Source of the DNA: Niabella soli DSM 19437 | Lineage (GTDB): Bacteria; Bacteroidota; Bacteroidia; Chitinophagales; Chitinophagaceae | Assembly: GCF_000243115.2 (NCBI RefSeq) | Contig: NZ_CP007035.1 | Span: 930,001 to 994,000, forward strand | Direction: 5' to 3' | DNA length: 64,000 bases | Made by a program: the position numbers and the translations under genes | The notes under the pieces: generated by a model | The model's database searches: none | What the model saw: only the letters and a program-made list of their open reading frames with translations | Told to the model about the DNA's origin: nothing | In this document: one piece after another, positions 1-64,000 of the stretch | Position numbering within the stretch: position 1 is the first letter of the stretch | Layout of the letters: each line of letters opens with the position of its first letter

Positions 1-1550
1 TGCCGGATGATATCCTTAACCGGAACGGTTACAAAATTAAGTGTTCGGATCCCCTCGTATAAAATGCCAATGGTTTGCTCATCCACTTTTACCAGTGAAG
101 AGTAACCAAAAGTTTTTCGCTCATCTAGCAGTAACTGATGGGCGGGGGGCCATGTTTCACCCATATCGAGACTGGCTTTGATAGTTAAATGGTCCCGTGC
201 ATCACTATTGTTCATATTGCTAAAGAATAACACCTCTTTAAGAACGCCGTTTACGCGCACCCTTGCTTTGATGAGGGAACCCATACAAATGGGGTCCTGC
301 AACGCCTTTCCGGAAGTGGGGTGCTCCAACCAGGTACTGCCCAGGTCTTTTGTAGTAGCGATGCTCCGGAAACGGCCCCGGTTGTCGCGCATATTGAGCA
401 TTAATGTTCCCGGTGTGGTTTCCACTACCTGGGCTTCTGTGGTATTGGGTTTGGCACCGCGCCCCGATTTCCAGGTATTGCCATGGTCCGTGCTGTAAAT
501 AATGGATGCGTGGGGCAGGCCCGGTTTTTTACTTTCATCCCAATATTGTGAGGGAAATACCAGGGTGCCGTTTTGCATCGCTATTCCATTTCCCGGACCC
601 TGAAAATAAAGATGCCAGATGGGGTTTTTAACCTGAGCCGTAATATTTATGGGGGCAGACCATGTTTTGCCATCATCATCACTGGAGGCTAAAATAAATT
701 GACCCGAAACATCCGGAGACAGGCCGGGCCCCGAACCAGCGATGGAGTGGTTGCCTTTGCTCCACAATGCGGCTACCCATATTTTTTTTGTAACAGGATC
801 AAAAAGGATAGAAGGGTCGCCCACGCCACCGCTGCCCATTTTTATGATTACTTTCATAGGCTCCCATGTTTTGCCCCTGTCGGTACTCCTGCTCATACCC
901 ACATCAATATCCGCCGGAAGATCGCCGCTCTGTTTGTAGCGGATATCATAAACAGCGATCAATGTATTCTTATCCGTTTCCGTAATGCCCGGTATGCGAT
1001 AAGTGTGAACGCCATCATCCCCCGGCTGCCGGATGGTATTGCCAGTGTACCATCCCCCTGGTAAGGTGTTTACAGGATGTAGTGTTAATGTGGTGCCGTT
1101 TGAAAGGGATACAGCCGTGGTGTGTAAATTTATTTTTTTACCGGGGGCTATATTATCGTTTAACCGTACACTCACCCATAAATAGTTGATTCCCGGATTT
1201 AATGAACTATTTACCGGAATGGTATTTCTTATTTTGACAGCGCTAAGGGATGCTACTTTTTTTTCGTCAGAAAAATCCGATTCGATACCTGTTTCAAAAA
1301 CTTCAATGCTTGCGAGGGCGGTTACACTTGCCGCGTCAACATTCAGGACAAGCTGCCGGGTTGCCATTCCCCCTTTGGTGGTATAAATCCTGATCCTTTG
1401 TATCGGATTGTTTTTTGATTTTTTTAAAACAGGAATGGAATAGTTTAAAATCTCAGCGCTTGTCCCGGCTGTCTGGGCAACGCAAAGAAAGGAAGCGTTG
1501 AAAAACAGCGCAAACAATAAAGTGGTGAACAACGTTTTTTGTTTAATCAT
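1..1550 (-). CDS. nanH: Exo-alpha-sialidase, secreted (C-terminus cut by window edge)
   Basis: Reading the minus strand from ATG at 1550 gives an open frame to the left edge (about 516 codons), so only the last few residues are probably missing. It begins with a Sec signal peptide ending CVA-QT (about residue 25), followed by an N-terminal beta-sandwich-like region (about 30-165) as in two-domain Bacteroidota sialidases. The catalytic propeller starts at the YRIP motif (184-187), whose Arg binds the sialate carboxylate. At least five Asp boxes are visible: STDRGKTW, SSDDDGKTW, STDHGNTW, TTKDLGSTW and SLDMGETW. Family role: GH33 hydrolysis of terminal sialic acids from glycans in the periplasm or at the cell surface. 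It is the last visible gene of the susC-susD-nanA-MFS operon, 17 bp after the MFS stop. Substrate linkage and the exact sialic acid are not deducible. Confidence 0.88.
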   Translation of the reverse strand, partial: MIKQKTLFTTLLFALFFNASFLCVAQTAGTSAEILNYSIPVLKKSKNNPIQRIRIYTTKGGMATRQLVLNVDAASVTALASIEVFETGIESDFSDEKKVASLSAVKIRNTIPVNSSLNPGINYLWVSVRLNDNIAPGKKINLHTTAVSLSNGTTLTLHPVNTLPGGWYTGNTIRQPGDDGVHTYRIPGITETDKNTLIAVYDIRYKQSGDLPADIDVGMSRSTDRGKTWEPMKVIIKMGSGGVGDPSILFDPVTKKIWVAALWSKGNHSIAGSGPGLSPDVSGQFILASSDDDGKTWSAPINITAQVKNPIWHLYFQGPGNGIAMQNGTLVFPSQYWDESKKPGLPHASIIYSTDHGNTWKSGRGAKPNTTEAQVVETTPGTLMLNMRDNRGRFRSIATTKDLGSTWLEHPTSGKALQDPICMGSLIKARVRVNGVLKEVLFFSNMNNSDARDHLTIKASLDMGETWPPAHQLLLDERKTFGYSSLVKVDEQTIGILYEGIRTLNFVTVPVKDIIR

Positions 1551-1567
1551 GACCCTCTTTTGTAAAG

Positions 1568-2815
1568 CTAATCGGAAAAATTATTTGTTTTTGGCTTCAA
1601 AACAACCAATTGTAGTAGTACTGCCACAAAAACGATTATGGACATTAACGCAAAATCTTTTCCAAGATTTCCGGCGTCCGTTGCCTTCCCCAGGAGATCA
1701 GTAACAAATGCCCCGGCAAATACGCCTGTCATATTCATCAGGCCATAGGCGGTGGCTCTGTATTTAACGGAAACGAACTGGCAAAGTATAGGCATGTTGT
1801 TGGCGTCAAACATGCCAAAGCCCATACCAAAGAGAAAAGTAGCTGCGAGAATACTGAATAGCGAACTGCTGAAGCCGAGCAACAACAAGGCGGGAATCGT
1901 CAGGCTGAGCCCGGCAGCGCTGGTATAAATACGGCCTTTAAGATTTTTCTGAACCCATTTGTCGGAACAGGTTCCTCCAATGAGCACTCCAATAAAGGAA
2001 GCAATTGCAGTCGTGATGGTTGCAAGCGGCCCGGCTTTATCCATATCCAGGTGAAGGGTATGTGCAAATAAAGTGGGGAGCCAGTTTTTAGCGGCCCATC
2101 CAGGCAGACTTGGTATGGCAAAATAGAACAGGATCACCCAAAAGGCGATATTGGTAAATAAGATACCCAAACCTTTAAAAACTGATGGCCTTTTTTCGTT
2201 GCGTAACAGGGGAGTGGTCGCTGCTTTTGACACTTGCCTTTTTGATTTTAAAAAAATCAGCAACACCATAGCATAAATAATACCAATAACGCCGAACCAA
2301 TGAAAAGTTTGCTGCCATGAAAAACTTCGGGCAACGGTGGCTCCAAACCCGCCCAACGCTTGTCCCATATATAAGCCGGTCATGTGAATGCCAATAGCCA
2401 GGGATCTTGTTTTGGATTCATGGTATTCCGTTATTAACGCCAGACCTGCCGGAATATAGAGGGCCTCACTTACGCCCATGGTAGCTCTTAAAAAATAAAG
2501 CTGTTGAAAGGTGGTGGCATGGCCCATCAGGTAGGTTACGCCCGACCATACGAACAGGCTTCCTACAATCAGCCATTTCTTATTGAGCTTATCGGCAATA
2601 ATGCCGGAAACAGGGCTCATGAAGCCGTAGATCCAAAGAAATACGGCCATAAGTATTCCAAAATTCTCTGCGCGCTGCAATTCTTTTATATCATGCTGCA
2701 TGGAGTCGCGCATCGTGGAAAGCATCTGGCGGTCGAGGTAGTTTAACAGGGCTACGAACCATAAGAGCCCTACAACTACCCAGGGGTAATAATTTTTTTT
2801 TACCGGCGCGATCAT
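1568..2815 (-). CDS. MFS sugar-acid transporter (sialate/hexuronate-type)
   Basis: 415-residue major facilitator with 12 predicted hydrophobic segments. The N-terminus carries the LLNYLDRQML signature of the anion:cation symporter (ACS) group that includes hexuronate and sialic-acid transporters, followed by a GIIADKLNKKWL loop matching the MFS motif-A position. It lies 6 bp after nanA and 17 bp before the sialidase, so it most likely brings the free sialic acid released by that operon across the inner membrane. A clear paralogue occurs at 24140-25390 in the other operon; both share the LLNY-DR start and the RSLA-GIHM stretch in the middle of the protein. Substrate assignment rests on context; a hexuronate substrate cannot be excluded. 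Confidence 0.85.
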   Translation of the reverse strand: MIAPVKKNYYPWVVVGLLWFVALLNYLDRQMLSTMRDSMQHDIKELQRAENFGILMAVFLWIYGFMSPVSGIIADKLNKKWLIVGSLFVWSGVTYLMGHATTFQQLYFLRATMGVSEALYIPAGLALITEYHESKTRSLAIGIHMTGLYMGQALGGFGATVARSFSWQQTFHWFGVIGIIYAMVLLIFLKSKRQVSKAATTPLLRNEKRPSVFKGLGILFTNIAFWVILFYFAIPSLPGWAAKNWLPTLFAHTLHLDMDKAGPLATITTAIASFIGVLIGGTCSDKWVQKNLKGRIYTSAAGLSLTIPALLLLGFSSSLFSILAATFLFGMGFGMFDANNMPILCQFVSVKYRATAYGLMNMTGVFAGAFVTDLLGKATDAGNLGKDFALMSIIVFVAVLLQLVVLKPKTNNFSD

Positions 2816-2821
2816 TGAATA

Positions 2822-3748
2822 TTATTTGGAGCAGAAATCCGAAAACCCTAACGCGGCCGCCTCTTTTTGAAAGGCTTCAAAGGATGCAGCGCTCATGTTT
2901 TTAACCGGCAAACGAAAGGCCCCGCAGTCTAGTCCTACCAGTTTCATATAAGCCTTGCCGGTAGCAATACCGCCGTATTTGCCCAGTAGCCGGATCATAT
3001 CAATTGCTTTTTGCTGCAGCTCCCTGGCCTTACCCAACGCTCCTGTTTTAAAGGCTGCTATCATCTCATGATACAGCGGGGCTGCATAGTTATAGGTGCT
3101 GCCCACGGCACCACGGCTGCCTAAAGCCAATGCAGAGAGCATATTCTCGTCTCTGCCCCAAAGCATGTCATACCGGCCGTTCTCAACATACATACAGGAA
3201 AGAAAATCCATAAAATCTTCATGGGTGTATTTGATACCGGCGAAGTTGGGAATGGAACCATTTATGGCAAGCAGCAGATCATACATCGGGATATTGCACC
3301 CCGTAAGTACCGGAATATGATAATAGTAAAAAGCCGTTTTGGGTGCTGCGGCAGCAACCTTTTTGCAGCAGGCTGCCAGTGTCTCTGCATCGCCCGGTTT
3401 GAAATAAAAAGGGGCGGTAAAGGAAACGGCGTAGAGCCCAAGGCGTTCCGCAAATGCGGCCAACGCTTCACAATCGTTAAGAGCAGTGCCTCCTACGAGG
3501 CTGATTACTTTAAAAGCCTCATCGCCTTTGGTGGCGGCAGCCCAGGCTTCCATAACCTGCTTTTTTTCCTCTGTGGTTTGAGAAACGCCTTCGCCTGTGG
3601 AACCATTGATGAATGCACCCGATACGCCATTGTTCTTAAGGAGCCGGTAGTAAGCGGGCACCAGTTCCAGGTTTAGTTCACCGGCGGCGTTCATGGGGGT
3701 AAAGGGGGCTGCTATCAGCCCCGTAAGTTTTTTATATGATAGATTCAT
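2822..3748 (-). CDS. nanA: N-acetylneuraminate lyase (DHDPS/NAL family)
   Basis: 308-residue TIM-barrel aldolase expected to cleave N-acetylneuraminate to pyruvate and N-acetylmannosamine in the cytoplasm. The carboxylate-binding GSTGE motif is at 49-53, the YHIP motif with the catalytic Tyr at 143-146, and the Schiff-base Lys at 173 in GIKYT, all at the spacing of the E. coli enzyme. Length is normal for the family (about 300). It sits between susD (28 bp upstream) and the MFS gene (6 bp downstream), as in Bacteroidota nan operons. The second family member at 11583 is more diverged. No epimerase or kinase for ManNAc is present in this window, so the next step must be encoded elsewhere. Confidence 0.88.
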   Translation of the reverse strand: MNLSYKKLTGLIAAPFTPMNAAGELNLELVPAYYRLLKNNGVSGAFINGSTGEGVSQTTEEKKQVMEAWAAATKGDEAFKVISLVGGTALNDCEALAAFAERLGLYAVSFTAPFYFKPGDAETLAACCKKVAAAAPKTAFYYYHIPVLTGCNIPMYDLLLAINGSIPNFAGIKYTHEDFMDFLSCMYVENGRYDMLWGRDENMLSALALGSRGAVGSTYNYAAPLYHEMIAAFKTGALGKARELQQKAIDMIRLLGKYGGIATGKAYMKLVGLDCGAFRLPVKNMSAASFEAFQKEAAALGFSDFCSK

Positions 3749-3776
3749 GTATTCGAAAAATACGTTTATTCTTTTA

Positions 3777-5309
3777 TTAATATTGGCTGTAACCGGGGGT
3801 TTGCGTCAGGAGCCTGTTGTTGGTTAGCGTATTTCTGTCAATTGGCCAGAGTAATTTGTAGGAGTCGCCGGGCAATATATTTGTGTGCGCATATACGTAT
3901 GGATCGCCCATTCTTCTGAGGTCATACCATCTTTTCCCTTCCAGGATAAATTCATAAAAGCGCTCCTGAAGAATAGCTTCTTTGGGAGTAGCATCTATGG
4001 GCTGATTGGGGTAGCCCATCGTGCCTGCATTATAATTGGTGCCAAAGGCTCTGCTCCTTACTGCATTTATTTCGTTGGCCGGATTTTCTCCTAACGCAAG
4101 TTTCGCTTCGGCCAGCAATAACAATAAATCAGCATAGCGGTAAATCGGGAAGTCATTAGTGAACTGACGCACACCGGCACTCTGTTCGCCCTGGTATTTG
4201 TTAACAAAGGCGCCTGCCAGTTGATAAACGCTTCCAACCCGGTTATAAGCGCCTTGTATGCTGGCCCATTTCCTGGAGTCCAGATTACTGAAGGCGCGGT
4301 AGGTAGCGATTTTGGTGGGAACCCGGAGCAGTCCTCCCCAGTTGTCTGTTGTTACATTAAATTTCCGGTTGCCCAATGAGTCGTAAAAATTGGCCAGCAG
4401 ACCTGATTGGGGAAAAAAGCTGTTGGCAAAGGGAAGCTGTGCTTCATCCAGTTTGTTTTTTAATACAAAGATGATTTCGCTATTGGCTTTGTTAGATGGG
4501 GCGAATACATTTGCATAATTTGATTGTAAAGCCAGTGAGGGAATGTTCGTCTGGATATCCAGCAACGCATTTTTTGCAGTAGTGGCATCAGCAGCTCCGC
4601 CCCCGCGGTAACTGGTCCATAAATATACTTCCGCTTTTAACATCTGGGTGGCCGCCTTAGACCACAGCCCTTTATCATTTTTGAAGGAATAGTCTGTTCC
4701 GTAACTGGATAGTGAACTTTCGATATCTGACTTTATCAAGGCCATTACCGAATCCGTGCCGGAGGCGGGTTTCGCTAATGCACTGATATCGATATTTACC
4801 GTCGGCTCCGTCTGAATAATTACTTTGCCCCAGGTGCGCAAAAGATGAAAGTAATAAAAAGCCCGCATCCCGTATGCGATACCAAGATAGTAGGCCTTTG
4901 TGGCAGGGACCATTGAGGAAACGGTTTCTATTTTATTGATCAGCAAATTGAGCTGATTGATATTGTAGTAAAAGTTGCCGTACCCTGAGACGCCTGAATT
5001 ATCCAGGTCCAGGTTGTTGGTCCAGAGTCGCTCCAGGCCCTGGGACGACTCACCCGTGAAGGCGGCACCGGAACCCGGATCGGTTCCAAATATATCGGCC
5101 CGCATTTCTCCCAGAGTGACCAATTGGGTAGTTGTGGCGCGCAGATTTATATGAATGCCGGTAACGAATACATCTACCTGCTCAGGCGATTTCCAGAAGC
5201 TGGCATCGCTATAGGAACTCACGGGCGAAAGCTCGAGGTTTTTATTGCATGCATTGAAGGAAATTAGAATAATGCAGGCGCCTATTATGGAGAAGAAATT
5301 TTTTTTCAT
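3777..5309 (-). CDS. susD: SusD/RagB-family surface glycan-binding lipoprotein
   Basis: 510-residue SusD-like protein. The N-terminus is a lipoprotein signal with lipobox FNAC and the lipidated Cys at 21. Alpha-helical TPR-type repeats follow, and near the C-terminus is the family hallmark ILQERFYEFILEGKRWYDL. It forms the lid of the TonB-dependent SusC channel encoded 27 bp upstream and captures the glycan or sugar acid at the outer membrane. Given the operon (NanA, MFS, sialidase), the ligand is probably sialic acid or a sialylated oligosaccharide. Bacteroidota SusD-like proteins diverge quickly, so the ligand is context-based. Confidence 0.92.
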   Translation of the reverse strand: MKKNFFSIIGACIILISFNACNKNLELSPVSSYSDASFWKSPEQVDVFVTGIHINLRATTTQLVTLGEMRADIFGTDPGSGAAFTGESSQGLERLWTNNLDLDNSGVSGYGNFYYNINQLNLLINKIETVSSMVPATKAYYLGIAYGMRAFYYFHLLRTWGKVIIQTEPTVNIDISALAKPASGTDSVMALIKSDIESSLSSYGTDYSFKNDKGLWSKAATQMLKAEVYLWTSYRGGGAADATTAKNALLDIQTNIPSLALQSNYANVFAPSNKANSEIIFVLKNKLDEAQLPFANSFFPQSGLLANFYDSLGNRKFNVTTDNWGGLLRVPTKIATYRAFSNLDSRKWASIQGAYNRVGSVYQLAGAFVNKYQGEQSAGVRQFTNDFPIYRYADLLLLLAEAKLALGENPANEINAVRSRAFGTNYNAGTMGYPNQPIDATPKEAILQERFYEFILEGKRWYDLRRMGDPYVYAHTNILPGDSYKLLWPIDRNTLTNNRLLTQTPGYSQY

Positions 5310-5336
5310 ATTTAAAAGATTAAATAGTCGCTTTGT

Positions 5337-8300
5337 TTAGAATGTTAACTGAATGCCAAACGTATAGGATTTGGGAGTGGGGTAGGTGCCGGTGTAGACC
5401 CCTGTGATGGTATTGGTTCCGGGAGTAACCGGAGGCTCAGGCGATGGCCCTGTAAATTTAGTGAAATACACAAGGTTGTTTCCCGATAAAAATATTCTGC
5501 CGGCGGTGAAAAAATGAGTTTTAGACAACAGGGACTGGTTAAAATCATAAGACAGGGTAATCTCTCTTAAGGCCAGGTAATCTCCTTTTTCGTAAAAACG
5601 GGAGTTGTTGCTGTTTAAGGCTACATTGGCATTGTTGCTCCTGGTGTAATTTTTCTTTCCTGTGGGTGCCGCCACCTGGTCGGCATAATATACTTTTGGG
5701 ATATCTGTTGAAGTATTTGTTGGCGACCATGCCTGTTTTTGCAGATCAAAGTAGTTGAATGTTCCCTGGTAATTTCCAAGGGTACGCGCTACTAGGTCAT
5801 TATAAATGGTGTGTCCCAGGGCAAACTCGAACCTGCTGTAGATGGAGAATCCTTTGTAGTTCGCGGAGGCCCAGAAGCCGCCGGTCCATTTAGGATAAAT
5901 ATTCCCGATACGCACCTGATCGCGGGAGTCGATAGTGTCGTTTTTGTCAACGTCTAGCCAGTTAACGTCGCCGGGTGTAATTTTGCCGGTGCCATAGTTA
6001 ACACCAGGACCGCTGATGCCGGCAATCAGATCTTTCCTGTTGTTTGCCACCTGCGTGATCTCGTTCGCATCTTTAAAAATGGACACTTGTTTAAAGGCAT
6101 AAATCTCTCCCAGGGTTCCGCCTTCCTGGTAGCCACCCACCCAGATAACCTGTTTTGAAACGGGGTCATAAACCTGCATGCCCCCCTGGCGATTGTTCGC
6201 GTTTCCGTTATAGGGTAATTTTATGATTTTATTTTTTACAAAGGAGGCGTTGGCGCCTACATCAACCTTTAAACCACTGGGGCTGTTCAGTACATTGGCT
6301 GTCAGCGAAAATTCATATCCCCTGTTCTGGAACTGGCCTAAGTTGGTTCTGAAACTATTAAAGCCGGTATAGCTGGGCAGGTTAAGCTGCGTTAGCAGGT
6401 CGCTGGTGTTACGTACATAATAATCAAACAGGAGATTCACCCGGTTTTTGAAAAGCCCCATGTCAAACCCGACATCAGCGGTTTTACTTTTCTCCCAGCG
6501 AAGATCATTGTTTACTAATCCGGTGTAGGAGAAGCCCGCATTACCGTTATAAAGCCCCTGAGAGCTGTAAACCCCCTGCACTTCGTAGCGACCTAAACCT
6601 GCAACGTTCCCGTTGATACCATAGCTAAAGCGCGGTTTAAAGGTGGAAATAACTTTGGACAGGCCACTGTTTGCAAAAAAGGATTCGTTATGAAGGTTCC
6701 ATCCCGCAGACATACCGGGGAAAAAACCGAACTGATGCCCTTCCGCAAGACTGGAAACGCCATCCTGGCGAAAAACGAGCTGTAACAGATACTTGTTGGC
6801 ATAGTCATAATTCAGACGGCCAAAGGCGGAGATAACTCTGTACTCCGACCGGGTGGTATAGTTGGGGCCGGCGGCGAAAGCCGTTGCCGCATTTACGGTT
6901 GTTATATCGTCTGTAGGCGATTTTGTTCCGGATACCTGCATGTCAAAATTCCGGATTCCGTAATATTCGGCGCCCAGCATAGGATTGACGGTATGTTTGC
7001 CAAATGTTTTATTATAGTTGAGCAACGCATTATATTGTTGCTGAAAATAATTGGATTGGTTAGCATAAGAAGGCCGGGCGGTGCTGCTGTACGTTGGAGT
7101 AGGCAGAAAAATATTTGCGTAGGTTTGAGTGGCTTTGGTAAAGCCTTCATTTAACGATTGATATAAATAGCCCGATCCGCTTACTTTAAGATACAGGTCC
7201 TTAATGATGTCCCATTTAACGGCGGCATTGGCGGTGATCCGCGTTACCTGGTTGTTGCGGACGCTTTTCTGCAGCCAGTAAAGCGGGTTGCCATCCGATG
7301 CGCTGTTGCCCGGGTTCGGCAATGTTTTGGCACTATCGATCCAGGGGTTAAAAGTAGGCCAGATGGCCATACTTCTATATAAGGTATTTACATCGCCCGC
7401 AATAGCTCCATACTGGGAGGAGGTTGAAAAAGTAGAACCGGTAGTCACTTCCAGGTTAGGTTTGATCTTGTAGGAACCGTTCAGATCCAAAGAGTATCTT
7501 TTATAATCAGATCCAACAATGATCCCATCCTCATTATAATAATCGAAGGCCGCAAAAAATTTGCCGCGGTCATTACCGGCCATTACATTAATATAATGAT
7601 CGTTGGTATGGGTATTCCGGAAAACAATATCTTCTATTTCACCGGAATGGTCTTTAAAAATAATGGTTCCGCCATAGGGGTCGCCAACGGTATCCCAACC
7701 TTTGGCGAGGAGAGAAGCAGTGCTTGAATTATACTGGCGTATGTCAAATGAAGACAGGTTGGCACTATCGGTAAACAAACCATAGCCCCTGCTTTGATTA
7801 GCCTGCGTCAATGTTCTGCCGGAATTCAGGTTGCCCAGGCGGTTGTAATAAATAAAATCTTTTGCATTCATATAATTATATAAGTCGCGGCGTTTATTAT
7901 ACCCGCCGGTATATTTATACGTAACCTCGGCTCTTCCCGTCTTTCCCTGTTTGGTGGTGATCAGGATCACTCCATTGTTGGCCCGGGCTCCATAAATAGC
8001 CGTTGCGGCGGCATCTTTCAATAATTCAATGGATTCAATGTTCTGGGCAGGAATGTCATTATAATCCCGGATAACACCATCCACTACCACCAGGGGGCTT
8101 CCGGGGCTATTAATAGAAGCGCCGCCGCGCAGCATCACCATCGGGGTTGCGCCGGGTTGCCCGGTGGCATTCACTACCTGTAGCCCCGGAACCGTTCCCT
8201 GCAGAGCGCTGGCTATGTTGGAGCGGGGCGCTGTTTGCAGCACTTTGTTATCCAGTTTGGAGATGGCGCTGGTCACATTTCTTCTGCTTTGGGTGCCATA

Positions 8301-8636
8301 ACCCACTACCACCACTTCATCCATCTTTGATGCGGCACCGGGGCTTAAGGTGATGGTGGGAGCTGTGGTCCCGGAAACCCGCCATTCTGATGGGGCATAC
8401 CCGGCATAACTCACTTCCAGGATTTGATTTTGCTCGGCAGTGATTTCAAATGCTCCCGCTGCATTGGTTACGGTTGCCCGTTTCATCCCTTTAACCGAAA
8501 CGGTTGCACCTGCCAGCGGCAAATTAGTGGCCTCATCTAAAACTTTGCCTGTTACGGAGCGGGACTGGGCAAAAGCATTGATGACGGTAAATGTGATAAA
8601 AAACAATAGAATTGTTTTTTGGCAAACAATACGCAT
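5337..8636 (-). CDS. susC: SusC/RagA-family TonB-dependent outer-membrane transporter
   Basis: 1099-residue protein with a signal peptide ending AFAQ-S (about 24), a carboxypeptidase-regulatory-like domain (about 27-100) and the SusC plug signature DEVVVVGYGTQ at about 106-116. The plug domain continues with TAIYGARANNGVILITTK, and the rest is a long beta-barrel ending in an aromatic residue (QLTF), as expected for Bam-dependent assembly. It imports the ligand captured by SusD using TonB energy. It is the first gene of the minus-strand operon. Its upstream region (8637-8755) is shared with the divergent gntR gene and holds a 19-bp palindrome, so repression by that regulator is likely. Confidence 0.93.
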   Translation of the reverse strand: MRIVCQKTILLFFITFTVINAFAQSRSVTGKVLDEATNLPLAGATVSVKGMKRATVTNAAGAFEITAEQNQILEVSYAGYAPSEWRVSGTTAPTITLSPGAASKMDEVVVVGYGTQSRRNVTSAISKLDNKVLQTAPRSNIASALQGTVPGLQVVNATGQPGATPMVMLRGGASINSPGSPLVVVDGVIRDYNDIPAQNIESIELLKDAAATAIYGARANNGVILITTKQGKTGRAEVTYKYTGGYNKRRDLYNYMNAKDFIYYNRLGNLNSGRTLTQANQSRGYGLFTDSANLSSFDIRQYNSSTASLLAKGWDTVGDPYGGTIIFKDHSGEIEDIVFRNTHTNDHYINVMAGNDRGKFFAAFDYYNEDGIIVGSDYKRYSLDLNGSYKIKPNLEVTTGSTFSTSSQYGAIAGDVNTLYRSMAIWPTFNPWIDSAKTLPNPGNSASDGNPLYWLQKSVRNNQVTRITANAAVKWDIIKDLYLKVSGSGYLYQSLNEGFTKATQTYANIFLPTPTYSSTARPSYANQSNYFQQQYNALLNYNKTFGKHTVNPMLGAEYYGIRNFDMQVSGTKSPTDDITTVNAATAFAAGPNYTTRSEYRVISAFGRLNYDYANKYLLQLVFRQDGVSSLAEGHQFGFFPGMSAGWNLHNESFFANSGLSKVISTFKPRFSYGINGNVAGLGRYEVQGVYSSQGLYNGNAGFSYTGLVNNDLRWEKSKTADVGFDMGLFKNRVNLLFDYYVRNTSDLLTQLNLPSYTGFNSFRTNLGQFQNRGYEFSLTANVLNSPSGLKVDVGANASFVKNKIIKLPYNGNANNRQGGMQVYDPVSKQVIWVGGYQEGGTLGEIYAFKQVSIFKDANEITQVANNRKDLIAGISGPGVNYGTGKITPGDVNWLDVDKNDTIDSRDQVRIGNIYPKWTGGFWASANYKGFSIYSRFEFALGHTIYNDLVARTLGNYQGTFNYFDLQKQAWSPTNTSTDIPKVYYADQVAAPTGKKNYTRSNNANVALNSNNSRFYEKGDYLALREITLSYDFNQSLLSKTHFFTAGRIFLSGNNLVYFTKFTGPSPEPPVTPGTNTITGVYTGTYPTPKSYTFGIQLTF

Positions 8637-8660
8637 AAGTCGTTTAAATTTTTATTTTAG

Positions 8661-8679
8661 TATTATGTAATACATAATA
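8661..8679. promoter_or_regulatory. 19-bp palindromic operator between susC and gntR
   Basis: TATTATGTAATACATAATA is a perfect odd-length palindrome centred on A8670. The core ATGTnnnACAT fits the TnGTnnnACnA operator type used by FadR-subfamily GntR repressors. It lies 24 bp upstream of the susC start and 76 bp upstream of gntR1, so one dimer could control both directions. The same ATGTnnnACAT core recurs three times upstream of the second operon. Confidence 0.7.
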
Positions 8680-8728
8680 AAATTAATGCTTATTTTTAAA
8701 CCGCCAAATTTTTTTATATTTTAGAGTC

Positions 8729-8736
8729 TATTTTTG
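8729..8736 (+). promoter_or_regulatory. Candidate -7 element for the GntR gene
   Basis: TATTTTTG fits the Bacteroidota -7 consensus TAnnTTTG and lies 19 bp before the GTG start codon at 8756. No convincing -33 TTTG is seen at the right distance, so this is a weak call. Confidence 0.35.
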
Positions 8737-8755
8737 TTCATTCAAAAAAATATCT

Positions 8756-9448
8756 GTGGATAACGTTTTTAAATCAATTGAAAATTTCAGCCTGGTGGAC
8801 CGGGTGGAAGCCAATATTATCGATTTGTTACATCACCGGAAATTAAAAGTAGGCGACAGTATTCCGAAAGAAGTAGACCTGGCTACCAGCCTGGGCGTCA
8901 GCCGGACTGTTATTCGGGAAGCGCTGATGCGGTTACGGATTATGGGGCTGATTGACACCCGGAAGAAGAAGGGCGCCGTTATCACCAGCCCGGATTTATT
9001 CAGCAACCTTGCCAAAAGCCTCAATCCCTACGTATTAAGCGATGATACGCTAAAGGAAATTTTTGAGATCCGGTTGGTGCTCGAGATCGGTATGGCCGAC
9101 CTGTTATTCCGGAGAATCACAGAAGAGGATATTAAAGAGCTGAAGCAGATCGTTAAAAATGAGCCTTCGTCAACAAAGAGTTTTATGTTCAATGCTTCTT
9201 ATGAAATTGCGTTCCATGGAAAGCTGTATGCCATTTCTCAGAATGAAACCTTGAAGCGTTTTCAAAACCTGTTGCTTCCGGTTTTTGATTATGTTCAAAA
9301 AAGCTCTTTGGTGAACCAGAATGTAAGCCCCAAGAAGTTTGTTTCACATAAGCAACTTATCTCCATTCTGGAAAAAGGCACTCCCGAAGAATTCCGGAAC
9401 GGCATGCGCAGTCATTTAGAAAATCATTTTAACCGGCTGATGGATTAG
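8756..9448 (+). CDS. GntR family regulator, FadR/FCD subfamily (nan operon)
   Basis: 230-residue regulator starting at GTG. The N-terminal winged helix-turn-helix (about 15-80) includes the recognition stretch LGVSRTVIREALMRLR. The C-terminal all-helical FCD ligand domain (about 95-225) contains the EIRLVLEIGMADL helix. It is divergent from susC, with a perfect palindrome between them, and probably represses the sialic-acid operon until a sialate or its breakdown product binds the FCD domain. Its stop codon overlaps by 4 bp the stop of the convergent sialidase-like gene. A paralogue with an almost identical recognition helix lies at 10651-11361, so cross-talk between the two is possible. Confidence 0.88.
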   Translation: MDNVFKSIENFSLVDRVEANIIDLLHHRKLKVGDSIPKEVDLATSLGVSRTVIREALMRLRIMGLIDTRKKKGAVITSPDLFSNLAKSLNPYVLSDDTLKEIFEIRLVLEIGMADLLFRRITEEDIKELKQIVKNEPSSTKSFMFNASYEIAFHGKLYAISQNETLKRFQNLLLPVFDYVQKSSLVNQNVSPKKFVSHKQLISILEKGTPEEFRNGMRSHLENHFNRLMD

Positions 9449-10638
9449 TATCTCCCAAAAGGCGCTTTCCCCCGGTTGCTGCAATCAGATTCTTTAATGC
9501 TGATTTTCAATCCGCCCTGCATCGTAGTGATCCAAAGGAGGCCGGGCTCAGGTTCCAACACGAAAGGGTAGGCAATCCAGGAGGCCATTTTATCCTGGTT
9601 GGGATATTGCAGGTTTTTGGCTATGACTTTAGGAACACTCCAGCTTTTCCCATCATCATCTGAAAGGGATACTGATAATTCTTCTCTGTGATTGATTACG
9701 GCAACTTCACTGAACCGGCTGCCGTTACCGCCCCGCATCGGGTAGGTGTTTCCCCCCGAAGGAAATCTTCTGTTCCATAAAAGTATCAAACGCCCGCTGG
9801 ATAAACGTTTTACCATTGCGGGTGCGGAGCTGGCATCAATCGTACTCGTACTGATATCGGTCCAGGTTAGCCCCTCATCTTTCGAATAGGCCTGCCATAA
9901 ACATCCCCAGTTAGTGCGAATAAGCTGCCAGAGCCGCCCATCGTTTAATTGAACGATACAGGATTCGGTGACGCCGCTGTGGTCTCCCCGGCCACCCAGG
10001 TCAATGATATTGGAACGGGTCCAGTCCTTTCCATCGTTAAAAGAAGTGTACGTCAGCACCGTGTGGTGGCAAGGGTTATGGCGCATCATCATGCTCGTAA
10101 ATACCACTGCGCCACTTCTTGTTTCTATGATCGAACGGTTGGCTCCTGTCCAGGAGTTGTGCAGCTTTTGGGGCGTTTCCCAGGTACGGCCTCCATCGAG
10201 GCTCCTGGTGACATAGGTAGGCAAAATAGCTTCCTTGAAATCAAATGCAACGCTATCCCATATTAAATGGGACGCTTCCCGTAAATTGCTGAAAGCAAGG
10301 ATCAGCATGCCCCGGCTGGTTTCCAGCAGTACATGTTCTCCCCCTATTTTGAAAGAGGAGGAATTGGCGAAAATACCTGTTTGCTTCCATGTTTTTCCTT
10401 TGTCGGAACTGGTAAAACAAGAAGAGCTGTCAACCGTCAGCAAAATGCCATTGTGCAATTGGATATAAGGCCCTGCATTGGGAAGCTTTTGCAACGGTTG
10501 GGCCTCCCGTGGAATCCAGGTATGGTTATCAATAATACTCCCGGTGTGTTTGTCAAATGCAGGTTGCACCTGCCCGCATACAGATACAGAAATAAAAAAG
10601 CTCAAAAATATAAACAGCAGCAGTTGCAAAGCCTTCAT
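9445..10638 (-). CDS. BNR/Asp-box sialidase-like protein, secreted
   Basis: 397-residue protein with a Sec signal peptide (cleavage near VCGQ, about 23). The rest is a six-bladed-propeller-type sequence with Asp boxes SSDKGKTW, SLDGGRTW, SFNDGKDW, SKDEGLTW and SDDDGKSW. Unlike the sialidase at the left edge there is no clear FRIP/YRIP motif and no N-terminal extra domain, so catalysis on ordinary sialic acid is uncertain. It may act on another acidic sugar or only bind it. It starts 12 bp after gntR2 in the same direction and therefore appears co-transcribed with that regulator, which ties it to the same stimulus as the divergent catabolic operon. Confidence 0.8.
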   Translation of the reverse strand: MKALQLLLFIFLSFFISVSVCGQVQPAFDKHTGSIIDNHTWIPREAQPLQKLPNAGPYIQLHNGILLTVDSSSCFTSSDKGKTWKQTGIFANSSSFKIGGEHVLLETSRGMLILAFSNLREASHLIWDSVAFDFKEAILPTYVTRSLDGGRTWETPQKLHNSWTGANRSIIETRSGAVVFTSMMMRHNPCHHTVLTYTSFNDGKDWTRSNIIDLGGRGDHSGVTESCIVQLNDGRLWQLIRTNWGCLWQAYSKDEGLTWTDISTSTIDASSAPAMVKRLSSGRLILLWNRRFPSGGNTYPMRGGNGSRFSEVAVINHREELSVSLSDDDGKSWSVPKVIAKNLQYPNQDKMASWIAYPFVLEPEPGLLWITTMQGGLKISIKESDCSNRGKAPFGRY

Positions 10639-10650
10639 CGTTTCAGCGTT

Positions 10651-11361
10651 TTAAGAATTTAATTTTTTGAAATATACAAGGAGGTGCTGTCGCATTTGTC
10701 TTCTGAATTGCTCCAGCGTACCGCGCTTCAGGGTTTTGAGCAGGTCCTGGTGCGTAACAGGTTTCTTTTCGTCTGCAAGGTTGCTGGGGTAGGGCATAGA
10801 GGCATCTTTCAGTTTTAAATAAACATGCTCAAATATGGGCAATAATATTTTCTGGAAACGCGCGATGGTATCATTGCCGGAAAGCCGGTATAAGGCGGAA
10901 TGAAACTCCATATCGCATTTCAGTCTCTCAATGCTGGATTTCGCTTTTTTTTCTTTTTCAATAATAGCTTCCAGTTGTTTGAAATCGGCCTGTTGGCGGC
11001 TCCGGAATAACAGGTCGCCCAGGCCTACTTCAATAACCAGGCGCATTTCAAATAATTCATTCAGCGTTTCATCGTCCAGTAACTGCGGATCCAATACCCG
11101 CTCCATATTTACAAACAGGTCGGGTTTGGCAAGGATCATGCCCCGGTTTTTTCGTGATTCGATGATCCCCAGTGTCCGGAAGCGGGAGAGTGCTTCACGG
11201 ATCGCTGTACGGCTTACGCCCATTGCTTTTGCTAATTCAATTTCTTTGGGCAGGGGGTCTCCCGGCTGATAATTCTCGGCTTTCAGAAATTCCTGCAAAC
11301 TCATTTCAATCTTATCAACCTGCGTTAAATTCTCTACGGGTCTTAATTTGTGTAGCGGCAT
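10651..11361 (-). CDS. GntR family regulator, FadR/FCD subfamily (second catabolic operon)
   Basis: 236 residues from ATG at 11361. The open frame extends 60 codons further upstream, but that part runs through the operators and promoter and lacks protein character, so the shorter start (MPLHKLRPVENL) is chosen. It has an N-terminal winged HTH with recognition stretch MGVSRTAIREALSRFR and a C-terminal FCD domain with EMRLVIEVGLGDL. It closely resembles the regulator at 8756-9448. It is transcribed away from the 14-gene operon; three ATGTnnnACAT sites lie in the shared intergenic region, one of them about where its own -33 would be. Expected role: autoregulated repressor of both directions, released by a pathway intermediate. 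Confidence 0.87.
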   Translation of the reverse strand: MPLHKLRPVENLTQVDKIEMSLQEFLKAENYQPGDPLPKEIELAKAMGVSRTAIREALSRFRTLGIIESRKNRGMILAKPDLFVNMERVLDPQLLDDETLNELFEMRLVIEVGLGDLLFRSRQQADFKQLEAIIEKEKKAKSSIERLKCDMEFHSALYRLSGNDTIARFQKILLPIFEHVYLKLKDASMPYPSNLADEKKPVTHQDLLKTLKRGTLEQFRRQMRQHLLVYFKKLNS

Positions 11362-11365
11362 AGCG

Positions 11366-11373
11366 CAAATATA
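11366..11373 (-). promoter_or_regulatory. Candidate -7 element of gntR2
   Basis: Minus-strand TATATTTG matches TAnnTTTG and sits 4 bp before the ATG at 11361, implying a very short or leaderless transcript. The operator at 11393-11403 lies where a -33 element would be, consistent with autorepression. Confidence 0.4.
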
Positions 11374-11392
11374 GAAAAAGGAAATAATAAAT

Positions 11393-11403
11393 ATGTCTGA
11401 CAT
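11393..11403. promoter_or_regulatory. GntR operator O1 (ATGTCTGACAT)
   Basis: Palindromic ATGT-CTG-ACAT. It matches the site at 11480-11490 base for base and shares ATGTnnnACAT with the site upstream of susC. It lies upstream of the plus-strand promoter and over the presumed -33 region of gntR2. Confidence 0.65.
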
Positions 11404-11415
11404 TTTAAAATTTAT

Positions 11416-11446
11416 TTTGGAATATCGATGGCGTGCATTAAGTTTG
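11416..11446 (+). promoter_or_regulatory. Promoter of the 14-gene catabolic operon
   Basis: A -33 TTTG at 11416-11419 and a -7 TAAGTTTG at 11439-11446 are separated by 19 bp, an excellent match to the Bacteroidota sigma-A consensus (TTTG-N19-21-TAnnTTTG). The predicted start of transcription falls at about 11453, inside operator O2, leaving a leader of roughly 130 nt to the aldolase ATG. Occupation of O2 and O3 would block initiation or early elongation. Confidence 0.7.
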
Positions 11447-11451
11447 TAAAT

Positions 11452-11462
11452 ATGTACGACAT
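11452..11462. promoter_or_regulatory. GntR operator O2 (ATGTACGACAT)
   Basis: ATGT-ACG-ACAT, a palindrome apart from its centre, directly downstream of the -7 element and overlapping the predicted transcription start. Confidence 0.6.
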
Positions 11463-11479
11463 ATGACTTTTGAATTTGT

Positions 11480-11490
11480 ATGTCTGACAT
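11480..11490. promoter_or_regulatory. GntR operator O3 (ATGTCTGACAT)
   Basis: Second identical copy of the O1 palindrome, 28 bp centre to centre from O2, within the untranslated leader. The three sites lie 59 and 28 bp apart, allowing cooperative binding or looping. Confidence 0.65.
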
Positions 11491-11582
11491 GATAAGAACG
11501 GGTTGTTTGTTTTCAGTGAACGATACAGAATAGATGACCACAAAATTGCCATCATTTACTATTGATTATAACGCGATACAAT

Positions 11583-12485
11583 ATGAATTTTCAGTTTAGC
11601 GGCTTATGGTCGGCCATGTTTACGCCAACGGACGCAACCGGCGCACCCGAAATGGAACAGTTGGAACGGTTAACGGAATTGTTAATAACGCAGGGGCAGG
11701 ACGGTCTTTATATCCTGGGTTCCACTGGGCAGGGTGTATTATTTACGGAAGAGCAGCGGAAAGCCGTGCTGAAGAAAGTAACGCAGGTGGTGGCGGGCCG
11801 TTTGCCGGTAATGGTTCAGGTAGGTGCGCTTACTACTGCCGAGTCTGTAAGGCTTGCGCAGCACGCTGCCACGCATGGAGCAGACGCAATTTCCTCGGTA
11901 GGCCCTATTTACTTTACAGGTTCTGCCGAAAACGCATTACAGCACTACAATGCTATCGCCCGTGCAACAGCGCTTCCTTTTTTCCCTTATCAGTTAGGCA
12001 GCAATACCATGGGGGATATTTCTGTTTTTATTGATAAGTTATTATCGATCCCCAATGTAGCCGGGATGAAGCTGACTACCGGGCAGCTCATGGAAATCAG
12101 TTCCATCCACCTGAAAGCAGGGGAACGTCTGCGGCTGTTCAGCGGAGCAGATGAGCTGATGTGCCATGCAAGCCTTTGTGGCGCCGTGGGAGCCATAGGG
12201 TCCTTTTATAATTTATGGGGACAAGCCTGCCAAAAAGTGTTGCAGTCCTTTAAGAACGGGAATTATGAGCTGGGTAAATCATTCATGCTGGAATTTCAAA
12301 AAACTATTTTATACGTGCTGCCCAATATATGGACTTTTTTCAGGAAGGCGATGCATCTGAAATATGGAATTGATATTGGCCCTGCCAAAGCGCCGCTGGG
12401 AACCAGTCAGAAGGAATGGAGCGATGAAGAGGTACTTGCGATTTCAAATAAAATAGAATCGGTTGCCGGGCTGGTAACGGTTTAA
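11583..12485 (+). CDS. DHDPS/NanA-family aldolase, divergent member
   Basis: 300 residues from ATG at 11583; a TTG start seven codons upstream is possible but less likely. It belongs to the TIM-barrel pyruvate-dependent aldolase/dehydratase family. The Schiff-base Lys is kept at 163 (GMKLTT). The usual GSTGE motif reads GSTGQ (46-50), and the YxxP motif of neuraminate lyase is replaced by YQLG around Tyr136, so it is unlikely to be a plain N-acetylneuraminate lyase. Cleavage of a related nonulosonate or 2-keto-3-deoxy acid is plausible. It is the first gene of the operon; the next gene is 36 bp downstream. The canonical paralogue is at 2822-3748. Confidence 0.85.
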   Translation: MNFQFSGLWSAMFTPTDATGAPEMEQLERLTELLITQGQDGLYILGSTGQGVLFTEEQRKAVLKKVTQVVAGRLPVMVQVGALTTAESVRLAQHAATHGADAISSVGPIYFTGSAENALQHYNAIARATALPFFPYQLGSNTMGDISVFIDKLLSIPNVAGMKLTTGQLMEISSIHLKAGERLRLFSGADELMCHASLCGAVGAIGSFYNLWGQACQKVLQSFKNGNYELGKSFMLEFQKTILYVLPNIWTFFRKAMHLKYGIDIGPAKAPLGTSQKEWSDEEVLAISNKIESVAGLVTV

Positions 12486-12521
12486 GAAAGCTTGTATTTA
12501 ATTTAATAATTGTAAAATCAT

Positions 12522-13685
12522 ATGAACAGCTTTTTGTTTAACAGGCATCAGCGCCGCGGTTTGCTTGTCCACTGTGCAATTGTTTTTTTGATGCTATTGC
12601 CCGTCGCCTCTTCTGCGCAAAAGGCAACGCCGGCAGTTAATGAAGTGATCCATCATGTGGTGTTGCAGCTCCCTCCGGGGCCCGATAATCCACGCAATAG
12701 TGAGGGCTCTTTTGTAACCCTGAAAGATGGACGCATTTTATTTGTGTACTCCCACTATACGGGGAATAATTCGGGCGATCATGCTCCTGCTTACCTGGCG
12801 GGCAGGTATTCTTCAGACGGGGGAAAAACATGGACCGCGCAGGATGTGAAAATTATAGACCGCGAAGGCGGCATGAATGTAATGTCTGTTTCACTGCTGC
12901 GTTTGCGCAACGGAACGATCGCTTTGTTTTATTTAAGAAAGAATTCCACCGTCGATTGCATTCCCGTGGTCCGGTTTTCGAACGACGAGGCAAAGACATG
13001 GAGCGCACCGGTGGATTGTATCACCGATCAGCAGGGCTATTTTGTGTTGAACAACGACCGGGTGATTCAACTGTCTGACGGAAGGCTATTACTGGCCGTT
13101 GCAAAACATTCCAGTCCGGCTGACACAAAATGGCAGGAGAAAGGCGCTTTGTTTGCTTATTATTCTGATGATAACGGTAAGACCTGGACGGCCGGAAAAC
13201 AAGTGCCAACACCGGCAACTATTATTACACAAGAACCGGGGTTGGTTGCCCTGAAGGATGGGCGGATACTGATGTATATAAGGGCCAGTGGCGGTTCGCA
13301 GTATGCGTCCTACTCAAAAGATCGCGGGGCTACCTGGAGCGATGCACTTCCATTTACGTTGAAATCGCCGATCGCCCCGGCCACTATCGAACGCATTCCC
13401 TCCACAGGAGACCTGCTTGCTGTCTGGAACAACAACGACGGCTCCATTGCTACCATCAAAGGAAAGCGAACGCCTTTAACGGTGGCTATTTCAAAAGATG
13501 ATGGAATATCCTGGATCCATATTAAAAACCTGGAAGCAGATCCGGATGGCTGGTACTGCTATACGGCCATTCATTTTTATAAGAACAGTGTATTGCTTTC
13601 GTATTGCGCAGGCAGTCAGCAGGCAAAAACATATTTATCTGTTACGGATATCTCCCGTATCGTATTAACCGATTTGTATAAATAG
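12522..13685 (+). CDS. Sialidase-like BNR/Asp-box protein, secreted
   Basis: 387 residues with an N-terminal hydrophobic signal ending ASSAQ (about 32). Asp boxes SSDGGKTW, SNDEAKTW, SDDNGKTW, SKDRGATW and SKDDGISW mark the propeller. The motif RNSEGSFVTLKDGRILFVY replaces the canonical FRIP start, as in many environmental sialidase-like proteins of unknown specificity. It is expected in the periplasm, releasing or trimming the substrate that this operon consumes. It is 36 bp after the aldolase, and its stop codon runs directly into the next gene. With the genes at the left edge and at 9445 it makes three sialidase-type proteins in the locus. Confidence 0.8.
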   Translation: MNSFLFNRHQRRGLLVHCAIVFLMLLPVASSAQKATPAVNEVIHHVVLQLPPGPDNPRNSEGSFVTLKDGRILFVYSHYTGNNSGDHAPAYLAGRYSSDGGKTWTAQDVKIIDREGGMNVMSVSLLRLRNGTIALFYLRKNSTVDCIPVVRFSNDEAKTWSAPVDCITDQQGYFVLNNDRVIQLSDGRLLLAVAKHSSPADTKWQEKGALFAYYSDDNGKTWTAGKQVPTPATIITQEPGLVALKDGRILMYIRASGGSQYASYSKDRGATWSDALPFTLKSPIAPATIERIPSTGDLLAVWNNNDGSIATIKGKRTPLTVAISKDDGISWIHIKNLEADPDGWYCYTAIHFYKNSVLLSYCAGSQQAKTYLSVTDISRIVLTDLYK

Positions 13686-13693
13686 TGAAAACG

Positions 13694-14482
13694 ATGAACC
13701 GCAGATATTTTCTCGGAAATGTTTGGGTAGCAACCGCAGGAACTTCAATGCTGACAAAAACCGGCTGGGCGTTGCCGGGCCTTGCAGCACAAAACCGGGA
13801 TGACCGCGGGCAACTGGCGCAGCTATTAAAGGCCGGAACGCCGAATAAGTGGCTTTTTACGGGAGATAGTATTACTGCCGGTGTAAAACATACGCACGGC
13901 ATGCGTTCCTATGTTGAGCTCTTTTCCGAACGGATCAGATGGGAATTGGGCAGGGGAAGGGATGCTGTTATTAATACTGCCGTTAGTGGAAATACCAGCA
14001 AAGACCTCGTGAACGATATTCAATGGCGCATACTGCAATACCAGCCGCAGGCAGTATTCATTATGTTAGGCACCAATGATGCTGCGGTGCAAAAACAGGT
14101 ATCTCCCGAACTGTTTAAAAACAATATCGAAACAATAATAAAAAGGGTGCGCAATATAAATGCCGTGCCGGTATTGCTGAGCCCCAATCCCATTGTGGAG
14201 ACAAAGGCGCCGGAGCGCAGCGCACTGAAAGATTATGTTAAGCTTCTGAAGGAAATAGCGGGGTCAGGGTCGCTCGTTTTTGTTGATGTGTGGAAGGAGT
14301 GGAATACCACACTGAGAAAAAAATATAATGGCAGGCAGGATGATCAATTGCTTAACGATCCGTTGCATCCGAATGGTTTGGGTCATAAGGAGATTGCCCA
14401 ATTGCTTTTTAAGGCACTTTCTATTTTTAATGAAAAAGACCCTACTTGCGGGGGAGCTTATTATGAAAACAAGAACTGGTGA
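13694..14482 (+). CDS. SGNH/GDSL hydrolase (probable sugar O-acyl esterase)
   Basis: 262 residues from ATG 13694; a GTG at 13685 would add three residues and overlap the preceding stop. The N-terminus NRRYFLGNVWVATAG resembles a Tat-type signal (RRxFL), followed by a hydrophobic stretch to about 32. Block I is GDSI with nucleophile Ser59, block III is GTND with Asn133, and block V is DPLHP with Asp227 and His230, so the catalytic set is complete. Family role: hydrolysis of ester groups on carbohydrates. In this operon, removal of O-acetyl groups from the sugar acid before uptake is the natural guess. Its end overlaps the next start by 20 bp, indicating translational coupling. Confidence 0.83.
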   Translation: MNRRYFLGNVWVATAGTSMLTKTGWALPGLAAQNRDDRGQLAQLLKAGTPNKWLFTGDSITAGVKHTHGMRSYVELFSERIRWELGRGRDAVINTAVSGNTSKDLVNDIQWRILQYQPQAVFIMLGTNDAAVQKQVSPELFKNNIETIIKRVRNINAVPVLLSPNPIVETKAPERSALKDYVKLLKEIAGSGSLVFVDVWKEWNTTLRKKYNGRQDDQLLNDPLHPNGLGHKEIAQLLFKALSIFNEKDPTCGGAYYENKNW

Positions 14483-15374
14483 ATATATAACAGCAATACA
14501 AAGTGGCACTACCGGCCCGCGCGTATTGATCGTTGCCGGAGTACACGGTGATGAGTATGAGCCTATGCTTGCGGTTATGAATTTACGCAAGGAAATTCAG
14601 GAGATCCTGGGCCGCGGAACGGTTACGCTCATCGCAGTAGCCAATGGATCAGCCTATCGGGCGGGAACACGAACGGGTAGCGATGCACGGGATCTGGCGC
14701 GGACCTGTCCCGGGAAACAGAACGGTACAGAAACAGAGGTGGCAGCCTTTCTTCTTTCGAATTACATCCGGGAATGCGATTATCTGATTGATCTGCATAC
14801 CGGGGGGACGCTGTTTGAATTATTCCCTTTATGCGGGTACATGCTGCACCCGGACAAGGAGATCCTTAAAGCGCAGCGCCTGATGGCGGCGGCATTTAAC
14901 CTTCCCCTGGTTTGGGGTACGGATGCCCGGCCCGAAGGAAGAACCTTATCAGTGGCCAGAGATAGCGGTATCCCGGCTATTTATGCTGAATACGGAGGCG
15001 GGAATGAGGTGCGTGATTCTATCGTTGATGCTTATGTTAAAGGCTGTTTGGGGGTGCTGGCGCATCTCAATATGCTGAAAGTTGATGTCTTTAATGCCAG
15101 CAACAGTGAAGTGGTGTACCGGGTGGAAGATGACCAGCCCGATAGCGGCTTTTTGCAGGGAAAGATGTTGTCGGCCTTTGAAGGAATATTTATTCCCCGG
15201 GTAAAAGTAGGGGCAACGGTTGAGGAAGGAGCGGAATGGGGTACTGTTTTTGACCCGGTAAAGGGCGGCGAACATCCGGTTTTTGCAAAGGCATCCGGGC
15301 TGGTACTGTTTGTTAGAAAACATCCGAAAGTAGCTGTGGGCGAGTCTTTGGGCGGCATATTAAAAATAAAATAA
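14463..15374 (+). CDS. AstE/AspA-family (M14-like) zinc deacylase
   Basis: 303 residues from ATG 14463. A longer frame begins at 14328, but its first 45 codons are read inside the SGNH gene and are not protein-like. Zinc-site motif HGDE puts His28 and Glu31 in place, with the third ligand His112 in DLHTGG. The family (succinylglutamate desuccinylase/aspartoacylase) hydrolyses N-acyl bonds of amino acids and small molecules in the cytoplasm. Here it would fit removal of an N-acyl group from an amino sugar acid or from a downstream fragment. No signal peptide. It overlaps the esterase gene by 20 bp and is 14 bp from the following SDR gene. Confidence 0.82.
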   Translation: MKTRTGEYITAIQSGTTGPRVLIVAGVHGDEYEPMLAVMNLRKEIQEILGRGTVTLIAVANGSAYRAGTRTGSDARDLARTCPGKQNGTETEVAAFLLSNYIRECDYLIDLHTGGTLFELFPLCGYMLHPDKEILKAQRLMAAAFNLPLVWGTDARPEGRTLSVARDSGIPAIYAEYGGGNEVRDSIVDAYVKGCLGVLAHLNMLKVDVFNASNSEVVYRVEDDQPDSGFLQGKMLSAFEGIFIPRVKVGATVEEGAEWGTVFDPVKGGEHPVFAKASGLVLFVRKHPKVAVGESLGGILKIK

Positions 15375-15388
15375 TTTAACGATCAGAC

Positions 15389-16204
15389 ATGAATGATTTT
15401 GCAGGGGTATTCCTATTGACCGGTGCTGCTGGCGGCATTGGCCGGGCTACAGCAGTAAAGTTTGCCTGTGAAGGGTTTGCGCTCGCACTGGTGGATCTGG
15501 ACGGTGATGGGCTGCAGGAAACTGCCGGATTGATTCGCTCTTATAATTGTGAATTTCTTTTATTACAAGGCGATTTGCAGGATATGGAATTTATCGGGGA
15601 GATCGTTGATCGTTGTCTGTTAAAGTGGGGCCGCATAGATGTTTTGGTAAATAATGCGGTATGGCGTTCTGTTGAAACGATAGATACTATTTCACCCGAA
15701 AATTGGGAAAAAGCGATCCGGGTCAATCTTACTGCCCCGGCCTTCCTGTCAAGGACCGTCGCGAATGCAATCGTATCCTCGGGAAAAACGGGTACGATCA
15801 TAAACGTGTCCAGTATAATGGCTGATTTTGTTGGAGGCTATGCGCCAGCCTATACGGTTTGCAAAGGGGCGCTTGAAAGTCTTACATACGAACTGGCGGT
15901 CTTGTATGGCCCTAAAGGGATCCGGGTGGTTGCCATCAGACCGGGCAATGTGACCACTTCGCTGAGCAATGATTATACAACTGAGCAGGGGCAAAATATA
16001 AGTGATGCTATTGAAAAGGAAATTAATGACAGAACGCCCCTGGGCAGGGCAGCAACGCCGGAAGAAATTGCAGATTTTATTTTTTTAGTCAGTTCCCCCG
16101 CCGCATCCTATCTGACAGGCACTACCATTACTGTGGATGGGGGGCTGTCGAGAAATTTTAATTCTTATACCATTAAAAAACAGCTAAAACCTGACGCATT
16201 TTGA
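15389..16204 (+). CDS. Short-chain dehydrogenase/reductase
   Basis: 271-residue classical SDR with nucleotide-binding motif TGAAGGIG (11-18), NNA at 88-90, catalytic Ser at 141/142 and YxxxK as Tyr155/Lys159. The Asp in VDLDGD after the second strand suggests NAD(H) preference. C-terminal GTTITVDGG is typical of the sugar-alcohol/acid oxidoreductase branch. The substrate is unknown; oxidation of a hydroxyl of the imported sugar or its cleavage product is expected from context. The stop overlaps the next gene by 4 bp (TTGA), the coupled-translation arrangement. Confidence 0.85.
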   Translation: MNDFAGVFLLTGAAGGIGRATAVKFACEGFALALVDLDGDGLQETAGLIRSYNCEFLLLQGDLQDMEFIGEIVDRCLLKWGRIDVLVNNAVWRSVETIDTISPENWEKAIRVNLTAPAFLSRTVANAIVSSGKTGTIINVSSIMADFVGGYAPAYTVCKGALESLTYELAVLYGPKGIRVVAIRPGNVTTSLSNDYTTEQGQNISDAIEKEINDRTPLGRAATPEEIADFIFLVSSPAASYLTGTTITVDGGLSRNFNSYTIKKQLKPDAF

Positions 16205-17319
16205 AAGGTATCTGGAAATATAAAGCCTTGCTGCCGGAAGTCAGTTCCAGGCACCGGATCACACTGGGAGAAGGGAATACCCCTTTGATCCGGTCGCGCA
16301 ATATTGGGAAGCTTCTGGGGTTGGAAGAACTGTATTTTAAACTGGAAAATCTGAACCCTACCGGTTCTTATAAAGACCGGTTCGCCGCGCTGGCGGTTGG
16401 AAACCTGCTTATGCGAAAAGCAAAGTTCTTTCTGGCAACCTCAAGTGGCAATACGGGTGCTGCTTTGGCTGCATACGGCGCCGCATCAGATATCCGCTGC
16501 TTTTTGTCTGTTGTAGATGGAGCGCCGGTTGGCAAGGTGGAGCAGATGGGCATTTACGGGGCTGATATTTTCATGATAAAGAATTTTGGGATCTCCCGGA
16601 CTGTTACGGAAAATGTCATGCGTACGCTTCAGGATCTGGCAAAACAATCCGGTACTAATGTTGAAATAAGTGCTTATTGCTATTCTCCTATTGGTATGGC
16701 AGGGGTGGAAACGATCGCTTTTGAAATAGCCGAAGCATTGGCGCAGGTACGGCATGTGTTTGTTCCTGCAGGTGGTGGCGGGCTTACGCTTGCCATTATA
16801 AAAGGATTCGAAAAATGGAGAAAGCTGCATGCGGGGTTTAATAAGCCCTCTGTTTTTTGTGTACAGCCTGATGGGAATAATACCATTGCCGGTGCGTTGG
16901 AGGCAGACCGGTCTTTAATAAAAGGATTGGCAAAAAGCACAACTACGATCAGCGGACTACAAGTGCCCAACATACTGGATGGGAACAGCATTATTTCAAA
17001 GGCCCGGTCCGGCAAAGTAAAAGGAGCCCTGGTCCCGGATGCGGCGGTATATGAATGCCAGCAACAACTGGCGCAATTAGAAGGGATCTACTGTGAGCCG
17101 GCGGGAGCCGTGGCATTGACGGGTTTGAAAAAGGCATTAAGCACAGGGGGGATCAGGCGGAAGGATAAAATAGTGTGTTTGGTTACAGGCCATGGATTTA
17201 AAGACCCTCGTTCGGCAAGCCGTATTTTCTCCGGCGATGCCTGCAGGTATTTTAATAAGGCAATCGAATCCATCGCTCATGTTAAAAACAGTATTTCAGA
17301 TATTAAAAATTTTGTATAG
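16201..17319 (+). CDS. Threonine synthase/dehydratase-like PLP enzyme (fold type II)
   Basis: 372 residues from a TTG start that overlaps the SDR stop by 4 bp. PLP Lys58 lies in NPTGSYKDR, and the phosphate-binding loop SSGNTG follows. A later glycine-rich loop (PAGGGG) also matches threonine synthase and serine/threonine dehydratase relatives. Such enzymes carry out beta- or gamma-elimination/replacement on amino acids. A RidA protein is encoded 2 bp downstream, which fits an eliminase that makes a reactive enamine. It is probably not the housekeeping threonine synthase, because the neighbours are catabolic. The true substrate is unknown. Confidence 0.8.
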   Translation: MKGIWKYKALLPEVSSRHRITLGEGNTPLIRSRNIGKLLGLEELYFKLENLNPTGSYKDRFAALAVGNLLMRKAKFFLATSSGNTGAALAAYGAASDIRCFLSVVDGAPVGKVEQMGIYGADIFMIKNFGISRTVTENVMRTLQDLAKQSGTNVEISAYCYSPIGMAGVETIAFEIAEALAQVRHVFVPAGGGGLTLAIIKGFEKWRKLHAGFNKPSVFCVQPDGNNTIAGALEADRSLIKGLAKSTTTISGLQVPNILDGNSIISKARSGKVKGALVPDAAVYECQQQLAQLEGIYCEPAGAVALTGLKKALSTGGIRRKDKIVCLVTGHGFKDPRSASRIFSGDACRYFNKAIESIAHVKNSISDIKNFV

Positions 17320-17321
17320 CA

Positions 17322-17696
17322 ATGAAAGAAGTGGTAGCCGGGGATGCAATTCCTCAAAGTCATTTACCGTTTTCGCCGGCCATCCGGAGCGGTGATTTTT
17401 TATTTATTTCCGGACAGGCCTCTGTAGATATGGAAGGGAAAATTATAAACGGGAGCTTTGAAGAAGAGTGCCGGCGCTCCTTCGATAATTTAAAGTGCAT
17501 TATAAAAGGAGCGGGCCTATCGATGGAAGACGTAGTGCAGGTGCGCAACTATGTGGCCCGCCAGGAAGATCTGGCTGCCTTCAACACGATCTACAAAGAA
17601 TATTTTAGTGCGCCTTTTCCTGCAAGAACCACGCTGATCGGGTGTTTGGGTACTGTATTGAAATTTGAAGTGGATGCAATTGCACGTTACAAATGA
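17322..17696 (+). CDS. RidA/YjgF family enamine/imine deaminase
   Basis: 124-residue RidA-family protein. It has the key carboxylate-binding Arg102 in FPART and the conserved Glu116 in FEVDAIA, the usual active-site pair of deaminating members. Role: hydrolyses 2-aminoacrylate-type imines to keto acids and ammonia, protecting PLP enzymes and completing deamination. It sits between the PLP enzyme (2 bp upstream) and the M81 hydrolase (4-bp overlap downstream). It therefore probably works on the product of the PLP enzyme and is pathway-dedicated, not general housekeeping. Confidence 0.88.
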   Translation: MKEVVAGDAIPQSHLPFSPAIRSGDFLFISGQASVDMEGKIINGSFEEECRRSFDNLKCIIKGAGLSMEDVVQVRNYVARQEDLAAFNTIYKEYFSAPFPARTTLIGCLGTVLKFEVDAIARYK

Positions 17697-19165
17697 AAAA
17701 AAAGATCGCAATAATAGGTATTTATCACGAGTCCAATACGTTTAATAAACGGCCGACGGTTTATGCTGATTTCGAAAACGGTCATTTATTAAAAGGGGAC
17801 GCTATTGTTGCGCACTATAAAGAGGCTCATCATGAAATAGGCGGGTTTATTCAGGCAATGGATCATGAACAGGTGGAACTGGTGCCGGTTTTATATGCTG
17901 AAGCGACTCCGGGAGGATCCATTGCAACGGAAACTTACCTGCGCCTGAAAGCGGAGCTTGGAGCCCTGTTGCAATCAGTATTGCCCGTGGATGCTGTATT
18001 GGTGGCACCGCATGGTGCGGGGGTCTGTGATGCTTACCCTGATATGGACGGGGACTGGCTTTCCTTTGTGCGGACGTTGGTGGGTGTGGAAGTGCCAATT
18101 GTTGGAACGCTGGACCCTCATGCCAATGTGAGCCCGCTAATGATTGCCGCAACGAACGCGCTCTTTGCCTATGCGACGAATCCGCATTTAGATCAGCGGG
18201 CAACTGGCATCAGGGCGGCCCAATTGTTGAACCAAATGCTTTTTGAGAACATGGCAGTGCAGCAGCAACTTATTCAGTTGCCACTTTCCATCAGTATAGA
18301 ACAGCAAAATACCGGTAATGAGCCTTGTATTTCCCTTTACCGGCAAGTGCAACAAATTGCGGCAGATGCCGGCGTGTTACATGCAAGTATCATCCTGGGT
18401 TTCCCGTATGCCGACGTCCGGGAAATGGGCACCTCCCTGGTGGTGATAACTACAAAGGCGCCTGCTTCTGAAAACCTGATTATGGAATTGAGGTCCTGCT
18501 TCCTTAGCCGGTTGCAGCAATTTACCGGCGCGAAAGTCCGGCTGCAAACAATTTTACCCGATGCTGCTTCATTACAAAAACCGGTGCTGTTGCTGGATAT
18601 GGGGGATAACGTGGGTGGTGGTTCCGCCGGTACAAGTATGTACCTGATGGATCTGTTGGAAGCTGCGGAGCAAACCCGGGCCTGTATCTGCATTACGCAT
18701 GCGCCAACAGTAGCATGGATTTCGCGCTTGGAAAAAGGCGCCCGTTTTGACATTTCTTTTGAACAAATAGATGCGGTAAACAGCCCAGCGTCTTACGCTG
18801 TTACACTGGTTGGATTACAGGACGGTTTTTTTACCGAGCCGGATCCAAGACATGGCGGGCAAACGCAATTCAATATGGGAAAAGTGGCGGTACTGCACAC
18901 AGACCATCAGAATATCATCATTATTGCATCACTTAAGATACCTCCGTTCAGCAGCAGACAGTTAACCAGTTTGGGGATAGTAGTGGAGGAACTGAACTGG
19001 GTTATAGCAAAAGGAGTGAATGCTCCCATAGCGGCCTTTAAGGATACCTGTGCAACAATTTTGCAGGTGGATACGCCGGGGGAAACCCGTGCGGACGTTA
19101 CCACCTTTATTTTTAAAAACAGAAGAGTGCCGTTATATCCATTTGAAGCGATCAACAATGTATAA
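17693..19165 (+). CDS. M81 family metallohydrolase (MlrC-like)
   Basis: 490 residues, the usual size of the M81/MlrC family, first known from microcystin breakdown. N-terminal IGIYHESNTF (7-17), then HGAG (107-110), then the metal-binding pattern DPH (Asp141, His143) and His165 in ATNPHLDQ. No signal peptide, so cytoplasmic. The family is a zinc amidohydrolase/peptidase, and many members of unknown substrate occur in sugar-acid and D-amino-acid catabolic clusters. In this operon it may open an amide or lactam derived from the amino sugar. It overlaps RidA by 4 bp and the SMP-30 gene by 8 bp. Confidence 0.82.
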   Translation: MKKKIAIIGIYHESNTFNKRPTVYADFENGHLLKGDAIVAHYKEAHHEIGGFIQAMDHEQVELVPVLYAEATPGGSIATETYLRLKAELGALLQSVLPVDAVLVAPHGAGVCDAYPDMDGDWLSFVRTLVGVEVPIVGTLDPHANVSPLMIAATNALFAYATNPHLDQRATGIRAAQLLNQMLFENMAVQQQLIQLPLSISIEQQNTGNEPCISLYRQVQQIAADAGVLHASIILGFPYADVREMGTSLVVITTKAPASENLIMELRSCFLSRLQQFTGAKVRLQTILPDAASLQKPVLLLDMGDNVGGGSAGTSMYLMDLLEAAEQTRACICITHAPTVAWISRLEKGARFDISFEQIDAVNSPASYAVTLVGLQDGFFTEPDPRHGGQTQFNMGKVAVLHTDHQNIIIIASLKIPPFSSRQLTSLGIVVEELNWVIAKGVNAPIAAFKDTCATILQVDTPGETRADVTTFIFKNRRVPLYPFEAINNV

Positions 19166-19991
19166 AGATCATATTTTTCAGGAATTTAAGGGAAGAGCCA
19201 TTACGCTTCCGCAACCTTTTTATACCGAAGGCCCGGTAATAGACAGGGAGGGCAATTTGTTTGTCACAAATCTGAAAGGAGGCCAAATCCTGAAAATTGA
19301 CAAAAACGGGGCTGCCACAGAATGGGCACGGACCACTTGTCCGAACGGGCAGATGATTAATGAAAAGGGAGATCACCTGGTTTGTGATAGTCTGGAAGGG
19401 GCTATAAAACAATTTGATAAAAGCGGGAGGCTGGATAAAATAGCGGTGAGGGGCTTAATTTCCGGCTATAGGATCAGTTGCCCCAACGATCTGATCAGCG
19501 ATACTAACGGGGGATTCTTTTTTACCGATTCGGTCCGGCATTGCGGTATTGTCGGACATGTGGATCGCACCGGCACAGCAAGGATCATCGCCAAAGAATT
19601 GGACTACCCTAACGGACTTGCGATCAACCCGGTCCGGGGCCAATTATATATTGCGGAAAGCTACAAAAACAGAATTCTGGTGGCCGACCTGCGACTGCCC
19701 GGAAGCACTCCGGAAGTTTTTTGCGATTTGCCGGTCAATCCTTCCGGGAAAAAAAGTGGCAACCTGCCGGATGGCCTGGCTGTGGATTGCTTTTACAATC
19801 TTTGGGTGGCACATTATGGAATGTCCTGCTTATGGGTTTTAAATGACAGGGGTATGTGCATTGGTAAATATGAAACGGGCATCCCCCTTACCTCTAATGT
19901 TTTTATGAATGATAACTGGTTATTGGTTACAGGAGGAACAGGCGAGCCCGGTCCGGGGATGATAAAAATTGTAAAAATGCGCAGAAGATGA
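19158..19991 (+). CDS. SMP-30/gluconolactonase-like six-bladed propeller
   Basis: 277 residues from ATG 19158; the frame is open further upstream but inside the M81 gene. Metal ligands line up with SMP-30/regucalcin: Glu24 (YTEGP), Asn152 (YPNGLAI) and Asp205 (LPDGLAVD), plus Asn110 (CPND). Expected activity: hydrolysis of a sugar-acid lactone in the cytoplasm. This would fit an oxidation step by one of the SDRs or the aldo/keto reductase producing a lactone. It overlaps the preceding gene by 8 bp and the next by 4 bp (ATGA). No signal peptide is seen. Confidence 0.83.
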   Translation: MYKDHIFQEFKGRAITLPQPFYTEGPVIDREGNLFVTNLKGGQILKIDKNGAATEWARTTCPNGQMINEKGDHLVCDSLEGAIKQFDKSGRLDKIAVRGLISGYRISCPNDLISDTNGGFFFTDSVRHCGIVGHVDRTGTARIIAKELDYPNGLAINPVRGQLYIAESYKNRILVADLRLPGSTPEVFCDLPVNPSGKKSGNLPDGLAVDCFYNLWVAHYGMSCLWVLNDRGMCIGKYETGIPLTSNVFMNDNWLLVTGGTGEPGPGMIKIVKMRRR

Positions 19992-20917
19992 CGAGTAATT
20001 TTGAAATTTCCCCATTAACACTCGGAACGGTTTCGCTGGGGCTTAACTACGGCGTTTTTGAAGGGCAGCGTCAGCCGGATAAGCGAACGGCGGTGCATTT
20101 GATCGATACCGCAATAAAAAACGGGATCACCTGTTTTGATACCGCCCGGGAATATGGAACAGCGGAAACACTGTTGGGCGAGCTGCTATCGGGGACTTCC
20201 GTGGGGCAGGTTTCGATTGTAACAAAGTTTAAAATATCGAAAGAGGCTGTAGGGGATTTTTCACTGGCGAAAGAACAGGCGCGCAGCAGTGTTTTAGCAT
20301 CGCTTCAACAATTGAAGCTTGCCCGGCTGCCCTTTTGTTTATTTCATATGGTTTCAGATTATAACACAGATGTAGTTGCCGAAATGCTTCCGGGCCTTTT
20401 CGTTTCACTGAAGCAGGAGGGGCTGATCGGTTCCGGCGGTATTTCAATTGATAATCTGTCCGAGTTGCCGCGGCTGGCATTCCTTCCGGAAGTCAGCGTA
20501 CTGCAACTGCCGCTTAATATTTTTGATCAGCGCTTCCCCGAAGATCATCCGGTTTGGGAGCAACTCGAAAAGGAAAATAAAATTGTTTTTGCACGGAGCG
20601 TCTTCTTAAAAGGACTGCTCCTCAGGAACCCCTCAGCACTTACCGGGAATTTACAGCCGGCTGCTTTTTACCTGGAAGGGCTAGCTGCTTTTGCAAAAAG
20701 ATGCAAGATGAGCATTGCTCAATTCTGTTTTTCCTATGTACGGAATTTTAAAGCGATTGACAGTATCGTTGTGGGCGCCGATAATGAAGCCCAGCTCCTG
20801 GAGAATATTGGCTTAATGCGCACGCCCCCGATTCCGCAGCAAATTTTAGAAGAGGCGAAATTTTTTTTTAAGGATGTTCCGGAGCAGTTGCTTATTCCTA
20901 AAAATTGGAAATTGTAA
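19988..20917 (+). CDS. Aldo/keto reductase
   Basis: 309-residue (beta/alpha)8 AKR. The catalytic tetrad is visible as Asp51, Tyr56 (DTAREYG), Lys80 (IVTKFK) and His120 (CLFHMV). It is an NAD(P)-dependent oxidoreductase acting on a carbonyl of a sugar or sugar acid. From memory, AKRs of this general kind are also found in nonulosonic-acid biosynthesis clusters, so here it may reverse or adapt such chemistry. The start ATG overlaps the SMP-30 stop (ATGA). The next SDR follows after 3 bp. Confidence 0.83.
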   Translation: MTSNFEISPLTLGTVSLGLNYGVFEGQRQPDKRTAVHLIDTAIKNGITCFDTAREYGTAETLLGELLSGTSVGQVSIVTKFKISKEAVGDFSLAKEQARSSVLASLQQLKLARLPFCLFHMVSDYNTDVVAEMLPGLFVSLKQEGLIGSGGISIDNLSELPRLAFLPEVSVLQLPLNIFDQRFPEDHPVWEQLEKENKIVFARSVFLKGLLLRNPSALTGNLQPAAFYLEGLAAFAKRCKMSIAQFCFSYVRNFKAIDSIVVGADNEAQLLENIGLMRTPPIPQQILEEAKFFFKDVPEQLLIPKNWKL

Positions 20918-20920
20918 AAA

Positions 20921-21712
20921 ATGAATCATTTGTTTAGTCTTGAAGATAAAGTAGTGCTGATCACCGGCGGAACCGGTTTGTTTGGGAAACCGATGTCGCT
21001 GGCCCTGGCAGAAGCCGGGGCGCAGGTGATCATTGCTTCCCGGAATATGGAAGCCTGTACGCGTTATGCGAAGGAGTTGAAAGGATTGGGTTTCAAAGCG
21101 GCCGCCTTGCCGTTAGATCTTAAAGAGGAATCCTCAATTACTGATTGTGTTGCCGCAATACTCAATACCTATAAAAAGATTGACATATTGGTTAACAATG
21201 CGGTTTCAAGAGAAGGCTTTAAGAACCTGGCTGATCTGCAAAAAGAAGAATGGGAAAATGCACAGGCGGTAAATGCAACAGGGCTTATGCTGTTGACAAA
21301 AGCAGTGTTAGCGCATATGTGTTCCCGCCGCCGGGGCAATATTATAAATATAGGATCGATACAGGGAGCGGTCGGGCCTAATTTTCCGGTCTACGGCACA
21401 ACCGGCATGACGAGCCCGGTTAATTATACTTATGATAAATGGGCGCTGGTCGGATTTACAAAATGGATTGCCAATTATTATGGGAAATTTAATATCCGCT
21501 GCAATTGTCTTAGCCCCGGAGGGTATGGCCCCGGTGTTAACGAAACTTATGGAGAGACGGCCTTTACGACGAATTATAAACAATTAACTCCACTGGGCAG
21601 ATTCGCTAACGACAATGATATCAAAGGTCCGATCGTGTTCCTGGCTTCCGAAGCGTCTGCTTATATTACAGGGCACAATCTTTTGGTGGACGGGGGCTGG
21701 ACAAGCTGGTAA
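20921..21712 (+). CDS. Short-chain dehydrogenase/reductase with MTSPV insertion (PtmA-like)
   Basis: 263-residue SDR. Nucleotide motif TGGTGLFG (15-22), catalytic Ser146, Tyr169 and Lys173. Just before the active-site Tyr it carries YGTTGMTSPVNY, an insertion I recall from the PtmA-type SDRs encoded with legionaminic/nonulosonic acid genes; this is recollection, not a search result. It ends in the common TGHNLLVDGGWTSW tail. It lies 3 bp after the AKR and 9 bp before the NanM-like gene. The likely role is redox on the nonulosonate or its amino-sugar fragment. Confidence 0.83.
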   Translation: MNHLFSLEDKVVLITGGTGLFGKPMSLALAEAGAQVIIASRNMEACTRYAKELKGLGFKAAALPLDLKEESSITDCVAAILNTYKKIDILVNNAVSREGFKNLADLQKEEWENAQAVNATGLMLLTKAVLAHMCSRRRGNIINIGSIQGAVGPNFPVYGTTGMTSPVNYTYDKWALVGFTKWIANYYGKFNIRCNCLSPGGYGPGVNETYGETAFTTNYKQLTPLGRFANDNDIKGPIVFLASEASAYITGHNLLVDGGWTSW

Positions 21713-21721
21713 TGATTGTAT

Positions 21722-22789
21722 ATGGAAAAGAAAATGTTTTTTATTTGTATGTTATCCATGCTGTTAATGAACAAGGGCATTGCCCAGGTCCGGTTGAGCT
21801 ATAATTTAGTGCCTTCGATTCCGGACAGGGAAGGCTTTGCAGGGATGTTCGCGGGCGTAAGCAATGGTTTTGTTGTAGCAGCGGGAGGCGCTAATTTTCC
21901 GGATAAGATGCCCTGGGAAGGAGGTAGTAAAATGTGGTATAACGACCTGTTCCTTTTTAATAAACAAACCGGCCAATGGGGAAGAAGCCCTGTTTCGCTT
22001 CCAGGAAAGCGCGCCTATGGAGTTACCGCCTCTTATAATGAAAAAGTAATTTTAGTGGGAGGGAGCGATGAAAAAAAACATTACAGTGAAGTTTATTCCA
22101 TTAAAGTCGAGAATAGTGGGATAGTACTGGATTCGATGGCGTCGATGCCCGTTGCGCTGGCCAATATGACGGGTGCTCTTGCCGGCGATTTTTTGTTCGT
22201 TGCCGGGGGAACGTTTGGCCCTGATGGCGGTCCCGTTACTACTTTTTTAGCTCTGGATCTGAAAAAAAATAAGTGGGTCCAATTGCCATCCTGGCCGGGA
22301 CCGGAACGTATGAACGCCGTGTCTGCGGGGGTAGGCAACCGTTTTTTTATTTTCAGTGGTATACAAACCGAAAATTCAAAAGAGGGTGTTAAGCGGAATG
22401 TTCTGGATGATGGATATTGTTTTTCGCCCATCCTTAAAAACGGTGAATTAGTGGGCGGTAATTGGCATAAAATTGAAAAGATCCCATGGGGCATTGCGGC
22501 GGGGCCTGGTCCGGCTCCGGTGGTTCAAGATCGCTTTGTGATCTTCCCCGGTGGGTTGGATAATGCCACGGCCCAGCATAAAGACCCGCTTACGCATCCG
22601 GGGTTTATTTCAGATATATTATCATATGACACAAAATTAAACAGGTGGAGTACAATTGGCCATCTTCCAAAAACGGAAATGCGGCTAACGGCGCCCGTTG
22701 TTGCGTATGACGGATCTTTTTGGATCATCAACGGAGAAGTAAAGCCTGGAAAGCGCACCCCTACGGTACTTTCGATAAAAATTAAATAA
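21722..22789 (+). CDS. nanM: Kelch-propeller mutarotase (NanM-like, N-acetylneuraminate epimerase family)
   Basis: 355 residues from ATG 21722 (a TTG at 21716 is less likely). Signal peptide ends at about IAQ (22), so it is periplasmic. Kelch repeats are visible, and the stretch GGANFPDKMPWEGG with WYNDLF is the signature of the cyclically permuted sialic-acid mutarotase group. Role in E. coli NanM: converts the alpha anomer released by sialidase to the beta anomer taken up by transporters. Its place in this operon, not the nanA operon, is the strongest single pointer that the second operon handles a sialic-acid-like sugar. It is 51 bp before the aminotransferase gene. Confidence 0.84.
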   Translation: MEKKMFFICMLSMLLMNKGIAQVRLSYNLVPSIPDREGFAGMFAGVSNGFVVAAGGANFPDKMPWEGGSKMWYNDLFLFNKQTGQWGRSPVSLPGKRAYGVTASYNEKVILVGGSDEKKHYSEVYSIKVENSGIVLDSMASMPVALANMTGALAGDFLFVAGGTFGPDGGPVTTFLALDLKKNKWVQLPSWPGPERMNAVSAGVGNRFFIFSGIQTENSKEGVKRNVLDDGYCFSPILKNGELVGGNWHKIEKIPWGIAAGPGPAPVVQDRFVIFPGGLDNATAQHKDPLTHPGFISDILSYDTKLNRWSTIGHLPKTEMRLTAPVVAYDGSFWIINGEVKPGKRTPTVLSIKIK

Positions 22790-22840
22790 AAGAACAGTAT
22801 AAGTATTGTTCGCATTAAATGATCTTGTAAAAGCTATAAA

Positions 22841-24139
22841 ATGACCAGGTATCAGCAGTCGAAACAATTATTGGAGCGTGCGGGTAAAGTGCTTGCAGGA
22901 GGCGTTTCCTCAGAGTTTAGAAAATATAATCATCCTCATGCCTTGTTTTATTTATCCGCAAAAGGCAGCCGTATTGTGGATGTTGATAACAATGAATATT
23001 TAGATTTTACATTAAGCCAGGGACCGATGATCCTGGGACATTCCCATCCCGAAGTGCTGGAAGCCGTCGCCAATTATTCGGTCCGGGGGCAACTTTATGC
23101 TGGTCAGCATTTACAGGAATTGGAGCTTGCGGAGAAAATCGCGGAGCTCATCCCTTCTGCGGAACGGATCCGTTTTTGCCTCGACGGGTCGGAGGCTGTG
23201 CAAACGGCCTTGCGGGTGGCAAGAGCAAAAACAGGGAAAAATAAATTTTTAAGATTTGAGGGACATTATCACGGGTGGCTGGATAATGTGGCCTGGGGCA
23301 TATCCGCACCAGATCCGGAAGCACTGGGAGCGGTGAACGATCCTGTTGCCTTCCCCTGGTCGCAGGGGATCGTTCCGTCCACAAGGGACGAGTTCTTTAT
23401 TTGTTCCTGGAATAACCTGAAGTTGCTTGAAGAGCAATTGGAACGCCATCATCACGAGATTGCGGCGATCATTACCGAGCCGGTTATGTGTAACAACGGT
23501 TGTATAGAGCCTGAAGACGGCTTTCTCAAAGGAATGAGGAAGTTGTGCGATCAATATGGGATTGCCTTAATTTTTGATGAAGTGATTACCGGTTTCAGGC
23601 TGGGTTTGGGCGGGGCGCAGTCTTTTTATAATATCGTTCCTGATCTGTCTGTTTTTGCAAAAGCGATGGGGAGCGGCTATCCTATAAGCGCCATTGTAGG
23701 TAAATATGAATGGATGGAGCTGATCGAAAAATCGATCGTAATACATGCGGGTACGATGAACTCCAGTTGCCCGATGATAGCAGCCTCGCTGGCTACATTG
23801 CGGGTATTGGAGCGGGACAATCCCTATCCGCAACTATTTGCTTTAGGCCAGCGCCTGATGGACGGACTGCGGAATGCGGCAAAACAATCAGGACAAAACC
23901 TGATCGTTACCGGCCCGGGCCCTATGTTTGTAACCGCTTTTGGAGGAGGGGAGATGATGCGGAATTACCGGGATACGCTAAAAACGGACCGGCTCAAATT
24001 GTCGCGGTTTATAGCAGCGATGCACGATCGAAATATCCGGATCATCGGAAGAGGACTTTGGTATATCAGTGCAGCACATACAGAAGAGGATATTGATCAT
24101 GCCATTAAAATAGCCACTGAGGTATTATCGGGCTTATAA
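22841..24139 (+). CDS. Class III aminotransferase (glutamate-1-semialdehyde aminomutase-like)
   Basis: 432 residues. PLP-binding Lys274 in AKAMGSGYP and Asp246 in FDEVITGFR match the GSA-aminomutase branch of fold-type-I class III enzymes. It is not expected to be HemL, which is a housekeeping enzyme with other neighbours. Expected reaction: transfer or removal of an amino group at a terminal or secondary carbon of an amino sugar or amino acid intermediate. Class III enzymes of this branch also occur in some nonulosonate biosynthesis loci (recollection). It is immediately followed, with no spacer, by the MFS gene. Confidence 0.84.
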   Translation: MTRYQQSKQLLERAGKVLAGGVSSEFRKYNHPHALFYLSAKGSRIVDVDNNEYLDFTLSQGPMILGHSHPEVLEAVANYSVRGQLYAGQHLQELELAEKIAELIPSAERIRFCLDGSEAVQTALRVARAKTGKNKFLRFEGHYHGWLDNVAWGISAPDPEALGAVNDPVAFPWSQGIVPSTRDEFFICSWNNLKLLEEQLERHHHEIAAIITEPVMCNNGCIEPEDGFLKGMRKLCDQYGIALIFDEVITGFRLGLGGAQSFYNIVPDLSVFAKAMGSGYPISAIVGKYEWMELIEKSIVIHAGTMNSSCPMIAASLATLRVLERDNPYPQLFALGQRLMDGLRNAAKQSGQNLIVTGPGPMFVTAFGGGEMMRNYRDTLKTDRLKLSRFIAAMHDRNIRIIGRGLWYISAAHTEEDIDHAIKIATEVLSGL

Positions 24140-25390
24140 ATGTTGGGGAGAAGTATTATGATACCGGAAATGAGCATAGGGAATAATAGGAAGAGGGCCT
24201 GGATGGTTGTGGGGCTCCTGTTTGTAATTGCCCTGCTGAATTATATCGACCGCACGATGATTACAACCATGCGCACTTCTATTGTAACGGCTATCCCAAT
24301 GACCGATGCAGAGTTTGGATTGCTGACGGCAGTGTTTCTGTGGGTATATGGTGCCTTTAGCCCCATTGCGGGTTTTCTTGCAGATCGGTTTAGCAGAAGT
24401 AAAGTAATACTGCTGAGCTTGTTGATCTGGTCGGTTGTCACCTGGATGACTGCCTATGCAAGTTCCTATCATGAGTTGTTGCTGACGCGGGCTTTAATGG
24501 GGCTAAGTGAAGCCTGTTATATGCCGGCAGCCCTGGCGCTGATCATGGATTATCATAAAGGAAATACCCGGTCGTTGGCGACAGGTATCCATATGGCAGG
24601 GATTATGACTGGGCAAAGTTTAGGTTTTTTAGGCGGCTGGATTGCTGAAAGTCATCGCTGGAATACTGCTTTTTTTGTATTCGGCAGCTTTGGTGTTACC
24701 TATACCATATTGTTGTTCTTTATTTTGAAGGATGCGCCAACACAATTAAAAACTGATAAGGCGCCGGAGGAAACAAAGGCGAATTTCTTGCAGGCGCTGA
24801 AAACACTTTTTGGGAAACGATCTTATATGCTGCTGGTTGTATTTTTTGCCCTGGTAAGTGTGATGGCCTGGCTGGTAGTAGGTTGGCTACCTACTTATTT
24901 CCAGGAAAAATTTCATCTTTCTCAAACGGAAGCCGGGGTATACGCAACGGGTTGTGTTTCTGCTGCAGCCATAGTGGGGGTGCTCGCGGGCGGAGTATTA
25001 GCTGATCTGTGGAGCCGGCGTAACAGGAGGGCCCGCATATGGGTGCCGGCAATTGGTCTGGCTATCGCGGCTCCGGCGGTATTCCTGGCAAGTTACGCAA
25101 CGGCGTTGGCCGTTGCGGTGGTTTGTTTTGTAGTGTACGCATTTACAAAATCTTTTACAGATACGAATACGATGCCCATATTAAGTATGATTGTTGATGA
25201 CCGGTATCGTGCCACAGGATACGGTATTCTGAATTTCTGCGGCACGCTGGTGGGTGGGCTTGGATTATATTTTGGAGGCGCCTTACGCGATGCGCATATT
25301 CCGCTGGGCACTATTTATCAAAGTGCTGCAGTCTTAATTGTACTGGCGGCACTGGCCGTCATAAGTATTAAGGGAAAAGCTACAGAATAG
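24140..25390 (+). CDS. MFS sugar-acid transporter (paralogue of 1568-2815)
   Basis: 416 residues with 12 hydrophobic segments. LLNYIDRTMI near the N-terminus and RSLATGIHMAG in the middle closely parallel the transporter of the nanA operon, so the two are paralogues of the ACS-type MFS group. An alternative start at M7 (24158) is possible. It is the last gene of the 14-gene operon, directly adjacent to the aminotransferase stop. It presumably takes the dedicated substrate of this operon across the inner membrane. No hairpin terminator is obvious in the 260 bp that follow. Confidence 0.85.
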   Translation: MLGRSIMIPEMSIGNNRKRAWMVVGLLFVIALLNYIDRTMITTMRTSIVTAIPMTDAEFGLLTAVFLWVYGAFSPIAGFLADRFSRSKVILLSLLIWSVVTWMTAYASSYHELLLTRALMGLSEACYMPAALALIMDYHKGNTRSLATGIHMAGIMTGQSLGFLGGWIAESHRWNTAFFVFGSFGVTYTILLFFILKDAPTQLKTDKAPEETKANFLQALKTLFGKRSYMLLVVFFALVSVMAWLVVGWLPTYFQEKFHLSQTEAGVYATGCVSAAAIVGVLAGGVLADLWSRRNRRARIWVPAIGLAIAAPAVFLASYATALAVAVVCFVVYAFTKSFTDTNTMPILSMIVDDRYRATGYGILNFCGTLVGGLGLYFGGALRDAHIPLGTIYQSAAVLIVLAALAVISIKGKATE

Positions 25391-25650
25391 TTCAGGGACT
25401 CATTAGTTTTTTGCTTGTTCATTTAAAATAAATGCCGGTTGAAAAGTTCGTTGTGCTGCTGGTTGCCAGGATATTGGGTAATGAGTAATCAAGACCGCTT
25501 ACCAATAAATGTATTCCTGCGTAAACATTGCTGGCATTATAGATATGAAAGTAGTCCGACGCCAGGGAGAATTAGAATAGACCCGATATTTTTGCAATAC
25601 TCTGAGGAGCAAAACCAGGGCCTGATCATTTCTGATAATTACAGCTATTG

Positions 25651-26832
25651 CTATTTTTCATTTTTCAATTCCGTTAATATTTTTTTGCCAGCTTCATTAT
25701 TAGGATTCAACGTAATAGATCTTTCGTAATTCTTTATTGCTAAGCGCTTTTCTCCTTTTTTCAAATAGGCTTCTCCCATACTATCAAATGCATTCCATGA
25801 ATTTGGGAAATTGATGAGATTTTTCCTGAATATTTCTATTGCAGCATCAATATTCCCGGTATTAAGTTGTTTATACCCTGCGTTGTTCATGAGCTCTTCG
25901 GTAGGGTAAATTGTGTAGCCAAATTCTCTCGATAACCTGGCAAAATGCAATTCTATGTCTTTGTAAGATAGCTTTGTTGTATCGTAGTTATCAATAAACC
26001 AATCCTGGTAAATAAATTTAAGTGCATCATACATACTTTTATAAGTAACGGAAAAATGGTTTTCTTCTTTATATTGCCGAAATTGCCATGCCAAGGTCTT
26101 GGGTGCATACATTTTTATCTGGCTGATAAGTGTATCTACTGTTTGCATGTTTTCATTGCCGATTGATATAAATATTTTTCCCGAAAGATTTTGATGCCTT
26201 TGCAGAAATGGCTTGAACCGGCGAAGTATTTCGCTGTTACCTCCGTAAATAGCAGGGCTCATAAGAATCATTGATTTAAACAGATTAGGAGCGGCTTCCT
26301 TGGCATATGCACCAAAAGTTCCGCCCAAAGAGTGCGCTGCGAGAATGCGATAAGGTTGCACTCTAAAATTGCTGTCTACAAAAGGAACAACTTCGGTTTG
26401 AATAAATTGCAAAAATTTGGCGCCACCACCGGTTGTTCTCATCAACGTGCTGTCGACTTTTCCTCCAAAAAGCAAAGAATGAATTGGCGTAAAATCTCTT
26501 GTACGATCAATATTCAGAATAGCAACTACTATCATTTGGGGAATCCTGTTTCTGTCATAGCTTGAAAGATAATCTACAAGTTCAGAAACATACCTAAAAT
26601 GTCCTTCGCCATCAAGCAGGTATAACGTGGGGTATGTCTGTGTGGTTGCGTAATAGCCTTCTGGTAAATGTACCCAAATACTGCGCTGCTCGTTAAGCGT
26701 TTTAGAATTTATTAAAAAGGCTTTGTTGTCGCTTGCCGGAATGGTATCTAATTGTGCTTTAGCCGCATTTATAAATATCATACAGAAAATAAATACGCCC
26801 AGGAAATTAAAAGATCTAATTGCTGCTTTCAT
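25651..26832 (-). CDS. Secreted esterase (alpha/beta hydrolase) with C-terminal TPR
   Basis: 393 residues from the Met at 26832, giving a clean signal peptide ending NAAKAQ; the frame also has a Met 14 codons upstream. The esterase (IroE/Fes-like) domain spans about 30-270. It has TLYLLDGEG and nucleophile Ser168 in AAHSLGG, so GxSxG reads H-S-L-G-G with Ala before His. The C-terminal 80 residues hold TPR-like repeats ending AIKNYERSITLNPNNEAGKK, a common arrangement in Bacteroidota esterases. The substrate is unknown; it is separate from, and convergent with, the catabolic operon. Confidence 0.82.
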   Translation of the reverse strand: MKAAIRSFNFLGVFIFCMIFINAAKAQLDTIPASDNKAFLINSKTLNEQRSIWVHLPEGYYATTQTYPTLYLLDGEGHFRYVSELVDYLSSYDRNRIPQMIVVAILNIDRTRDFTPIHSLLFGGKVDSTLMRTTGGGAKFLQFIQTEVVPFVDSNFRVQPYRILAAHSLGGTFGAYAKEAAPNLFKSMILMSPAIYGGNSEILRRFKPFLQRHQNLSGKIFISIGNENMQTVDTLISQIKMYAPKTLAWQFRQYKEENHFSVTYKSMYDALKFIYQDWFIDNYDTTKLSYKDIELHFARLSREFGYTIYPTEELMNNAGYKQLNTGNIDAAIEIFRKNLINFPNSWNAFDSMGEAYLKKGEKRLAIKNYERSITLNPNNEAGKKILTELKNEK

Positions 26833-27116
26833 GATTGTAATTGATTGTATAACGCACCGCGAAATCTTTGACACCTCAAATATATATGAAAGACGGATTT
26901 TATGTAAATCGAATAAACTAATCGATGTTTACTTACGGGTTTACTCAGTCCCCTCCGTTGCTGAGAAAATTTATTAATGGCGTTGAAAATGTTTCAAAAC
27001 TTGCATTGCACCGATTGAAAGTAAACGGGTCCTTTCTTGTAGCCTACAATCTGTTAAGGAGATATGAAGAAAAGAAAAAAGAGGTTTCGTTCTTTTAATG
27101 AAAACGCCCATCTGTG

Positions 27117-27208
27117 TTGTGGCGCAAACAAAATATAAACGGTGTAGATCATAACATAAAAAAAGCTCCCTTTCAGGAGCTGTGTAGCGAGGATGGGAAT
27201 TGAACCCA
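27117..27208. repeat. Direct repeat copy B (tRNA 3' end, terminator and start of GIY-YIG gene)
   Basis: 92 bp identical to 27450-27541. It contains the 3' 24 nt of the tRNA-Met gene, the terminator hairpin and the first codons of the GIY-YIG gene (minus strand). Homology stops within the codons for APQ, after which the reading frame is unrelated, so this is a dead 5' fragment of the gene. Confidence 0.9.
27158..27181 (-). terminator. Duplicate terminator hairpin
   Basis: AGCTCC-CTTTC-AGGAGCT hairpin followed on the minus strand by seven T, identical to the terminator of tRNA-Met at 27491-27514. It now lies downstream of the GIY-YIG gene and may serve as its terminator. Confidence 0.7.
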
Positions 27209-27238
27209 ACTCCGCCGCGGCGGATATGAATCCTGCGC
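27185..27238 (-). pseudogene. tRNA-Met remnant with palindrome insertion
   Basis: 27185-27208 match the 3' T-arm/acceptor half of the tRNA at 27518-27541, and 27225-27238 match its anticodon loop and 5' anticodon stem. The 12 nt between them in the real tRNA are replaced by 16 nt containing the perfect palindrome TCCGCCGCGGCGGA (27211-27224). The D-arm and 5' acceptor strand are missing, so it cannot be functional. Confidence 0.8.
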
Positions 27239-27242
27239 GCCG

Positions 27243-27485
27243 TTAATGGGGAAGCGTTTTAACGAAGTCGCGTCCCACACCGGTTTTTAACCACTTTTCA
27301 AAGGCCATTGCCAAAGCTTTAGTGTCAAATTCTTTTGTATAGATCAGTTTCCAGGGCCGGTATCGGGCGGTCCAGTCTTTTCCAAATTCGTTGTGCGATT
27401 TTAATCTTAATTCCAGGTCAGTAGTAAAGCCGGTGTAATGCTTGTTATATTGTGGCGCAAACAAAATATAAACGGTGTAGATCAT
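27243..27485 (-). CDS. GIY-YIG nuclease superfamily small protein
   Basis: 80 residues from ATG 27485; the open frame upstream runs through the tRNA and is ignored. The single GIY-YIG domain reads YTVYIL and then HYTG, where YIG is usual, followed by DLELRLKSHN and a conserved Glu in AFEKWLKTG. It resembles the short UPF0213-type proteins, whose function is poorly known; they are often assigned to DNA repair. It lies between the two 92-bp direct repeats. Its promoter region is the tRNA terminator, so it may be read from leakage through tRNA-Met. The stop codon abuts the tRNA remnant. Confidence 0.82.
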   Translation of the reverse strand: MIYTVYILFAPQYNKHYTGFTTDLELRLKSHNEFGKDWTARYRPWKLIYTKEFDTKALAMAFEKWLKTGVGRDFVKTLPH

Positions 27486-27541
27486 AACATAAAAAAAGCT
27501 CCCTTTCAGGAGCTGTGTAGCGAGGATGGGAATTGAACCCA
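27450..27541. repeat. Direct repeat copy A (intact locus)
   Basis: 92-bp partner of 27117-27208 at a distance of 333 bp. It spans the start of the GIY-YIG gene, the terminator and the 3' end of the functional tRNA-Met gene. Confidence 0.9.
27491..27514 (-). terminator. Terminator downstream of tRNA-Met
   Basis: Perfect AGCTCC/GGAGCT stem with a short loop and a seven-T tail in the minus direction, 3 bp after the tRNA 3' end. Confidence 0.75.
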
Positions 27542-27591
27542 TCACCTCAGGGTTATGAATCCTGCGCTCTAACCAACTGAGCTACCTCGCC
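27518..27591 (-). tRNA. tRNA-Met (anticodon CAU)
   Basis: A 74-nt cloverleaf on the minus strand: acceptor GGCGAGG pairs with CCTCGCT (G-U at the end), D-arm GCTC/GAGC, anticodon loop TTCATAA (CAT at 27555-27557), T-arm ATGGG-TTCAATT-CCCAT and discriminator A. CCA is not encoded. The initiator hallmarks (C1-A72 mismatch, three G-C pairs above the anticodon) are absent, so it is elongator Met. An Ile tRNA with modified CAU cannot be fully excluded. Confidence 0.92.
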
Positions 27592-27600
27592 ATCGCCGAA

Positions 27601-27670
27601 CCAGAAACCAGAAACCAGAAACCAGAAACCAGAAACCAGAAACCAGAAACCAGAAACCAGAAACCAGAAA
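27601..27670. repeat. Heptamer tandem repeat, 10 copies of CCAGAAA
   Basis: Exactly ten uninterrupted 7-bp units, starting 10 bp upstream of the tRNA-Met gene (its promoter side). Such a tract is prone to slippage and could alter spacing to the tRNA promoter. Confidence 0.95.
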
Positions 27671-27745
27671 CCGATTATCGGGCCGCAAAAATAGCTATTC
27701 CCGTCGGAATTAGGAAATCATTTTGCGTTTTTTCACAAAAATGTT

Positions 27746-28075
27746 TTAGCCGGCAGCATCCAGGATGTCTTCCATGTAAACAGCGCTATGACTTTCGTTA
27801 TAAACGCATTTCCCGTCTTTTATCAGCAATACCTGCGGCGATTCATGCCGGATCCCGTATTTTTCCGCTATTTGATTTGAAACCGCACGATAGGCGATGA
27901 GATCCAGGAAATAAAAATCGATTCCCGCTGGCAATTCGCCTTTGTTTAGCCGGTTTTTGATAACCGAGCTTATCGAACAACGGGTGCTGTGCTTGAAAAT
28001 TAATTGTGGCCTTTCAAAAGAAAGGGCATCAATTGCTGCTAATTGTTCTTCATTTTCCAGGTTGATCCATTCCAT
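27746..28075 (-). CDS. ytxJ: YtxJ-type monothiol thioredoxin-like protein
   Basis: 109-residue thioredoxin-fold protein with the single active-site Cys33 in KHSTRCSIS, typical of YtxJ, which is linked to bacillithiol redox systems in Firmicutes and Bacteroidota. A cis-Pro motif follows in HESPQVLLIK. Expected role: removing bacillithiol mixed disulfides in the cytoplasm. It is 11 bp downstream of yebC in the same direction and probably co-transcribed with it. The downstream region to the tRNA is non-coding. Confidence 0.85.
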   Translation of the reverse strand: MEWINLENEEQLAAIDALSFERPQLIFKHSTRCSISSVIKNRLNKGELPAGIDFYFLDLIAYRAVSNQIAEKYGIRHESPQVLLIKDGKCVYNESHSAVYMEDILDAAG

Positions 28076-28086
28076 TATTCAGAGCC

Positions 28087-28809
28087 TTATTGCATGTTAT
28101 GAAAAACCTTCTGCACATCATCATCCTGCTCCAGGCGCTCAATCAGTTTACTTACTTCCTCCGCCTGTTCGTCCGTTACCGGTACCGTAGTGGAAGGGAT
28201 CCATTCTACTTCCGCGCTGATAGGCGTAATGTTTCTTTCTTCCAGCGCTTTTTGCATATTGCCGAAATCATTAAAGGCCACACGCGCTACCAGTATATCT
28301 TTGCCGTTTTCATCGGTGCTTTCTCCCAGTTCTTCCAATCCGGCATCAATCAGTTCCAGCTCCAGGTCTTCGGCATTCAGGCCTGCGGGATTTAATTTAA
28401 ATACACCCATCTTGTTGAACTGGAATGCCACGCTGCCGCTGTTTCCAAGGGTACCGCCGCCTTTGTTAAAATGCGATTTTACATTGGCTACTGTCCGCAC
28501 ATGATTATCTGTAGCGGTTTCTACCAAAACAGCCACGCCGTGCGGTCCGTATCCTTCATAAAGGATCTCATCAAAATTCTCCATTTCCTTTCCCTGAGCC
28601 CGCTTGATCGCCGCTTCCACGCGGTCCTTGGGCATATTCACGCTTTTCGCATTCTGCATACAGCGGCGCAATGCGGCGTTGGTATGCGGATCGGGCCCAC
28701 CCGCTTTTACGGCAATAGCGATCTCCTTGCCAATACGTGTAAACTGCTTTGCCATCCGATCGTAGCGGGCAAACATGGTAGCTTTACGAACTTCAAATAT
28801 CCTTCCCAT
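28087..28809 (-). CDS. yebC: YebC/PmpR (TACO1) family protein
   Basis: 240 residues, full length for the YebC family. It starts [21 protein letters not shown], where most homologues have GHSKW, a variant usual in Bacteroidota. It then shows [33 protein letters not shown] and the acidic C-terminus. Members act as transcription regulators or as ribosome-associated factors that relieve stalling. Position 11 bp upstream of ytxJ suggests one operon. Confidence 0.9.
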
Positions 28810-28870
28810 ATAAAATACTTGGTCTAAAAAATTAATTGAGGTGCGAATTTACGGCTTCTTGCACGAAGTA

Positions 28871-28904
28871 TAAAAAAACAGCCCGCCGAAAACGGGCAGG
28901 CTGT
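28871..28904 (-). terminator. Terminator of the APC permease gene
   Basis: Hairpin with arms at 28878-28887 and 28895-28904, a 10-bp stem with one mismatch and a seven-base loop, followed on the minus strand by seven T. It is 25 bp after the permease stop and upstream of yebC. Confidence 0.75.
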
Positions 28905-28928
28905 AGCATAAATAGTATTAATAGTTGA

Positions 28929-30602
28929 TCAGGCTGTTTGTGCCTTTCCGGAACGGTTGACAAAAAATATCACCAGATGGAGCAGGGCAAAGCCAAGGGA
29001 GAAGTAAAACAGGCCCGTATCCGCAACTTCGGCGCTATAATGATGCGCAAAAGCGACGACGGCCAGAATAATGGCCATTACGATACCGGTGCTGCTCACT
29101 ACCCGGTAACTTTTGCTTTCGGTTTTACCCTGGTTCAGTAAACTGTTTTTCATGCCAAAGAACAGGTATACGTCCATACCTACCAACATCCATACGATCA
29201 GCCGGATCCAGGTATCGAAAGGAAGAAATGCCATCATTCCAAAACATACGATCACGCCCAGTACCGGCACCAGCGGCACCATTGGCGTTTTAAAGGCGCG
29301 GGGCGCATCCGGATTCGATTTTCTTAATATAATTACCCCGATGCATACCAGGATAAACGCAAATAAAGTTCCGATGCTGGTCATTTCGCCTACCACTCTG
29401 CCGGGAATAAAGGCGGCAAATAAGCTTACAAACAGCATAAAGAAAAGGTTGGAACGTGCGGGGGTCCTGTATTTAGGGTGCACACTCGAGAAGAAGCGTG
29501 GCAACAGCCCATCCTTGCTCATAGAGTAAAATACCCGGCTTTGTCCTAACAACATCACCAGTATTACAGAAGAATAACCCAATAAAATGGCAACAATGAT
29601 GGTGTTATTCAACCAGGGGTAAGCAGGATGAATAACACCGCTGGCGTCCGCGGTGCCCATATGCTCAATGGCAATTGCAACCGGAGCCAGGTGATCGCTG
29701 GCATTTCCTTTACCAAACTCGGTATAATTGACTACGCCTACCATTACGTAAGCAAAAATGATATATAATATGGTACAGATCAAAAGGGAGCCCATGATGC
29801 CAATAGGCATCGCCTTTTTTGGATTTTTTGTTTCCTGGGCTGCCGTGGAAACCGCGTCAAATCCTATATAAGCAAAAAACACGATTGCCGCTGCGCGGAT
29901 AATGCCCGACCATCCGAACTTTCCGAAAGATCCCTGGTTTTCGGGAATGAGTGGTTGCAGGTTTTCAGGTTTTACATATTTAAATCCAACGGCAATAAAT
30001 GCTATTACGATACCTACTTTTAATATTACGATGATCGCATTTACAAGAGCTGATTCACTGGTGCCTTTGATTAGTACCAACGACATTACCACTACGATAA
30101 ATACTGCGGGAAGGTTCATGATACCATGCGATCCATCGGCGGCCGTATCAAAAGGTGTCATCATAAGCGCCTGGGGCAGCGCAACGCCAAAGGAGGCAAA
30201 TAATTTTGAAAGATACCCGGACCAGCTTGAAGCCACCGTAGCCGCGCCCACAGCATATTCCAGAACCAGGTCCCATCCAATAATCCAGGCAATAAATTCA
30301 CCCATGGTGGCATAACTATAGGTGTAAGCACTTCCCGCAACAGGGATCATGGAGGCAAACTCCGCATAGCATAAACCCGCGAAAGCGCATCCCAAAGCTG
30401 CAACAATAAAGGATACCATAATACCGGGCCCGGCATGATTGGCGGCGGCCATGCCAGTGATGGAAAAAAGACCAGCGCCAATGATGGCTCCAATCCCTAA
30501 TGCCACCAATGATCCTGCAGTTAACGTTTTTTTCAGCCCCTTTTCTGATTCTTCAGCTTCGGCAAGCAACGTATTTAATGGTTTCTTTACAAACAATCCC
30601 AT
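28929..30602 (-). CDS. APC-family amino-acid permease (cationic amino acid transporter type)
   Basis: 557 residues with about 14 hydrophobic segments, the size of the CAT subfamily. The N-terminal GIGAIIGAGLFSITG is the substrate-backbone-binding motif in TM1, and the IGFDAVSTAAQETKNPKKAMP stretch marks the loop after TM6. It imports amino acids by proton or exchange coupling. It is monocistronic, with its own terminator at 28871-28904. The exact amino acid is not deducible. Confidence 0.88.
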   Translation of the reverse strand: MGLFVKKPLNTLLAEAEESEKGLKKTLTAGSLVALGIGAIIGAGLFSITGMAAANHAGPGIMVSFIVAALGCAFAGLCYAEFASMIPVAGSAYTYSYATMGEFIAWIIGWDLVLEYAVGAATVASSWSGYLSKLFASFGVALPQALMMTPFDTAADGSHGIMNLPAVFIVVVMSLVLIKGTSESALVNAIIVILKVGIVIAFIAVGFKYVKPENLQPLIPENQGSFGKFGWSGIIRAAAIVFFAYIGFDAVSTAAQETKNPKKAMPIGIMGSLLICTILYIIFAYVMVGVVNYTEFGKGNASDHLAPVAIAIEHMGTADASGVIHPAYPWLNNTIIVAILLGYSSVILVMLLGQSRVFYSMSKDGLLPRFFSSVHPKYRTPARSNLFFMLFVSLFAAFIPGRVVGEMTSIGTLFAFILVCIGVIILRKSNPDAPRAFKTPMVPLVPVLGVIVCFGMMAFLPFDTWIRLIVWMLVGMDVYLFFGMKNSLLNQGKTESKSYRVVSSTGIVMAIILAVVAFAHHYSAEVADTGLFYFSLGFALLHLVIFFVNRSGKAQTA

Positions 30603-30710
30603 AAGTTCAATTCTTTAATGAGTAGAATTTTATTTAAAAAAGTGGATATAATCGTGAAAAGTAAGTAATAATCCGCTTCGCGATACATTCTGATTATATT
30701 TTTTTTAAAA

Positions 30711-30746
30711 TTTGTTGGAACCGGAACAGCAAAACCTTTAGTTTTG
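30711..30746 (+). promoter_or_regulatory. Promoter of the DAACS symporter
   Basis: TTTG at 30711 (with an overlapping TTG at 30715-30717) and TAGTTTTG at 30739-30746 fit the Bacteroidota -33/-7 pattern. The spacer is 21 bp from the second TTG. The ATG follows 18 bp after the -7. Confidence 0.55.
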
Positions 30747-30764
30747 GCAAATATCCACTCGACT

Positions 30765-32234
30765 ATGAATAAGAGAAAAGCCGGGTTGCTTTCCGTTTTA
30801 TTATTTACACTGGTTGCTGCTTTGCATTTAATACATGAAGAGCTGACGCCTGTGCCCCATTCAATCCTTTTCGCTGCGCGATGGATCCTGTTGGGCAGTT
30901 TTGTTCTGCTGGGCTGTTACAAACGGTCACTGACCACCTGGATATTTATTTCCATGGCGATAGGGATCGAGATCGGGGTGGATTTTCCCGCCTTTTCTCA
31001 AAACCTTAAATTCCTGAGCACCATTTTTCTGCGCCTCATCAAAACGATTGTGGCACCCCTGCTCTTTTCAACACTGGTGGTGGGCATTGCCAGCCATAGT
31101 AACCTGAAGCAGGTGGGCAGGATGGGATGGAAGTCTATACTTTATTTTGAGGTAGTAACCAGTTTTGCATTGATTATAGGGCTGGCATTTATTAACTTAA
31201 CCAATGCCGGTAAAGGCATCCATATTCCGCCGGCGCTGCTTCACGAATTACCCCATTCCCAGGAGAAAGTATTGCAGGAAAAAGTGATCGGTATCTTAGA
31301 CAGTGCGGGAGTGCAGGTGCCCCCGAAGCTGATCGACCGCCTGCCGGATCCCTCGGCCAAAACCTGGCAGGATCATATCGTAGATATCTTTCCCGAAAAT
31401 ATCATCAAATCTATTTATGAAGGCAATGTTTTACCTATAGTTTTATTTAGTCTGGTCTTTGGTATCTCGTTGGCAATGTTGTCTGAAGCAAAGAAGAAAC
31501 CGTTGATAAACTTTACGGAGAGCCTCTCGGAAACCATGTTCAAATTCACCAATATTATCATGAACTTTGCGCCTTTTGGCGTGGGAGCGGCGATAGCGGT
31601 AACGGTGGGGCACCTGGGGATCGATATTTTAAAGAACCTGGGGATGTTGCTGATTACGCTTTACCTGGCACTTTTTACTTTTATTCTTTTTGTACTCTTA
31701 CCCATCGCGCTTTTTATAGCTAAAGTGCCTTTAAAACAGTTCATAAAGGCGGTGCGGGAGCCGGTTTCCATCGCTTTTGCCACAACGAGTTCCGATTCTG
31801 CACTTCCTAAAGCGCTGGAAAACATGGAACAATTCGGCGTACCTCAAAAAATAGTTTCCTTTGTTATTCCTACCGGTTATACCTTTAACCTGGATGGTAC
31901 CACTCTGTATCTTTCTTTAGCGTCGATATTCGTAGCGCAGGCAGCCGGTATGCATCTTTCTTTTGGAGAGCAGTTGCTCATCGGGCTATCGCTGATGCTG
32001 AGCAGCAAAGGGGTGGCGGCAGTGCCCCGGGCCTCCCTGGTCATCCTGGTGGCAACGGCGCATACCTTTAAGCTGCCTTTATGGCCCATCATGGCAATTT
32101 ATGGTATCGATGAGCTGATGGATATGGCGCGTACATCTGTTAATGTTTTGGGAAACATGCTGGCAAGTTGTGTTATAGCCCGGTGGGAAAATGAATTTGA
32201 TGAACAAAAGGCGTTGAATTTTGTAGAGGAATAG
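30765..32234 (+). CDS. Dicarboxylate/amino acid:cation symporter (DAACS, GltP/DctA type)
   Basis: 489 residues from ATG 30765; a TTG at 30744 lies in the promoter -7 box and is rejected. It shows the two SLC1 hallmarks, the serine-rich ATTSSDSALPKALENM hairpin and GYTFNLDGTTLY in TM7, followed by the second hairpin LLSSKGVAAVPRAS and the TM8 motif GIDELMDMARTSVNVLGN. It takes up glutamate, aspartate or C4-dicarboxylates with Na+ or H+. A DedA gene follows 13 bp downstream. Confidence 0.9.
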   Translation: MNKRKAGLLSVLLFTLVAALHLIHEELTPVPHSILFAARWILLGSFVLLGCYKRSLTTWIFISMAIGIEIGVDFPAFSQNLKFLSTIFLRLIKTIVAPLLFSTLVVGIASHSNLKQVGRMGWKSILYFEVVTSFALIIGLAFINLTNAGKGIHIPPALLHELPHSQEKVLQEKVIGILDSAGVQVPPKLIDRLPDPSAKTWQDHIVDIFPENIIKSIYEGNVLPIVLFSLVFGISLAMLSEAKKKPLINFTESLSETMFKFTNIIMNFAPFGVGAAIAVTVGHLGIDILKNLGMLLITLYLALFTFILFVLLPIALFIAKVPLKQFIKAVREPVSIAFATTSSDSALPKALENMEQFGVPQKIVSFVIPTGYTFNLDGTTLYLSLASIFVAQAAGMHLSFGEQLLIGLSLMLSSKGVAAVPRASLVILVATAHTFKLPLWPIMAIYGIDELMDMARTSVNVLGNMLASCVIARWENEFDEQKALNFVEE

Positions 32235-32247
32235 TTAAACCAAAAAA

Positions 32248-33015
32248 ATGATTGAACTTTTAAGCAGCTTTAGCTGGACGCAGTTATTACAACCGCAGTG
32301 GTATATTGAAAATGGGGGCTTGTGGCTGCTGCTCTTCGTGGTGTTTGCAGAAACGGGTTTGTTTGCCGGGTTTTTCCTGCCCGGCGATACGCTTTTATTT
32401 GTTGCCGGTATCTATGCTCATAAGATTGGTGAAGGCCCTGCAGCCGAACCGGGATTGGCTTACCAGTTCCTGAAGCATTTTAACCTGGGGCATTTGCAGA
32501 GTGAATGGGTAGATCTTATTATATTATGGTTGCTTATTTCTATATGCGGTGTTCTGGGCAATATGATAGGCTATTGGACCGGCAGAAAAGTAGGGCCGTC
32601 CATGTATCATTGGAAAGAGAATTTTTTCTTCAAACGGCGCTACCTGGAACAGGCGCATGACTTTTATGAAAAACACGGCGGCGGCGCTATTATTGTTGCC
32701 CGCTTTCTTCCTTTCATCAGAACTTTTGCGCCTATTGTGGCGGGCATCGTTGGGATGAATAAAGCCAAATTTACTTTTTACAATATTCTGGGGTGTGTTG
32801 CCTGGGTTTTTGCTATGCTGTTTGCGGGGCACTTTCTGCAAAAATGGCTGATGGCTTCCTTTGGGTTTGATCTGAAGCAGCATCTGGAATATATTGTATT
32901 GGGCATTGTGGTAATTACAACGGCTCCCGTTATTATAAAACTGGCGGGCGGGAAGAAGAAGGTCAAAGAGAATGCGGCAACGGGAGCAGGCGTTACTCCG
33001 GAAAATATAGATTAA
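32248..33015 (+). CDS. DedA family membrane protein
   Basis: 255 residues with several membrane segments. FAETGLFAGFFLPGDTLLF is the N-terminal DedA signature, and the ARFLPFIRTFAPIVAGI stretch carries the Arg and Pro residues conserved in the family. Family members are linked to lipid scrambling, membrane potential and envelope homeostasis. It lies 13 bp after the DAACS gene, probably in the same transcript. The C-terminus is a Lys-rich cytoplasmic tail. Confidence 0.9.
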   Translation: MIELLSSFSWTQLLQPQWYIENGGLWLLLFVVFAETGLFAGFFLPGDTLLFVAGIYAHKIGEGPAAEPGLAYQFLKHFNLGHLQSEWVDLIILWLLISICGVLGNMIGYWTGRKVGPSMYHWKENFFFKRRYLEQAHDFYEKHGGGAIIVARFLPFIRTFAPIVAGIVGMNKAKFTFYNILGCVAWVFAMLFAGHFLQKWLMASFGFDLKQHLEYIVLGIVVITTAPVIIKLAGGKKKVKENAATGAGVTPENID

Positions 33016-33174
33016 TAGCTGGCCTTAGTTGACGGGAAGTAGTGTTGCTGTTAAGCAGTTTACCATCTTGCCCGCGCGAAGCGGCTGAACCCATATGAGG
33101 GACACTACCTGATGTTTGGCGTTTCACCAATCACTATTGCTCTGCTCGTTTTCCCGGCTGTTTTGTGCAGTATG

Positions 33175-33435
33175 CTAACGGAAAACAAATAAATAAATCA
33201 GGATGATAGCCGCTGTATGAATAGCCGCTATAATATAAAAATCCTTTTTTATTATAATGCCCTTAATGAAATTGATAATAACAAGCAATGTGATCATGGT
33301 AATAAAAAACAGGAATATATTGCTGCCCAGGCCAGGGGTGCCATCATCGGCATCAGGACTTAGTTTTACGAATGCATAAACGATAAGTGAGGCAATCAGG
33401 TAAAACAGGGCTGTTAAGACATACTTCTCTTTCAT
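33175..33435 (-). CDS. Small membrane protein of unknown function
   Basis: 86 residues with three predicted membrane helices (about 7-25, 38-60 and 68-85), separated by a short acidic loop (SPDADDGTPG) and a Lys pair. No recognisable family. Codon usage and the even hydrophobic pattern make it a probable gene. It starts 40 bp from the inverted-repeat element at 33475. Confidence 0.6.
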   Translation of the reverse strand: MKEKYVLTALFYLIASLIVYAFVKLSPDADDGTPGLGSNIFLFFITMITLLVIINFIKGIIIKKDFYIIAAIHTAAIILIYLFVFR

Positions 33436-33820
33436 ACCAGTAGTCTTTTAGTGAATAATTGAGAGGAGTCCTGCGGGGCTGACCCAAAAGCCCGTTGAGA
33501 ACACGTTTTCGTTCTGAACTTCTATTGAAAATCACTCTTAAGTTTAGATGCCGGATCATCCCAATGGTTATCGGAAGGCATGACAATAAGGGCTTTTTAG
33601 TCAGCCCCAATAGCACATCCGGAACGGCTGTGATACAGTATATCAGCGTTGATGGAAAAGAATATCTTTTCCGTATTTCCGGCTATTGATGCGCTACCGG
33701 CTTTTGTTAGGGTCACATTTTAAAATGCGCCTGCCGTTCAGCAGCTCATTAACATTATTGAGGCCGCAAAAACTATTCCAGCCCTGCCGGATTGTTTTCT
33801 TCCAGCGTTACCCTTAACCA
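33436..33820. other. Gene-free stretch holding a MITE-like element
   Basis: 385 bp between the small membrane protein and panD. It contains the 134-bp inverted-repeat element described separately. Just after it, plus-strand codons ending in VDGKEYLFRISGY (to 33689) look protein-like but belong to no complete gene, possibly a remnant. Nothing else was recognised. Confidence 0.5.
33475..33608. mobile_element. MITE-like element with 19-bp terminal inverted repeats
   Basis: Left end GGGGCTGACCCAAAAGCCC (33475-33493) and the reverse complement of the right end GGGGCTGACTAAAAAGCCC (33590-33608) agree at 17 of 19 positions. The 96-bp interior has no transposase. The GGGGCTGAC ends resemble termini of insertion sequences with GGGnCTGnC ends. 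No target duplication is visible. Confidence 0.6.
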
Positions 33821-34165
33821 TTACAGCTTATTGCCTTCTTTTGGAAAAATGATCGTTGGCTGATGTTTTTTAGCCTCTTCAAAATTCATAAGCGCATAAG
33901 AGATAATGATAACGGAATCTCCCACCTGGGCTTTGCGGGCAGCAGGCCCGTTAAGGCAAATAGTGCCCGAGCCCCGTCTCCCTTTGATCACATAGGTTTC
34001 CAGCCGTTCGCCGTTGTTAATATTTACGACCTGTACCTTCTCGTTTTCAATAAGGTTGGCGGCATCCATAAGATCTTCATCTATGGTAATACTACCCATA
34101 TAATGCAAAAAAGCCTCGGTAACCGTTGCCCGGTGTATTTTTGATTTAAATACTTCTATGAACAT
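33821..34165 (-). CDS. panD: Aspartate 1-decarboxylase proenzyme
   Basis: 114 residues. The self-cleavage site Gly24-Ser25 in YMGSITID generates the pyruvoyl group; Lys9 and the later [15 protein letters not shown] segment are also conserved. It makes beta-alanine from aspartate for pantothenate and CoA synthesis in the cytoplasm. It is divergent from the LysM/SH3b gene; no other pantothenate genes are adjacent. Confidence 0.95.
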
Positions 34166-34310
34166 AGGGGTGCAAAATTACAGTTTTTCAAAGTATCTGT
34201 TCTTTCTTTAAGAAAAGTATTAGAGTTAACAATTGCCGAAGGGCAATAGTTGCGAATATTATTGTAAATTCGTGCATTATTGGAATTATTTTAAGACCCA
34301 TTTTAATACC

Positions 34311-36140
34311 ATGAAATCGTTTATTGTTACGACCGGATTTGTTCTGTTATTGACCGCTGCGCAGGGTCAGAAAAAATTAACTGCATTGAACTCCTCCAGG
34401 GGAACTGTTGTAGAACACACTGTTACGTCTGGGGAATCGCTGAATTATCTAAGTAAAAAATACGATGTATCGCAGGCCTCGCTGGCAAAGGCCAACGGGA
34501 TAAAGGCTTCTCAAAACCTCAAAATAGGGCAGGTGATTAAAGTACCGGTCACGGCCTCGAACCTGACGGAGATCCGGAAAAATAATATTCCCGTTTATTA
34601 TGAAGCAGGGGCAAAGGATAATCTTTCCACGATCAGCCGGAAGTTTAACGGCGTATCTGTTAAAACGTTGAGGTCCTGGAATAAAATTAAAAAAGATGTT
34701 GTTGCCAAAGGCGATGAGCTTCTGGTTGGCTATATGGTAAATAAGCATCCAGAAAAAGATGCGGAAGACAGGGGCGATGAAAAACCGGCAAAGCAACGCA
34801 ATGAAGCGACAAAGGGCGGAAAACAAATAAAAGTGGGCACTGCGATCAATATCCGTAAAGGGCCTGGAACCGATAAGCCGATCGTTGGCAGGATAGAAAA
34901 AGATGAAACGGTTACTGTTTTGAAAAAAGTAAATGATGAGTGGACCACGGTGCGTACCAGTGATGGAAAAACAGGCTATGCTGCCTCTCAGTACCTGGTA
35001 CCTGCTGATTCAGAAAACAACGATGAACCGGTAAAAGCCACCGGAAAAGAGATAAAACTTGGTACGGCGCTCAACATTCGTAAAGGTCCGGGCACCGATA
35101 AAGCAGTAGTAGCACGGCTTCAGAAAGATGCCGCGCTTACGGTGCTCAAAAAAGTAAATGATGAATGGTCTGCTGTACGCACCAGCGACGGCATAGAAGG
35201 GTATGCTGCTTCCCAATACCTTGAACCGGCCGCAAATAAGGAGGCTCCGGTAAAGGAATACGGTAAAAAAATACAATTGACCACGGCGTTGAATATCCGG
35301 AAAGGCCCCGGAACCGATAAACCCATAGTGACAAGGGCAGAAAACGGCGCAACGCTTACCGTGTTGAAGAAGGTTAACGACGAATGGTCCGCAGTGCGTA
35401 CCAGTGACGGAATGGATGGGTATGCCGCTACAAAATACCTGGAGCCGGGAACTGAAACACCCGTAGTTGCCTCAAACGACCGCAATGCAAAAACAAAGGA
35501 AGAACAGGCAAAAGTGAATGTAGAAACCACGATCAATATACGCAAGGGGCCGGGTACGGACCAACCAGTTGTGGGTAGTGCCCAGAAAGATGAAATTGTT
35601 ACCGTTACCCACCATGTGAACAAAGAATGGGCGGCTGTTCGTACCAATGGCGGCGTGGAGGGTTTTATGGCCACACAATTTCTTGGGCCGCTGGATGCTA
35701 TTGCGCCCATTGCCACAGACAAAGCAGTAGCGGTTACTAAAAAACCGGAACCGCAAAAACGCCCGGTGGAACAGGAAAAAGTTTCTTCCGCACCGGTAGC
35801 CGATGTAGCGGCCAATACCGATCAGAGTGGCTTCTTTAAAGCGGCTTACACAACACAAAATGGTGGCGCTGCCGGAAAAGATCAATCGGTTCATTCCGGG
35901 ATCTTTAAAACCGACAAAGGCTGGGCGGATGGGAAATATTATGCGCTTATTGATGGCATACCCGCGGGAACCATCGTTAAATTATCGAATCCCGGTAATA
36001 ATGCGATCGTTTATGCAAAAGTGTTGGGCGATGTAAAAAGCCTGAAGGAAAAAAGCAACTTAAATGCCCGGATCAGTGAAGCCGCAGCAACGGCATTGCG
36101 TATTAATGATGCTGATTTTGATTTAAAGGTTACGCATTGA
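34311..36140 (+). CDS. LysM and four-SH3b-repeat secreted protein
   Basis: 609 residues from ATG 34311 (the frame is open upstream but not protein-like). Signal peptide to about 20 (AAQGQ). LysM domain at 34-80, a degenerate second LysM at about 92-140, then four bacterial SH3 repeats at 172-230, 246-305, 319-378 and 400-459. Each SH3 repeat carries INIRKGPGTD or LNIRKGPGTD and a W(T/S/A)xVRT signature. Low-complexity linkers follow, then a C-terminal domain (about 525-609) resembling the double-psi-beta-barrel ends of Bacteroidota LysM proteins. Expected role: peptidoglycan binding in the envelope. The first three SH3 repeats are nearly identical, a sign of recent duplication. Confidence 0.85.
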   Translation: MKSFIVTTGFVLLLTAAQGQKKLTALNSSRGTVVEHTVTSGESLNYLSKKYDVSQASLAKANGIKASQNLKIGQVIKVPVTASNLTEIRKNNIPVYYEAGAKDNLSTISRKFNGVSVKTLRSWNKIKKDVVAKGDELLVGYMVNKHPEKDAEDRGDEKPAKQRNEATKGGKQIKVGTAINIRKGPGTDKPIVGRIEKDETVTVLKKVNDEWTTVRTSDGKTGYAASQYLVPADSENNDEPVKATGKEIKLGTALNIRKGPGTDKAVVARLQKDAALTVLKKVNDEWSAVRTSDGIEGYAASQYLEPAANKEAPVKEYGKKIQLTTALNIRKGPGTDKPIVTRAENGATLTVLKKVNDEWSAVRTSDGMDGYAATKYLEPGTETPVVASNDRNAKTKEEQAKVNVETTINIRKGPGTDQPVVGSAQKDEIVTVTHHVNKEWAAVRTNGGVEGFMATQFLGPLDAIAPIATDKAVAVTKKPEPQKRPVEQEKVSSAPVADVAANTDQSGFFKAAYTTQNGGAAGKDQSVHSGIFKTDKGWADGKYYALIDGIPAGTIVKLSNPGNNAIVYAKVLGDVKSLKEKSNLNARISEAAATALRINDADFDLKVTH

Positions 36141-36166
36141 TATTGAACCAGAACGTAAATAGCTGT

Positions 36167-36200
36167 TTATTATAATATTATACAAAGTGTATTATAATAA
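36167..36200. terminator. AT-rich inverted repeat after the LysM/SH3b gene
   Basis: TTATTATAATA (36167-36177) and TATTATAATAA (36190-36200) form a perfect 11-bp inverted repeat with a 12-bp spacer, 27 bp after the stop. The stem is all A/T, so it may be a weak terminator or a regulatory site. Confidence 0.35.
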
Positions 36201-36379
36201 AAGTTACATTAAATAGCGTAATTTATTCGGAAGGTTTCTGGATTAATAAAGCCCTGCGCGCGCTGCATCAAAGCTTTTAATTCATTTGTATATTGATGGT
36301 CATTATAAATTTACCAATCGCGCCGCTCCGGCGCCGTTAACCTATTAATTTTTAACGCAAGTTGTACGTATAAAAAAAA

Positions 36380-36387
36380 TATCTTTG
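36380..36387 (+). promoter_or_regulatory. Candidate -7 element of the toxin-antitoxin operon
   Basis: TATCTTTG fits TAnnTTTG and is 36 bp upstream of the antitoxin ATG at 36424. A TTG lies 15 bp upstream, closer than usual, so the call is tentative. Confidence 0.4.
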
Positions 36388-36423
36388 TAGTATAAAATAT
36401 TTTTTCATTTAAACCACCTGTGT

Positions 36424-36684
36424 ATGGATGCAAAAGTTACTTTAAGTTTTAATGCTTCAGTAATTGAAAAAGCAAAGGCGTATGCTGCATCAGAGGGGTT
36501 GAGCCTTTCCCGCCTTGTTGAGCTTTTACTGCAAAAGGTGATAGCAACCGGCCAGCATAGTGTTAACATCGAGCATATACCCATTGAGGAATGGGTGAGC
36601 GTTGTTGCTGAAGGTCCTGCTGTTTATAATACAAAATCGCTTAGCAAAAGCCAAAAGAAGGATTTTTATGAAAGCCGTAAATAA
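36424..36684 (+). CDS. Antitoxin-like protein (DUF6364/RHH-type) of a PIN toxin pair
   Basis: 86 residues starting MDAKVTLSFNASVIEKAKAY, a beta-strand followed by a helix-turn-helix resembling ribbon-helix-helix DNA-binding antitoxins (KxxLSFNxxVIEKAKxYA). The C-terminal half, with a WVSVVAEGP segment, would bind the toxin. It is 8 bp upstream of the PIN gene, the usual antitoxin-first order. Likely role: neutralises the toxin and represses the operon. Confidence 0.8.
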   Translation: MDAKVTLSFNASVIEKAKAYAASEGLSLSRLVELLLQKVIATGQHSVNIEHIPIEEWVSVVAEGPAVYNTKSLSKSQKKDFYESRK

Positions 36685-36692
36685 GTGCATTC

Positions 36693-37127
36693 ATGAAGAT
36701 CTTTATCGACGCTAATATCCTGGTAGCTGTAGTAAACAAAGAATATCCTTTATATACTTATGCAGCGCGGGTACTGAGTTGGGCAACAGCACAGCGCTAT
36801 CAACTGGTTACTACTTCTGTTTGCTTCGCGATTACTTTTTATTTTGCCGAAAAAAAACATGGTAATAAAATTGCAAAGGAACGCATAGCGCTGCTCGCCA
36901 ATCATTTTATCATTGCGGATTGCGGGAGTGAAGAAGTACAGCAGGCCGCCGCCGATAAAAGCATTAACGATTTTGAAGACGGGCTTCAATATTTTGCTGC
37001 TGTCAGGGCCGGATGCAGTTGCATTGTAACAGAAAATGTAAGCGATTTTTATTTCTCAACCATAGAAGTGCTTACCGCAATTGGTTTTTTGAAAAGCTAT
37101 TACCCCATGGGGAAACGGTTGAAATAA
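36693..37127 (+). CDS. PIN-domain ribonuclease toxin (VapC-like)
   Basis: 144-residue PIN-fold protein. Acidic metal-binding residues are visible as Asp6 (IFIDANIL), Glu95/Asp96 (NDFEDGLQ) and Asp118 (ENVSDF). Family role: Mg2+-dependent cleavage of specific RNAs (often tRNAs) when the antitoxin is lost. It is 8 bp after the antitoxin. The convergent fmt gene begins to be read from the opposite side 21 bp downstream. The target RNA is unknown. Confidence 0.84.
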   Translation: MKIFIDANILVAVVNKEYPLYTYAARVLSWATAQRYQLVTTSVCFAITFYFAEKKHGNKIAKERIALLANHFIIADCGSEEVQQAAADKSINDFEDGLQYFAAVRAGCSCIVTENVSDFYFSTIEVLTAIGFLKSYYPMGKRLK

Positions 37128-37148
37128 AACGAATAACCCGGGGAGCTG

Positions 37149-38093
37149 CTACTTAAATTGATATCCCCTTAAAAAATCTTCAATCGCCATTTTTTTCTTT
37201 CCTTCCAGTTGAACTTCTTTCAGGTCGAGCAGACCATCAGCACAGGCAACCGACAAAAAGGTTTTGCCATCGGTCTGGTATTCGCCCACCGGTACGTTTG
37301 GTATAGTGTATTGAGCTGTGGCTTTGAAGATCTTTAGTTTTTTCCCGTTTAAAAAAGTAAAGGCCCCGGGGTAGGGCGCCAGACCGCGTACGAGGTCGTG
37401 TACGGCTTTGACGGGATTATCAAAATGGATCAAACAGGTCTCCGTAAATATTTTTGGCGCATGATGGATCGTTTCGTTTGGCGCGATGGTTTGGGGCGTT
37501 TCGGTGATGGTACCGGTTGCCAATCCATCAACCGTTTTTACCAAAAGACGGGCGCCGATTGCTTTCATCGTATCGTGCACAATGCCCGCAGTGTCGTCCG
37601 CTCCAACCGGAAATGATTCCTGTAATAAAATATTCCCTGTATCAATTGCGTGCTGCAATTTAAACGTGGTAACCCCCGTTTCTTTTTCGCCATTGATCAC
37701 TGCCCAGTTTATCGGGGCGGCACCACGGTATTGCGGCAGCAGCGAACCATGTAAGTTTATGGTACCCATCGGCGGCATATTCCATACGGTCTCCGGCAAC
37801 ATTCTGAAGGCAACACAGATCTGCAGATCGGCGTTTAACTGACGCAGCTTCTCCTGGAAAACCGGGTCTTTTAATTTTTCCGGCTGTAAAACCCGCAATC
37901 CATTATCCACAGCGTATTTCTTTACCGCGCTTTGCTGTAATTCCATCCCCCGGCCGGCCGGTTTGTCCGGCGCCGTAATCACTCCTGCAATCGTTGCGCC
38001 TGCTTTCAAAAGGGCATCCAGGCTCGCTACGGCAAATTCAGGTGTGCCCATAAATACGATACGTAATTGCTTTGCAGCGTCACTAAAAATCAT
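37149..38093 (-). CDS. fmt: Methionyl-tRNA formyltransferase
   Basis: 314 residues from the Met at 38093; the longer frame to 38174 runs into the intergenic region. IVFMGTPEF (12-20) is the nucleotide-fold start. The catalytic triad is seen as Asn113, His115 (NLHGSLLP, where many have NVHxSLLP) and Asp151 in AIDTGNI. The C-terminal anticodon-arm-binding domain follows. It formylates initiator Met-tRNA in the cytoplasm. It is divergent from the DinB-like gene. Confidence 0.94.
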   Translation of the reverse strand: MIFSDAAKQLRIVFMGTPEFAVASLDALLKAGATIAGVITAPDKPAGRGMELQQSAVKKYAVDNGLRVLQPEKLKDPVFQEKLRQLNADLQICVAFRMLPETVWNMPPMGTINLHGSLLPQYRGAAPINWAVINGEKETGVTTFKLQHAIDTGNILLQESFPVGADDTAGIVHDTMKAIGARLLVKTVDGLATGTITETPQTIAPNETIHHAPKIFTETCLIHFDNPVKAVHDLVRGLAPYPGAFTFLNGKKLKIFKATAQYTIPNVPVGEYQTDGKTFLSVACADGLLDLKEVQLEGKKKMAIEDFLRGYQFK

Positions 38094-38179
38094 CCCGCGA
38101 AAATAATAACATAATATCGAAAATACCGGAATTGAAGTACCTTTAGAATGGTATTGTTTGTTAAAAAAAATCATTTTTT

Positions 38180-38788
38180 ATGAAAAAAATTTTACTGGGC
38201 CTGGTAGTACTTATTGCAAGTGGTTTTCTTGCGCCCAAAACAAAAGAGCTGACTCCCGAAGACAGGAAGTTTGCGGTTGATTATTTTATAAAAACCAGAG
38301 AGCGGCTGTTAAAGGATGTGGAGCGGCTGAGCCCTGCACAATTAAATTATAAACCGGATAGTACCCGCTGGTCTGTAGCGCAATGCGTTGAGCACATTAC
38401 ACTGGCAGAAGGTGAATTGTGGCAATGGTGCATGATGGGATTAAAAAATGACACTTCTTCCCTGAAGAAGCCGGAAAAGCAAATTACTAATGAACAATTG
38501 GTTGCCGGGGTTACAGACCGCACCAAAAAAGCCCAGGCCCCTGAAGCGCTGCGCCCCAAAAATACGTTCTCCAACACCCAGGCTGCCTTAAAGGTGTTTC
38601 TTTCAAAACGAGATTCAACTATTGCCTACCTGAAAACAACCCAGGATCCGCTAAGAGAGCGTTTTATGCAAACGCCCATTGGTCTATTAGATGTATACCA
38701 GGGCTTGTTATTGCTGGCGGCACACAGCGAACGGCATACCTTACAGCTTGAAGAAGTGATGAAAAGCTCTGGTTTCCCTAAAAAATAA
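38180..38788 (+). CDS. DinB-like four-helix protein, secreted
   Basis: 202 residues. N-terminal signal to about 18, then a DinB/YfiT-like four-helix bundle. Possible metal ligands are His in CVEHIT and the paired His of LAAHSERHTLQLEE near the C-terminus. Members bind a divalent metal; some are thiol transferases, but most are uncharacterised. The signal peptide suggests a periplasmic form, common in Bacteroidota. An FKBP gene follows 64 bp downstream. Confidence 0.82.
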   Translation: MKKILLGLVVLIASGFLAPKTKELTPEDRKFAVDYFIKTRERLLKDVERLSPAQLNYKPDSTRWSVAQCVEHITLAEGELWQWCMMGLKNDTSSLKKPEKQITNEQLVAGVTDRTKKAQAPEALRPKNTFSNTQAALKVFLSKRDSTIAYLKTTQDPLRERFMQTPIGLLDVYQGLLLLAAHSERHTLQLEEVMKSSGFPKK

Positions 38789-38852
38789 GCGGTATGCTTA
38801 AAAAAGACTACCTTCCCCGCTTAAAACGTTTATAAATTTTTAAATTCAACTG

Positions 38853-39308
38853 ATGCAACAAGCAAAAAAGGGCGATAAGGTAAAAGTACACTATCATGGT
38901 AAACTGACTACCGGGGAGACGTTTGATTCTTCTGAGGGAAGGGATCCGCTTCCATTTGAGATCGGAGGCGGAATGGTGATCAAAGGGTTTGATGATGGGG
39001 TAACCGGTATGACAGTGGGTGAAAAAAAGACCATCACTATTCCGGCGGATGAGGCATACGGACCTGTAAATCCGGATATGGTTATTGAAATGCCTAAAGA
39101 ACGCCTGCCCCAGGATATGGAAGTGGAAGTAGGAATGCCGTTGGTAATGAGCGATCCGCAGGGGCAGCAGTTCCAGGTGGTTGTAAAGGAAATAACAGAC
39201 GACAAAATCGTACTGGACGCCAACCATCCACTGGCGGGAAAAGACCTGGTGTTTGATCTGGAGCTGGTGGAAATAGAAGGCGGAAGCCCGCTGATCATTA
39301 TGCCCTGA
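38853..39308 (+). CDS. SlyD-like FKBP-type peptidyl-prolyl isomerase
   Basis: 151 residues with an FKBP fold ([18 protein letters not shown] at the start, [19 protein letters not shown]) and the inserted chaperone flap between about 70 and 120 (MPKERLPQ...[11 protein letters not shown]). This gives SlyD-type architecture. It lacks the long His-rich metal-binding tail of E. coli SlyD. Cytoplasmic folding helper and prolyl isomerase. A strong terminator follows at 39330. Confidence 0.88.
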
Positions 39309-39329
39309 TCTGGTTTGAATATAATTTTT

Positions 39330-39353
39330 AAAGCAGCTTGAAAAAGCTGCTTT
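39330..39353 (+). terminator. Terminator after the FKBP gene
   Basis: AAAGCAGCTT-GAAA-AAGCTGCTTT, a perfect 10-bp stem with a GNRA-type tetraloop followed by TTGTATTTATTT, 21 bp after the stop codon. Confidence 0.85.
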
Positions 39354-39397
39354 TGTATTTATTTCGCTGTTGTTTTTGCAAAAATTTAAAGTCATTT

Positions 39398-40666
39398 ATG
39401 AATGCTAATTATGAATTTACTGTTGCGGAGCGGTTTTTAAGATATGCAACGATCGACACGCAAAGTGATCCGTACTCACAAACAGTTCCTTCTACTGAAA
39501 AGCAAAAGGATTTGAGCCGGGTCCTGGTGGAAGAATTGCGATCTATTGGAATTGCGGATGCAGCGCTGGATGAAAAGGGATATGTGTATGCCACCATTCC
39601 GGCTACCACAGATAAAACGGTTCCGGTGATCTGTTTCTGCAGTCATGTGGATACTTCTTCGGATTGCCCGGGGTATAATGTAAAGCCAATTGTGCACCGG
39701 AATTATGACGGCAAAAATATTGTGTTACCAGATGATCCGAATCAGATCATCCGCCCGCCGGATCATCCCTATTTAAAAACAAAAAAGGGAGAAGATATTA
39801 TAACCGCTTCGGGAACCACCTTGTTGGGCGCAGACGATAAGGCAGGCGTTGCCATTATCATGGACCTGACAAATTATCTGGTACAGCACCCGGAAATAAA
39901 ACATGGCGTTATTAAGATCCTGTTTACCCCCGATGAAGAAATTGGCCGTGGGGTGGACCATGTAGACCTGGCGCGCCTGGGCGCGGATTTTGGTTATACG
40001 CTGGATGGCGGCCCACGGGGCGGTTACACCGGTGAAACTTTTAGTGCAAATGGTGTAACGGTAACCTTTCTGGGTAACAGTATTCATCCGGGGTATGCAA
40101 AGAACAAACTGGTAAACGCGATAAAGATCGCGGCGGCATTTATTGATCTGTTGCCCAGGGATTCTTTTAGTCCGGAAACGACGGAGGAGCGGGAAGGATT
40201 TGTACACCCCGTACATATGGACGGAACCGCTGAAAAAGCAACCGTTAGTTTTATTATCCGCGATTTTGATACAAAGCGGTTGAAATTACATGAAACCCGC
40301 CTGGAAGAATTTGCCAAGCAGGCCGTGGGAAAATTCTCCGGCAGCAGTTATACATTTGAAAGCAGCGAGCAATACCGCAACATGAAGGAGATCGTGGATC
40401 AATATCCAGAAATTGAGACCTGTGCTAAGATCGCGATGGAGCGGAGCGGCGTTGTTTTTCAAAAGTATAGTGCCAGGGGCGGTACGGACGGTTCCCGTTT
40501 ATCCTTTATGGGCGTACCTTTCCCGGATATCTTCACCGGGGAAATGGCCTTTCATGGCAAGCACGAATATGTAAGTATCCAGGATATGCAAAAGTCTGTG
40601 GAAACGCTTGTGAACCTGGTGCAGGTGTGGGAAGAGCGATCCGGTGAGCAAAGAACCGGAGGGTGA
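39398..40666 (+). CDS. pepT: Peptidase T (tripeptide aminopeptidase)
   Basis: 422 residues from ATG 39398, after the terminator; an upstream ATG at 39338 lies within the hairpin and is rejected. M20-family metal and active-site residues are visible: His83 and Asp85 (CSHVDTSS), Asp146 (GADDKAG), Glu180/Glu181 (PDEEIGRG) and the later ARGGTDGSRLSF block. It cleaves the N-terminal residue from tripeptides in the cytoplasm. Confidence 0.95.
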   Translation: MNANYEFTVAERFLRYATIDTQSDPYSQTVPSTEKQKDLSRVLVEELRSIGIADAALDEKGYVYATIPATTDKTVPVICFCSHVDTSSDCPGYNVKPIVHRNYDGKNIVLPDDPNQIIRPPDHPYLKTKKGEDIITASGTTLLGADDKAGVAIIMDLTNYLVQHPEIKHGVIKILFTPDEEIGRGVDHVDLARLGADFGYTLDGGPRGGYTGETFSANGVTVTFLGNSIHPGYAKNKLVNAIKIAAAFIDLLPRDSFSPETTEEREGFVHPVHMDGTAEKATVSFIIRDFDTKRLKLHETRLEEFAKQAVGKFSGSSYTFESSEQYRNMKEIVDQYPEIETCAKIAMERSGVVFQKYSARGGTDGSRLSFMGVPFPDIFTGEMAFHGKHEYVSIQDMQKSVETLVNLVQVWEERSGEQRTGG

Positions 40667-40670
40667 AGAG

Positions 40671-40692
40671 TGTCCCGATGGCCATCGGGACA
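40671..40692. repeat. Palindromic repeat, CCCGAT...ATCGGG type
   Basis: Perfect 22-bp palindrome with core TCCCGATGGCCATCGGGA, between pepT and the SPFH gene. The same CCCGAT/ATCGGG arms occur at 53400, 53670 and 56689. A second palindrome, CAGCAGTACTGCTG, follows at 40703-40716. It could also act as a terminator for pepT, although no T-run follows. Confidence 0.8.
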
Positions 40693-40775
40693 ACAAAGCT
40701 GCCAGCAGTACTGCTGCCGGGTACATAAAAGTTAAAAATAATTGCCTCTATTATTATAATTAAAATTCAAAGCTA

Positions 40776-41723
40776 ATGGAATTCAATTTTATTTACGTGG
40801 TACTGGGATTGGTTGTGTTGGCGATCCTCAGTGGTTTGTTTACGATCAACCAGGGATACATTGGAGTGATTACCCTGTTTGGCGGCTACCGGCGCATTGT
40901 AGGTCCGGGCCTGCATTTGAAGATCCCGTTTTTTGAAAAGGTAATGAAAAGAATATCGATTCAGAACCGTTCTGTGGAACTGGAATTTCAGGCGGTAACG
41001 CAGGATCAGGCCAATGTGTATTTTAAGGCGATGCTTTTATATGCTGTTCAGAATGAAACCGAAGACACAATTAAAAAAGTAGCTTTTAAATTTATTGGCG
41101 ACCGGGATCTGATGCAGGCGCTGGTGCGTACTATCGAAGGAAACATTCGTGCATTTGTGGCTACAAAAAAACAAGCCGAAGTGCTGGGCCTGCGTCGGGA
41201 AATTGTGCAATATGTAAAAGTGGAAATCGATCATACCCTGGAAGAGTGGGGCTATCATCTGCTGGACCTGCAGATCAACGATATTACGTTTGACAAAATG
41301 ATCCTGGATTCAATGAGCAAGGTGGTGGCCAGTAATAACCTGAAGGCGGCTGCGGAAAACGAAGGACAGGCCTTGCTGATCACCAAAACAAAATCGGCGG
41401 AGGCCGAAGGAAACGCAATCAAGATCAGCGCCGAGGCGGAGCGTGAAGCAGCAAAACTAAGAGGACAGGGAATTGCGCTGTTCCGCGAAGAAGTGGCAAG
41501 AGGGCTGTCTTCCGCTGCAGTGGAATTGCGCCAGGCGAACCTCGATACCAATTTTATTTTATTTAGCATGTGGACAGAAGCAATTAAGAATTTTGCCGAA
41601 TACGGAAAAGGAAATGTGATTTTCCTGGACGGAAGTACCGAAGGAATGGAACATACGATGAAACAGTTTCAGGCAATGATGATGCGGAACGAGGCGATCC
41701 AGGATGGCAATACAGCGAGTTGA
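40776..41723 (+). CDS. SPFH/band-7 domain membrane-associated protein
   Basis: 315 residues. One N-terminal membrane helix (about 4-24), then the SPFH domain starting NQGYIGVITLFGGYRRIVGPGLH and running to about 195. An Ala/Glu-rich coiled coil follows at about 195-250 (AAAENEGQALLITKTKSAEAEGNAIKI is typical), then the tail. Prohibitin/stomatin-like proteins form ring scaffolds that organise membrane domains and proteases. No NfeD partner is next to it. Confidence 0.87.
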   Translation: MEFNFIYVVLGLVVLAILSGLFTINQGYIGVITLFGGYRRIVGPGLHLKIPFFEKVMKRISIQNRSVELEFQAVTQDQANVYFKAMLLYAVQNETEDTIKKVAFKFIGDRDLMQALVRTIEGNIRAFVATKKQAEVLGLRREIVQYVKVEIDHTLEEWGYHLLDLQINDITFDKMILDSMSKVVASNNLKAAAENEGQALLITKTKSAEAEGNAIKISAEAEREAAKLRGQGIALFREEVARGLSSAAVELRQANLDTNFILFSMWTEAIKNFAEYGKGNVIFLDGSTEGMEHTMKQFQAMMMRNEAIQDGNTAS

Positions 41724-41758
41724 TTTTTTGAACCATTAAGAGCCTAATTCCTAATGGC

Positions 41759-42610
41759 TTATTGTTTATCGTTTATCGTTTCCCGTTTGGTAGCTTTTAC
41801 AAACCGTTCTTTGCCCTGCATATCGGTTTGAACAATTGTTGTGAAGCCACTGGCATTAAAAAGCGCATTGGTAGCGGCGCCCAGGCTTTCGTGAATTTCA
41901 ACATAAATGGCGCCACCGGTGTTCAACAGTTGTTTCGCCGCGGCGGCTATCTTCCGGTAAAAGAGCAGCGGATCCTGATCCGGAACAAATAATGCCAGTG
42001 CCGGTTCGTAATCCACCACGTTAGGATTCATGGTGTACTTATCTTTTTCAGGAATATAAGGCGGATTGCTGATGAGGATATCTGCCTTCGGTAATAGCGA
42101 CCAGCCGATTTCATTTAAAAAATCCAGTTGTATAAAATTGATCATTGCATTGTGGGTGCTTGCGTTCCTTTGGGCCACGACCAATGCCCCCGCGCTGATA
42201 TCACAACTGGTAATAAGCGCCTGGGTTAGTTTCCGTTTCAAAATAATCGGGATGCAACCGCTGCCGGTGCCGATATCCAATATATTTAATGCCGGCTTTG
42301 TATTGTGCTCGCGGATGACCCAATGCACCAGTTCTTCCGTCTCGGGCCGTGGGATCAACACATTTTCATCAACATAAAAGGGGATATCATAAAACCAGGC
42401 CTCGTTTAAAATATATTGTATGGGCTCCTCCTGCAACAATCGTTTACTGATGTTTTCAAGGAATATTGCCTTGTTGGAAGGAAAAGCAGCATCGGCTTGA
42501 TGATCGTTGCAATAATGAACGAGAAGGTTCCAGATATTCGCCGCTTCCTGTTTTTCATAGACGGCGCTTATTGTATCAATAAATTTATCTTTAAAACGAT
42601 GCAGCTCCAT
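41759..42610 (-). CDS. prmC: Protein-(glutamine-N5) methyltransferase, release-factor specific
   Basis: 283 residues: a helical N-terminal release-factor-binding domain (about 1-85) and a SAM-dependent methyltransferase domain with DIGTGSGCIPI. The NPPY tetrapeptide, in ISNPPYIPEKDKY, is the hallmark of glutamine N5 methylation. It methylates the GGQ Gln of RF1/RF2. It is divergent from ribD, with 32 bp between the start codons. Confidence 0.95.
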   Translation of the reverse strand: MELHRFKDKFIDTISAVYEKQEAANIWNLLVHYCNDHQADAAFPSNKAIFLENISKRLLQEEPIQYILNEAWFYDIPFYVDENVLIPRPETEELVHWVIREHNTKPALNILDIGTGSGCIPIILKRKLTQALITSCDISAGALVVAQRNASTHNAMINFIQLDFLNEIGWSLLPKADILISNPPYIPEKDKYTMNPNVVDYEPALALFVPDQDPLLFYRKIAAAAKQLLNTGGAIYVEIHESLGAATNALFNASGFTTIVQTDMQGKERFVKATKRETINDKQ

Positions 42611-42642
42611 TCTGCAAACTTAATTCATTTACATTTGTAAAA

Positions 42643-43713
42643 ATGGAGCATACTGTCCATAGCAATTATTTACGGCGTTGTTTTCAGTTGGCACAATTGG
42701 GAGCAGGAAACGTAGCGCCCAATCCGATGGTGGGCGCTGTATTGGTGTTTGATGACAAAATTATAGGCGAAGGCTATCATCAGCGCTATGGAGAAGCGCA
42801 TGCCGAAGTGCATTGTATTAACAATGCGTTGAAAAGCCATCCTGACCTGATCTGTCACTCCACTTTATATGTATCGTTGGAACCTTGTTCACATTTTGGC
42901 AAAACGCCGCCCTGTGCTGATCTGATCATCCAACACCGGATACCCAAAGTCGTCATCGGCTGCAGGGATAGCTTTGAGGCCGTGAACGGAAGGGGCGTAG
43001 AGCGATTGCGGAATGCGGGAGTAGCAGTCGTTGAACATATCCTGGAGCAGGAAGCGATGGCGTTGAATAAACGTTTTTTTACGTTTCATCAGTTAAAGCG
43101 TCCTTATATTATTTTAAAATGGGCGCAGACAAAAAATAATGTTATCGGTTCCAATGACGATGAGCGGTTGCTGATCACTTCTGCAGTTACCAATCGCCTC
43201 GTGCATCAATGGCGGACAGAAGAAGCGGCAATAATGGTTGGCGCCAAAACCGCAGTTAAAGACGATCCTTTGCTGGACAACAGGAACTGGTATGGGAACC
43301 CTCCTGTGAAAATTATTGTTTCCGCTTCCGGAAACCTGCCCGGTCATCTGAAGTTATTTCAATCGGGGGCACCCGTGCTTGTATTTACTACTCAGCAAGG
43401 TAAAGATGAGGGCCAAAAGCGTTTTATAAAAGTTGCTGCATCTGATTTTTTGGATGCAATGCTGCGTGAATTGCATCAATTGCAATTACAGAGCGTCCTG
43501 GTAGAAGGCGGCGCCCAATTGTTAAAATCCTTTATCGACGCAGGTTTGTGGGATGAGGCACGCGTTATAACCCATACCACCATGGTCGCAGCAAGTGGTG
43601 TGCAGGCCCCAAGGCTCCATAATGAGGCATTGCTGCAAACGGAAATTTTCTTAACGGATGAAGTAGCCATTTATAAAAATAATACAAATCATTTTATAGG
43701 ATCTGATGGATAA
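42643..43713 (+). CDS. ribD: Riboflavin biosynthesis deaminase/reductase
   Basis: 356 residues. The N-terminal deaminase domain has zinc ligands His53 (HAE), Cys82 and Cys91 (PCSHFGKTPPC) and catalytic Glu55. The C-terminal reductase domain follows from about 150 (RPYIILKWAQTKNN, LVEGGAQLL). It carries out two consecutive steps of riboflavin synthesis. It overlaps the next gene by 8 bp; no other rib genes are in the window. Confidence 0.95.
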   Translation: MEHTVHSNYLRRCFQLAQLGAGNVAPNPMVGAVLVFDDKIIGEGYHQRYGEAHAEVHCINNALKSHPDLICHSTLYVSLEPCSHFGKTPPCADLIIQHRIPKVVIGCRDSFEAVNGRGVERLRNAGVAVVEHILEQEAMALNKRFFTFHQLKRPYIILKWAQTKNNVIGSNDDERLLITSAVTNRLVHQWRTEEAAIMVGAKTAVKDDPLLDNRNWYGNPPVKIIVSASGNLPGHLKLFQSGAPVLVFTTQQGKDEGQKRFIKVAASDFLDAMLRELHQLQLQSVLVEGGAQLLKSFIDAGLWDEARVITHTTMVAASGVQAPRLHNEALLQTEIFLTDEVAIYKNNTNHFIGSDG

Positions 43714-44323
43714 AATGCATTATTACCAAACTATTGAAACCGGCGCCCAGGCTGAATATAAAGATAGAGGCAGCCGGTTTATTGCTTATACCTACCCGCT
43801 TAAAAACACAGACGAGTTTAAAAAGATCATTGCAGCCGTAAAGAAAGAGCACCCTAAAGCCAACCACCATTGTTTTGCCTACCGGTTGGGAACGGATGGT
43901 ACGCAGTTCCGGGCAAGTGATGCAGGAGAACCTTCGGGAACGGCCGGCCGACCGATATTGGGTCAGATCGACAGCCGGAATGTAACAGACATTCTTATTG
44001 TGGTGGTTCGTTATTTTGGTGGAACCTTATTGGGCGTTCCCGGTTTGATCAATGCCTACAAAACGGCTGCAGCACTGGCTTTGCAGGTAACGCCGGTTGT
44101 GCGTAAGCCCATCCTGGATAAATTTAACCTGCAGTTTGATTATACACAGTTAAACCCTGTTATGACCATTGTGAAACAGTTTGATTGCAGTGTGCTCAAA
44201 CAGGATGTTCAGTTGTTTTGCTCGCTGGATATCGGTATTCCTAAAAACAGGGTAACCGAGGCGATGCATCGATTGGGAGATATAGCAAATATTGCCATAA
44301 AGCCTTTGGAAGAAATTAAATAA
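43706..44323 (+). CDS. IMPACT/YigZ family protein
   Basis: 205 residues. UPF0029 N-terminal domain with RGSRFIAYTYPL, KANHHCFAYRLG and the motif DAGEPSGTAGRPIL, followed by a ferredoxin-like C-terminal domain. Family members are linked to translation regulation (IMPACT) or peptidase-associated functions; the biochemical activity is not settled. The start overlaps ribD by 8 bp, indicating co-translation. Confidence 0.9.
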   Translation: MDKMHYYQTIETGAQAEYKDRGSRFIAYTYPLKNTDEFKKIIAAVKKEHPKANHHCFAYRLGTDGTQFRASDAGEPSGTAGRPILGQIDSRNVTDILIVVVRYFGGTLLGVPGLINAYKTAAALALQVTPVVRKPILDKFNLQFDYTQLNPVMTIVKQFDCSVLKQDVQLFCSLDIGIPKNRVTEAMHRLGDIANIAIKPLEEIK

Positions 44324-44430
44324 ACGCCCGACGGTGCTGCCCGCCTCTTAAATCTACCATTTGTTTTCCTTTCTGTCCATTGTTAATAAACAGGCGGCAA
44401 GGGAACTTTGCTGTAATAAAACAATAATTT

Positions 44431-44718
44431 ATGGCAAAGGCATATTTAGAGATCACCCTTCAAATTGAAGCGGCAAACCGCGCAAATGCTGCGGCCGTTT
44501 ATAGCAAGTATAAGGCTCCTTTCCTGGAAACGATTAAAGGCGCACTATCCAAAGAATTACTGATACATCCGGGGGATGTACAGGTACTGCATGGATTTGA
44601 TGCTGCAACCCATGCACAGGAATATCTATTGAGCCCGCTTTTTAACGACGAAGTAGTGGTGGCGCTTAAACCTTATCTCAAGGGGCAACCGGACATTAAA
44701 ATTTATGAAGTAGTCTGA
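44431..44718 (+). CDS. Small protein of unknown function (ABM-like fold suspected)
   Basis: 95 residues, no signal peptide. The pattern of an initial beta-strand (AYLEITLQIE), helices with Ala/Lys, and a final strand (IKIYEVV) recalls the dimeric alpha/beta barrel of ABM-type monooxygenases, but no catalytic motif is seen. The stop is 13 bp from the convergent chrA stop. Function cannot be stated. Confidence 0.6.
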   Translation: MAKAYLEITLQIEAANRANAAAVYSKYKAPFLETIKGALSKELLIHPGDVQVLHGFDAATHAQEYLLSPLFNDEVVVALKPYLKGQPDIKIYEVV

Positions 44719-44731
44719 CTTTAGGGCGCCA

Positions 44732-45886
44732 TTAAATCTTGAGTAATAAAAACCCAACAATACTGCCCGTCAATATAATTACAACCGTGTTTAGTCTTTT
44801 GGTAAACAGTGTGAAGGCAAGGCATAGCGCCAATACGGCGGCTCCCTGCCATTGGCGTATGGCCGCCGTAAAAAGGTGTACGCCCACAACAGCAATGATT
44901 GAAATGGAAGCAGCGCTTAGCCCGTCTAAAAATACCCGCAGCCTCTGACTTTTCCGGGCAGATGAAAGCAGTTTATGCAAGAAAAGGGAAATGAAAAAAG
45001 AAGGAAGAAAAATACCTGCAGTGGCGATCACTCCGCCCATGGTTCCCCCAACAAGATAACCGGCAAATGTGGCGCTCGATAGTATGGGGCCGGGTGTTAT
45101 TTGACCGACTGCAATCGCATCCATTAATTGCTGGCGGCTGAGCCAGTGGTTATGACGCACCAGCGATTCATCCATATAGGCAAAGAGCACATAGCCGCTG
45201 CCATACAATACCGCGCCAATTTTAAAAAAGATAAAAAACAGCTTGCTCTCCGAAAACCGTGTGTTCAGTTGTAGCAGTAGCGGCGTAAACAATAAACCGG
45301 TAAAGACGGGTAATTTATTTTTTGTACTATAAATAAAATAGTTGACAAGGCCGGCAGCAATGATCAGCAATACTTCGTTCAAACCGTACAGCGAACCTGC
45401 AAAAACCAGAAGACATAGCAGGATAAGGACGGTATTATTTTTCAACGTCTTTTGCGACAACCGGAAAACCGTACCAATAACCAGCGCCGTTGTTGCTGGT
45501 CGTAGCCCGAAAATAAAACCCTGCACGTTGGGCAACGCGCTGTAATGCTGATAAAAATAGCCAAAAAGCAAACAGATCAGCATGGCTGGTAGTATATAAC
45601 AAACGCCTGCTACTACCAGTCCCAATCTTCCGCCGCGTTCCTTTCCACAGTGCATGACTACTTCCACCGCGTTGGGTCCCGGAATGATATAAGACGCGCT
45701 CAGCACATCCATAAAATGCTGATGATCGATCCACTTTCTTCTGACTACCATTTCATTCTCTATGGTGGCCACCATGCCTGCAATGCCCCCGAACCCAATG
45801 CTGCCCAGCTTCAGACAGGAAACGGCGATCTCCTTTAATTGCTGCGCTTTGCTTTCTGTGTTATTTTCCTGAATGGGCAACGACAT
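44732..45886 (-). CDS. chrA: Chromate/anion transporter, ChrA family (long form)
   Basis: 384 residues with two homologous halves. The first has KLGSIGFGGIAGMVATIENEMV and the PGPNAVE motif, and the second has FFKIGAVLYGSGYVLFAYM and QITPGPILSSATFAGY, the twin PGP signatures of CHR proteins. The family exports chromate in exchange or with protons; many environmental members have unproven substrates. Monocistronic. Confidence 0.9.
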   Translation of the reverse strand: MSLPIQENNTESKAQQLKEIAVSCLKLGSIGFGGIAGMVATIENEMVVRRKWIDHQHFMDVLSASYIIPGPNAVEVVMHCGKERGGRLGLVVAGVCYILPAMLICLLFGYFYQHYSALPNVQGFIFGLRPATTALVIGTVFRLSQKTLKNNTVLILLCLLVFAGSLYGLNEVLLIIAAGLVNYFIYSTKNKLPVFTGLLFTPLLLQLNTRFSESKLFFIFFKIGAVLYGSGYVLFAYMDESLVRHNHWLSRQQLMDAIAVGQITPGPILSSATFAGYLVGGTMGGVIATAGIFLPSFFISLFLHKLLSSARKSQRLRVFLDGLSAASISIIAVVGVHLFTAAIRQWQGAAVLALCLAFTLFTKRLNTVVIILTGSIVGFLLLKI

Positions 45887-46170
45887 ATATAAGATTCAAA
45901 GATAGACAGTGAAGGGTGAAATAAACTCCTGAATCGTAACGTAATTCAATTCATCGTCATGTTGATTTTTATTTGCGTTTAGAAAGCAATGAGGCGGTGA
46001 CCGGTTATTATTTGTGGCGTCACCTCGGGTGAAGCGCAGCAGAACCGGGCGTCTCGAACCCTTTACAGGCATTACCTTCGATGAAATAGTTGCTCCGCTC
46101 GTTTTGCTTTGGGGCAAAACTTCGGTCGGAATGGCGTCCCCATATAAAGATTCATTTTTTAACCAAAAAG

Positions 46171-47213
46171 TTACAGCTTGCCCGCAACTGATTTAGCTGC
46201 AATAACGGCGCCCTCCATATAGCCGGGAAATGCCGAGGCTGTTTCTGTGCTGCAAAAGTATAGCCGGTCATTCATGTAAGACTCCAAAAATACCGGATGC
46301 CCATTGTTTTGGTGCGGGCGTAAAATAACCGGATCTCCTTCTATAATAAATTCGTCGTTCCATACTTTATCAAAATAGGAGACAGGGATTGCCATTTCCA
46401 GCCCCAGCAATTCACTAAGCTGTTGCAGCACCAATTCTTTGCGTATGTCCTGACTGTAGGATGCCGCGCCACTGTTTAAAAAGCCTGTGAAACCATATCG
46501 CTCGCCTGAAAAATTGGTATGATCATACATTTCTGTAACAATCCCGGCATGACTGTACAACATTCCGGAGTAACCTTTGTTTCTCCAAAAGGGCTCGGCA
46601 TACTCCAACGTGAATTTTAAAGCACCGGCCATCCAGGTCTGAACCGTAGGGAGTACCTGCGCTACGGAATCCGGCAAGCCGGGTGAGAACCGGATCGCCG
46701 CTGCCGCTAATTGAGGTGGGATGCAGATCACCACGTGGTCCGTCTCGAAAGAACCATCAATTGTTGTCACTACAATAGTATTGGCGGTTTGATCAATGGC
46801 TGTCACCTTTTTATTAAAATGGCTGTTTTCAGGGTTGAGTTGCTGCGCTAATGCTTCAATGAGCATTTGTGTTCCCCCAGCTATCCGGTAAGAAGGGCTG
46901 GTGGCCCCGGGAACAAAAAATTCCTGTGGCGGCTCGAACGACTTGGTTTGAAAAAGACTAACGCCTTCCGAATGTTGGGGGTATTTTGCCAAGCCCAACT
47001 CATCCATTAACTCCAGTAAATTGCTATGTACGTCTGAGAACCAGGTGGCGCCCAGTTCTAAAGGAGTTTCCAAAGTGCCGGTAATCGTGTGTATCCGGCC
47101 GCCCAGGCGATCCGAGGCCTCCAGGATGGTGGCGTTAATATTTTTTTTTGAAGAAAAAATGCCAGCGCCAGACCACTCAGTCCGCCCCCGATTATAACTA
47201 CACTCTTTTCCAT
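46171..47213 (-). pseudogene. FAD-dependent amine oxidase with a -1 frameshift near the N-terminus
   Basis: From ATG 47213 the minus strand reads MEKSVVIIGGGLSGLALAFF, a correct FAD-binding GxGxxG start. It then meets a run of nine A (plus-strand T 47141-47149), after which the frame is wrong. With ten A the reading would continue as QKKNINATILEASDRLGGRI and on to a normal amine oxidase of about 347 residues. That protein includes ELGATWFSD, a substrate domain and a C-terminal AFPGYMEGAVIAAKSVA segment. Without correction, translation could only begin out of frame with an unrelated N-terminus. Either a sequencing error, a recent mutation or slippage at the A run. Family role: oxidation of amines or phytoene-like substrates. 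Confidence 0.8.
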
Positions 47214-47327
47214 TATGCGAAAATGCTTCTTTTGATCGATTATTTATTGGATAAACCAGCATTTTTATGGTAGAACTCAGCAAGAGAAAAAAACCGGCAC
47301 ATTAGGTTTTTGTAAATTAGCTGTTCA

Positions 47328-48254
47328 ATGGCAAAAGAAAAAAACGATATTAATGAATATCATCTCAACAGGAATCAACCTGGCCTGTCGCAATTTGCGA
47401 TTCATGATTTAAATAATTATCTAAAAGACCACGGGGGAGATACCAGGCGTCCGCATATTCATAGTTTTTACCAGATCATCTGGTTCAAAAGGGGAAGGGG
47501 AAAACATTTTGTTGATTTTAAAGCGTACGACGTTTTTAAGGATGCGTTGTTCTTTATTGCTAAAAATCAGGTGCATTATTTTGATGAGCATACGCATTAT
47601 ACAGGTGTTTTGATCCATTTTAATGAAACCTTTTTTGCGCAAAATGATAGTGAAACGGATTTCTTTTTGAAATGCAATATTTTCAATAACCCTTATCAGC
47701 AGCCATTTTGCCATGTTGACAATAAGATGCGTTTGGTGCTGGAAGAATATTTAAAGCAACTGTCAAGAGAATTGCAGCATCAGGATGTTTTTGGAAAAGA
47801 AGAATTATTAAGAGTCTATTTGAAGGCTTTTTTAATACAGGTGCAGCGGATAAAAAATAAGTTTGATAAAAATGAAAACAAGGGCTCGTTTGTTTTGGAT
47901 GACAAAAAAGTACAGCTAGTAAAGTTTGTAAATCTTATTGAGGCGCATTACACCAAAGGGCTGAGTATATCAGAATATGCGGGGCTGCTTCATGTATCGC
48001 CGCGGACTTTGACTGACCTTACCAAACAGGCGCTTAACAAAACACCCTCACAATTGATACAGGAACGCATTATCCTGGAAGCGCAGCGTTTGTTGTTACA
48101 TTCCAATCTTAATGTGAACCAAATCGGCTACCGGATTGGGTTTGACGATGCTTCTTATTTTGTAAAGTATTTTAAAAAGCACACCGGGACCGCACCGTTA
48201 GCGTTCCGGAAGTCTGTTTTGCCCGCAGATGGCATTGATTTACGCAAAGGCTGA
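47328..48254 (+). CDS. AraC family transcriptional regulator
   Basis: 308 residues. The N-terminal cupin-like sensor domain has a metal/ligand strand with PHIHSFYQIIWFKRG. The C-terminal double HTH, about 205-300, contains LSISEYAGLLHVSPRTLTDL and the signature IGYRIGFDDASYFVKYFKKHTGTAPLAFR. It is divergent from the amine oxidase with about 114 bp between them, so it may control that gene. Confidence 0.9.
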   Translation: MAKEKNDINEYHLNRNQPGLSQFAIHDLNNYLKDHGGDTRRPHIHSFYQIIWFKRGRGKHFVDFKAYDVFKDALFFIAKNQVHYFDEHTHYTGVLIHFNETFFAQNDSETDFFLKCNIFNNPYQQPFCHVDNKMRLVLEEYLKQLSRELQHQDVFGKEELLRVYLKAFLIQVQRIKNKFDKNENKGSFVLDDKKVQLVKFVNLIEAHYTKGLSISEYAGLLHVSPRTLTDLTKQALNKTPSQLIQERIILEAQRLLLHSNLNVNQIGYRIGFDDASYFVKYFKKHTGTAPLAFRKSVLPADGIDLRKG

Positions 48255-48343
48255 CCAAAACCTATCTTGCAATAAATGAATATTGGTGTGTGCTCTGTAA
48301 GGATAGGTTCAGAAAAGATCAGCGGGAAACGGATGTTCCGGTC

Positions 48344-48751
48344 TTACATATAAAACACATTAAACCGGTGCCCGTCCGGATCAGCAAAAACAAAACCATA
48401 ATATGCTTTCCCAAATGTTTCCGGCTGGGAGATCAAATTTCCTCCTGCAGCTTCCACTTCTTTTGCCCAGGTATCCACATCGTCTTTGTTTGCAGCACCC
48501 AGCGTAAATATGATTTCGTTTGCGGTATGCGCATCGGCAATTACGCCTTTCATGCCGTCCCCGAGTACCTCTTTTAAGAAAAAGTGTATGACAAATTCAT
48601 TTTCTCCAAAAAGAAAACTGGTCAGTTGCTCATTAGGAGCGCCATTGGGGGTAAAGCCCAGGTCGGTGTAAAACTTTGTTGTCCGCTTTAAATCCGTTAC
48701 GGCCAGGTTGGCCCATATCTTTGTTGGATGCATAGCATTGTATTTCTGCAA
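48344..48751 (-). CDS. VOC/glyoxalase-fold protein
   Basis: 135 residues (a Met six codons inside, at 48733, is an equally good start). Paired beta-alpha-beta-beta-beta modules are marked by WANLAVTDLKRTTKFYTDLGF and the end motif FADPDGHRFNVFY, typical of VOC superfamily proteins such as glyoxalase/bleomycin-resistance relatives. No specific substrate can be assigned. Monocistronic and convergent with the AraC gene. Confidence 0.85.
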   Translation of the reverse strand: MQKYNAMHPTKIWANLAVTDLKRTTKFYTDLGFTPNGAPNEQLTSFLFGENEFVIHFFLKEVLGDGMKGVIADAHTANEIIFTLGAANKDDVDTWAKEVEAAGGNLISQPETFGKAYYGFVFADPDGHRFNVFYM

Positions 48752-48917
48752 AGCTATTGTTTAAGGCCGGTATTTTCGTATTGCAAAAGCGACATTATAA
48801 GGATGTATTTGAGACAGTTTTAGTTAAGTGAGCGGGTGTTTATCTTCCCGCAGATCAGCGCTGATGATTTCGCCGATTGACGCAGAATTTGATCAATTTG
48901 CCTAACTTCAGATATAT

Positions 48918-49943
48918 ATGAATTCAAAAAACGATGCATTCTCAATTCTTGAAAGGCATGTGCCGGATTACCTGCTTAGGGACTATACCGATGGCGTGCT
49001 CAGCCCGGAAAAGAATAAACTGTATGGGTTTGCTCTTACTGAAATTGTTCCCGATCAGGATGATCAATATTCGTATATTAACGAGTTTAGCTTTTATTCT
49101 ACAATGGGATCAGAGCCCGAAAAAGAAAAAACATATAGCGATGATGGAAACACTTATCAATTTAAAGATAAGGAATTGTGTTTGCGGGAGGGTGTCTATA
49201 AATTCCTTGCAATAACTTTTTTTGGATGCCTGTATCAAGGACAATGGTATGTTTTTAAGGGGCTTCGTTTCTACGGTGCTTTGATCGGTAAAGAAGATAT
49301 ATTGAGCAGCTTGGCCACGGGTATAACCGACGGCAACGTTTTTGACAACACTGTTTATCGCCCTTTAGAGGAGTATTACTCATGTGGGCAACCAACGGAT
49401 AACCCAGTTCGGAGGGGAATCGAGTTCCTTGAATTTGTTGGGATGCCGGAGTTGGCAGCCTATCATAAACAAGAAGCAAAACAGGATTTGCTGGCCGCGC
49501 ATAAGGCCTATCTCAGGTTAGCAGTGTTTAAACCTTTTATGAATCGGTTACGGGCTGATAACTTTGAAGTGTTTAATAAATTTACCATACTGCATGGCTG
49601 GAATCTGTCTTTGATTTTTTCTTCCTCACGGGATTATGTTTTGATGCCCGTGGTTGTCATGAATGAAAAAAAAGAACACCACCTTTATTATTTTCTCTGG
49701 CACACGGAGGAGAAAAAGATGTACCGGTGGAATTATTTTAGTCTTAAAAATGTCGGCGAACGATGTCATTATGCAAATAAGATTATCGAAGACCTGTCGC
49801 AAATCAGTTATTGGGATCATGAAAATTACCTGGACTCCGACACTTGCACGTTAGACGATAATTATTTTTGGACACACTATGTTCTGGGAAAAGATAATGA
49901 CCATTATCGCTACCTGATGCACATGGAATTTGAATCCTTATAA
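48918..49943 (+). CDS. Protein of unknown function, 341 aa
   Basis: No family recognised. No signal peptide or membrane segment. Acidic and very rich in aromatic residues (many Tyr, Trp and Phe), with a predicted alternating strand/helix pattern; notable stretches are FFGCLYQGQWYVFKGLRFYG and YVLMPVVVMNEKKEHHLYYF. Codon usage looks coding throughout, so it is a real gene. Its stop is adjacent to the convergent beta-lactamase stop. It might belong to the scattered, fast-evolving cytoplasmic proteins often found near immunity or polymorphic systems, but no partner toxin is visible. Confidence 0.7.
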   Translation: MNSKNDAFSILERHVPDYLLRDYTDGVLSPEKNKLYGFALTEIVPDQDDQYSYINEFSFYSTMGSEPEKEKTYSDDGNTYQFKDKELCLREGVYKFLAITFFGCLYQGQWYVFKGLRFYGALIGKEDILSSLATGITDGNVFDNTVYRPLEEYYSCGQPTDNPVRRGIEFLEFVGMPELAAYHKQEAKQDLLAAHKAYLRLAVFKPFMNRLRADNFEVFNKFTILHGWNLSLIFSSSRDYVLMPVVVMNEKKEHHLYYFLWHTEEKKMYRWNYFSLKNVGERCHYANKIIEDLSQISYWDHENYLDSDTCTLDDNYFWTHYVLGKDNDHYRYLMHMEFESL

Positions 49944-50861
49944 CTAATCGATTCGCTCAAAAGCCGTAAAATGATGCCGGGGCTCAAAGTGGTTCCAGAT
50001 AATACTGGCCAGCTTGCGTGTCAACACTTCCGCTTCGTTATTGTCTGTCCAGCTACGGTCTTTATTATTCTTGGTCAGAATACAAAATACAAAATCCCCC
50101 CCCGGCGCATTCACCAACACTACCTCGCCCCGGGCATCGTCTATCGATCCGGTTTTGCAAATGGTGCTCACGGTGGCTGGAAGCTGGGATAAAGAGCGGC
50201 CATTGTAAAATTGATTTTTTAAATAGCGGTACATTTTATCGGAGTAGCGGGCATCAATCACTTTTCCTTGCCGGATCAACGTAAACAACTGCGCCATTTC
50301 TTTGGGTGTGGTTTGTCCCCAGCCGTATTTTTTCCAGATATCCTCCCGGCCCGCCGTGCGCGAGTTTACTTTTGTATGGGGCAGCCCCAATTGATCCATC
50401 AATGGATTTACAGTTGCGCCGCCACCCGCCAGTTCCTGCAGCCAGATGGCTGCCACATTATCGCTGTAGGTCAACATCAAAGAGATCATGGTCGACAGAT
50501 CCGTACGCGCACTGTCCTTATAAAACTGCATTAGTCCCGAACCACCATAGGCGCGTTTGGCATTATATACAAACTCCTGCGATAATTTTAAATCACCTTT
50601 AGCTATCTTTTGAAACACACCCGCCAGCAAGGGCACTTTCACGATACTGGCGGTGGGAAATATAGTATCAGCATTTATTGCTACCGATTTATTCTTTTTC
50701 AAATGATGCACATACACTCCCACGTCGCCGTGGAAGCCGCTGATGGCGCTTTCAATTAATGCTTTTAATTTTTTATCTTCTTTTTGAGCGTGGCTCAGGG
50801 TGTGTATAAACACCACACTGGCAAGCAGGATATATTTTAGCATGAATAAACAGGTTTTCAC
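49944..50861 (-). CDS. Serine beta-lactamase-like protein (class A-type fold)
   Basis: 305 residues with signal peptide ending SHAQ (about 26). Active-site motifs: SxxK as Ser72-IV-Lys75, SDN at 133-135 and KTG at 236-238, all in class-A order and spacing. The omega-loop ExxLN motif with the deacylating Glu166 is not present; the region reads SRTAGREDIWKK. It may be a slow or non-classical enzyme, or a penicillin-interacting protein. Periplasmic. Monocistronic, with its stop directly abutting the orphan gene at 48918-49943. Confidence 0.85.
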   Translation of the reverse strand: MKTCLFMLKYILLASVVFIHTLSHAQKEDKKLKALIESAISGFHGDVGVYVHHLKKNKSVAINADTIFPTASIVKVPLLAGVFQKIAKGDLKLSQEFVYNAKRAYGGSGLMQFYKDSARTDLSTMISLMLTYSDNVAAIWLQELAGGGATVNPLMDQLGLPHTKVNSRTAGREDIWKKYGWGQTTPKEMAQLFTLIRQGKVIDARYSDKMYRYLKNQFYNGRSLSQLPATVSTICKTGSIDDARGEVVLVNAPGGDFVFCILTKNNKDRSWTDNNEAEVLTRKLASIIWNHFEPRHHFTAFERID

Positions 50862-51242
50862 AAATATAAGAAAAGCTGTTGCAATATTTTGGGCGTGCCC
50901 CTGGTATAGGACAGGAGGGGATTATCTGAAAGATGGAGTTTTGCAGTGCCCATACCAGGGTCGGGTTATTCGCTGCAAGTCCGCCGCAGAGCTGTCGCAC
51001 GAAAGCTTCAGCGGGCTTTCCGCTGCTACCCCTCACGCGGCACTTCGTTGAAAATGATGAGCTGTTTTTAAAAGAAGATTATAACAGGCGGTCAACCAAA
51101 TGAGTTGCTTAAGGCCCGCCGGGCCTGCCGGTTGGTAGTCCCAAAGTAAACGAATGTTTATGCCCCGTCAGGGACGTTTGGTGAAAGGCGACAGTTATTA
51201 CGTTTGTTTAAGAGTATCCTGTTCAATAAAAAGCATTTATCC
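50862..51242. other. Gene-free stretch with inverted repeats
   Basis: 381 bp. It contains CCCTGGTAT (50898-50906) facing ATACCAGGG (50952-50960) about 45 bp away, the palindrome GGCCCGCCGGGCC at 51113-51125, and GCCCCGTCAGGGAC near 51160, which resembles the dispersed hairpin repeats described at 53400. No coding region was supported. Confidence 0.55.
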
Positions 51243-52283
51243 TCACACCACGCTGATCAAAGGCCCGTCAGTCCTCGCTTGCAGCCTGCCTATAGGTTTT
51301 AAAGTATAACCCTGCTCCTGCATCAATTGCTCAAAAGTATCCATTCCGGATTCTTTAACGGCCACCAGCAGTCCGCCGCTGGTTTGCGGGTCGGCAAGAA
51401 TTTGTTGCTGCCGTTCCGTCACCGGCCCGATCTTACTGCCATAACTGTTCCAGTTGCGGGTGGTGCCGCCGGGAATACAGCCCAGGTCCAGGTAATAGGG
51501 GATCGATGGGATCACCGGAACCTTTTCAAATTCAATTATAGCGGAAAGCCCGCTGCCTTCGCACATTTCAGATAAATGCCCTAACAGGCCAAAACCTGTA
51601 ACATCCGTTAACGCCGTCACCGCATCCAGTTTACCCAGGCGTTCGCCGGGTTGGTTCAGGGTGGTCATGCTTTTTAGGGCGATGGCGGCATCTCCCGGTT
51701 TTAATACCCCCCGTTTTTGAGCGGTAGATAATACGCCCACGCCCAAAGCTTTTGTAAGATATAGCCGGCAGCCGGCAGTAGCCGTTGCATTCCGCTTCAG
51801 ATCGGTTGTAGCCACCAGTCCGTTTACTGCCAGGCCAAATACGGGCTCCGGGCAATCAATGCTATGCCCGCCAGCCAGCGTAATTCCGGCTGCGGCACAT
51901 ACCGCCCGGGCGCCATCCAGCACCTGGCCTGCAACTTCCGGCGGCAGTTTATCAATCGGCCAGCCCAGGATCGCGATGGCCAATACCGGCTTTCCGCCCA
52001 TGGCATATACATCGCTGATGGCATTGGTGGCCGCAATGCGCCCAAAATCATACGCATCATCCACGATCGGCATAAAAAAATCGGTAGTAGAAATAAGGGC
52101 CATGCCATTGCCCAGGTCCAGCACCGCGGCATCGTCGCGCTTATCATTACCCACCAGCAAACGGGGATCAGGCAGGGTCGCAGCGGTTGCCGTATGTAAT
52201 ATTTTATCCAGCAATGCCGGACTGATCTTGCAGCCGCAACCAGCGCCGTGAGAGTATTGCGTAAGTTTAACTGTTGTTTCCAT
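51243..52283 (-). CDS. selD: Selenide, water dikinase
   Basis: 346 residues. N-terminal glycine-rich loop [11 protein letters not shown] with catalytic Cys16 (Cys form, not selenocysteine) and Lys19, followed by the ATP-binding DDAAV segment and [10 protein letters not shown]. It makes selenophosphate from selenide and ATP. It is 19 bp downstream of the selenouridine synthase gene. No selA/selB/selC is in the window, so the visible use of selenophosphate is tRNA modification. Confidence 0.95.
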
Positions 52284-52302
52284 TCAATAAATCAAAACCT
52301 GT

Positions 52303-53334
52303 TTATGCAGGCAGGGTGGTTATAAAATTGATTAATTTTCGACTATCGGCCTCGGGGTCATCGCCGGCCGCATCCAATGGAAATACATGGTCAGCCGCGC
52401 GAAGGCTCAATCCCTTGCGATAGGCCTTGTCGTAATAAACCAATGCGATCCGGATAAAATCAGCCATCCGCCCCTCATGGATAGCAGTAATAGCCTGCGT
52501 TGTTTGTAAGGGACCCAGCCGTTTTTGAATGCGCCCGGTGCTCTCAGCCAGAAAATCGGGATCCAGGTTACCATAATCTTGCAACAGTGTTTGCACGCGC
52601 TGTTCCACCGGAACCTGCAGGTCAATCAGTACAGCGCTGCGCATTTGTTGCCATAGCGGTCCTGGAATGCAGCGCCGGCCGATCTTCTGGCATTCGTCCT
52701 CCAGCCAGAGTGGTGCGAGGGGATCCAGGTCTTTCAATTGCCAGGCCAGATCATTTTCAAATTGCTCCTGTGTGGGTTGCACCATTTTGTTCAGACTGCC
52801 ATAGGCAGAGCCCTGATGTTGCGCAAGGGCTTCCAGGTCTATTGCCTGCTGCCCATGTGTGTTCATATATTGCAACAAGCGGGTTTTGCCGGAGCCGGTC
52901 ATGCCTCCCAGGATGCGCAAATGATAGCTTCGTTCAAACTGGTCGTGCGCCCAGCGCCGGTAGGCCTTATAACCACCGGAGACCTGATACACTTCAAATC
53001 CGTATAAACTGAGGGCCCAGGCCATGGAGCCGCTGCGCATGCCGCCCCGCCAGCAATGTACGGCAATGCGTTTATCCGGGGCTATTTCGAGGCAACTGCG
53101 GATAAAGCCCGACCATTTGGAACCGGTTAGGTCAAAACCCAGCAGTATCGCTGCTTCGCGACCTACCTGCTTGTAAGTGGTGCCTACCTGCACGCGCTCT
53201 TCATTGCTGAACAGGGGTATATTGAAGGCCCCGGGCACGTGACCTTGTGCAAATTCCGCAGGGGTGCGCACATCTGCCAGCGGCAGCGCAGTGGCCTGCC
53301 CGATCCAATCGGCTATGGTAATGGATTGTGTCAT
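52303..53334 (-). CDS. mnmH: tRNA 2-selenouridine synthase
   Basis: 343 residues from the Met at 53334; the longer frame to 53400 crosses non-coding DNA. N-terminal rhodanese domain with active Cys94 in HCWRGGMRSG (about 5-130), then a P-loop GGMTGSGKT at 143-151 and the family motif EDECQKIGRRCIP. It converts 2-thiouridine at the wobble position of Lys, Glu and Gln tRNAs to 2-selenouridine via a geranylated intermediate. It forms an operon with selD downstream. Confidence 0.94.
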   Translation of the reverse strand: MTQSITIADWIGQATALPLADVRTPAEFAQGHVPGAFNIPLFSNEERVQVGTTYKQVGREAAILLGFDLTGSKWSGFIRSCLEIAPDKRIAVHCWRGGMRSGSMAWALSLYGFEVYQVSGGYKAYRRWAHDQFERSYHLRILGGMTGSGKTRLLQYMNTHGQQAIDLEALAQHQGSAYGSLNKMVQPTQEQFENDLAWQLKDLDPLAPLWLEDECQKIGRRCIPGPLWQQMRSAVLIDLQVPVEQRVQTLLQDYGNLDPDFLAESTGRIQKRLGPLQTTQAITAIHEGRMADFIRIALVYYDKAYRKGLSLRAADHVFPLDAAGDDPEADSRKLINFITTLPA

Positions 53335-53399
53335 TTTTTCCGGGGGCAAAGGTAGCGTATTTAGGATGTACGGGAAGGATTTAACCGCGAAAACTGCCA

Positions 53400-53680
53400 T
53401 CCCGATAGCGATCGCATGCGCGTCAGGCTAAGCGCGACGTTCAATCTGCTGGAACTGCAACTACACCAGCATTTGGGCCATTTCAGCTCCAGTTAGGAGC
53501 GTTGTGTTTATAGCAATCGCAATGGTATTTGTGCGGGCTCCGGTAGGACGCCCCGTATTTACGAGGCACCTGACGGAGCCGATACGTTGTGTAGATGGTC
53601 ATAAATACTATAAACACGCGGCGCTTACAGCGCCTGAATCGTGTTCCTTACCTTGACGCGCATGCGATAGCCATCGGGAC
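53400..53680. repeat. Nested inverted-repeat element
   Basis: Outer arms: 53400-53427 and 53651-53680 are inverted copies sharing ATCGCATGCGCGTCA with two mismatches and one indel. Inside, a hairpin GCTCC-AGTTA-GGAGC (53486-53500) followed by GTGTTTATAG is mirrored by CTATAAACAC (53608-53617) followed by GGCGC-TTACA-GCGCC (53620-53634). A third stem, GGCTCCG/CGGAGCC (53536-53542 / 53574-53580), sits in the middle. Confidence 0.75.
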
Positions 53681-54006
53681 ACGAATGAATAATTTATCGT
53701 ACTGTTCTCAAAGAAAATAAACACGAATCTGGGGCTGATCAAAAGCCTCCAATTGATGCTTAGCAAGGAATCTGGTAAAGAAGATTTTTCCGATTTTATC
53801 CCATTAACAACAAATTTCCCGCGGACTTCGCAGAGGAAAGAGCGGTAATCCAAGCCCCGCCGTCAGCGAGGGTCTGCGCCAATCTACGAACTTAGAAATA
53901 CCTTTTAATCGCCACATTCGTGCATTCTGTACAACAAAGTCGTTTAAACTGATTTTTAACCACATAGATACAGTAGAAATCATAGCGTTCAAGGCGGCAT
54001 AGATTC

Positions 54007-54020
54007 CCCGCCGCGGCGGG
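54007..54020. repeat. Small palindrome CCCGCCGCGGCGGG
   Basis: Perfect 14-bp palindrome inside an A/T-rich CATAG repeat; same core CCGCCGCGGCGG as the insertion in the tRNA remnant at 27211-27224. Confidence 0.75.
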
Positions 54021-54075
54021 AAACATAGCTAATGTGTTTTTATGTTCCCTGTTATCTATATACCCTATGTATCTA

Positions 54076-54090
54076 TCCCGCTGTGCGGGA
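54076..54090. repeat. Small palindrome TCCCGCTGTGCGGGA
   Basis: Perfect six-base arms with a TGT loop, interrupting an arm of the surrounding CATAGATAC inverted repeat. Confidence 0.7.
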
Positions 54091-54251
54091 CAAGTTATGG
54101 TTTAAAAAATTCTGTTGTATCCTTAAATCATGCTGCAACGCAGAACGATGGAACTGTGTCCGCCTCTGGAGGATTCGTGGCATTAATCAATCCCATTGTA
54201 AACAATAAAACCTCGCGCCATCGCGCCTTTGCGGTTTAATATAGTTTCAAT

Positions 54252-55414
54252 CTAGTGTTCATCGCCCGTATTGGTCATTTTGGCCAGGATAAAGAAAGCG
54301 CCTTTGGTTACTACCGGGGCGCCGGGCGGTATGGCTACAAGTAAGGTTATCTGTGTATACCCAACATCAGTAACACCCTTCGCTACAGGGATCATTTTAA
54401 AATATACTTCTTTTTTATCGGCATCCTTCTTTGGTTCATCCACAATAAAAATATAATCCTTTCCCTGGTAATTAATGATAGCGTCATTAGGGATAGCGGG
54501 AGCGGTTTGTTGGCTCAGACTTACGGTAGCTGTTACGCCCATGCCGTCTATTAATCCGGTTTTATTACCGGTTACGGAAGCATGAATGGGAATGGATTTT
54601 GTGTCGCCCTCAAAAGCGGTACCAATAGAAAAAACAGTAGCATCATATTCTTTGCCCGGATTGTTCGTTAAAGTAAAATGTATGGTTTGACCTTTTTGTA
54701 TATGGGGCAGATCTTTTTCGTACACGCTTAGGTCAAGATGCAGTTGCGAATTATTGACTACTTCGGCAATGGGGCTGGTTACATCTACATTGCTGCCAAT
54801 TTGAACGGTGATCTTGCTGACGGTGCCGCTGATAGGTGTACGTACGGGTAACACCGCAGAAAACTGCCGTGAACCGCCCACCAGGCTTAGCTGCTGCTGA
54901 ATGCCGGCGCGCTGGCTTTTCAAAGTCTTCAACTCGGTTTCCGCGCGCTGGTAGTTTTTAAGCGGCGCGGCGTTCCCTTTATACAGGTCTTCCTGGCGCT
55001 TGGTTTCTATTGTTGCCAATTGGATCTGGGCGTTCAACTGCTGCAATTGCTGTTGCAGCGGAATAAGCCCCGGGTTTGTTACAGTAGCCAGCACCTGCCC
55101 TTTGGTCACAAAGCTTCCCGGGCGTACCGTAAGGGTACGTACCACACCGCCGGAGAGGGGCGTAATAAAAGCTTTATTCTCATTAGGCACCGTAAGCATA
55201 CCGGTGGCTTTTATGGTATTGGTTAATTCTTTATTCTCAATGCTGCCCAACTGCATCCCGATAGCCTGCATCTGGCTTTCCGTAAGGGAGAGCCCTTCCT
55301 CCTCATGATTGGTTGCTGTTGCGGCGGCCTCTGGCTCGCTGTTATTTTTTTATTATTGGTACAGGACAACAATACCGTTAATGCCAGGAAAAATATAGAG
55401 ATCGGTTTAAACAT
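54252..55414 (-). pseudogene. RND efflux periplasmic adaptor lipoprotein with a -1 frameshift
   Basis: From ATG 55414 the frame gives a lipoprotein signal (MFKPISIFFLALTVLLSC, lipidated Cys18) and TNNKK, then meets a run of seven A (plus-strand T 55345-55351 region) and goes out of frame. One extra A would give NNSEPEAAATATNHEEEG and join directly to the long frame, which continues GLSLTESQMQAIGMQLG and covers the whole HlyD/CusB-type adaptor (barrel-sandwich, hairpin with LQQQLQQLNAQIQ, beta-barrel) to 54252. If uncorrected, the adaptor would lack its signal sequence and the efflux pump would not assemble. It is the last gene of the czc-type operon. Confidence 0.82.
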
Positions 55415-55424
55415 CGTTGTTGGT

Positions 55425-56615
55425 TTATAAGTTGATAAAATAGAGGTATTGAATAACTGCCTGGTTATACTTATTCAACGCGTCCAGGTAGCTTTTTTGC
55501 ATATCAGTAGCCTGGTTCAGGTATTGCGTCAATTCCATAAAACTCAGCTCACCGCCCTTGTATCCCAGCACAGCGGCTTTTATAATTTCCCCGGCCTGCT
55601 TTAAGCCATTGGATTCATAATATTGTACCATGGCATCCGCCTGTGCAATAGCGGTTTGCGCCTGTTTCTTTTGGCTGCTTATGCGTTGTTCCTGCAGCTC
55701 GCCTTTTTTTTGTTGCAGCTCCAGGTCGGCTTTAGCTACATTTATTTTTTGCCTGTTAGCCCCCGCATTAAACAAGGGAATGCCCACGGATACCGAAAAG
55801 CCGCTGTAGGGTTCCCTTATACCGTACAATGCCTGTGAAAAAAAACGCCCGGAAAGTTCCGGCCGGTTCTCGTTTTTTTGCACCATTATACCTGATGCAG
55901 CGATGTTGAGCTGCTGTTGCTGCAATGCCAGCAGGGGATGCGCCGTAACTGTATCCCCGGCCTCCAGCGTTATTTTTTGCAACGGGCTGTTCAACGGCAG
56001 CACGGACTGTTGCGTATTCAACAAAAGCATCAACTGTTGCTGCTGAAGGATCCTTTCGTTTATAATTTCCTGCTGCTGTGCCTGTAATTCCTTAAAGCGT
56101 ACGTCGGCCGCGATCTTTTCAATGCCGGCCGCTTCGCCCTTATTATAACGTAAGGTTGCTGCCTGTAACAATGATTTGTAAATGCTATCCATCTGCTGAT
56201 ATAACCCGGACCGGTTCTGTAAATACCATAGTTGATAATAAGCCATACGCACTTCTTTCTTTAGCTGGGCATCAATAGCCGCCCGGTTCAGCTCATAATA
56301 TTTTGCCTGCTCCTTCAGATAAATCCGCCTGGCCTTATAAACACCGGGCCAGGCTACCGATTGTGATACACCTATTTTCAGGATGCCTTTGGAGTTGCCC
56401 GCCTGCAGGTCTTCATTCTCTGCAAATACGCCGGTATTGGGCACCGCGGCTGCCGTTCCCACTGCAGCCCGCGATTTTTTTATTTCGGCATCATTCACTT
56501 TGAACTCAAGATTCCCGTTTTGGGCAAGCTGCAATGCTTCGTCAATACTAACCCGCTGGGCAAAGACAGGCAGCGTGCCGGTTGTAAAAAATAATAATAA
56601 AATATATCGGTTCAT
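55425..56615 (-). CDS. TolC/CzcC-family outer-membrane efflux channel
   Basis: 396 residues with signal peptide ending VFAQ (about 19). Two OEP repeats rich in coiled-coil heptads (long Gln/Ala helices such as LQQKKGELQEQRISSQKKQAQ) form the tunnel. It is the outer-membrane exit of the tripartite metal efflux system. It is 10 bp upstream of the adaptor gene and 116 bp downstream of the pump gene; a GCCCCGAT...ATCGGGGC palindrome lies in that gap. Confidence 0.9.
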   Translation of the reverse strand: MNRYILLLFFTTGTLPVFAQRVSIDEALQLAQNGNLEFKVNDAEIKKSRAAVGTAAAVPNTGVFAENEDLQAGNSKGILKIGVSQSVAWPGVYKARRIYLKEQAKYYELNRAAIDAQLKKEVRMAYYQLWYLQNRSGLYQQMDSIYKSLLQAATLRYNKGEAAGIEKIAADVRFKELQAQQQEIINERILQQQQLMLLLNTQQSVLPLNSPLQKITLEAGDTVTAHPLLALQQQQLNIAASGIMVQKNENRPELSGRFFSQALYGIREPYSGFSVSVGIPLFNAGANRQKINVAKADLELQQKKGELQEQRISSQKKQAQTAIAQADAMVQYYESNGLKQAGEIIKAAVLGYKGGELSFMELTQYLNQATDMQKSYLDALNKYNQAVIQYLYFINL

Positions 56616-56688
56616 TTTTTTTATTTCTATGCTTTTTAATAAACAGAGTATTAGGCTCCAGGCTTTAGCGCCACTATGGACTTTACCT

Positions 56689-56708
56689 GCCCCGATACCT
56701 ATCGGGGC
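56689..56708. repeat. Palindrome GCCCCGATACCTATCGGGGC
   Basis: Nine-base perfect arms with a 2-bp centre, in the 116-bp gap between the pump and channel genes of one operon. It belongs to the CCCGAT/ATCGGG group. It may act as a processing or attenuation hairpin within the transcript. Confidence 0.8.
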
Positions 56709-56731
56709 TCACTTGTACTTTAGCACTACTA

Positions 56732-59700
56732 TCAACTGTTGGACTCTTTTTCATTTTTACGGGCGAATAAAATGTACAAACAGGGAAGGACGATTAAAGT
56801 AAGCGCCGTGGCAGATACCAGCCCGCCAATTACAACGGTAGCCAGCGGTCGTTGTACTTCCGCACCGGCACCCCGGCTTAAGGCCATCGGCAAAAAGCCC
56901 AAAGAGGCCACTGCAGCCGTCATTAACACGGGACGCAGGCGGATCATGGCTCCTTTGATCACTCTTTGATAAATATCCGCTTCCCCCGCTTTCTTTAAAG
57001 TATTGAAGGTGCCTATCAAAACAATACCGTTTAATACTGCCACGCCGAATAACGCAATAAAACCAACACCTGCTGAAATACTGAAATTCATGCCGCGTAG
57101 TAATAAGGCGGCTATGCCCCCGATAGCACTTAAGGGAATGGCGGTAAAAATAAGCAGGGCTTGTTTTGTCGAATGAAATGTAAAATACAACAAGGCAAAA
57201 ATTAAGAGCAAAGCAACAGGTACGGCGATCTGCAGCCGTGCAGATGCGTCCTGCAGGTTTTGAAAGGAACCTCCGAAAGTAGTATAATAGCCCGGGGGCA
57301 GTTTAAACCTGGGTGTTGCTAATAACTTTTGAATGTCCTTTACAACCGTTTCCACATCGCGGTTGCGCACACTAAAACCGATCACGATCCTGCGTTTGGC
57401 ATCTTCCCTTGTTATTTGTGCTGGCCCTTCTTTAAAAGCAACAGTGGCCATTTCAGACAACGGCACCTGTCGCCCGTTGGGCAGGGGCACAAAAAGCGCT
57501 GCAACGGATGCTAATGAGCTTCGGTAAGCACTGTCTACCCGCACCACCAGGTCAAACCTGCGTTCATTTTCGAAAATAACCCCTGCCGATTGGCCGGCGA
57601 ATGCTGCCGTAACCACCTGGTTGATCGCTTCAATATTTAAGCCATAGCTTGCAATTTTGGGACGGTCGTATTCGATGGTGATTTGCGGCAATCCGGCAAT
57701 GCGCTCTATCTGGGGAGAAGATACCCCGTTTACTTTTTTGATCGCCTGGGTTATCTTTTGTGCCTGTTCCAACAGCGTATCCAGATTTTCTCCAAAGATC
57801 TTAATAGCCACATCCTGCTTTACGCCCGTCATCAGTTCATTAAAACGCATTTGTATGGGCTGGCTTGGTTCGGCAATTACCCCGGGAAGCGTTTCCAGCT
57901 TTTCTTTCATCAGGGCCGCGAGTTCATTATAGTCGCGGGTCGTTTGCCATTCTTTTTTATCTTTTAACACAACGATCAGGTCGGTGGCATTCATCGGCAT
58001 GGGGTCGGTTGCCACATCCGCCGATCCGGTTTTACCAACGACCATTTTTACTTCGGGAAAACTGCGTAACAATTTTTCGCCCTGCATTACGGTTTCAACG
58101 GTTTGGGCCAGCGATGTTCCCTGGGGTAGCACAAATTCTATTGCGTAATCGCCTTCCTCCAGACTGGGAATAAATTCGCCGCCTGTTTTTGTAAAAAGGA
58201 ATACGCTTATCGCAAATAATCCGAATGTTACCCATACGATCCCTTTTCGTATTGCCAGCGCTTTCAGTAAAACGGGCCGGTAAAACCGCTGCAGTGCCTG
58301 CATCATCCGGTCGGAAAGAGTGGCCGTGTGCCCGGGCTTCTTTGATAAAAATAATGCACTTACCATGGGGATATAGGTTAAAGAAAGTACTAGCGCGCCC
58401 AGTATCGCGAAACTTACGGTCTGTGCCATGGGCCGGAACATTTTCCCTTCAATACCCGCCAGGGTCAGGATGGGCAGGTATACGATCAGGATGATCACTT
58501 CCCCAAATGCCGCGCTGGATCGTATTTGTGAGGCTGAATTATATACTTCAAGATCCATTTCCGCCTGCGTGCGCTTCCGGTTGAATTTACCGCTGTAAAG
58601 ATGATGGAGCGTTGCTTCTACAATAATAACCGCCCCGTCTACGATCAGTCCGAAATCGATGGCCCCCAGGCTCATAAGGTTGGCGCTTACCCCAAACAGG
58701 TTCATCATACCCAGCGCAAACAAAAGCGAAAGCGGAATAGCGGAAGCTACGATCAGGCCGGCACGCAGGTTGCCCAAAAACAAGAGCAGTACAAAGATGA
58801 CGATAAGCGCGCCTTCGATCAGGTTCTTCTCAACCGTACCAATGGCCTTTTTTACCAGTTGGCTCCGGTCCAGAAAAGGCTCTACCACAATATCTTCCGG
58901 CAGTGATTTTTGAATAGCTGCCATACGCTCTTTTACGCGGTTCACCACTTCGTTACTGTTGGCGCCTTTTAGCATTAGTACAATGCCCCCCACCACTTCT
59001 TTTTCTCCATTGTAGGTGAGGGCCCCATAACGGGGCGGCGATCCGAAGCCCACCGTGGCTACGTCGCGGATCAATACAGGGGTGCCGTTACTTGCGGTCT
59101 TTACCAGTATATTTTCAATATCCCTGAAATCCTTCGCCATGCCAATGCCCCTGATGAAATAGGCATTGGGTTTTTTATCGATGTAAGCGCCGCCGGTGTT
59201 CTGATTATTCTTTTCCAGCGCCGCAAGCACTTCGGGCAGTGTTACGTTCATGGCCTGCAGGCGATCAGGGTTCAAACTTACTTCATATTGTTTGGTCTGC
59301 CCGCCAAATCCGCTGATCTCCGCCACGCCTTCAACACCCGCCAGTTGGCGGCTTACGATCCAGTCCTGCAACGTGCGCAGGTCCATAGGTGTGTATTTTT
59401 GTTCACTCCCTTTCTTTGGATGCAACATATACTGATATATCTCCCCCAGTCCGGTAGTTACAGGGGCTATGGACGGACTTCCCATACCAGCGGGAATTTC
59501 TTTCTCCGCGTCTTTCAGTTTTTCGCCGATTAATTGCCGTGCAAAATATATGTTCACTTTGTCTTTGAAAACAAGCGTAATGACGCTTAATCCGAAACGG
59601 GAAAAAGAACGCATCTCTACCATGTCGGGAAGGTTGGCCATCACCCGTTCAATAGGGCTGGTGACAAATTGCTCCACCTCCTGCGCCGCCAATGTTGGGG

Positions 59701-59857
59701 ATTGGGTAATAATTTGCACCTGGTTATTCGTTATATCCGGTAACGCATCAATCGGGAGGCGGCTAGCGCTCCATACTCCCCAAACGATCAGCATTAGTGT
59801 ACCTGCACTAATGATCAGTTTGTTTTTGATGCTGAAGAAAATAATTCTGTTCAGCAC
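56732..59857 (-). CDS. czcA: Heavy-metal RND efflux pump, CzcA/CusA type
   Basis: 1041 residues with 12 predicted membrane segments and two large periplasmic loops. The proton-relay signature of the heavy-metal group is complete in TM4: Asp401 (AIDFG), Asp407 (VDGAV) and Glu414 (IIVEA), which points to the divalent-cation (Co/Zn/Cd/Ni) branch more than to monovalent Cu/Ag pumps. It exports metal ions across the envelope with the adaptor and TolC partners. It is the second gene of the operon, 75 bp after the small His/Cys-rich protein. Confidence 0.93.
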   Translation of the reverse strand: MLNRIIFFSIKNKLIISAGTLMLIVWGVWSASRLPIDALPDITNNQVQIITQSPTLAAQEVEQFVTSPIERVMANLPDMVEMRSFSRFGLSVITLVFKDKVNIYFARQLIGEKLKDAEKEIPAGMGSPSIAPVTTGLGEIYQYMLHPKKGSEQKYTPMDLRTLQDWIVSRQLAGVEGVAEISGFGGQTKQYEVSLNPDRLQAMNVTLPEVLAALEKNNQNTGGAYIDKKPNAYFIRGIGMAKDFRDIENILVKTASNGTPVLIRDVATVGFGSPPRYGALTYNGEKEVVGGIVLMLKGANSNEVVNRVKERMAAIQKSLPEDIVVEPFLDRSQLVKKAIGTVEKNLIEGALIVIFVLLLFLGNLRAGLIVASAIPLSLLFALGMMNLFGVSANLMSLGAIDFGLIVDGAVIIVEATLHHLYSGKFNRKRTQAEMDLEVYNSASQIRSSAAFGEVIILIVYLPILTLAGIEGKMFRPMAQTVSFAILGALVLSLTYIPMVSALFLSKKPGHTATLSDRMMQALQRFYRPVLLKALAIRKGIVWVTFGLFAISVFLFTKTGGEFIPSLEEGDYAIEFVLPQGTSLAQTVETVMQGEKLLRSFPEVKMVVGKTGSADVATDPMPMNATDLIVVLKDKKEWQTTRDYNELAALMKEKLETLPGVIAEPSQPIQMRFNELMTGVKQDVAIKIFGENLDTLLEQAQKITQAIKKVNGVSSPQIERIAGLPQITIEYDRPKIASYGLNIEAINQVVTAAFAGQSAGVIFENERRFDLVVRVDSAYRSSLASVAALFVPLPNGRQVPLSEMATVAFKEGPAQITREDAKRRIVIGFSVRNRDVETVVKDIQKLLATPRFKLPPGYYTTFGGSFQNLQDASARLQIAVPVALLLIFALLYFTFHSTKQALLIFTAIPLSAIGGIAALLLRGMNFSISAGVGFIALFGVAVLNGIVLIGTFNTLKKAGEADIYQRVIKGAMIRLRPVLMTAAVASLGFLPMALSRGAGAEVQRPLATVVIGGLVSATALTLIVLPCLYILFARKNEKESNS

Positions 59858-59932
59858 GTAAACTAAAATTTATGTAAAAAATAGTATTAAAAGGCATTCA
59901 AATAGTTTTGAATGCATAGCTGTAAATAAAGA

Positions 59933-60250
59933 TTAGCTCAGCCGGGGTGGCTGCCAGATATGATCTTTAAACTCGTCCAGTTGTTTGTTTGTGTAAAAAC
60001 CAACAATATGTTCACTCAATAAAACAGGCTTTTCATAAGTAAAGGCGCTTGCAGGCACTACGGTAGTAATCGTATAGCAACAACTGCAAATACAAAATGG
60101 AGTGCAGGCTTTTGCATGGCTATGGTTATGACCCTGTTGGGCAGCAGTTATCACTGGCTGGGCTTGTCCGGTTGCGGTCCTGCCATCGGGGCAAGGTAGC
60201 ACCATCAGTGATAACAGATAAAAACTAAACAGGAACAAAAATCCTTTCAT
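59933..60250 (-). CDS. Small secreted His/Cys-rich protein of metal-efflux operon (DUF6660-like)
   Basis: 105 residues with signal peptide (about 1-18). A metal-ligand-rich centre follows: HNHSHAKACTPFCICSCC (six residues of Cys or His within 18 are obvious), then a hydrophobic strand and a C-terminal YTNKQLDEFKDHIWQPP. Proteins of this type are common just upstream of CzcA-type pumps in Bacteroidota and are thought to bind or sense metal in the periplasm; the mechanism is unknown. First gene of the efflux operon. Confidence 0.75.
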   Translation of the reverse strand: MKGFLFLFSFYLLSLMVLPCPDGRTATGQAQPVITAAQQGHNHSHAKACTPFCICSCCYTITTVVPASAFTYEKPVLLSEHIVGFYTNKQLDEFKDHIWQPPRLS

Positions 60251-60410
60251 AACAAGACAAAACTAATCGATCTGAAGAGCGTGAACAAATAATTGGCTAA
60301 CGATTAATGTAACGATAGTGCAGAATAACGTCCCATGGCAGCGTTACCGGTGGGCATTGCCGGAAAAAATGTATCTTGTTTTTCATTCAATCTGTTTAAA
60401 AATGATGCAT

Positions 60411-61235
60411 ATGAAACAATTTATTGTCCTTTTATTTTTATCAGTAACTGTTATTAATACAAAAGCACAAACCAATTATACAACTGAGAAAGACATCAGT
60501 TATTATCCTTCAACAAGGATAAGGCAGGATCCTTATATGGCAAGTCAATGCCGGCTGGATATTTATTATCCAAAAGACCGGAAGAACTTTGCAACGATTA
60601 TCTGGTTCCACGGAGGCGGTCTTAAGGCCGGAAAGAAAGAAATCCCCGCGGCTTTAACAAGCAAAGGGTTTGCAGTGATTGGTGTAGGATACCGCTTTTC
60701 TCCAAAAGTGAAAGCGCCGCAATATATTGAAGACGCCGCAGCGGCCGTTGCCTGGGCGTTTCAGCACATTGCAGCGTATGGTGGCGACCGGAATAAAATT
60801 ATTTTGTCGGGTCACTCGGCAGGAGGCTACCTGGACCTGATGTTAACACTTGACAAAAAATATTTACAGCATTACAATATAGACGCAGACAGCTTGCTCT
60901 GCGTGGTTCCTTTCAGTGCGCAGTGCATTACGCATTTTACCGTTCGGGAGGAGCGGGGCATCAATCCCCTGCAACCGATCATTGATTCACTGGCGCCGCT
61001 GTATCATGTACGCAAAACAGTACCCCCCATTCTGTTGCTCACCGGCGACCGTGAAAAAGAGCTTTATGGCCGGTATGAAGAAAATGCCTACCTGCTGCGT
61101 ATGCTAAAGCTGGCGGGCAATACACAGGTTGGGCTTTATGAACTACAAGGATATGATCATGGAGGTATGGCACAACCAGGATTTCCTTTGTTAGTACAAA
61201 AGACAAGGCAGCTTACGGAACAAAAACAGGAATAG
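60411..61235 (+). CDS. Secreted alpha/beta hydrolase (esterase/lipase type)
   Basis: 274 residues from ATG 60411 (in-frame ATGs at 60402 and 60405 are alternatives; the longer frame from 60318 is not protein-like). Signal peptide ends NTKAQ (about 20). The oxyanion-hole HGGG is at 67-70, the nucleophile Ser136 in GHSAGG, and acid/His candidates in LTGDREKE and GYDHGGMAQPG. It resembles the BD-FAE/carboxylesterase group acting on small esters, sometimes O-acetylated carbohydrates. It is divergent from the metal efflux operon. Confidence 0.85.
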   Translation: MKQFIVLLFLSVTVINTKAQTNYTTEKDISYYPSTRIRQDPYMASQCRLDIYYPKDRKNFATIIWFHGGGLKAGKKEIPAALTSKGFAVIGVGYRFSPKVKAPQYIEDAAAAVAWAFQHIAAYGGDRNKIILSGHSAGGYLDLMLTLDKKYLQHYNIDADSLLCVVPFSAQCITHFTVREERGINPLQPIIDSLAPLYHVRKTVPPILLLTGDREKELYGRYEENAYLLRMLKLAGNTQVGLYELQGYDHGGMAQPGFPLLVQKTRQLTEQKQE

Positions 61236-61262
61236 CCGTAGTCAGCACCTTCTTGGTTCCGG

Positions 61263-61598
61263 TTGCTATCGGCGGCATTATGCCGGGATCAGCGGGCGCG
61301 CGCTTATCTTGAAATGAACTGTGCACATTGCCACCGCGCTTCCGGCGATGCTTCCCATACAGGGCTTTTCCTGGACTATGACCAAAAGAATCTGTACCAT
61401 ATAGGTGTTATGAAAGAGCCGGTATCAGCAGGCGGATTGAATTATGACATTGTTCCCGGTAACCCGGCGCGTTCTATTTTTGTGTACCGGATGAACAGCG
61501 CGGAACCCAATATCACAATGCCCGAACTGGGCCGCTCCTTGATCCATAGGGAAGGCGTTGCCCTTATTACGGAGTGGATCAAAAGCATGAAACATTAA
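61263..61598 (+). pseudogene. C-terminal fragment of a c-type cytochrome (SO_2930-like)
   Basis: About 111 codons encoding DQRARAYLEMNCAHCHRASG (one CxxCH haem site) and a C-terminal domain with MPELGRSLIHREGVALITEW. This is the end of a larger periplasmic cytochrome; the N-terminal portion with its signal peptide and first domains is missing, and upstream DNA has no matching frame. It ends overlapping by 4 bp the stop of the convergent YncE/phosphoesterase gene. Likely a decayed remnant, possibly left by recombination between 61236 and 61300. Confidence 0.75.
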
Positions 61599-64000
61599 TC
61601 ATCATCGTCTTTCACCTGTTTACCTGCCAGGTGTGCGGGATATCTTTGATTGCCCTTACTGGCAAACCAGAGAATTCTATTTAATATATCATCATTCCCC
61701 CCGTCAACATGGTCATATTCTTTGCGCATCGATTGTATTGCAAAATTCAGGGCGTTGCCTTTTAATGCGGCTAATGGCTTATTCATTTCATCTAACGGTA
61801 CCCGATTGGTTCGGGCAACAAACAGAGCCGGGTTGGGTGTACTGGTAAAACATTCAAACATCGGGCGTGCAGTGGCATCCAGCAGGTTCATAGGTGGAAT
61901 GCCCAATATCTGCTCAATGGAACGCACCATACTGGTCTGATTATAATTCACAGAGATCGTTTTCCCTGTATGCGTATACGGGCTAACTACAAAACCTGTG
62001 GTGCGATAGGCCGACACGTGATCCCAGCCGGCCTGCGAATCATCTTCGGTCACAAATACTACCGTGTTTTTCCAAAAGCGGCTTTTACTCAGCGCTTCAA
62101 TAATACGACCCAACGCAAGGTCATTATCGGCAACCATAGCCCGCGGCGTAGGCATTCCCGGCCGGGTACCCACCGTATGGTCGGTCGACAAAGCCATCAC
62201 CATCAGTTCTGGTAATGAATCCCCGGGCATCGCTTCATATTCTTTCAGCTCTCTGATAAAAGCATCGGCACGATATTGATCAGTGATCTTTAATTCATCA
62301 GAAGCAGGGTAGTTGGGCGACAGCCAGGGGCGCACTCTTGATATGGTGGTTACGTTTTTAAATTGCAGCGGCTCGCCTTTTTTGTATTTTGCATAGATGT
62401 CCGTCCAGGTAAGTTTTTTATCCATATCAGGCATAGCGGTTTCGCCATAGATACGCACTTTTTTTCCGTGATCGGCAGCGTTGTTCCAGATAAATCCTTT
62501 TTGGTTATATACCATGGCATCTGTTTGCACATGCGGATAACTGCGGAACCAGGCGCGCACATTTTTTTCGATATAATCCGTTACCATAGCGGCATCCGTC
62601 CATTGGTGCCCTTCGGCAGAACATTTGCCGGAAGCATGATAATTGTCCAGCAATACATAATCGGCGGCCAGTTTATGCTGATTGGGCGTTACACTATCGC
62701 CGTATAAGCAAAGCGCTTTAGCCCCGTTGCCTTTAGACAGGTCGCCCAACACCTGGTCGTAAGTCCGGTTTTCTTTAATCACATATAATACATGTTTAAA
62801 TACCGATGGCTCGCCAATACGTTCAGGCATGGGCCGCGCGGGTTGCCCCTTACGGGGGTTAAGGCGCGATAGTTCCGTCCGGAATAACAGCATCAGTTTT
62901 TTAACGTCCGCCGTGTATTGTTGCAGTTTTTGATCATCGGGCACGGGAATGAAAGACAGCGTAGCTTTTTCATAGTGCGAATTGTAAGCCGCCCCGGGAT
63001 AGGCGCCTGTTTCTTTATCCTGCTTTGTTATTTCTTTGCTGCTGATGCGGGAGCCTTCCCCTTCCAGGTTGGTTACCACCAGTTGGCTGTCGATTATGCG
63101 CACGCCACCGGGATACGATTCCGTAGGGATATATCCTTTTACATGACCCGACCCTTTACCCAGGTTGATCACCGCAAGTGCGTTGTCCATGCCATTGGCT
63201 ACATACAAAGTTTTTCCGTCAGGGGAAACATCCAGCGCGTTAGGCGAATCGCCGATAAAGCCAGACGTATGTCCGTCTATTTTTACAAGGATCGTTGCTG
63301 CAACAGATAACGTGTTCGTATTAATTACCGTAATATCATCGGAATTGCCATTGGCCACATATACAAATTGTCCATCCGGACTGGCCACCAGATCGTTTGG
63401 ATGCAGGCCGGCCGGTACTTCTTTGATCAAAGCCCCTTTGGTGTCAAAAACGGAAACCGATCCGCCCGAAGCGGCGCCCGTAACGGGATCAATAAACATC
63501 TTACCATAGGGCACGCCGGCCGTTTCTGCAGTTGCACCCGCATTGGGTAGGGTACCCCCCCAGTTGCTTACATAAATGCGGCTGTTTACAACAGTAATGC
63601 CGTAGGGTGCCACGCCAGTGGACGCGCTCCATACCCGTTGCTTAGTGTTGAGGTTTATTTTTTCAAGCGTGTTATTCCCGTTTAGTACCACATATAAGTA
63701 AGGGGTACCCCCTTCATTATGCACGGCTACTTCGTTGGGTAAAGCCAGCGGGGCAGGAGCTACCGCGGTAAAACGGATGGTATCGGTTATTTTAAGATCG
63801 TTGCCATTCCATGCTGCTTCAAAAACGACTGATTGCCGTTCGCCGCCACTCTGCGCCGCACTCCAGAAAATACGGGTGTTGTTGCCGCTTCTCAATACTT
63901 CGATACCCGAATAAGTGCTCATAAATCCTTTGTAAGCGGAACCCGTAAAGCTCCAACTGGCCGTGATCTTTCGCTGCTGATAATCGACTACAGCAATGCC
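61595..64000 (-). CDS. YncE-type beta-propeller / alkaline phosphatase-like fusion (start beyond window)
   Basis: The minus frame is open from the stop at 61595 through the right edge (about 801 codons seen), so the true start lies outside. The N-terminal part is a YVTN/YncE seven-bladed propeller (repeats such as VSPDGKTLYVANGMDNALAVINLG). The C-terminal part, from about 380 on, is a phosphoesterase of the alkaline phosphatase superfamily (VLYVIKENRTYDQVLGD, HQWTDAAMV, FVTEDDSQAGWDHVSAYRT). Metal-binding Asp/His residues are in the last motifs. Known as a Bacteroidota fusion family; the substrate is unclear and it is probably exported. Confidence 0.87.
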   Translation of the reverse strand, partial: GIAVVDYQQRKITASWSFTGSAYKGFMSTYSGIEVLRSGNNTRIFWSAAQSGGERQSVVFEAAWNGNDLKITDTIRFTAVAPAPLALPNEVAVHNEGGTPYLYVVLNGNNTLEKINLNTKQRVWSASTGVAPYGITVVNSRIYVSNWGGTLPNAGATAETAGVPYGKMFIDPVTGAASGGSVSVFDTKGALIKEVPAGLHPNDLVASPDGQFVYVANGNSDDITVINTNTLSVAATILVKIDGHTSGFIGDSPNALDVSPDGKTLYVANGMDNALAVINLGKGSGHVKGYIPTESYPGGVRIIDSQLVVTNLEGEGSRISSKEITKQDKETGAYPGAAYNSHYEKATLSFIPVPDDQKLQQYTADVKKLMLLFRTELSRLNPRKGQPARPMPERIGEPSVFKHVLYVIKENRTYDQVLGDLSKGNGAKALCLYGDSVTPNQHKLAADYVLLDNYHASGKCSAEGHQWTDAAMVTDYIEKNVRAWFRSYPHVQTDAMVYNQKGFIWNNAADHGKKVRIYGETAMPDMDKKLTWTDIYAKYKKGEPLQFKNVTTISRVRPWLSPNYPASDELKITDQYRADAFIRELKEYEAMPGDSLPELMVMALSTDHTVGTRPGMPTPRAMVADNDLALGRIIEALSKSRFWKNTVVFVTEDDSQAGWDHVSAYRTTGFVVSPYTHTGKTISVNYNQTSMVRSIEQILGIPPMNLLDATARPMFECFTSTPNPALFVARTNRVPLDEMNKPLAALKGNALNFAIQSMRKEYDHVDGGNDDILNRILWFASKGNQRYPAHLAGKQVKDDDD

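Follow-up and report, generated by a model that had tools for sequence, protein, structure and literature searches.

Intracellular sialic acid catabolism, as set out in the excerpts of two papers at hand (PMC10017367, PMC8754123), follows two routes to N-acetylglucosamine-6-phosphate together with an anhydro-sugar detour, in which NanOx reverts 2,7-anhydro-Neu5Ac to Neu5Ac for the canonical route (PMC10017367). No oxidative, amino-acid-like route appears in the sialic acid catabolism that these excerpts describe. According to the part of PMC9537276 available, the ong cluster of Pseudoalteromonas prydzensis is an oxidative chitin route, in which a deacetylase and a PLP deaminase convert N-acetyl-glucosaminate to 2-keto-3-deoxygluconate (KDG) and the RidA gene is essential. 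Here we describe an operon of Niabella soli DSM 19437 that stands about an even chance of degrading sialic acid, meaning Neu5Ac or one of its close N-acyl relatives, by an additional route that is oxidative and non-phosphorylating.

The operon consists of 14 co-directional genes on the forward strand, spanning 11583-25390 of the window, the 64,000-nt stretch of DNA that was analysed. With ortholog-supported gene starts the spacings are 36, -1, -20, 14, -4, 2, -4, -8, -4, 3, 3, 51 and 0 bp, which reproduces exactly the packing given in the original prediction (gaps of 0-51 bp; overlaps of 20, 4, 4, 8 and 4 bp), and searches with Pfam and NCBIfam profiles recovered all 14 families that it had named. 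The operon also holds together as one conserved unit. Four of the other seven Niabella carriers preserve the full gene order. A seven-gene core (AstE-type deacylase, SDR1, PLP enzyme, DHDPS2, RidA, M81 and SMP-30) is clustered in all 12 carrier loci, which cover three genera and two families, the lowest identities of the seven genes being 41-58%. When the homologous clusters were checked for scattering, the core genes were dispersed in none of the 12. This conservation, in the collinearity of the 14 genes as in the clustering of the core, exceeds chance.

Among the 14 genes, Pfam found no member of the AGE epimerase family (PF07221), of the NagA, NagB or RokA-type kinase families, or of the KDG kinase or any other kinase family, which bears out the view that this is not a standard nan pathway. 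A dedicated KDG aldolase was likewise not found in the Niabella operon. An Eda-type aldolase is present in all 21 genomes examined and is hence uninformative, while an HpcH/HpaI aldolase lies inside the cluster in each of the second family's three loci and, among carriers, only there; the one that was scored with NCBIfam came nearest to the 2-keto-3-deoxy-rhamnonate aldolases, at 126.1 below the cut-off of 441.

The left part of a canonical nan locus, absent from the original prediction, lies to the left of the operon at 1568-8636 on the reverse strand (MFS1, the lyase-like DHDPS1, the SusD protein NanU and the SusC protein NanO) and the locus extends leftward beyond the window. Its NanU scores 492.9 bits, above the curated cut-off of 425. 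Since this locus adjoins the operon, the operon is an additional system. A member of the AGE-type epimerase family is found above cut-off in all 12 carriers and in 18 of the 21 genomes examined, the sole PF07221 match of G000 being that of the neighbouring nan locus (C1:926805-927785). NagB is above cut-off in 12/12 carriers and in 19/21 genomes, with a match in 21/21, and in Niabella soli it lies elsewhere in the genome, outside the operon. Since all 12 carriers hold both enzymes, the standard route is available to them and a second route would be unneeded for Neu5Ac as such.

Divergent from the operon is GntR2, an FCD-type GntR regulator (10651-11364, reverse strand; PF07729 and PF00392), whose start at about 11364 was placed from orthologs, the listed reading frame starting at 11541. 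Its nearest named family is NanR, below the cut-off (NF003011, 72.4 bits vs 260). Between the two lie three palindromic operator-like sites, ATGTNNNACAT, which a site search located at 11393-11403, 11452-11462 and 11480-11490; neither the regulator nor the sites had been noted originally. A fourth site stands in front of SusC/NanO (8665-8675), and the operon and the NanO/NanU promoter carry one operator type. Across eight Niabella stretches, each of the 19 ATGTNNNACAT sites precedes the operon, GntR2, SusC/GntR1 or AT3 by at most 350 bp, where about 3.5 such placements are expected in all; in the relative G010 an operator-like site precedes the AT3 ortholog. A longer form of the operator was not enriched genome-wide in the eight genomes (38 sites vs 57 in the reversed control). 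The one strong promoter that had been predicted finds partial support: a candidate, TTG-N19-TAAGTTTG, on the forward strand at 11417-11446 matches the Bacteroidota form TTG-N19-TAnnTTTG, whereas sigma-70-like sites were no commoner than in shuffles (27 vs a mean of 24.7, sd 5.1).

A connection with sialic acid, or with some nonulosonate akin to it, had been suggested originally and is upheld by this shared operator, by lyase residues kept in 12/12 carriers (see below) and by associations with NanU and NanM. In the relative G006 a NanO/NanU pair adjoins the operon, the operator occurs in the promoter of each, and NanU scores 502.9, above the cut-off of 425; for G014 and G009, the SusD proteins that were scored gave no hit at E <= 1e-20. 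Three relatives carry the NanM-type domain as a fusion with a sodium-solute symporter, and in 9 of the 12 carriers the stretch contains a NanM-like match with an identity of 28% or more.

The first steps of the proposed route would take place outside the cytoplasm. BNR2 (12522-13685; PF13088, 111.7 bits) is an exported sialidase-like beta-propeller with sialidases as its best PDB matches and an N-terminus that reads as signal-like. The SGNH/GDSL esterase (13685-14482; PF13472, 101.9 bits), a candidate O-acetylesterase, is probably exported too, judging by its RRYFLG-type N-terminus, as is probably the NanM-type mutarotase (21716-22789; PF24996, 129.7 bits vs 45). These three proteins would prepare the sugar for import by MFS2 (24140-25390; PF07690, 204.8 bits), a transporter whose nearest named family is that of a sugar-acid (galactonate) transporter, below the cut-off (TIGR00893, 152.1 vs 395).

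Inside the cell, DHDPS2 (11583-12485; PF00701, 184.3 bits) would split sialic acid into pyruvate and N-acetyl-mannosamine (ManNAc). Its best PDB matches are chains named N-acetylneuraminate lyase and, aligned to 1nal over residue blocks taken from the available part of PMC4016182, it keeps the carboxylate-binding GST-G, the Tyr, the Schiff-base Lys and the sugar-binding G-x-D-E in 12/12 carriers; the Ser of GSxYN is kept in 11 of them and is Thr in G627. DHDPS2 scores below the curated NanA equivalog cut-offs (167.7 vs 281 and 142.2 vs 382) and represents a divergent subfamily, with GSTGQG and FPYQLG in all 12 carriers and not in the aligned E. coli lyase.

For the next step we propose SDR1 (15389-16204; PF13561, 178.8 bits) as a ManNAc 1-dehydrogenase that would oxidize ManNAc to the lactone. 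Y155 and K159 are invariant in 12/12, and the protein is 29% identical over 252 residues to an approximate ManNAc dehydrogenase sequence, which is the usual level among SDRs; that sequence found no match at E <= 1e-30 in the plasmid collection. The SMP-30-type protein (19158-19991; PF08450, 85.5 bits) is the proposed N-acetyl-mannosamino-lactonase and would open the ring to give N-acetyl-mannosaminate; its E60, N188 and D241 (numbered from the ORF start at 19050), to which we assign a metal role, are invariant in 12/12. The acetyl group would then be removed by the AstE/DoeB-type protein (14463-15374; PF24827, 90.5 bits vs 25), the proposed N-acetyl-mannosaminate deacetylase. DoeB structures are among the five PDB sequences that it hit, and its invariant H73, E76 and H157 (12/12; numbered from the ORF start at 14328) fit an HxxE...H site and are presumably the zinc ligands, although it scores below the DoeB equivalog cut-off (92 vs 402.7). 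Finally, a threonine-synthase-like PLP enzyme of fold type II (16201-17319; PF00291, 225.2 bits), proposed as a D-mannosaminate ammonia-lyase, would eliminate water and ammonia, with the imine cleared to KDG by RidA (17322-17696; PF01042, 83 bits), an imine/enamine deaminase in the cluster of all 12 carriers. K58 of the PLP enzyme is invariant in 12/12. Compared with four solved threonine synthases it lacks the motifs NPxRxEGQKT, GNAGN and I-R/K-IG-N/S-P; a profile alignment and the 12 sequences instead have PxxMxGV, GGGGL and GLQVP, with GGGG where those synthases have GNAG. Its score is below the cut-off of the hydroxyectoine-module equivalog (66.4 vs 413.35). KDG would be split into pyruvate and a triose. 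On a Sulfitobacter plasmid, a dehydratase, a Rid protein and an AstE-type deacylase lie in close proximity.

The configuration at C2 is S in ManNAc and R in N-acetyl-glucosaminate. Since it is S in ManNAc, the acid derived from it would be an N-acetyl-L-amino acid, open to L-amino-acid enzymes. The opposite configuration calls for D-amino-acid enzymes, as in the ong route according to the excerpt of PMC9537276. We therefore put forward, tentatively and at somewhat less than even likelihood, a third sialic acid route that would run from Neu5Ac through ManNAc and N-acetyl-D-mannosaminate to KDG, with no epimerase or phosphorylation before KDG and as the C2 mirror of ong. The substrates, the steps and their order are what we infer from the observed clustering, families, active-site residues and operator sharing, and it counts against the proposal that DHDPS2, the AstE-type protein and the PLP enzyme fall short of the curated scores required for the named equivalogs.

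Also counting against it are four proteins that fall outside the oxidative scheme. M81 (17693-19165; PF07364, 304 bits), a core MlrC-like zinc hydrolase, has E13, D141, H143 and H165 at the MlrC zinc-ligand positions, invariant in 12/12 (the ligands are those of PMC9982164, in the available part of which the last is printed both as H191 and as H196). The MlrC general base E70 aligns with position 44, which is Glu in the window and variable in the 11 aligned rows; the nearby invariant E48 could substitute for it. M81 is below the microcystinase equivalog cut-off (94.2 vs 999). The others are an AKR oxidoreductase (19988-20917; PF00248, 100.4 bits), SDR2 (20921-21712; PF13561, 155.5 bits), matched at E <= 1e-70 in 10/12 carriers and in none of the nine non-carrier Niabella, and AT3, a class-III, GSAM-like aminotransferase (22841-24139; PF00202, 201.9 bits).

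All four would find a role if the operon degraded a diamino nonulosonate of the legionaminic or pseudaminic type, the substrate that the original prediction had put in front. The lyase would release a 2,4-diacetamido-trideoxyhexose, and after oxidation and opening two acyl groups would be taken off by AstE and M81 and the 2-amino group by the PLP enzyme; AT3 would turn the 4-amino group into a keto group, SDR2 would reduce the latter, an aldolase would split the product and AKR would reduce lactaldehyde. The presence of two amide-hydrolase families and an aminotransferase favours this reading, as does the coverage of Neu5Ac by the adjoining canonical locus. Against it, the sugar-binding block retains the Asp-Glu pair of Neu5Ac lyases in 12/12, the NanU (with its shared operator) and NanM ties point to sialic acid, AT3 is missing from the three second-family cluster stretches, where a close copy occurs only in another cluster, and SDR2 has no match at the above threshold in 2/12. 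The clustered chemistry also fits ManNAc without a second amino group. A diamino substrate no longer leads and we consider it unlikely. That every one of the 12 loci has two amide-hydrolase families in its core would also agree, as would the GDSL esterase and the separate locus for Neu5Ac, with a variant sialic acid carrying another N-acyl or O-acyl group, such as N-glycolyl. Such a sugar would pass through identical oxidative steps, and M81 and AstE would take off different acyl groups; no observation tells acyl groups apart, however, and the surroundings of M81 were varied in the three plasmids inspected, so that this too appears rather improbable.

The divergence of DHDPS2, the sugar-acid family nearest to MFS2 and the restriction of a separate HpcH/HpaI aldolase to three second-family clusters would suit a substrate that is no nonulosonate at all but either a hexosamine or a preformed 2-acylamino sugar acid, with DHDPS2 as the terminal 2-keto-3-deoxy sugar-acid aldolase. 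We regard this as doubtful, given the NanA-type residues of DHDPS2, the operator common to NanO/NanU and the NanM-like matches in 9/12 carriers. That the genes are chance neighbours serving no single pathway is very improbable: SDR, AKR, GDSL and MFS proteins do belong to common, promiscuous families, but the genes overlap and have a common operator, and for the seven core genes, clustered in 12/12 loci at the identities given above, chance is refuted.

If the oxidative route from ManNAc to KDG is real, it bypasses the epimerase, the kinase, NagA and NagB, so that surveys for clustered nanA with nanK/nanE, or nanE-II with rokA, would miss its users. Such a route would point to a simple rule, by which the amino sugar's configuration at C2 determines the family of amino-acid enzymes that is recruited, and ManNAc dehydrogenase activity would gain a place in a pathway. 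Candidate substrates are also supplied for the AstE-type deacylase, the threonine-synthase-like PLP enzyme and the M81 enzyme.

The hydroxyectoine degradation module EutB/EutE(DoeB) combines an AstE-type N-acetyl-amino-acid deacetylase with a PLP dehydratase. The Niabella operon has the same enzyme pairing, but both of its enzymes score far below the equivalog cut-offs. The reaction proposed for SDR1 is that of N-acylmannosamine 1-dehydrogenase (EC 1.1.1.233; ManNAc to lactone, with NAD), which is an assay enzyme in the available part of PMC4016182. With the Bacteroidota nan pathway (NanL/NanA, NanE-II, RokA), as far as the excerpts of PMC10017367 and PMC8754123 describe it, the operon and its surroundings share a sialate lyase, NanM, NanO/NanU, an MFS transporter and sialidase-like proteins, whereas dehydrogenases, a lactonase, a deacylase, a PLP enzyme and RidA take the place of epimerase, kinase and NagB. 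The 2,7-anhydro-Neu5Ac route resembles it in having an oxidoreductase within a sialic acid locus (PMC10017367, in the same excerpt). The ong cluster, within what the excerpt of PMC9537276 covers, is alike in the non-phosphorylating deacetylation of an N-acetyl-hexosaminate, PLP deamination to KDG and a clustered RidA, outer-membrane transporter and regulator. It also holds KdgK and a GH20 enzyme, whereas the Niabella operon has no kinase family. Its deacetylase is D-aminoacylase-like and its deaminase of fold type III, in contrast to the AstE type (PF24827) and the fold-type-II PLP enzyme (PF00291) of Niabella, and its acid is the gluco (D) epimer, ready-made from chitin oxidation, whereas that of Niabella would be formed internally from ManNAc.

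The 14 co-directional genes between 11583 and 25390 belong to a genome (Niabella soli, genus Niabella, family Chitinophagaceae; G000) consisting of one contig of 4.70 Mb with a completeness of 99.89; the window corresponds to its bases 930001-994000. The tight packing described in the original prediction was borne out when spacings were computed with gene starts backed by orthologs (36, -1, -20, 14, -4, 2, -4, -8, -4, 3, 3, 51 and 0 bp), and the gene families it named were recovered with both Pfam and NCBIfam. Judged from the N-termini, the sialidase-like BNR2, the esterase GDSL and the mutarotase NanM look exported, the transporter MFS2 is a membrane protein and the other ten products look cytoplasmic.

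To the left of the operon lies a divergent locus that the original prediction did not mention, starting at 8636 and heading leftward. Its part in the window (1568-8636) encodes SusC (NanO), SusD (NanU), a sialate-lyase-like aldolase (DHDPS1) and an MFS transporter, the SusD scoring 492.9 bits, above the 425 required for NanU. Left of the window (L054:9804-16551, on G000:C1) it continues with a sialidase carrying BNR_assoc_N (a neuraminidase N-terminal domain), a protein carrying both GDSL and SASA esterase domains, an AGE-type epimerase and a GH20 enzyme. In its gene content this locus resembles the canonical nan locus of Bacteroidota, and since it stands beside the operon, the 14 genes form an additional system. 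That the operon is a mere duplicate of the nan pathway was ruled out, there being no epimerase or kinase among its genes. A third sialic-acid-like locus (L077:6048-18785; G000:C1:3819-3832 kb) encodes GntR, SusC, SusD, BNR proteins, a lyase-like aldolase and a NanM-like protein and has one operator-like site; its NanU-like SusD scored 185.6 bits, under the cut-off of 425.

The PLP enzyme served as the marker for carriers of the cluster (E <= 1e-40). It was found in 8 of the 59 relatives searched, own genome counted, and all eight were among the 17 Niabella genomes. The sampled phylum gave 2/395 and the sampled order 5/396 (own genome counted in both), values that are not group rates since neither sample held the other seven Niabella carriers. 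One scan of genome contigs for the PLP enzyme yielded two loci, each from a Niabella, and on plasmids the matches to M81, DHDPS2, AstE and the PLP enzyme all stayed below 60% identity. The known carriers number 12: eight Niabella, one member of another genus of the same family (G665) and three of a single genus of another family (G217, G587 and G627). AstE, SDR1, the PLP enzyme, DHDPS2, RidA, M81 and SMP-30 are clustered in all 12, with minimum identities to the window proteins of 41-58%, and this seven-gene core is the part needing explanation. The whole 14-gene set is collinear in four of the seven other Niabella (G015, G009, G006 and G005). The G014 operon lacks GDSL and NanM; in G016 a contig end falls within gene ten, AKR, with SDR2 and AT3 on a different contig; and G010 has 11 operon genes in changed order, a count that excludes weaker BNR2-like (30%) and NanM-like (24%) matches. 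The AGE family and NagB were over cut-off in 12/12 carriers, so that the canonical route is open to them, and the operon as a substitute for an absent canonical route was ruled out on this ground.

Each of the second-family loci (L038, L042 and L044) has several BNR2-like genes adjoining the cluster, and in three relatives a NanM-type Kelch domain is fused to a sodium-solute symporter (L039:4579-7101, L045:5808-8345 and L040:7348-9876). A sialidase-like BNR protein of G010 (L027:8005-9357) carries FCIP at the position where GH33 sialidases usually have FRIP.

The class-III aminotransferase AT3 is present in 12/12 carriers and in none of the nine non-carrier Niabella, three of which are 72-83% complete. 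As a core enzyme it was rejected as a clean result, because in G217, G587 and G627 the sole close copy sits in a different cluster; G000 and G665 also have such a copy. One of these paralogue clusters (L085) encodes a second RidA, 3HCDH-type dehydrogenases, an M19 dipeptidase, and ceramidase-like and D-serine-dehydratase-like proteins, and parts of it are common to L084, L086, L087 and L088. In G010 a pyruvate phosphate dikinase gene lies directly downstream of the AT3 gene (L028:12751-15156), which would fit a pyruvate-producing pathway.

Between the operon and the divergent regulator gene GntR2 the sequence ATGTNNNACAT occurs three times, and a fourth copy stands in front of SusC. The three copies fall within the over-long listed GntR2 ORF, yet upstream of the ortholog-supported GntR2 start. 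The eight Niabella stretches contain 19 copies, compared with about 3.5 expected in total from first-order random sequences. Each of the 19 stands no more than 350 bp ahead of the operon, of GntR2, of SusC/GntR1 or, in G010 only, of AT3; the G014 SusC behind such a site is distant (26%). The other four carriers have three copies, two within genes and one intergenic with no mapped gene behind it. The longer form TATGTNNNACATA was not enriched genome-wide: over eight genomes it has 38 sites and the reversed control 57 (4 and 6 in G000), and for this form it is placement, not number, that carries the weight. Two of the four G000 sites are at the operon/SusC region, one is in front of the third locus (L077) and one is at 639518; the last (G000:C1:639518-639530) is a TATGTAGAACATA site, and its sequence recurs in several other Niabella genomes covered by the same search. 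Of three further sites examined in relatives, that of G010 precedes a SusC/SusD pair and those of G016 and G014 are within genes. In G006 a NanO/NanU pair adjoins the operon, with an operator-like site in both promoters; its NanU scored 502.9 against the cut-off of 425, and the sole DHDPS1 match in that stretch is at 33%. By its regulator and operator-like sites the operon is thus linked to sialic acid loci.

We propose that the core would carry an oxidative route from Neu5Ac to KDG. In all 12 carriers DHDPS2 keeps the sialate-lyase blocks (carboxylate-binding GST-G, Tyr, Schiff-base Lys and sugar-binding G-x-D-E), as defined after the available text of PMC4016182. It departs from the E. coli lyase at GSTGQG and FPYQLG, and its product would be expected to be ManNAc. 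Oxidation of an aldose to its lactone, followed by opening of the lactone, would call for a pair such as SDR1 and SMP-30, whose output here would be N-acetyl-D-mannosaminate. This compound has a 3-hydroxyl group and the S configuration at C2, and because of the latter it is an N-acetyl-L-amino acid. N-acetyl-L-amino acids are the substrates of DoeB and other AstE-type deacylases, and 3-hydroxy-L-amino acids are deaminated by fold-type-II PLP enzymes, with RidA available for imine clearance. In the proposed scheme AstE would deacetylate N-acetyl-D-mannosaminate, the PLP enzyme would deaminate the product and RidA would clear the imine, yielding KDG. The overall sequence of the PLP enzyme is closest to threonine synthases, and motifs shared by four solved threonine synthases are replaced in it (e.g. 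GNAG by GGGG). All three second-family clusters contain an HpcH/HpaI-type aldolase and two contain an RraA-like protein; the one HpcH/HpaI protein scored with NCBIfam was nearest to 2-keto-3-deoxy-rhamnonate aldolases, under cut-off.

Several features of the operon sit uneasily with this oxidative scheme and leave some room for a substrate other than Neu5Ac itself, either a diamino nonulosonate, as in the original prediction, or a sialic acid with a variant acyl group. M81 is present in every core and has no place in the scheme. It retains the full set of four MlrC zinc ligands, as far as these are described in the accessible part of PMC9982164, its position for the MlrC general base is variable, and three plasmid neighbourhoods of M81 were too varied for a substrate to be named. 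AT3, AKR and SDR2, the last found in 10/12 carriers and in 0/9 non-carrier Niabella, are likewise without a step. Furthermore, orthology of SDR1 to the known ManNAc dehydrogenase is uncertain, the identity being 29% to a reference sequence that itself had no plasmid match, and the canonical route is already open to every carrier. We regard both the diamino nonulosonate and the variant-acyl sialic acid as unlikely substrates, and the oxidative route through ManNAc is retained, at about even odds, as the main reading.

The surveys of sialic acid catabolism, in the portions available, name two routes to GlcNAc-6-phosphate plus an anhydro detour (PMC10017367, PMC8754123); the accessible text of PMC2693436 treats the known sialic acid routes, that of PMC4557933 a UDP-ManNAc dehydrogenase, and that of PMC9171043 the production of mannosaminate by Gluconobacter. 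Open-licence literature, queried for the postulated enzyme and its intermediates, yielded no such pathway among the papers listed, and since subscription papers lie mostly outside it, absence is unproven. On a Sulfitobacter plasmid (L090) the genes for an AstE-type deacylase and a Rid protein stand near one for a threonine/serine dehydratase, an independent instance of a dehydratase/Rid/deacylase module, possibly a general one for N-acyl-3-hydroxy-L-amino acids. In the ong cluster of Pseudoalteromonas, according to the available sections of PMC9537276, N-acetyl-D-glucosaminate is deacetylated by a D-aminoacylase-like enzyme and deaminated to KDG by a fold-type-III enzyme, with a RidA protein that is required and whose role its authors left open; they likened the route to D-amino acid degradation. 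Whereas ong, as described there, has D-type enzymes at deacetylation and deamination, the Niabella operon has L-counterparts at both steps, as would be expected if its substrate is the manno epimer.
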